Assembly (NCBI GenBank): GCA_020061125.1
Contig: JAGUYV010000178.1
Span: 1 to 15,698, forward strand
DNA: 15,698 nucleotides
Direction of reading: 5' to 3'
Source of the DNA: a bacterium
Lineage (GTDB): Bacteria; UBP15; UBA6099; DSWB01
Positions 1-15,698 of the stretch are shown here, piece after piece; the stretch's first letter is position 1, and the number at the start of each line of letters is the position of its first letter. Under the pieces are notes generated by a model, which was given only the letters and a program-made list of their open reading frames with translations, was not told the origin of the DNA and ran no database searches. The position numbers and the translations under genes are program-made.

Positions 1-2
1 AA

Positions 3-137
3 GCTCTCAACCGGTTCGCGGCGCTGCCCCCCGAAGAGCACGCGCGCATGGCCGCCGCCGCCCGCGCGCAGGCCATGCGTTTCTCTTGGGACAGCGCGGC
101 GAACGCCATGGCGAAACTCTGTGAACAGCGCATGTAA
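3..137 (+). CDS. C-terminal end of a glycosyltransferase (partial)
   Basis: Only the last 44 codons are present; the gene begins before the window and ends with TAA. The visible tail is helical and alanine/arginine-rich, with an ARMAAAARAQAMRFSWDSAA stretch. The pattern of a short basic helix, then F-S-W and another helix, is how many GT4-family (glycogen phosphorylase fold, GT-B) glycosyltransferases end. Family assignment from such a short tail is inference. The context supports it, because a second GT4-like gene and sugar-cluster-type methyltransferases follow on the same strand. 71 bp separate it from the next gene, so it may be co-transcribed or may end a preceding unit. Confidence 0.55.
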   Translation, partial: ALNRFAALPPEEHARMAAAARAQAMRFSWDSAANAMAKLCEQRM

Positions 138-208
138 CACGCGCAATCTTAAAATAAGGTAAAGCACGGTCTATCCCGGCCGATATTATTTAACGGGGAC
201 ATCACCGC

Positions 209-1717
209 ATGGCATTGAAAGTACTGTTCATCAATCCGCCCTGGTACAGGCTACAGGGCCTCATGTCCACTTATCCGCCCATGGGATCTCTTTACATCGC
301 CGCCGTGCTCGAGCGGGATGGATTCGACTGCTGTGTATGGAACGCGGATTATTCAAGCAAGCCTCTCAAAGTATCCGAAGGCTCCTCTGCAACCACAACC
401 GCGGAGATGACCCGGAAATTTCAGGAATACAAAGATCTTCTTAATGATCTGAACAAGCCGGTCTGGCAGGAAGTCAGAACTGTGATACAGGAAGAGAAAC
501 CCGATGTGGTGGGGCTGTTGTGTTACACCACATCGGTGCAATCCGTATTGAACACCGCCGCCATCGCGCGGCAGGTGAATCCCGAATGCATCATTGTATG
601 CGGGGGACCTCACGCAACTGTGCGTCCCGAGGATTTGCTTTCAGACAATTCTGCAGTGAACTATGTGATCCGCGGCGAAGGCGAGACCGCGATGCTGCAT
701 TTCATGCGAACTCTGCGCGACGGCGGAGATCCGTCCGGTGTTCCGGGCCTCGTGTTCCGCAACGGCGCCGGTCTTGTCTCCAATGAGCGTGCCGAGTGTT
801 ATGAAGACACGGCCGCGCTGCCCGTGCCGGCCAAGCATCTGCTCCGCCATGCGGACCGTCTGCCGGCCGTGGTGTTTCAGCCAATCTTCTCCTCGCGCGG
901 TTGTCCCGCGAAATGTATTTATTGCAGTTCCTTTCACATCTTCGGCAGAAAACCCAGGGCCGTTCCCGTGGAGATCGTGATTGAAGAAATCGAACTGCTC
1001 AAGAAAAACTTCAATGTGCATCATTTCTTCATCTGCGACGACACCTTCGCCAGCGAGCGGGAACACACCATGACGCTGCTCCGGGAAATCGTCCGCCGCA
1101 GGCTCAACATCACTTGGGGCTGCCAGACGCGCGGAGAAAAACTTGATGAAGACCTTGTGCGCGCTATGAAAAAGGCGGGCTGCACCCAGGTATCCATAGG
1201 CGTGGAAACCGGATCTCCGCGCATCCGAAAGCTCATCAAAAAAGGCAACACAAACGAAGATGTGGAACGCGCCGTTGCGCTGCTCAAAAAATACCGCATT
1301 GAGGTTGCAACTTTCTTCATGTTCGGATTTCCCACCGAGACCCGCGAAGACATCGAGCAGACCGTCGCGTTCATGAAAAAACTCGATCCATATGTGGCGC
1401 ACTGCAACATCGCCACCCCGGACCCTGGAACGGAATTTATGGAAATGGCGCGCGCGCAAAACCTCATGCCCGCAACCATCACGGACTGGAGCATGCATTA
1501 TCACCAGAGTCCGGACATGTTTATCACCGACCAGTTCACGCCCGATGAAAAGCTGGAACTGATCGCAAAACTTCAAAAGGTTTTCGACGCGCACAACAAG
1601 CGCAAGGCGCGGCTGGATCTGATCAAACGCGCGCCGCTTTATGTGCGCATCATCATGAAGGAAAAACTCTACAGGCATCCCGCATATTTGATTGGCAAAT
1701 TGCGGGATCTCACCTGA
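209..1717 (+). CDS. B12-binding-domain radical SAM protein
   Basis: A 502-residue radical SAM enzyme of the cobalamin-binding (class B type) architecture. The N-terminal Rossmann-like domain (about residues 1-190) opens with LFINPP, continues with PPMGSLYIAAVLE and carries GGPHAT at 132-137, all hallmarks of B12-binding domains in this family. The radical SAM motif CPAKCIYC follows, with C232, C236 and C239 (CX3CX2C) to hold the [4Fe-4S] cluster and SAM. The barrel continues with GVETGSP and FFMFGFPTET, which are typical of this fold. The classical DxHxxG cobalamin-ligand motif is absent, as in many relatives, so any cobalamin would bind without a protein histidine ligand. Relatives methylate or rearrange unactivated carbons; the substrate here is unknown. 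A GGGG tract lies 10 nt before the ATG. It is the first complete gene of a run of five tightly packed genes with glycosyl- and methyltransferases. Confidence 0.88.
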   Translation: MALKVLFINPPWYRLQGLMSTYPPMGSLYIAAVLERDGFDCCVWNADYSSKPLKVSEGSSATTTAEMTRKFQEYKDLLNDLNKPVWQEVRTVIQEEKPDVVGLLCYTTSVQSVLNTAAIARQVNPECIIVCGGPHATVRPEDLLSDNSAVNYVIRGEGETAMLHFMRTLRDGGDPSGVPGLVFRNGAGLVSNERAECYEDTAALPVPAKHLLRHADRLPAVVFQPIFSSRGCPAKCIYCSSFHIFGRKPRAVPVEIVIEEIELLKKNFNVHHFFICDDTFASEREHTMTLLREIVRRRLNITWGCQTRGEKLDEDLVRAMKKAGCTQVSIGVETGSPRIRKLIKKGNTNEDVERAVALLKKYRIEVATFFMFGFPTETREDIEQTVAFMKKLDPYVAHCNIATPDPGTEFMEMARAQNLMPATITDWSMHYHQSPDMFITDQFTPDEKLELIAKLQKVFDAHNKRKARLDLIKRAPLYVRIIMKEKLYRHPAYLIGKLRDLT

Positions 1718-1737
1718 CGCCCGAAGAAAAGGAGCAC

Positions 1738-2460
1738 ATGGGACTGCGCGAACGCTGGAACAGGGTGGCTGCGGACATTGCCGACAGCCCCGCGTACTGG
1801 ACCCTGACCGCGACCAATGCGGGGATGCGGCGCGCGCTGGACCCGGCGCTGACGGCCCTGCCGCCGGGAATCGCCCTTGATGCGGGCGCCGGGGGGTTGG
1901 CCTTCAGGCAACTGATTGCGGCCCGGCCCGGTATTCATTATATTTCCTGCGATGTTGCGCCTTCGCACCGGGATCTGGACTTTCTGGCCGACGGATGCGC
2001 GCTCCCCGTGCGCACCGCTGTAGCAGACAGCGTGATTTGTTCAGCCGTGATTGAACATGTCCCGGACACGGCCGCGCTTCTCGGGGAACTGCACCGAGTG
2101 CTGCGCCCCGGCGGACGCCTTGTGCTCACGGTTCCGCACTTTCATTACATCCATGACGAGCCTCACGACTATTACCGTTTCACGGAGTTCGGCATCCGCC
2201 TTGTGCTGGAGCGCGCCGGGTTTTGCGTGGACATCGTCACGCCTGTTGGAGGGCTGGCGGCGTTCTTGTCAACTCTGGCGTCCAACGCTTTCATGGGGCT
2301 GTGCGCCAGCCCGGGCTTTGTGCGCGCAGCGGCGCTCGCCGCAAACCGCGCCTTCGTCGCCATGAGCGCCGCCCTGGATCGCGTCACGGGCGGAGGCGGC
2401 AAATTCGCCATCGGCTATGTGGTGTCCGCGCGGACCGGCGTCTCGGAGGCCGCTTCATGA
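1738..2460 (+). CDS. Class I SAM-dependent methyltransferase
   Basis: A 240-residue Rossmann-fold methyltransferase of the Methyltransf_11/UbiE-like type. Motif I is LDAGAG at 47-52. A CD acidic motif (SCDVAPSH) follows strand 2, DGCALPV lies before strand 4, and AVIEHVPD then LRPGGRLVLTVPHF give the post-motifs. The later segment with HDEPHDYYRFT is typical of methyltransferases found in polysaccharide or lipid-linked sugar clusters. It is soluble and probably methylates a small molecule or a glycan precursor; which atom it methylates cannot be told. AAGGAG sits only 3 nt before the ATG, a short but usable ribosome-binding spacing. The gene starts 20 bp after the radical SAM gene, and its TGA overlaps the ATG of the next gene (ATGA), so it is translationally coupled. 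Confidence 0.85.
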   Translation: MGLRERWNRVAADIADSPAYWTLTATNAGMRRALDPALTALPPGIALDAGAGGLAFRQLIAARPGIHYISCDVAPSHRDLDFLADGCALPVRTAVADSVICSAVIEHVPDTAALLGELHRVLRPGGRLVLTVPHFHYIHDEPHDYYRFTEFGIRLVLERAGFCVDIVTPVGGLAAFLSTLASNAFMGLCASPGFVRAAALAANRAFVAMSAALDRVTGGGGKFAIGYVVSARTGVSEAAS

Positions 2461-3527
2461 ATGTCGGCCTGTTCGGTCCATTCGATCTCTCCCGCAGGGA
2501 CGGCAATACGATTCGCATACTGATGCAGGCCCGCGGATTGCTCGAAAACGGGTTCAGGAATTTCACCTTGTTCGGATACGAGGCGTGCCTAGATCTTGAT
2601 GTTACGCAACGCGTGGTGGGACAGAGATTGTTTCCGAAGAAATTCCCCTTCCGGCAAAAGCTGCCGCCTCTCGGCGTCAGCCTCGCGCATGCGCATCACT
2701 ACCATGGCGCCATGCTGGTGCGCGAACCCTATATCGTGGACATGCCCAGCTTCACCATGCTGCAAACCGACGCCATGTACCGCGTCACGGGCGCCCCACT
2801 CAAAAGAATCTTTATGCGCCGCGTTTTCAATCCCCTTGTCCAGATTCCCACCGAGTCGCGCGTGATCCGCAACGCGCGCCATGTCATCGCCGCATCGGAA
2901 AACATCAAGCGCCACATTATGGAAACTCTGCCCGGCGTATCCACGCCCATCACAGTAATTACCAACCCCATTGATCCGCGCGCATACGAGCCGTCCCCTT
3001 GCCATGACTTGCGCGTGGGGTTGTCGTCGTCGGATTTTGAGGATACCATTGACTCGCAGTGCCTGGAGTTCGCAGTGCAGATAGCAAAGCGCGCCCCCGA
3101 TGTCGAGTTTCTGGTTGCAGGTCCCATGGGCGCGGCCAAAAAGGCTTTGCTGGAAACCATGCCCAACATGAAGGCTCTCGGGAGGCTTCCCTTCGAAGAC
3201 TATCGCCGTTTCCTGCGCGACATCTCCGTTTTCCTCATGCCATACGGCAATTACGACTATGGCGGATCCAAGTTCAAGCTGCTGGAGGCGGGCGCGTGCG
3301 GGCTGGCCGTGGCCTCCACCCGCGCCGGCGCCATCGGCTTCGAGCCGCAGGAGGTATTGCTGATCGAGGACACTCCGAACGCGCTGGCCGAAAAGATCCG
3401 CTCGCTCAAAACCCCGGCTCTGCGGCGCGAGCGGGGCATGGCCCTGCGCCACGAAATCGAATCCCGACACGACTATCTCAAGGAAGCCGAAAAGCTGATC
3501 GCCGTGTACGAAGAGGCCGCGTTGTGA
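2457..3527 (+). CDS. GT4-like glycosyltransferase (glycosyltransferase group 1)
   Basis: A 356-residue GT-B glycosyltransferase. The start is set at the ATG overlapping the previous stop (ATGA), where the family-like N-terminus MNVGLFGPFDLS begins. The reading frame stays open further upstream, but that part only shadows the methyltransferase gene. The C-terminal nucleotide-sugar domain shows FLVAGPMG, ALGRLPFEDYRRFLRDISVFLMPY, then GGSKFKLLEAGACGLAVAST with E277. This matches the GT4 signature in which an acidic residue contacts the sugar nucleotide; the first E of the classical EX7E is replaced by the GGSKFK region. It is likely a cytoplasmic or membrane-associated enzyme adding one sugar to a lipid-linked or soluble acceptor. 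The donor is unknown. Its TGA overlaps the GTG of the next gene by 4 bp. Confidence 0.8.
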   Translation: MNVGLFGPFDLSRRDGNTIRILMQARGLLENGFRNFTLFGYEACLDLDVTQRVVGQRLFPKKFPFRQKLPPLGVSLAHAHHYHGAMLVREPYIVDMPSFTMLQTDAMYRVTGAPLKRIFMRRVFNPLVQIPTESRVIRNARHVIAASENIKRHIMETLPGVSTPITVITNPIDPRAYEPSPCHDLRVGLSSSDFEDTIDSQCLEFAVQIAKRAPDVEFLVAGPMGAAKKALLETMPNMKALGRLPFEDYRRFLRDISVFLMPYGNYDYGGSKFKLLEAGACGLAVASTRAGAIGFEPQEVLLIEDTPNALAEKIRSLKTPALRRERGMALRHEIESRHDYLKEAEKLIAVYEEAAL

Positions 3528-4906
3528 AAGTCGCCTTTCTAAATCCCCCCCGCGTGATGGAGCGTCTGACCGAAGACTTCACGATCGCATACAATGTGTC
3601 GCGGTTCAGCCGCGGCGTGGACATCGTGTATGGCGTGACGCCGCCCACGGAACTGGCCATTCTCGCCGCGGCCGTGAAGGAAAAGCACGAGGTCGCGTTC
3701 TGCGACGCCAACGCACTCCACATGTTCGCCCACGAAGTATGTGAATGGATGCGCGACGAGCGCCCGGATTTCCTGGTTGTTCGCGGAGGCGACGCCACAC
3801 TCACGGCTGATGTGATGTTTTATCATTATGCGGAAGCCATGGGGATTCGCGCCGTGCTCTGGGAAGACACGCTCAACCCGCTCTATTCACAAAGGCTCAT
3901 GAGCGACTTCCGGCTCAAGCGCGTGCTGTACGGCGAGCCGGAGCGCAAAATATTCGAGATACTCGACGGGGCCGAAGGCCTGGTGGGCGGCGACATCATT
4001 CCGGACATGGACGCCCTGCCCCAGCCCCTCATGGACGCTCTTCCCATGGAGCGATATGTCAAGGAAGGCCGCCGCAACTGGTATTCATTCCTGCAGCGCG
4101 GATGCGGGTGGGGCGCTTGTGCTTTTTGTCTCATTGCTCCGTCGGACATCACACACCGGATGCGCAGCATTCCTCACATCAAACAAGAACTTGAGATGCT
4201 GAAAGAACGCGGCGTGGAGACCATCTATTTCTGGGATCCGCAGATCAACCCGAGCCGGGAGCGAGTGCACGCATTGTGCGATCTGTTCGCGCAGTATCCG
4301 TTCAAGTGGGAAGCATGGGCGCGGGTGGATGTCATGGACGATGAGCTTGCGGCCGCAATGAAACGCAGCGGGTGCTTCCGCCTCCATCTGGGCGTGGAAA
4401 ACGGCGACGACCATGTTCTCAAAAGCATCAACAAAGGCACAACCGCGGACATGATCCGCAACGCATTCCGCGCGCTTCGGGCTCACGGCATCGAGCGGGC
4501 CGCCTACTTCTGCATGGGAACACCGGAGGAGTCAGAAGACAGCTTCCGCCGGACCATGAGCTTGATACGCGAGATAAAACCCACGACCATCGTGCCCGCA
4601 AGCTACCGCCCGTTCCCAAATGTGCCGCTCACGGACCAGGCGCGGCACGCGGGCATGCTGGTGCAGGACCATTACGATCTGGCCCTTGAAAGCGACTGCT
4701 TCGGCACAGCCTTGGCAACGCGCACCAGACACATGAGCGCCGAGCAACTGTCGAAATGGATGGACCGAATGCATGCGCTGTCAACACGGATCGCTCTGCG
4801 CTCCTACGCTTTCAAACCGTCCGTCTGGAAACCCTATGCGCGCATTTTTATGGTGCGCGCAATCCGCAACCGGCTGGTCCGCCGCAGAACGCCTCACGGA
4901 CAATGA
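3524..4906 (+). CDS. B12-type radical SAM protein with CX4CX2C cluster motif
   Basis: A 460-residue radical SAM protein. The start is set at GTG 3524, which overlaps the preceding stop (GTGA) and gives the family-typical beginning VKVAFLNPPR (V read as Met); the frame stays open upstream only as a shadow. The N-terminal domain (about 1-170) has TPPTELAILAAAVKEKHEV, as in B12-binding domains. The usual GGPHAT loop is degenerate (RGGDAT) and no DxHxxG is present. The cluster motif RGCGWGACAFC has C194, C199 and C202, a CX4CX2C spacing instead of the usual CX3CX2C. The barrel continues with FWDPQINPS, LHLGVENGDD and AAYFCMGTPEESED. The fold is clear but the reaction is unknown. An arginine-rich C-terminus (RNRLVRRRTPHGQ) might contact membrane or nucleic acid. 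It ends 4 bp before the next gene. Confidence 0.85.
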   Translation: MKVAFLNPPRVMERLTEDFTIAYNVSRFSRGVDIVYGVTPPTELAILAAAVKEKHEVAFCDANALHMFAHEVCEWMRDERPDFLVVRGGDATLTADVMFYHYAEAMGIRAVLWEDTLNPLYSQRLMSDFRLKRVLYGEPERKIFEILDGAEGLVGGDIIPDMDALPQPLMDALPMERYVKEGRRNWYSFLQRGCGWGACAFCLIAPSDITHRMRSIPHIKQELEMLKERGVETIYFWDPQINPSRERVHALCDLFAQYPFKWEAWARVDVMDDELAAAMKRSGCFRLHLGVENGDDHVLKSINKGTTADMIRNAFRALRAHGIERAAYFCMGTPEESEDSFRRTMSLIREIKPTTIVPASYRPFPNVPLTDQARHAGMLVQDHYDLALESDCFGTALATRTRHMSAEQLSKWMDRMHALSTRIALRSYAFKPSVWKPYARIFMVRAIRNRLVRRRTPHGQ

Positions 4907-4910
4907 CCCC

Positions 4911-5957
4911 ATGACAGTAAACCCCAGAACAATACGCGCCGGTCTGCGCACACTGCTCAAAAGTGGTGTCATTGGCGACGCACCCATCCACCTGCAGATC
5001 GAGCCGTCAAGCTACTGCAATTACCGCTGCCTTATGTGCGACCGCCACGCCATCCCCAACCCCTCGCACATGCCGGTCGCGAAATTCCGCGCCATCATAG
5101 AGCAATGCAGGCCATTCTATGTAACACTTAGCGGCTATGGAGAACCCCTGCTGCACCCGGATCTTCCGGAAATGATCCGCCTGGTCAAGGAAACGGGTGC
5201 GGGCGTGAACACCACAACAAACGGGTTTCTGCTGGGCCGGCGCGCGCAGGAGCTTGTGGACTCCGGGCTGGACACAATCAACATTTCACTGGATGCGGCA
5301 ACCGCGGACAGCTACAGCCGCATCAGGCGCAACAGCCATTTCGACAAGGTCATTTCAAACATCGGCATGCTGCGGGCCGCGAGGGGCGGCCGAAGCGCGC
5401 CGCACATGCGCGCCACATTCGTCATCCAGAGGCATAACCTCGATGAATTAATTCCGTTTCTGGATCTCGCGCGGAACGCGGGCTTCGACGCCGTGCTGTT
5501 CCAGCCGCTGCTTCTGTTTGACATGGAAGATGCGCTGTATTCGGAGCTTGCCGGGGATATGGACGAAACCGCACTACGCGAAGCTCTTGAGAAAGCCAGA
5601 TCACACGCGCACCGCCTGGGCATTCCCGGCAACCTTGACCGGCTGATTGCACGCCTTGACGATTTCCTCTCCGTGCAGTATAACAAACAGGAGCGGCCGG
5701 TGTTGCTGAAACAATGCGCCAAACCATGGTTCAGCGCCTACATTTCCGTGGAGGGAGACCTGCGCCCTTGCTGCAGCTTCGCGCCCATCGCCATGCGGTT
5801 CGGAAATGTATTTGAGACGGACATCCTGGAAATCATGAACGGCCCCAGGGCTAGAGAATTCCGAAAACGGCTCAAGCAGGGCCGTCCGCCGCACAGTCTC
5901 TGCTCACGGTGCGTGCCGGAATCCCTGTGGGACCTCATGCGCACGGCATCGTTCTGA
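4911..5957 (+). CDS. Radical SAM protein with short SPASM/twitch-like C-terminal domain
   Basis: A 348-residue radical SAM enzyme. The N-terminus holds IEPSSYCNYRCLMCD with C36, C40 and C43 (CX3CX2C), followed by TLSGYGEPLLHPDL (the GGE-type SAM-contact strand) and NTTTNGFLL, which are textbook SPASM-family features. The C-terminal region has C269-x12-G-x4-C287, C288, and then C331-x2-C334 near the end, enough for about one auxiliary Fe-S cluster. The full seven-cysteine SPASM pattern is not completed, so a twitch-like single-cluster domain is likelier. Such proteins are common in capsule, exopolysaccharide and lipopolysaccharide clusters, where most are uncharacterised. ATG 4911 lies 4 bp after the upstream stop; no good Shine-Dalgarno is visible, so coupled translation is inferred. 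The frame extends upstream to 4773 only as a shadow. Confidence 0.87.
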   Translation: MTVNPRTIRAGLRTLLKSGVIGDAPIHLQIEPSSYCNYRCLMCDRHAIPNPSHMPVAKFRAIIEQCRPFYVTLSGYGEPLLHPDLPEMIRLVKETGAGVNTTTNGFLLGRRAQELVDSGLDTINISLDAATADSYSRIRRNSHFDKVISNIGMLRAARGGRSAPHMRATFVIQRHNLDELIPFLDLARNAGFDAVLFQPLLLFDMEDALYSELAGDMDETALREALEKARSHAHRLGIPGNLDRLIARLDDFLSVQYNKQERPVLLKQCAKPWFSAYISVEGDLRPCCSFAPIAMRFGNVFETDILEIMNGPRAREFRKRLKQGRPPHSLCSRCVPESLWDLMRTASF

Positions 5958-5967
5958 CCGGTGACAT

Positions 5968-6879
5968 TCAGCCGGACGGCTTTTTCCGGAACACCAGAAT
6001 AATGGGCGTCTGCCAGTGAAATAACTTGCCAAGGGCCAACAGCGCGGGAGTCAGCCCCATCCGTTTCGCCACGCGCACCATGCGCTTGAGCCGCCCGAGT
6101 TCCGCCCACTCCGAGAACTGTTCCGAACGCAATCTTTCAGCCCAGATCCCATAGCCCCAGTCCAGAATCTCGATGTTGCGGCCATGCGGTTTGAGCCAGC
6201 GCTTGAGGCCGCCCACCGTCACAAAATGCAAGGTGTCGAGATACGCTGGAGACCGTTTGAAAAGCCTCACATAGAGCCGGGCCAGAAAATGCGGCATGTG
6301 GGGGATCCAGAAAATGCCGTAATGCCCTTCCCAGAAAGAGCCGTAGTTGGGGACGAGAATAAAACCGGTTCCGCCGGGTTTCAGGGTTCGTACGGTTTCG
6401 GCAAGAACCCTGCCCGGATCCTGCACATGTTCCAGAACATTAAAGGAAAACACCACATCGAAAGCATTGTCGCGGAAAGGAAGCTCCTCGCCCACGGCGT
6501 CGCAAAGGCAAACGGGCTCGCCATGATGCTTAAAAAACGCCCGCGCCAAATTGATGTTGGCTGGAAAATCATCTCCGCCCGGCTCCACGCCTGCGGGGAT
6601 GGCGCCGAAGTCATGGGCCGCGCTCAAAAGTTGCGCACCACATCCGGATCCGATCTCCAACGCCCGCTTTCCCGCAAGCCCTCCCGGCGTTGCGTTGTTC
6701 ACAAGCGCAAGCTGTTCCCGCGCCCGGTCCAGGCTCATAAATTCCCGGCATATCCGCTCAATGTCGGCGTCACGATGAAATATGCCTTCAAAATATTTGG
6801 CTGTTGCGGTGAAAAAGTCTTGAAACGCGGCATCCAGATCCTGCCCGTCATGGCGAATCCGGCCCTGGAACTCTGTCAC
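5968..6879 (-). CDS. Class I SAM-dependent methyltransferase
   Basis: A 303-residue methyltransferase starting at GTG 6879, which overlaps the stop of the gene upstream (GTGA). AAAGG lies about 8 nt before the start. Motif I is LEIGSGCG at 74-81, followed by GVEPGGDD, DAVGEELPFRDNAFDVVFSFNVLEHV and LKPGGTGFILVPNY, the full Methyltransf_11-type core. An aromatic-rich segment (YGSFWEGHYGIFWIPHMP) and a basic C-terminal third (RLKRMVRVAKRMGL, ending in FRKKPSG) may contact a lipid or membrane surface; this is inference. It is co-transcribed with the zinc-ribbon methyltransferase and converges on the radical SAM operon with only 10 bp between stops. The substrate is unknown; a sugar or lipid-linked substrate fits the neighbourhood. 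Confidence 0.82.
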   Translation of the reverse strand: MTEFQGRIRHDGQDLDAAFQDFFTATAKYFEGIFHRDADIERICREFMSLDRAREQLALVNNATPGGLAGKRALEIGSGCGAQLLSAAHDFGAIPAGVEPGGDDFPANINLARAFFKHHGEPVCLCDAVGEELPFRDNAFDVVFSFNVLEHVQDPGRVLAETVRTLKPGGTGFILVPNYGSFWEGHYGIFWIPHMPHFLARLYVRLFKRSPAYLDTLHFVTVGGLKRWLKPHGRNIEILDWGYGIWAERLRSEQFSEWAELGRLKRMVRVAKRMGLTPALLALGKLFHWQTPIILVFRKKPSG

Positions 6880-7850
6880 AGATCGAGCCTTTCTCCAACT
6901 GGTTTTTCAAATGCCATTTCGAGTAAATTCCCTCGGCCAAACAGCACATTGATCGCTTCGAACGGCGCGCCCGCTGCAAGCAGCAACGGACTGGCATTGC
7001 TGATGCGCAATCCTAAAGACTTCCCGGGCCAGCCATGATTCACGACAATGGAAAAATTCCAGGCCATTGGCCCGAATGTGAACTGAAACCGTTTTCCCAT
7101 TGAGGTGAAGCCCGCGCCAGCGGCAAGTCGCGCCAGGGTTTCCGGAGTGAAATGCCACAGATGCCGCGGTAGGTGATACCCCCACCAAAAACGGCCGAAA
7201 ACGCCTCGGTCCAGCGCATCCATGTTCGGTGTTTCCGTAAGCAGAATGCCTCCTGGCTTGAGGATGCGGAAAATTTCGCGTAAAAGCGCGCCGGGCGCCT
7301 CCACATGTTCAAGAACATGGGTAAGCGTCACGGCGTCGAATGACTCGCCGGAATAACCCATTTCCTCGAGCACGCCGCAATCTACATCAAGACCGGCGGC
7401 TCTGACGGCGGCTGCGACTCGCGGGTTTGGCTCCACGCCTTTGAGCTTCCATGTTGTGCGCCTCTGTAAGTATTTGAGAAGTGAGGCGTCACCGCAGCCG
7501 ACATCAAGCAATGAGACGCCGCAGTCTCCGAAACGCGCTTTGAGCCTCCTGTATCGCGGCTCATTCGTGCGCCGGTCAAAAATCCGCGCCAGACCCGCCG
7601 GAGGCGCCGCGTTGCCCGCTTGACGGTAGCAATGGTAGTCATCAGGATAAAAGTACTCAATAAGCTGTTTCATGACCGGCCGGGGACATGTGTAGCACAA
7701 ACCGCAATCCTCGCAACACACTATGTGAAATGCCATGCCGGATGGAATTTCATAATCAAACGACGATATCATTCGAGAACGGCGGCTGCTTCCGCAATTG
7801 GCGCAGCAGGGGATCTCCCAAAGAATTTCTTGGTCTTCAATCGGTTTCAT
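6876..7850 (-). CDS. Class I methyltransferase with N-terminal zinc-ribbon-like region
   Basis: A 324-residue methyltransferase, ATG start, first gene of a two-gene operon. The N-terminus carries C16-x2-C19 and C46-x2-C49 with further cysteines at 15, 45, 52 and 55, a layout common in methyltransferases with a small zinc-binding head. The catalytic core shows LLDVGCGDASLL (motif I, 114-120), GVEPNP, FDAVTLTHVLEHVEAPG and LKPGGILLTETPN. The later WWGYHLPRHLWHFTPETL is a signature of methyltransferases in capsule, O-antigen and lipid-modification clusters. It is probably cytoplasmic; the substrate is unknown. A strong promoter lies about 25-55 bp upstream of the ATG. The TGA overlaps the GTG of the following methyltransferase. 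Confidence 0.85.
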   Translation of the reverse strand: MKPIEDQEILWEIPCCANCGSSRRSRMISSFDYEIPSGMAFHIVCCEDCGLCYTCPRPVMKQLIEYFYPDDYHCYRQAGNAAPPAGLARIFDRRTNEPRYRRLKARFGDCGVSLLDVGCGDASLLKYLQRRTTWKLKGVEPNPRVAAAVRAAGLDVDCGVLEEMGYSGESFDAVTLTHVLEHVEAPGALLREIFRILKPGGILLTETPNMDALDRGVFGRFWWGYHLPRHLWHFTPETLARLAAGAGFTSMGKRFQFTFGPMAWNFSIVVNHGWPGKSLGLRISNASPLLLAAGAPFEAINVLFGRGNLLEMAFEKPVGERLDL

Positions 7851-7875
7851 GCGAGGTTCCGCCTTCCGGTCTGAA

Positions 7876-7904
7876 ATTATATTTGCGGCCGAGGCGAGTG
7901 TCCA
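7876..7904 (-). promoter_or_regulatory. Sigma-70-type promoter for the methyltransferase pair
   Basis: On the - strand TGGACA (7904-7899, five of six matches to consensus) is followed after exactly 17 bp by a perfect TATAAT (7881-7876). Transcription would begin near 7869, leaving about 20 nt of leader before the ATG at 7850. It points away from the + strand membrane-protein gene, making this a divergent promoter region. Confidence 0.65.
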
Positions 7905-7950
7905 TGAGCAGGATCCTCTTCCCCGGGTGTTCTCCCAGGCTCAAACCGGG

Positions 7951-7956
7951 TATAAT
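7951..7956 (+). promoter_or_regulatory. Candidate -10 box for the GT-C/TPR membrane protein
   Basis: A perfect TATAAT lies 51 bp upstream of the ATG at 8007. The -35 position (about 7928-7933, TGTTCT) matches consensus poorly, so the promoter may be weak or activator-dependent. CCCGG (7922-7926) and CCGGG (7946-7950) form a short inverted repeat between the two promoter elements. Confidence 0.4.
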
Positions 7957-7959
7957 GAG

Positions 7960-7977
7960 CATTCGCATGGCCGAATG
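7960..7977 (+). other. Leader hairpin upstream of the GT-C/TPR gene
   Basis: CATTCG and CGAATG form a perfect 6-bp stem with a 6-nt loop, just downstream of the TATAAT box and therefore in the 5' leader. TTCGCATGG occurs twice (7963-7971 region and again just after the stem), so an alternative pairing or a duplicated protein site is possible. No U-tract follows, so it is not a terminator. Confidence 0.35.
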
Positions 7978-7996
7978 TTCGCATGGCGCACCCCGC

Positions 7997-8001
7997 GGAG
8001 G
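7997..8001 (+). promoter_or_regulatory. Ribosome-binding site deciding the start at 8007
   Basis: GGAGG lies 5 nt before ATG 8007. An in-frame ATG at 7983 has no comparable site and would add eight residues that do not look like part of the protein, so 8007 is chosen. Confidence 0.6.
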
Positions 8002-8006
8002 GCTGC

Positions 8007-10244
8007 ATGACGGAGTTTATCACCGGGTTGTTTCATGGAGGATTTGCGTTTCGCGCAGTGCTTCTTCCATTCATTCTCGGCTTGCTGCTGCGCGCGCGCA
8101 GGCTGCGCCGCAAGGGGCTGTTCCTGTGGGACGAGGCGGCGTTCGTGCGCGAGACGGGCGTGACTTTCAGAACCTTTGAATTCCTGTTCCGCAACTTCGG
8201 CGAATTGCGGCGCTTGCGCGGCGGGGCGGACAAGGCTGCCATCGAGGATGTCCGCAAGCGGTATGTGGAACATGCTGCCGGGGATTATGTGTATTACAAG
8301 CCGTGGCACATGTTTGCGCTGCGGATCGGAACGGCGCTGACGCGGCAGACGGATTTCGGGGCGGCGCTGCCTTCGCTGACATTCGGGCTGGCGGCAATCG
8401 CCGCCGTGTGGGGCCTGGGACAGATGGCGCAGTGGCCCGCCGCGGGAATCGCCGGCGCCGCGGTTCTGGCGGTGAGCGGGCTGCATGTACTGCATTCGCG
8501 TTCGGCCGAACCCGAGCCTGGCACGGCGCTTTGCTTCACCATGATGCTCCTGCTGTCCCTGGCGCACAAGACCGCGCTTGCCGCCGGGGGCGCGCATTTT
8601 TTATGGAACGCGCAGTCTTTTGCTCTGCTGGCGGGATGCGGCGTGTGTCTGGGCGGCACAATGATGTTCAATCCGGCGTGGATTGCGCTCACTCCGCCCG
8701 TGTTCATTGCGGGAGAGGTTGTTTACGGACTTGCCGCAGGATCCGGCGCAGCCGCGATTGCGGTTTCTCTGGGCGCGCCTCTGGCCGCAGCGGCCGCAAC
8801 AGTCGTCATCACGGACATTCCGTTCATGCTTTGCGCAAAACTCATTCCCGGCATCAAGATCGTACCGCATACAGTCAAGCTTTATCAGTTGGCGCTGCGT
8901 CTGTTCACGGCGTTCGCGCAACGGCGCGCGGATGAATCCGCGACTGCGCAGGACGAACTCGGCGTGTCGCTGCCCCGGTTTTACCATCTGCGTTTTTATC
9001 CGGAACTGCTGCGGCATACCGAGGGCGCAGCGGTTCTGGTTGCGGCGGGCGCGGGCCTGGTTGTAACCGCGGCGCAGTTCACGCCCGCGGGCCTCATGCT
9101 GGGCGCGCAGCTTGCGATCATCCTGGGCATGCTTGTGGTGGTGCCATTGAAGGCGGCGCGCGCGTGCGTGTTCTGGCTGCCCCTTCTGTGCCTGTTCGCA
9201 GGCGCGGGGCTGGCCGCCGCGCCCGCTTGGCTGGGGCTGCCCGCTCTGGCGTGGATTCTCGTGCGCGGGTCGGTTTACTGCTGGAAGATCGGGAACATGA
9301 CTTCCGCCATGCGCCTGGCAGCGGAATTTGTGCGCGCGCGCGGCGAGACTGCGTTCGCGTCCACCAGCGCGCCATTCACCCTGCTCTACGGCGAAAAAAC
9401 GCCCATCGCACCGCGCGACTACGCCTTCATCTGCCACCTCTACCACGAGCAGAAAACGCGCTTCATCGCCATAGACCACCATCAGCACTTCCCGGGCATG
9501 AAGTGGGACGAAACCCAGGAGCTGATCCAGAACCATTGCCGCCCGGTGTTCGAGGTAGAGGATCCCTGCGCCACCTTTTTCCCTCTGCGCATGGAGGTGG
9601 AGCTTTACACCCGGCGCGGGGTGTACGAACAGGGGCCGGTGGAGGTGGCGCCGTGGAACCGGTTCCGCATGGCGCCATCGGAGGCCGACCGGCGCGTGCG
9701 CGTGTACGATTTGAACGAGTTTTTCACGCGCCTGGAATCCCCCGGCATCATCGAGTACATCAGTCTGTACATGGCCCGGGATCTGTGTGAAAAATCACGG
9801 TTCGAAGAAGCTCTGAAATTTCTGCGCCTGGCCGAAAAAAACGGCTTGCGCGAGGATTCGCGGGTCAAGTACTTCACGGCCCTGTGCCACGCGCAACTGG
9901 GCAAAGAGGAGTGGGCGGCGCGCGGCATGAAAAAGCTGGCGGAGGACCCGGCCGCGCGGCCCGAAGTGCGGGACAGCGCGCAGGTCTTCCTCCACATGAA
10001 AGCCATCAACGAGGCGGTCCGCGCCCTGCGCTTCGAGGACGCTCTGGAAGATATCAAGAAAGTTCTGGACATCAAGCCGAGGCAAACGGTGGCGATGCTT
10101 TACGAGGCCGTGTGCATTTTTCATCTGCGGGGCGCGGACGCGGCCCGGCCCGTGTTCACAAAACTGCTGCGCGACCCCGCGTATCCGGACTCGCACAAGG
10201 ACACTCTGCGCGAGTTCGCCCTGCAGCATCAAATCGTTAATTAA
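8007..10244 (+). CDS. GT-C (PMT/ArnT-like) membrane glycosyltransferase with C-terminal TPR-like region
   Basis: A 745-residue protein. Residues 10-29 form the first membrane span. LFLWDEAAFVRETG with D42-E43 follows and matches the catalytic acidic pair of GT-C enzymes in the first external loop. KPWHMFALRIGTAL and HSRSAEPEPGTALCF are further PMT_2/GT39-like landmarks. About ten hydrophobic segments run to about residue 430. A soluble part follows, and from about residue 580 helical repeats of TPR type appear (DLCEKSRFEEALKFLRLAE, RALRFEDALEDIKKVLDIKP). GT-C enzymes use polyprenyl-phosphate sugars to glycosylate lipid A, glycans or proteins on the outer face of the membrane. This gene is probably the membrane-facing partner of the local glycan genes. 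The donor and acceptor are unknown. The glycosyltransferase call is moderately secure; the TPR region is inferred from helix pattern. Confidence 0.7.
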   Translation: MTEFITGLFHGGFAFRAVLLPFILGLLLRARRLRRKGLFLWDEAAFVRETGVTFRTFEFLFRNFGELRRLRGGADKAAIEDVRKRYVEHAAGDYVYYKPWHMFALRIGTALTRQTDFGAALPSLTFGLAAIAAVWGLGQMAQWPAAGIAGAAVLAVSGLHVLHSRSAEPEPGTALCFTMMLLLSLAHKTALAAGGAHFLWNAQSFALLAGCGVCLGGTMMFNPAWIALTPPVFIAGEVVYGLAAGSGAAAIAVSLGAPLAAAAATVVITDIPFMLCAKLIPGIKIVPHTVKLYQLALRLFTAFAQRRADESATAQDELGVSLPRFYHLRFYPELLRHTEGAAVLVAAGAGLVVTAAQFTPAGLMLGAQLAIILGMLVVVPLKAARACVFWLPLLCLFAGAGLAAAPAWLGLPALAWILVRGSVYCWKIGNMTSAMRLAAEFVRARGETAFASTSAPFTLLYGEKTPIAPRDYAFICHLYHEQKTRFIAIDHHQHFPGMKWDETQELIQNHCRPVFEVEDPCATFFPLRMEVELYTRRGVYEQGPVEVAPWNRFRMAPSEADRRVRVYDLNEFFTRLESPGIIEYISLYMARDLCEKSRFEEALKFLRLAEKNGLREDSRVKYFTALCHAQLGKEEWAARGMKKLAEDPAARPEVRDSAQVFLHMKAINEAVRALRFEDALEDIKKVLDIKPRQTVAMLYEAVCIFHLRGADAARPVFTKLLRDPAYPDSHKDTLREFALQHQIVN

Positions 10245-10295
10245 TTTTCCACGGTAATCATTGCGACCCGGCAACAGCACCCGCCGCGCCGGGCG

Positions 10296-11189
10296 TCAGC
10301 TTTCCTGGCCCTGGTTTGAATCTGTGTTCTCTTTGGCCTTTGCGGCCGCGGCTTTTTCGGCTTTTTCTTTTTCCAGTTGCGCTATGGCGGGATTCTCGCC
10401 GATGAACAAAATGGTGTTCTGGGGGCACACGGCGGCGCACATGCCGCATTCGATGCACTTGTCGTAATCTATCACGGGCAGATTGGCCACCATTTCGATG
10501 GCCTGCACAGGGCAGCTTTTGGCGCACTTGGCGCAGGCGATACACGCAATTTTGCACTGGTCCTTGGCGCTCTTGCCCTTGTCGTGGTTGCAGCAAAGCA
10601 CCATCACGCGCTTGGATTCCGGCAACAGGGAGATGAGATTTTTAGGACACGCGGACACGCACGCGCCGCAGCCCACGCATTTGTCGCGGTCCACCAGGGG
10701 CGGCTGTTTCTCGCGCAGATGAATGGCGTCGAATTTGCAGGCCTTGACGCACGAGCCCATGGCCATGCACCCGTAGCGGCAGGGGTTCGGCCCCTCGGCC
10801 AGAATGATGGCTTCGGCGCACGAGATGTCACCGAGGTACTTGTACTTCTTGTTGTCCAGGCTCATGTCGCCGCGGCAGCGCACCACGGCAACTTCCCGCT
10901 CTTTTTCCTCGACGGACATTCCGAGCAGCGCGGCGATCTTCTCGCCGCACGAGCGGTCCACCACGCACAGGTTGGGCGGCATCTTGCCCGTGACCACGGC
11001 TTCGGCGTACGCGCTGCATCCGGGCAGGCCGCATCCGCCGCAGTTGGCGCCGGGCAGCAGCGCCTCTACCTGCTCGATGCGCGGATCCGTTTCGATGTAG
11101 AACACTTTGGCGGCCACGGACAGGGCCACGCCAAGCAGCAGACCCAGGAGGCCGACGATTAACACCGCGTTGAGAATTTCCGGGGGCAT
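10296..11189 (-). CDS. rnfB: RnfB, iron-sulfur subunit of the Rnf complex
   Basis: A 297-residue electron-transfer subunit. Residues 5-27 form the N-terminal membrane anchor. ANCGGCGLPGC with C50, C53, C58 and C75 holds the first [4Fe-4S] cluster. Four more four-cysteine sets follow: C137/141/147/151, C171/174/177/181, C216/219/222/226 and C245/248/251/255. This is the long, multi-cluster RnfB of anaerobes and is larger than the enterobacterial RsxB. RnfB is thought to accept electrons from ferredoxin at the cytoplasmic face. A charged, alanine/lysine-rich tail (LEKEKAEKAAAAKAKE) ends the protein. It is the last gene of the operon, 51 bp after rnfA, with only a weak GGGA ribosome site 12 nt before the ATG. 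Confidence 0.95.
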   Translation of the reverse strand: MPPEILNAVLIVGLLGLLLGVALSVAAKVFYIETDPRIEQVEALLPGANCGGCGLPGCSAYAEAVVTGKMPPNLCVVDRSCGEKIAALLGMSVEEKEREVAVVRCRGDMSLDNKKYKYLGDISCAEAIILAEGPNPCRYGCMAMGSCVKACKFDAIHLREKQPPLVDRDKCVGCGACVSACPKNLISLLPESKRVMVLCCNHDKGKSAKDQCKIACIACAKCAKSCPVQAIEMVANLPVIDYDKCIECGMCAAVCPQNTILFIGENPAIAQLEKEKAEKAAAAKAKENTDSNQGQES

Positions 11190-11240
11190 AAGATTCAGTC
11201 CCGTTTAATTTTTCCAAACTTGGCGCCGGCTGCGGCCGAG

Positions 11241-11816
11241 CTACATCATGCCGGCGAAACCCATGAAAGCGATGGCGAGCAGCCCGGCCACGATGAAAGC
11301 GATGGGAAACCCCTTGAGGGACGCGGGCACGGATGCGCCCTCAAGCCGCTCCCGAATGCCGGCCATGATCACGAGCGCAAGGGTGAACCCCAGCGCGCCG
11401 CCCACGGCGTGGAACATGGACTGCAGCAGCGTGTACTGCAGGTCTATGTTCAGAATGGCGATGCCCAGCACCGCGCAGTTGGTCGTGATGAGCGGCAGAT
11501 ACACGCCAAGAGATTTATACAGCGCGGGCGCGGATTTCTGAATCACCATTTCCACGAACTGCACCAAGGCTGCGATGACCAGGATAAACACGATGGTGCT
11601 CAAATACTGCAGCCCATACGCCACAAGGATGTACTGGTAGATCATCCACGACGCCGTGGCCGCGAGCAGCATCACAAAGGTGACGGCCATGCCCATTCCG
11701 ATGGCGCTTTCCACTTTCTTGGAAACGCCCACGAACGGGCAGATGCCAAGGAACCGCGACAGCACGAAGTTGTTCACGAACACGGCGCCGATGAGTATCA
11801 GTATCAGCTTGGTCAT
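11241..11816 (-). CDS. rnfA: RnfA, membrane subunit of the Rnf complex
   Basis: A 191-residue protein, the standard RnfA length, with about six membrane segments. The N-terminus FVNNFVLSRFLGICPFVGVS (13-32) is the RnfA signature. C26 and C114 (TTNCAVLG) are two of the four cysteines that, with the two of RnfE, are known in this family to hold an intramembrane [2Fe-2S] cluster. GGAG lies about 9 nt before the ATG, which overlaps the stop of rnfE (ATGA). RnfA and RnfE are inverted-topology homologues forming the central electron and ion path. Confidence 0.95.
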   Translation of the reverse strand: MTKLILILIGAVFVNNFVLSRFLGICPFVGVSKKVESAIGMGMAVTFVMLLAATASWMIYQYILVAYGLQYLSTIVFILVIAALVQFVEMVIQKSAPALYKSLGVYLPLITTNCAVLGIAILNIDLQYTLLQSMFHAVGGALGFTLALVIMAGIRERLEGASVPASLKGFPIAFIVAGLLAIAFMGFAGMM

Positions 11817-12406
11817 GATTTCTTCTCCAGGCGGTTCATGATTCCCATGAGAATGGCCAGGGTGAAGAAAGCGCCTGCCGGGAGCACGAACAGCAGGAAC
11901 GGATGGGCCATATACGCGTGGCCCAGAAGCGGGCGCCCGAGAATGGTGCCCGCGCCGAGAATTTCACGGATGCTTCCTATTACGCTCAAGGATAGGGTGA
12001 AACCCAGGCCCATGCCCAGACCGTCGAGGATTGAGTCGCCGACGCCGTGCCTGTTGGCGAAGGCCTCGGCCCGGCCCAGCACAATGCAGTTGACCACAAT
12101 CAGCGGAATAAAGAGACCGAGCGACTTGTGCAGGACCGGCACATACGCGGCCAGGCTCAAATCGGTGATGGTCACAAACGCGGCGATGACTACCACATAC
12201 ACGGGGATGCGGATTTTATTGGGCACGATGCCGCCGATGAGCGAGATCATGGCGTTGGAGCAGACCAGAACCGCAGCCGTGGCCAGACCCATGCCAATGC
12301 CGTTGATCAGCGATGTGGTCACGGCCAGCGTGGGGCACATGCCAAGCATGATCCGGAAGGTCGGGTTTTCCTTGTACAGCCCTTTGGTGAATTCACGGAA
12401 GGACAT
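11813..12406 (-). CDS. rnfE: RnfE, membrane subunit of the Rnf complex
   Basis: A 197-residue integral membrane protein. FTKGLYKENPTFRIMLGMCP at the N-terminus and VNCIVLGRAEAFA further on identify RnfE/NqrD. C24 and C107 are the counterparts of RnfA C26 and C114 for the shared [2Fe-2S] cluster. Hydrophobic segments fill most of the chain. GGAGG lies 9 nt before the ATG, inside the end of rnfG, with which it overlaps by 14 bp. The stop overlaps the rnfA start, so production of E and A is coupled. Confidence 0.95.
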   Translation of the reverse strand: MSFREFTKGLYKENPTFRIMLGMCPTLAVTTSLINGIGMGLATAAVLVCSNAMISLIGGIVPNKIRIPVYVVVIAAFVTITDLSLAAYVPVLHKSLGLFIPLIVVNCIVLGRAEAFANRHGVGDSILDGLGMGLGFTLSLSVIGSIREILGAGTILGRPLLGHAYMAHPFLLFVLPAGAFFTLAILMGIMNRLEKKS

Positions 12407-12944
12407 GCTGCATGGCCTCCGTCCCCTGGCGAACGCCGGTTGTCACGGCCTTGCTGGTGATGGTGGCCGCGGTGATGCCGTCAATTTCGCCCTGCTTTTC
12501 GTCTTTATTGGAAAGATACAGCTTGTCTGCTGTTTTGCCCTGGAACTGTCCAAGGAATCCCGGCGCCGCGGCTTTGGCGCCCAGGCCCGGAGTTTCCTGC
12601 ATTTCCATGATCTGCACGCCCGATATCGCGCCGTTCGGGTCCAGGCCCACCATGGTCTTGACCGCGCCGCCGTACCCTTTCGGCTCCACCTGAAACACCA
12701 CGCCCACGGGGTTGCCGTTCGGATCCTTGCCCACGGCGTATGTTTTGGGTCCTTTGCCGGCGGTGTTCTCTTTTTCTTCAAATGAAGCGGCCGCGGGCAG
12801 CACGGCGCGCATGGCCGCCTGGCGCTCTTTTTCTTTTTGTTCCCTGATAAGGGGTGCGGTGGCGCTGTTGGTGAACGCCAGGCCGAGCGACGCCAGGAAG
12901 CACACAATCATGAGGAAGCCGCCGAGTTTGATTGCGTCTTTCAT
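12393..12944 (-). CDS. rnfG: RnfG, flavinylated subunit of the Rnf complex
   Basis: A 183-residue protein with one N-terminal membrane span (about residues 7-24) and an extracytoplasmic FMN-binding domain. The start is the ATG at 12944 overlapping the rnfD stop; the frame stays open further upstream only as a shadow of rnfD. KGYGGAVKTMVGLDPNG and ETPGLGAK are RnfG/NqrC landmarks. The flavin-attachment segment reads DGITAATITS, so T161 is the expected covalent FMN site; the common S/T-G-A-T is T-A-A-T here. ApbE would have to attach the FMN, and no apbE is in the window. It passes electrons between RnfD and other membrane subunits. Confidence 0.93.
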   Translation of the reverse strand: MKDAIKLGGFLMIVCFLASLGLAFTNSATAPLIREQKEKERQAAMRAVLPAAASFEEKENTAGKGPKTYAVGKDPNGNPVGVVFQVEPKGYGGAVKTMVGLDPNGAISGVQIMEMQETPGLGAKAAAPGFLGQFQGKTADKLYLSNKDEKQGEIDGITAATITSKAVTTGVRQGTEAMQHVLP

Positions 12945-13924
12945 GCCGCGGCCCCCTTGCCCGCGCCGAACTCGCGCGGAATGGTGTACCGGTCTATGAG
13001 CGGCGCCACGGCGTTCATGATCAGAATCGCGTAACACACGCCCTCGGGATACCCGCCGAAGTTGCGGATCAGCCAGGTCAGGAACCCGCACGATGCGCCG
13101 AAGATCACGCGCCCGCGCGGCGTCACCGGCGAGGTCACCATGTCCGTGGCCATGAAGAACGCGCCCAGAATCAGGCCGCCGGACAGGATCTCGCTCAACG
13201 GGTCGCGCCCGGTGAACAGGGACAGGACGAACACGGCCGCCACGAACGGGACCGGGATGTGCCAGGTGATGATTTTGCGGTAGAACAGATACGCGGCGCC
13301 AACGAGGAGGAGCAGGGCCGAGGTTTCGCCCAGGCTGCCGGAGATGTTGCCGATGAACAGGTCCGCATACGCGGGCAGGTTCGCGCCCGCCGCGGCTTCC
13401 TTGACCATGCCAAGCGGCGTTGCGGAGGTGACTCCGTCCAGGGCGGTGGCGGGCGCTTTCCATGTTGTCATGGCTACGGGCCACGAGGCCAGCAGGATGG
13501 CGCGGCCCACGAGCGCGGGGTTTAAGATGTTCTGCCCGATGCCGCCGAAAACGGCCTTTCCAAAGAAGATGGCGCAGGCGCCGCCCACGGCGGCGGTCCA
13601 CCACGGCAGCGTGGGCGGCAGGGTGAAGGATAAAAGCAGGCCGCAGATCACCGCACTCCAGTCGTCTATGACCACGCGCTGGCCGAACAGATACCGCGCG
13701 CACAGGTACTCGGTGAGCAGGCAGCTCGCGATGGCCGAGACCATGACGATGGCCGCACCCGCGCGGAAATAGAACAGCGCGCCCAGGGCTGCGGGGGCAA
13801 GCGCAATCACCACATCGCGCATGATGCGCGGCACGTCGTCCGGGGATTTGATGTGCGGCGACACGGATACGGACAGCCGCATCCGGTATGTTTCTGGAAG
13901 TTCGATACCCTTGCTCTTGGCCAC
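12941..13924 (-). CDS. rnfD: RnfD, flavinylated membrane subunit of the Rnf complex
   Basis: A 327-residue membrane protein of the RnfD/NqrB family. SVSVSPHIKSPDDVPRIM at the N-terminus, FGGIGQNILNPALVGRAILL and DMVTSPVTPRG are diagnostic. The covalent FMN segment is DGVTSATPLG, with T169 as the expected attachment residue. About eight to ten membrane spans are visible. The chosen start is GTG 13924, weakly preceded by GAG; ATG 13882 (MRLSVSV) is a possible alternative that would lose 14 residues. The gene is separated from rnfC by 123 bp of hairpin-rich sequence, while its stop overlaps the rnfG start. Confidence 0.94.
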   Translation of the reverse strand: MAKSKGIELPETYRMRLSVSVSPHIKSPDDVPRIMRDVVIALAPAALGALFYFRAGAAIVMVSAIASCLLTEYLCARYLFGQRVVIDDWSAVICGLLLSFTLPPTLPWWTAAVGGACAIFFGKAVFGGIGQNILNPALVGRAILLASWPVAMTTWKAPATALDGVTSATPLGMVKEAAAGANLPAYADLFIGNISGSLGETSALLLLVGAAYLFYRKIITWHIPVPFVAAVFVLSLFTGRDPLSEILSGGLILGAFFMATDMVTSPVTPRGRVIFGASCGFLTWLIRNFGGYPEGVCYAILIMNAVAPLIDRYTIPREFGAGKGAAA

Positions 13925-13941
13925 TGCTCTAATCCGTTTCG

Positions 13942-13984
13942 CGGCTGCTTCGCAGCCGGCGCTGTGTCTTTGGCGCCAGGCGCC
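13942..13984. repeat. Hairpin-rich segment between rnfC and rnfD
   Basis: CGGCTGC and GCAGCCG (13942-13948 and 13952-13958) form a perfect 7-bp stem with a 3-nt loop. Next to it GGCGCC occurs twice (13972-13977 and 13979-13984), and GGCGC at 13958-13962 can pair with GCGCC at 13973-13977. In the mRNA no U-run follows, so this is not an ordinary terminator. It may stabilise the rnfC transcript end, act as an attenuator, or be a REP-like dispersed element. A further 5-bp stem (GCAAT/ATTGC) lies at about 13998-14012. The rest of the 123-bp gap shows nothing recognisable. Confidence 0.5.
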
Positions 13985-14047
13985 GATTCGTAATGATGCA
14001 ATGCTTTATTGCTTTGCGTCCTGTGCGTACGCTATGCAATCTCCGCG

Positions 14048-15418
14048 TTATTCTTTTTCCTTTGCTTTTGCGGCTTCTTCCTGTTTCTTTTTTTCGGCGT
14101 CTCGCTGCTGGCGCATTTTCATGACCTCGGCCTTGCCGCGCTTGAGCACCTGCACGATGGGGCGCTTGCCCAGGCAGGCGTAGGCGCAGGACCCGCACTC
14201 GATGCAGGAGAGGATGCCGAGGCGGTCGGCGCGGTCCCAGTCTTCAGCATCCACGGCGTCCACGAGCTCATTGGGCAGCAGCCCCATGGGGCAGGCGTCC
14301 ACGCAGCGCGCGCAACGCACGCACGCGCGCGGCTCCACATCCTGCACCATGCTGCCGGGCAGGCCCAGGATGCCGCTCGTGCCCTTGATCACCGGCACGC
14401 TCAAGGTGAACTGGGCCATGCCCATCATGGGGCCGCCCATGACCACTTTGGACACATCGTCCGTCAACCCGCCGCAGTAATCTATGACCTCGAAGAACGG
14501 GGTGCCGATACGCGCGCGCACATTCTTGGGATTTTTAATCGAGAATCCGCTGACCGTGATCACGCGGTCCATGACCGGCTTGCCGAGCGCCACCGCGTTC
14601 CAGACCATGACCGCCGTTGTGACATTCTGCACCACGACTTTGACATCCATGGGCAGCTTGCCCGGCGGCACTTCGCGCCCGGTGAGGGATTTGATGAGAT
14701 GCTTTTCCGAACCCTGCGGGTACTGCACATGCAGGCCGATGACTTCGATGTTCGGGAATGCGGCCGCTTTGCTTTTGAGCAGTTCGATGGCGTCGGGCTT
14801 GTTATTCTCGATGCCGATGAGGCCTCGGGTCACGCCCAGGGACTTCATGATGATGTCCATGCCCTTGAGAATGAGATCGGGCATTTCGAGCATGGTGCGA
14901 TGGTCGGCGGTGAGGAAAGGCTCGCACTCGGCGCCGTTCAGAATCACGGTGTCAATGGTTTTGTCCGGAGGGGGCGAGAGCTTGACATGCGTGGGGAAAG
15001 TTGCGCCGCCCATGCCCACGAGGCCACCCGCGGCGATGCGCTTTTTGATGGCCGCGGAGTCCAGGGCCGCGGGGTCCGCAGGCTCGAACGCGGTTTCCTC
15101 ATCTTTGCCGTCGTTTTCCACCACGATGGCCTGAATGGGACGGCCGAGCGGATGCGGGAAATCGCCGATGGCCACGACTTCGCCGCTGATGCTCGAATGG
15201 ATGGGCACGGACACGAACCCGCCCGGCTCTGCCAGAATCTGGCCGCGGAGCACGCGGTCGCCAATGGCCACCACGGGTTTGGCGGGCGCGCCGATATGCT
15301 GGGACACCGGGAAGATGGCGCGCGCGGGCGCTGGCATGTCCTCGATGGCCTGCCCGGCCGTGAGCTTGTGCTCGTGCGGGTGGACCCCGCCGTGGAATTT
15401 GTGCGTCTTTGCGCCCAT
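14048..15418 (-). CDS. rnfC: RnfC, NADH-binding iron-sulfur subunit of the Rnf complex
   Basis: A 456-residue peripheral subunit at the cytoplasmic face where NAD+ or NADH reacts. The N-terminus KFHGGVHPHEHK, then GMGGATFPTHVKLSPP and NGAECEPFLTADHR, identify RnfC. Two [4Fe-4S] motifs follow: C366/369/372/376 and C405/408/411/415. The second ends in CLGK rather than the usual C-P. The C-terminal tail is lysine/glutamate-rich (about the last 30 residues) and probably helical. The ATG at 15418 is chosen because the family N-terminus begins here. A TTG at 15481 is in frame, but the predicted transcript would start only about 8 nt before it. It is the first gene of the rnf operon. Confidence 0.94.
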   Translation of the reverse strand: MGAKTHKFHGGVHPHEHKLTAGQAIEDMPAPARAIFPVSQHIGAPAKPVVAIGDRVLRGQILAEPGGFVSVPIHSSISGEVVAIGDFPHPLGRPIQAIVVENDGKDEETAFEPADPAALDSAAIKKRIAAGGLVGMGGATFPTHVKLSPPPDKTIDTVILNGAECEPFLTADHRTMLEMPDLILKGMDIIMKSLGVTRGLIGIENNKPDAIELLKSKAAAFPNIEVIGLHVQYPQGSEKHLIKSLTGREVPPGKLPMDVKVVVQNVTTAVMVWNAVALGKPVMDRVITVSGFSIKNPKNVRARIGTPFFEVIDYCGGLTDDVSKVVMGGPMMGMAQFTLSVPVIKGTSGILGLPGSMVQDVEPRACVRCARCVDACPMGLLPNELVDAVDAEDWDRADRLGILSCIECGSCAYACLGKRPIVQVLKRGKAEVMKMRQQRDAEKKKQEEAAKAKEKE

Positions 15419-15455
15419 TTTTGCGCCCGTCCGCCACGCCCCGGAGTTCCGATAC

Positions 15456-15461
15456 CCTCCT
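15456..15461 (-). promoter_or_regulatory. Orphan AGGAGG in the rnfC leader
   Basis: A perfect Shine-Dalgarno sequence lies in the predicted rnfC leader, but no ATG, GTG or TTG falls 4-12 nt behind it, and the chosen rnfC ATG is 37 nt downstream. It may be chance, a ribosome standby site, or a sign that rnfC starts elsewhere. Confidence 0.3.
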
Positions 15462-15495
15462 GCAATAAGGCGTGGAATCAATTTGCAACCATACT

Positions 15496-15523
15496 ATCTT
15501 AATGTGTTTTAATGAAGTGTCAA
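15496..15523 (-). promoter_or_regulatory. Sigma-70-type promoter of the rnf operon
   Basis: On the - strand a perfect TTGACA (15523-15518) and TAAGAT (15501-15496, four of six matches) are separated by 16 bp in an A/T-rich stretch. Transcription would begin near 15489, about 70 nt before the rnfC ATG. This position makes the upstream TTG start unlikely. Confidence 0.6.
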
Positions 15524-15545
15524 CAAAAATACAAGGTTATTTAGA

Positions 15546-15569
15546 AAATAAGTACCATTTTACTTATTT
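15546..15569. promoter_or_regulatory. 9-bp perfect inverted repeat, candidate operator
   Basis: AAATAAGTA and TACTTATTT flank a 6-nt spacer CCATTT. The palindrome sits 22 bp upstream of the rnfC -35 box and about 25 bp before the putative -35 of the divergent gene, where an activator or shared regulator would bind. An A/T-only stem is poor as a terminator, so a dimeric protein site is preferred. It does not match the usual Rex or FNR consensus that I know. Confidence 0.5.
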
Positions 15570-15590
15570 AGCCCTCGGGCGGGTGTCCGG

Positions 15591-15606
15591 CGGGTTCAAA
15601 AACCCG
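15591..15606. promoter_or_regulatory. 6-bp inverted repeat over the -35 region of the right-edge gene
   Basis: CGGGTT and AACCCG flank CAAA. The repeat covers the presumed -35 element TTCAAA (15595-15600). A second, mutually exclusive pairing is TCCGG (15586-15590) with CCGGA (15604-15608). Confidence 0.4.
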
Positions 15607-15622
15607 GAGAACCTGATATAAT
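15595..15622 (+). promoter_or_regulatory. Promoter of the right-edge gene
   Basis: A perfect TATAAT (15617-15622) lies 16 bp after TTCAAA (four of six matches to TTGACA). Transcription would start near 15629, giving a leader of about 26 nt that contains the ribosome site GGGGAGG. Confidence 0.55.
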
Positions 15623-15626
15623 CAGG
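15612..15626. promoter_or_regulatory. Palindrome centred on the -10 box, candidate repressor site
   Basis: CCTGAT and ATCAGG form a perfect 6-bp inverted repeat around ATA, exactly covering the TATAAT of the right-edge gene. A protein bound here would block RNA polymerase; this role is inferred from position only. Confidence 0.45.
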
Positions 15627-15654
15627 CTGGTCAAAACAACGGGGAGGATGCCGC

Positions 15655-15698
15655 ATGTTCAAAGAAATGATTCCTTATTTAGTGAAGGTTCCGGGGGT
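15655..15698 (+). CDS. Start of an unidentified gene (partial)
   Basis: Fourteen complete codons (MFKEMIPYLVKVPG) are visible before the window ends. ATG 15655 is preceded at 7 nt by GGGGAGG (15641-15647), a strong ribosome site, and by a promoter with a perfect TATAAT. An in-frame-open ATG at 15648 in another frame directly abuts the ribosome site and is less likely. Too little is present to name a family. It is divergent from the rnf operon, and several palindromes lie between the two promoters. Confidence 0.55.
   Translation, partial: MFKEMIPYLVKVPG

Follow-up and report, generated by a model that had tools for sequence, protein, structure and literature searches.

Several radical SAM enzymes are described as acting on sugars or sugar-bearing lipids. 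One of these, AprD4, is not known to need cobalamin. It is the radical SAM 1,2-diol dehydratase of the apramycin pathway, where it deoxygenates the sugar C3' of the aminoglycoside paromamine together with a reductase (PMC5461906). GenD1, a cobalamin-dependent radical SAM C-methylase of a gentamicin sugar, is reported to have a CX4CX2C motif (PMC4340712). The substrate of HpnJ is a lipid bearing a sugar, on which HpnI and HpnK have acted before it (PMC12583986). Blocks of radical SAM and glycosyltransferase genes were noted earlier on plasmid pBHWA1, where a role in LOS or glycosylation was ascribed to them (PMC4267127). Similar clusters are therefore already known, though chemically uncharacterised. 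The locus analyzed here, from an uncultured bacterium, combines three radical SAM genes with a glycosyltransferase and a methyltransferase gene.

Layout of the locus

The preliminary description of this DNA had reported five tightly packed genes, and we found the open reading frames and their gaps as described (209-5957, all on the forward strand, with spacings of 20, -4, -4 and +4 bp; Table 1). The locus is larger than that extent, however, as it takes in the end of an upstream ORF (3-137) and two methyltransferase genes (5968-7850). Because the window, that is, the whole stretch of 15,698 nucleotides, is a complete contig (of a 4.1 Mb assembly that is 79% complete), the locus is truncated at its left edge. 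The ORF cut there is probably the C-terminus of a GT4-like glycosyltransferase, assigned by eye only. The nearer of the two methyltransferase genes (5968-6879) probably belongs to the same glycan locus as the five genes. Both lie on the other strand and could belong elsewhere, an observation that speaks against a single unit. The hairpin at 5958 constitutes weak evidence, since the window has 20 such terminator-like matches in all. Beyond the two convergent methyltransferase genes the contig encodes a 753-aa membrane protein, followed by an Rnf operon.

Table 1 Features of the locus, with positions in the window
Feature	Position	Strand	Basis or remark
Upstream ORF, 3' end	3..137	+	Frame ends ...LNRFAALPPEEHARMAAAARAQAMRFSWDSAANAMAKLCEQRM and stop; contig edge cuts ORF
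Gene 1 (P0001), B12-binding and radical SAM protein	209..1717	+	Pfam PF02310, PF04055
Gene 2 (P0002), class I SAM methyltransferase (Methyltransf_11)	1738..2460	+	Pfam
Gene 3 (P0003), GT4-type glycosyltransferase	2457..3527	+	Pfam PF13524/PF13692
Gene 4 (P0004), radical SAM protein, AprD4-like predicted fold	3524..4906	+	GTG start; Pfam, motif, predicted fold
CX4CX2C [4Fe-4S] cluster motif of gene 4 (CGWGACAFC)	4103..4129	+	Motif inspection
Gene 5 (P0005), radical SAM/SPASM (twitch-like) protein	4911..5957	+	Pfam PF04055, PF13186
Terminator-like hairpin and T tail	5958..5985	+	Consensus match only; directly 3' of gene 5 stop
Methyltransferase, convergent	5968..6879	-	Pfam Methyltransf_11, 5e-17
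Methyltransferase	6876..7850	-	Pfam Methyltransf_23, 2e-26; 4 bp overlap with the 5968..6879 gene

The five genes have a third-position GC of 0.66-0.75, compared with 0.59-0.66 for the methyltransferase genes at 5968-7850 and 0.80-0.86 for the Rnf genes of the same contig. At the thresholds used, genes 1, 3, 4 and 5 had no matches in six genomes of the same order. This lack of matches would fit an exchangeable surface locus, as would the GC contrast, which is suggestive only. We regard this segment as one piece of a strain-variable surface-glycan locus, with the probable end of a sugar transferase upstream and two methyltransferases downstream.

Domain content of the five genes

Genes 1, 4 and 5 match Pfam PF04055 above cutoff and each carries a cluster motif, which bears out the three radical SAM enzymes described previously. 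The methyltransferase (gene 2; Methyltransf_11, 1e-12), the GT4-like glycosyltransferase (gene 3; Glyco_trans_1_2, 2e-13) and the SPASM protein (gene 5) were likewise each matched by Pfam. Two of the radical SAM proteins had been called B12-type. That assignment holds for gene 1, which has the Pfam B12-binding domain, but not for the sequence of gene 4, whose structural model has a Rossmann-type N-terminal domain.

Judged by its domains and motifs, gene 1 clearly reads as a genuine B12-type radical SAM enzyme: it matches Radical_SAM (1.7e-32) and B12-binding (6e-21; PF02310, 74.9 bits, cutoff 32.1), and has both CPAKCIYC (CX3CX2C) and GGPH. Its best NCBIfam model is HpnJ (TIGR03471), with a score of 172.9 bits, which is below the cutoff of 577.6. 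It also falls below the cutoffs of the AprD4 (NF033070, 119.3 against 500), PhpK (133.4 against 600) and Sden_1168 (140.3 against 575 bits) families. Among the 290 genomes searched, the closest homologue (38% identity, genome G122) ends an LPS-type cluster of the order GT4, GT4, Wzy_C (O-antigen ligase-like), GT9 (heptosyltransferase) and B12-type radical SAM. A homologue with 33% identity lies near Bac_transf, another gene for a B12-type radical SAM protein and a gene resembling lipid A acyltransferases. The host genome has 26 matches to the HpnJ model, representing other B12-type radical SAM genes. Ten neighbours of such genes were inspected and were mostly unrelated genes, with one Bac_transf, so they do not demonstrate a genome-wide glycan theme.

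Gene 5 matches Radical_SAM (1.5e-21) and SPASM (3.5e-14; PF13186, 53.3 bits, cutoff 21.5). It has the motif CNYRCLMC, and C269, C287, C331 and C334 are invariant in five homologues. Compared with solved structures, its SPASM region is closest to BtrN and its radical core is close to BlsE. Homologues of gene 5 occur among GT4, methyltransferase and YfhO-like genes. Plasmid records gave distant homologues only (for Brachyspira hyodysenteriae pBHWA1, the best similarity is 26.5%). On an Azospirillum plasmid the homologue adjoins rfaD and glycosyltransferases, and on the Brachyspira plasmid it lies in an rfb region holding six radical SAM/SPASM genes. Of the downstream methyltransferases, that at 6876-7850 retrieved generic methyltransferases only when searched across the host phylum.

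Gene 4 resembles a sugar dehydratase

In Pfam, gene 4 matches Radical_SAM (2.6e-18) alone, with no B12-binding domain match. Gene 4 and its two closest homologues also lack the GGxH motif, which gene 1 shares with many of its relatives. An AlphaFold model built with 16 sequences (mean pLDDT 75.3, pTM 0.79) has a Rossmann-type N-terminal domain and a radical SAM barrel. The N-terminal domain would thus be of B12 type only by predicted fold. The best match of this model in the PDB is AprD4 (6fd2; Foldseek E 3e-21, TM 0.71; VIA Z 30.7, rmsd 3.3 over 393 residues, about 20% identity), followed by the methylase MgmA (Z 27.8) and by OxsB and MiaB (Z about 26). Sequence searches agree, with a profile match of gene 4 to AprD4 at E 7e-25. 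Against the AprD4 family NF033070 gene 4 scores 61.8 bits, below the cutoff of 500. Its best NCBIfam family is the PhpK methylase (111.2 bits, cutoff 600), and it reaches 38.8 bits against Sden_1168 (cutoff 575). For gene 4, C-methylation is no more likely than a role without methylation that resembles that of a dehydratase.

The cluster motif of gene 4, RGCGWGACAFC, has the spacing CX4CX2C, whereas genes 1 and 5 have CX3CX2C. A DNA pattern scan for RGCGWxxCxFC found CX4CX2C in over 25 further radical SAM proteins, which are spread across many phyla and mostly have B12-type length and family matches. Three of these proteins, placed in a tree, fall in a separate clade from gene 4, and the two closest homologues of gene 4 carry the ordinary CX3CX2C, so that CX4 is private to gene 4 among them. 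Given the separate clade and the ordinary motif of these homologues, the spacing cannot decide function, and it probably arose more than once. Its use as a lineage marker was dropped, as it is widespread in other B12-type proteins and the closest gene 4 homologues have CX3CX2C.

Conservation of the gene order and recurrence of a gene trio

We searched for gene 4 in 386 genomes and for genes 1, 5 and 3 in 290 each. The preliminary description had proposed looking for the same five-gene order elsewhere. This order was found nowhere in the 290-386 sampled genomes, nor in the six relatives of the same order, and the exact five-gene set is private to the host genome among the genomes searched. The lack of conservation of the set speaks against the module as a whole. 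A scan of genome contigs returned no near relatives of gene 4, and its profile found none in viral contigs.

Part of the arrangement does recur. The two best homologues of gene 4 (31% and 30% identity, nearly full length) are in genomes G152 and G289, which belong to one family of another phylum (local GC 0.34 and 0.30), and 2 of 19 genomes of that phylum have gene 4. At both loci the gene 4 homologue is directly followed by a gene 5 homologue (30%) and then by a GT4-like gene, a weak homologue of gene 3. One of these loci (L231) has a Wzx-type flippase upstream. At the other (L230), the downstream gene is Maf/MptE-like, and genes for a nucleotidyltransferase and a protein resembling sugar-nucleotide epimerases are close by. 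Gene 4 and the two homologues form a clade with support 100/96. Identity between the two trios is 71-78% and, since they come from the same family, they count as little more than one independent case. Thus, the trio is a recurrent arrangement of which at most a few independent occurrences were seen. The gene 5 tree failed to place gene 5 with the homologues that adjoin gene 4 elsewhere, and gene 5 resembles homologues from loci lacking gene 4 a little more closely (35-36%). The tree thus leaves co-inheritance of the gene 4 and gene 5 pair unproven.

A candidate module for tailoring an envelope glycan

We think it somewhat probable that the five genes form a radical sugar-tailoring module in a strain-variable envelope-glycan segment of O-antigen, LPS or glycolipid type. 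The contig carries no gene for making sugar nucleotides and none for a flippase, polymerase or ligase. The glycan assignment therefore depends on the GT4 glycosyltransferase and on the context of the homologues. That context, seen in several lineages, supports the glycan or glycolipid pathway originally suggested as right in direction, although its C-methylation detail is unproven. A C-methylated product is plausible for gene 1. It is one option only, given that gene 4 is nearest to the dehydratase AprD4 and has no sequence signs of B12 binding.

We infer substrates, reactions, the order of steps and a single product for all the genes as follows. Gene 3 would add a sugar to a carrier-linked glycan, and genes 4 and 5 would act with it by radical chemistry, on that sugar or on an activated or lipid-linked precursor. 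Gene 5, to judge from its resemblance to BtrN and BlsE, would most likely oxidise or epimerise a carbon of the sugar or bring about a decarboxylation there. Gene 4 would generate a 5'-deoxyadenosyl radical and most likely remove or move a hydroxyl group (dehydration), with C-methylation as a less certain alternative. Gene 1 might change the same envelope molecule further, by C-methylation or by a rearrangement of the BchE/HpnJ type, and gene 2 and the two downstream methyltransferases may O- or N-methylate it.

Genes 1 and 4 could instead both be cobalamin-dependent radical SAM C-methyltransferases that make a C-methylated glycan or glycolipid. The clear B12-binding domain of gene 1 fits such a product, as do the Rossmann fold of the gene 4 N-terminal domain, the match of gene 4 to the PhpK methylase family (111 bits, cutoff 600) and its CX4CX2C spacing, which matches that of GenD1 (PMC4340712). 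Yet the missing Pfam B12 match of gene 4, the absence of GGxH from it and its two closest homologues, and a fold nearest to a dehydratase count against two methylases, and a spacing private to gene 4 says little about GenD1 ancestry. We consider this doubtful, though a reading to be taken seriously. Alternatively, the genes may be unrelated tailoring genes of a mosaic surface-polysaccharide island that act on different molecules, as the nearest homologues of genes 1, 4 and 5 are in different genomes with different partners, third-position GC varies between genes (0.66-0.75), and genes 1 and 2 are outside the recurrent trio. Against this stand the 4-bp overlaps of genes 2 and 3 and of genes 3 and 4, the 4-bp gap between genes 4 and 5, and the occurrence of the trio in tandem elsewhere, and we judge such a mosaic unlikely.

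A hopanoid-type lipid pathway, in which an HpnJ-like gene 1 would form a cyclitol ether from a glycosylated lipid and the glycosyltransferase would be the counterpart of HpnI, is suggested by the best NCBIfam match of gene 1. We rejected it on the HpnJ score (172.9, cutoff 577.6). The genes identified on the contig also include no HpnK-like deacetylase. It is further weakened by the lack of a squalene-hopene cyclase match in the 79% complete host genome, for which it should be noted that the cyclase model reached its cutoff in no control genome and gave weak matches only. This pathway is largely refuted and we hold it to be very improbable.

Within the envelope-glycan module that we favour, gene 4 might represent a subfamily of B12-domain radical SAM enzymes that has given up cobalamin. 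Its members, paired with a SPASM radical enzyme and a GT4, would use radical chemistry to deoxygenate sugars of envelope glycans or to turn them into keto-sugars. This proposal is speculative, and more probably wrong than right. If true, it would give polymers a path to modified sugars other than through the usual nucleotide-sugar dehydratases. Several bacteria have radical SAM enzymes encoded in their surface-glycan loci, and we found no known product for any of these. The trio of gene 4, gene 5 and GT4 is small and portable as a module, and its gene 4 is similar to a known sugar dehydratase. The trio offers a concrete target for asking what radical chemistry does to bacterial envelope sugars, and is the part worth following.

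Comparison with known systems

In the cluster on pBHWA1 of Brachyspira hyodysenteriae, glycosyltransferase and rfb genes are likewise interspersed with several of the radical SAM/SPASM type, but the plasmid search gave no gene 4-like protein from it. HpnJ, which takes part in the formation of bacteriohopanetetrol cyclitol ether, is a radical SAM enzyme acting on a glycosylated lipid and gives the best NCBIfam model for gene 1; the locus differs in that gene 1 is far below the cutoff and hopene cyclase was not found in the host genome. BtrN and BlsE, radical SAM enzymes of aminoglycoside and nucleoside sugars, resemble the SPASM region and the radical core of gene 5, respectively, although each match spans part of the protein and overall identity is low. 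GenD1 and GenK perform B12-type radical SAM chemistry on a sugar, and GenD1, compared by published description only, shares CX4CX2C with gene 4, which in contrast lacks a recognisable B12-binding sequence. AprD4 differs from gene 4 in motif spacing (CPYPCRFYC in the HMMER alignment), the score of gene 4 is far under the family cutoff, and no AprD3-like reductase is among the genes identified on the contig. Nevertheless, AprD4, which acts on a sugar, is the best match of gene 4 in the PDB in both fold and sequence, over nearly the whole chain.

CX4CX2C spacing and other radical SAM genes

The genome of the host encodes some 26 radical SAM proteins of the B12 type, and in several cases two of their genes are direct neighbours (contigs C92, C39, C3 and C41). 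A second B12-type gene with the CX4CX2C spacing of gene 4, a radical SAM gene of the glycan locus, is found on C3 and falls apart from gene 4 in the tree. A 334-aa protein with the same spacing was found in two copies, one in a Methylococcaceae genome bin and one on a viral contig, which are near-identical around the motif; the L130 copy has no NCBIfam match at E 1e-15.

Four of the five tandem radical SAM/SPASM genes on the Brachyspira hyodysenteriae plasmid pBHWA1, relatives of gene 5, cluster together in the tree. These tandem genes adjoin glycosyltransferase and rfb genes.

Neighboring genes

Searches of Pfam and NCBIfam returned no match for the 753-aa protein of the window. Homologues (31–37%) are carried by two relatives from the same taxonomic order, in one of which (L225) the homologue adjoins three methyltransferases. 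In G152, a genome of another phylum, a Peptidase_C14 (caspase-domain) gene is found close to the locus that combines homologues of genes 4 and 5 with GT4 and Maf-like genes. In the window, an Rnf electron-transport operon comes after the glycan locus; its genes other than RnfB are RnfC/D/G/E/A-like, based on size and order.

Coordinates of the features discussed
Feature	Location	Strand	Remark
Second host CX4CX2C gene	L037 (G000:C3), position 6724	-	RGCAKGKCIFC
334-aa protein	L130:1069-2070; L179:6986-7987		RGCGWGKCxFC
Five tandem radical SAM/SPASM genes	L316 (pBHWA1) 12825-18075		
Radical SAM gene	L234, 6001-6876		30% identity to gene 5; contig classed viral
Peptidase_C14 gene	L230:3264-4076		
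753-aa protein	Window 7983-10244		Hydrophobic segments in N-terminal half
Rnf operon	Window 10296-15481	-	RnfB by NCBIfam
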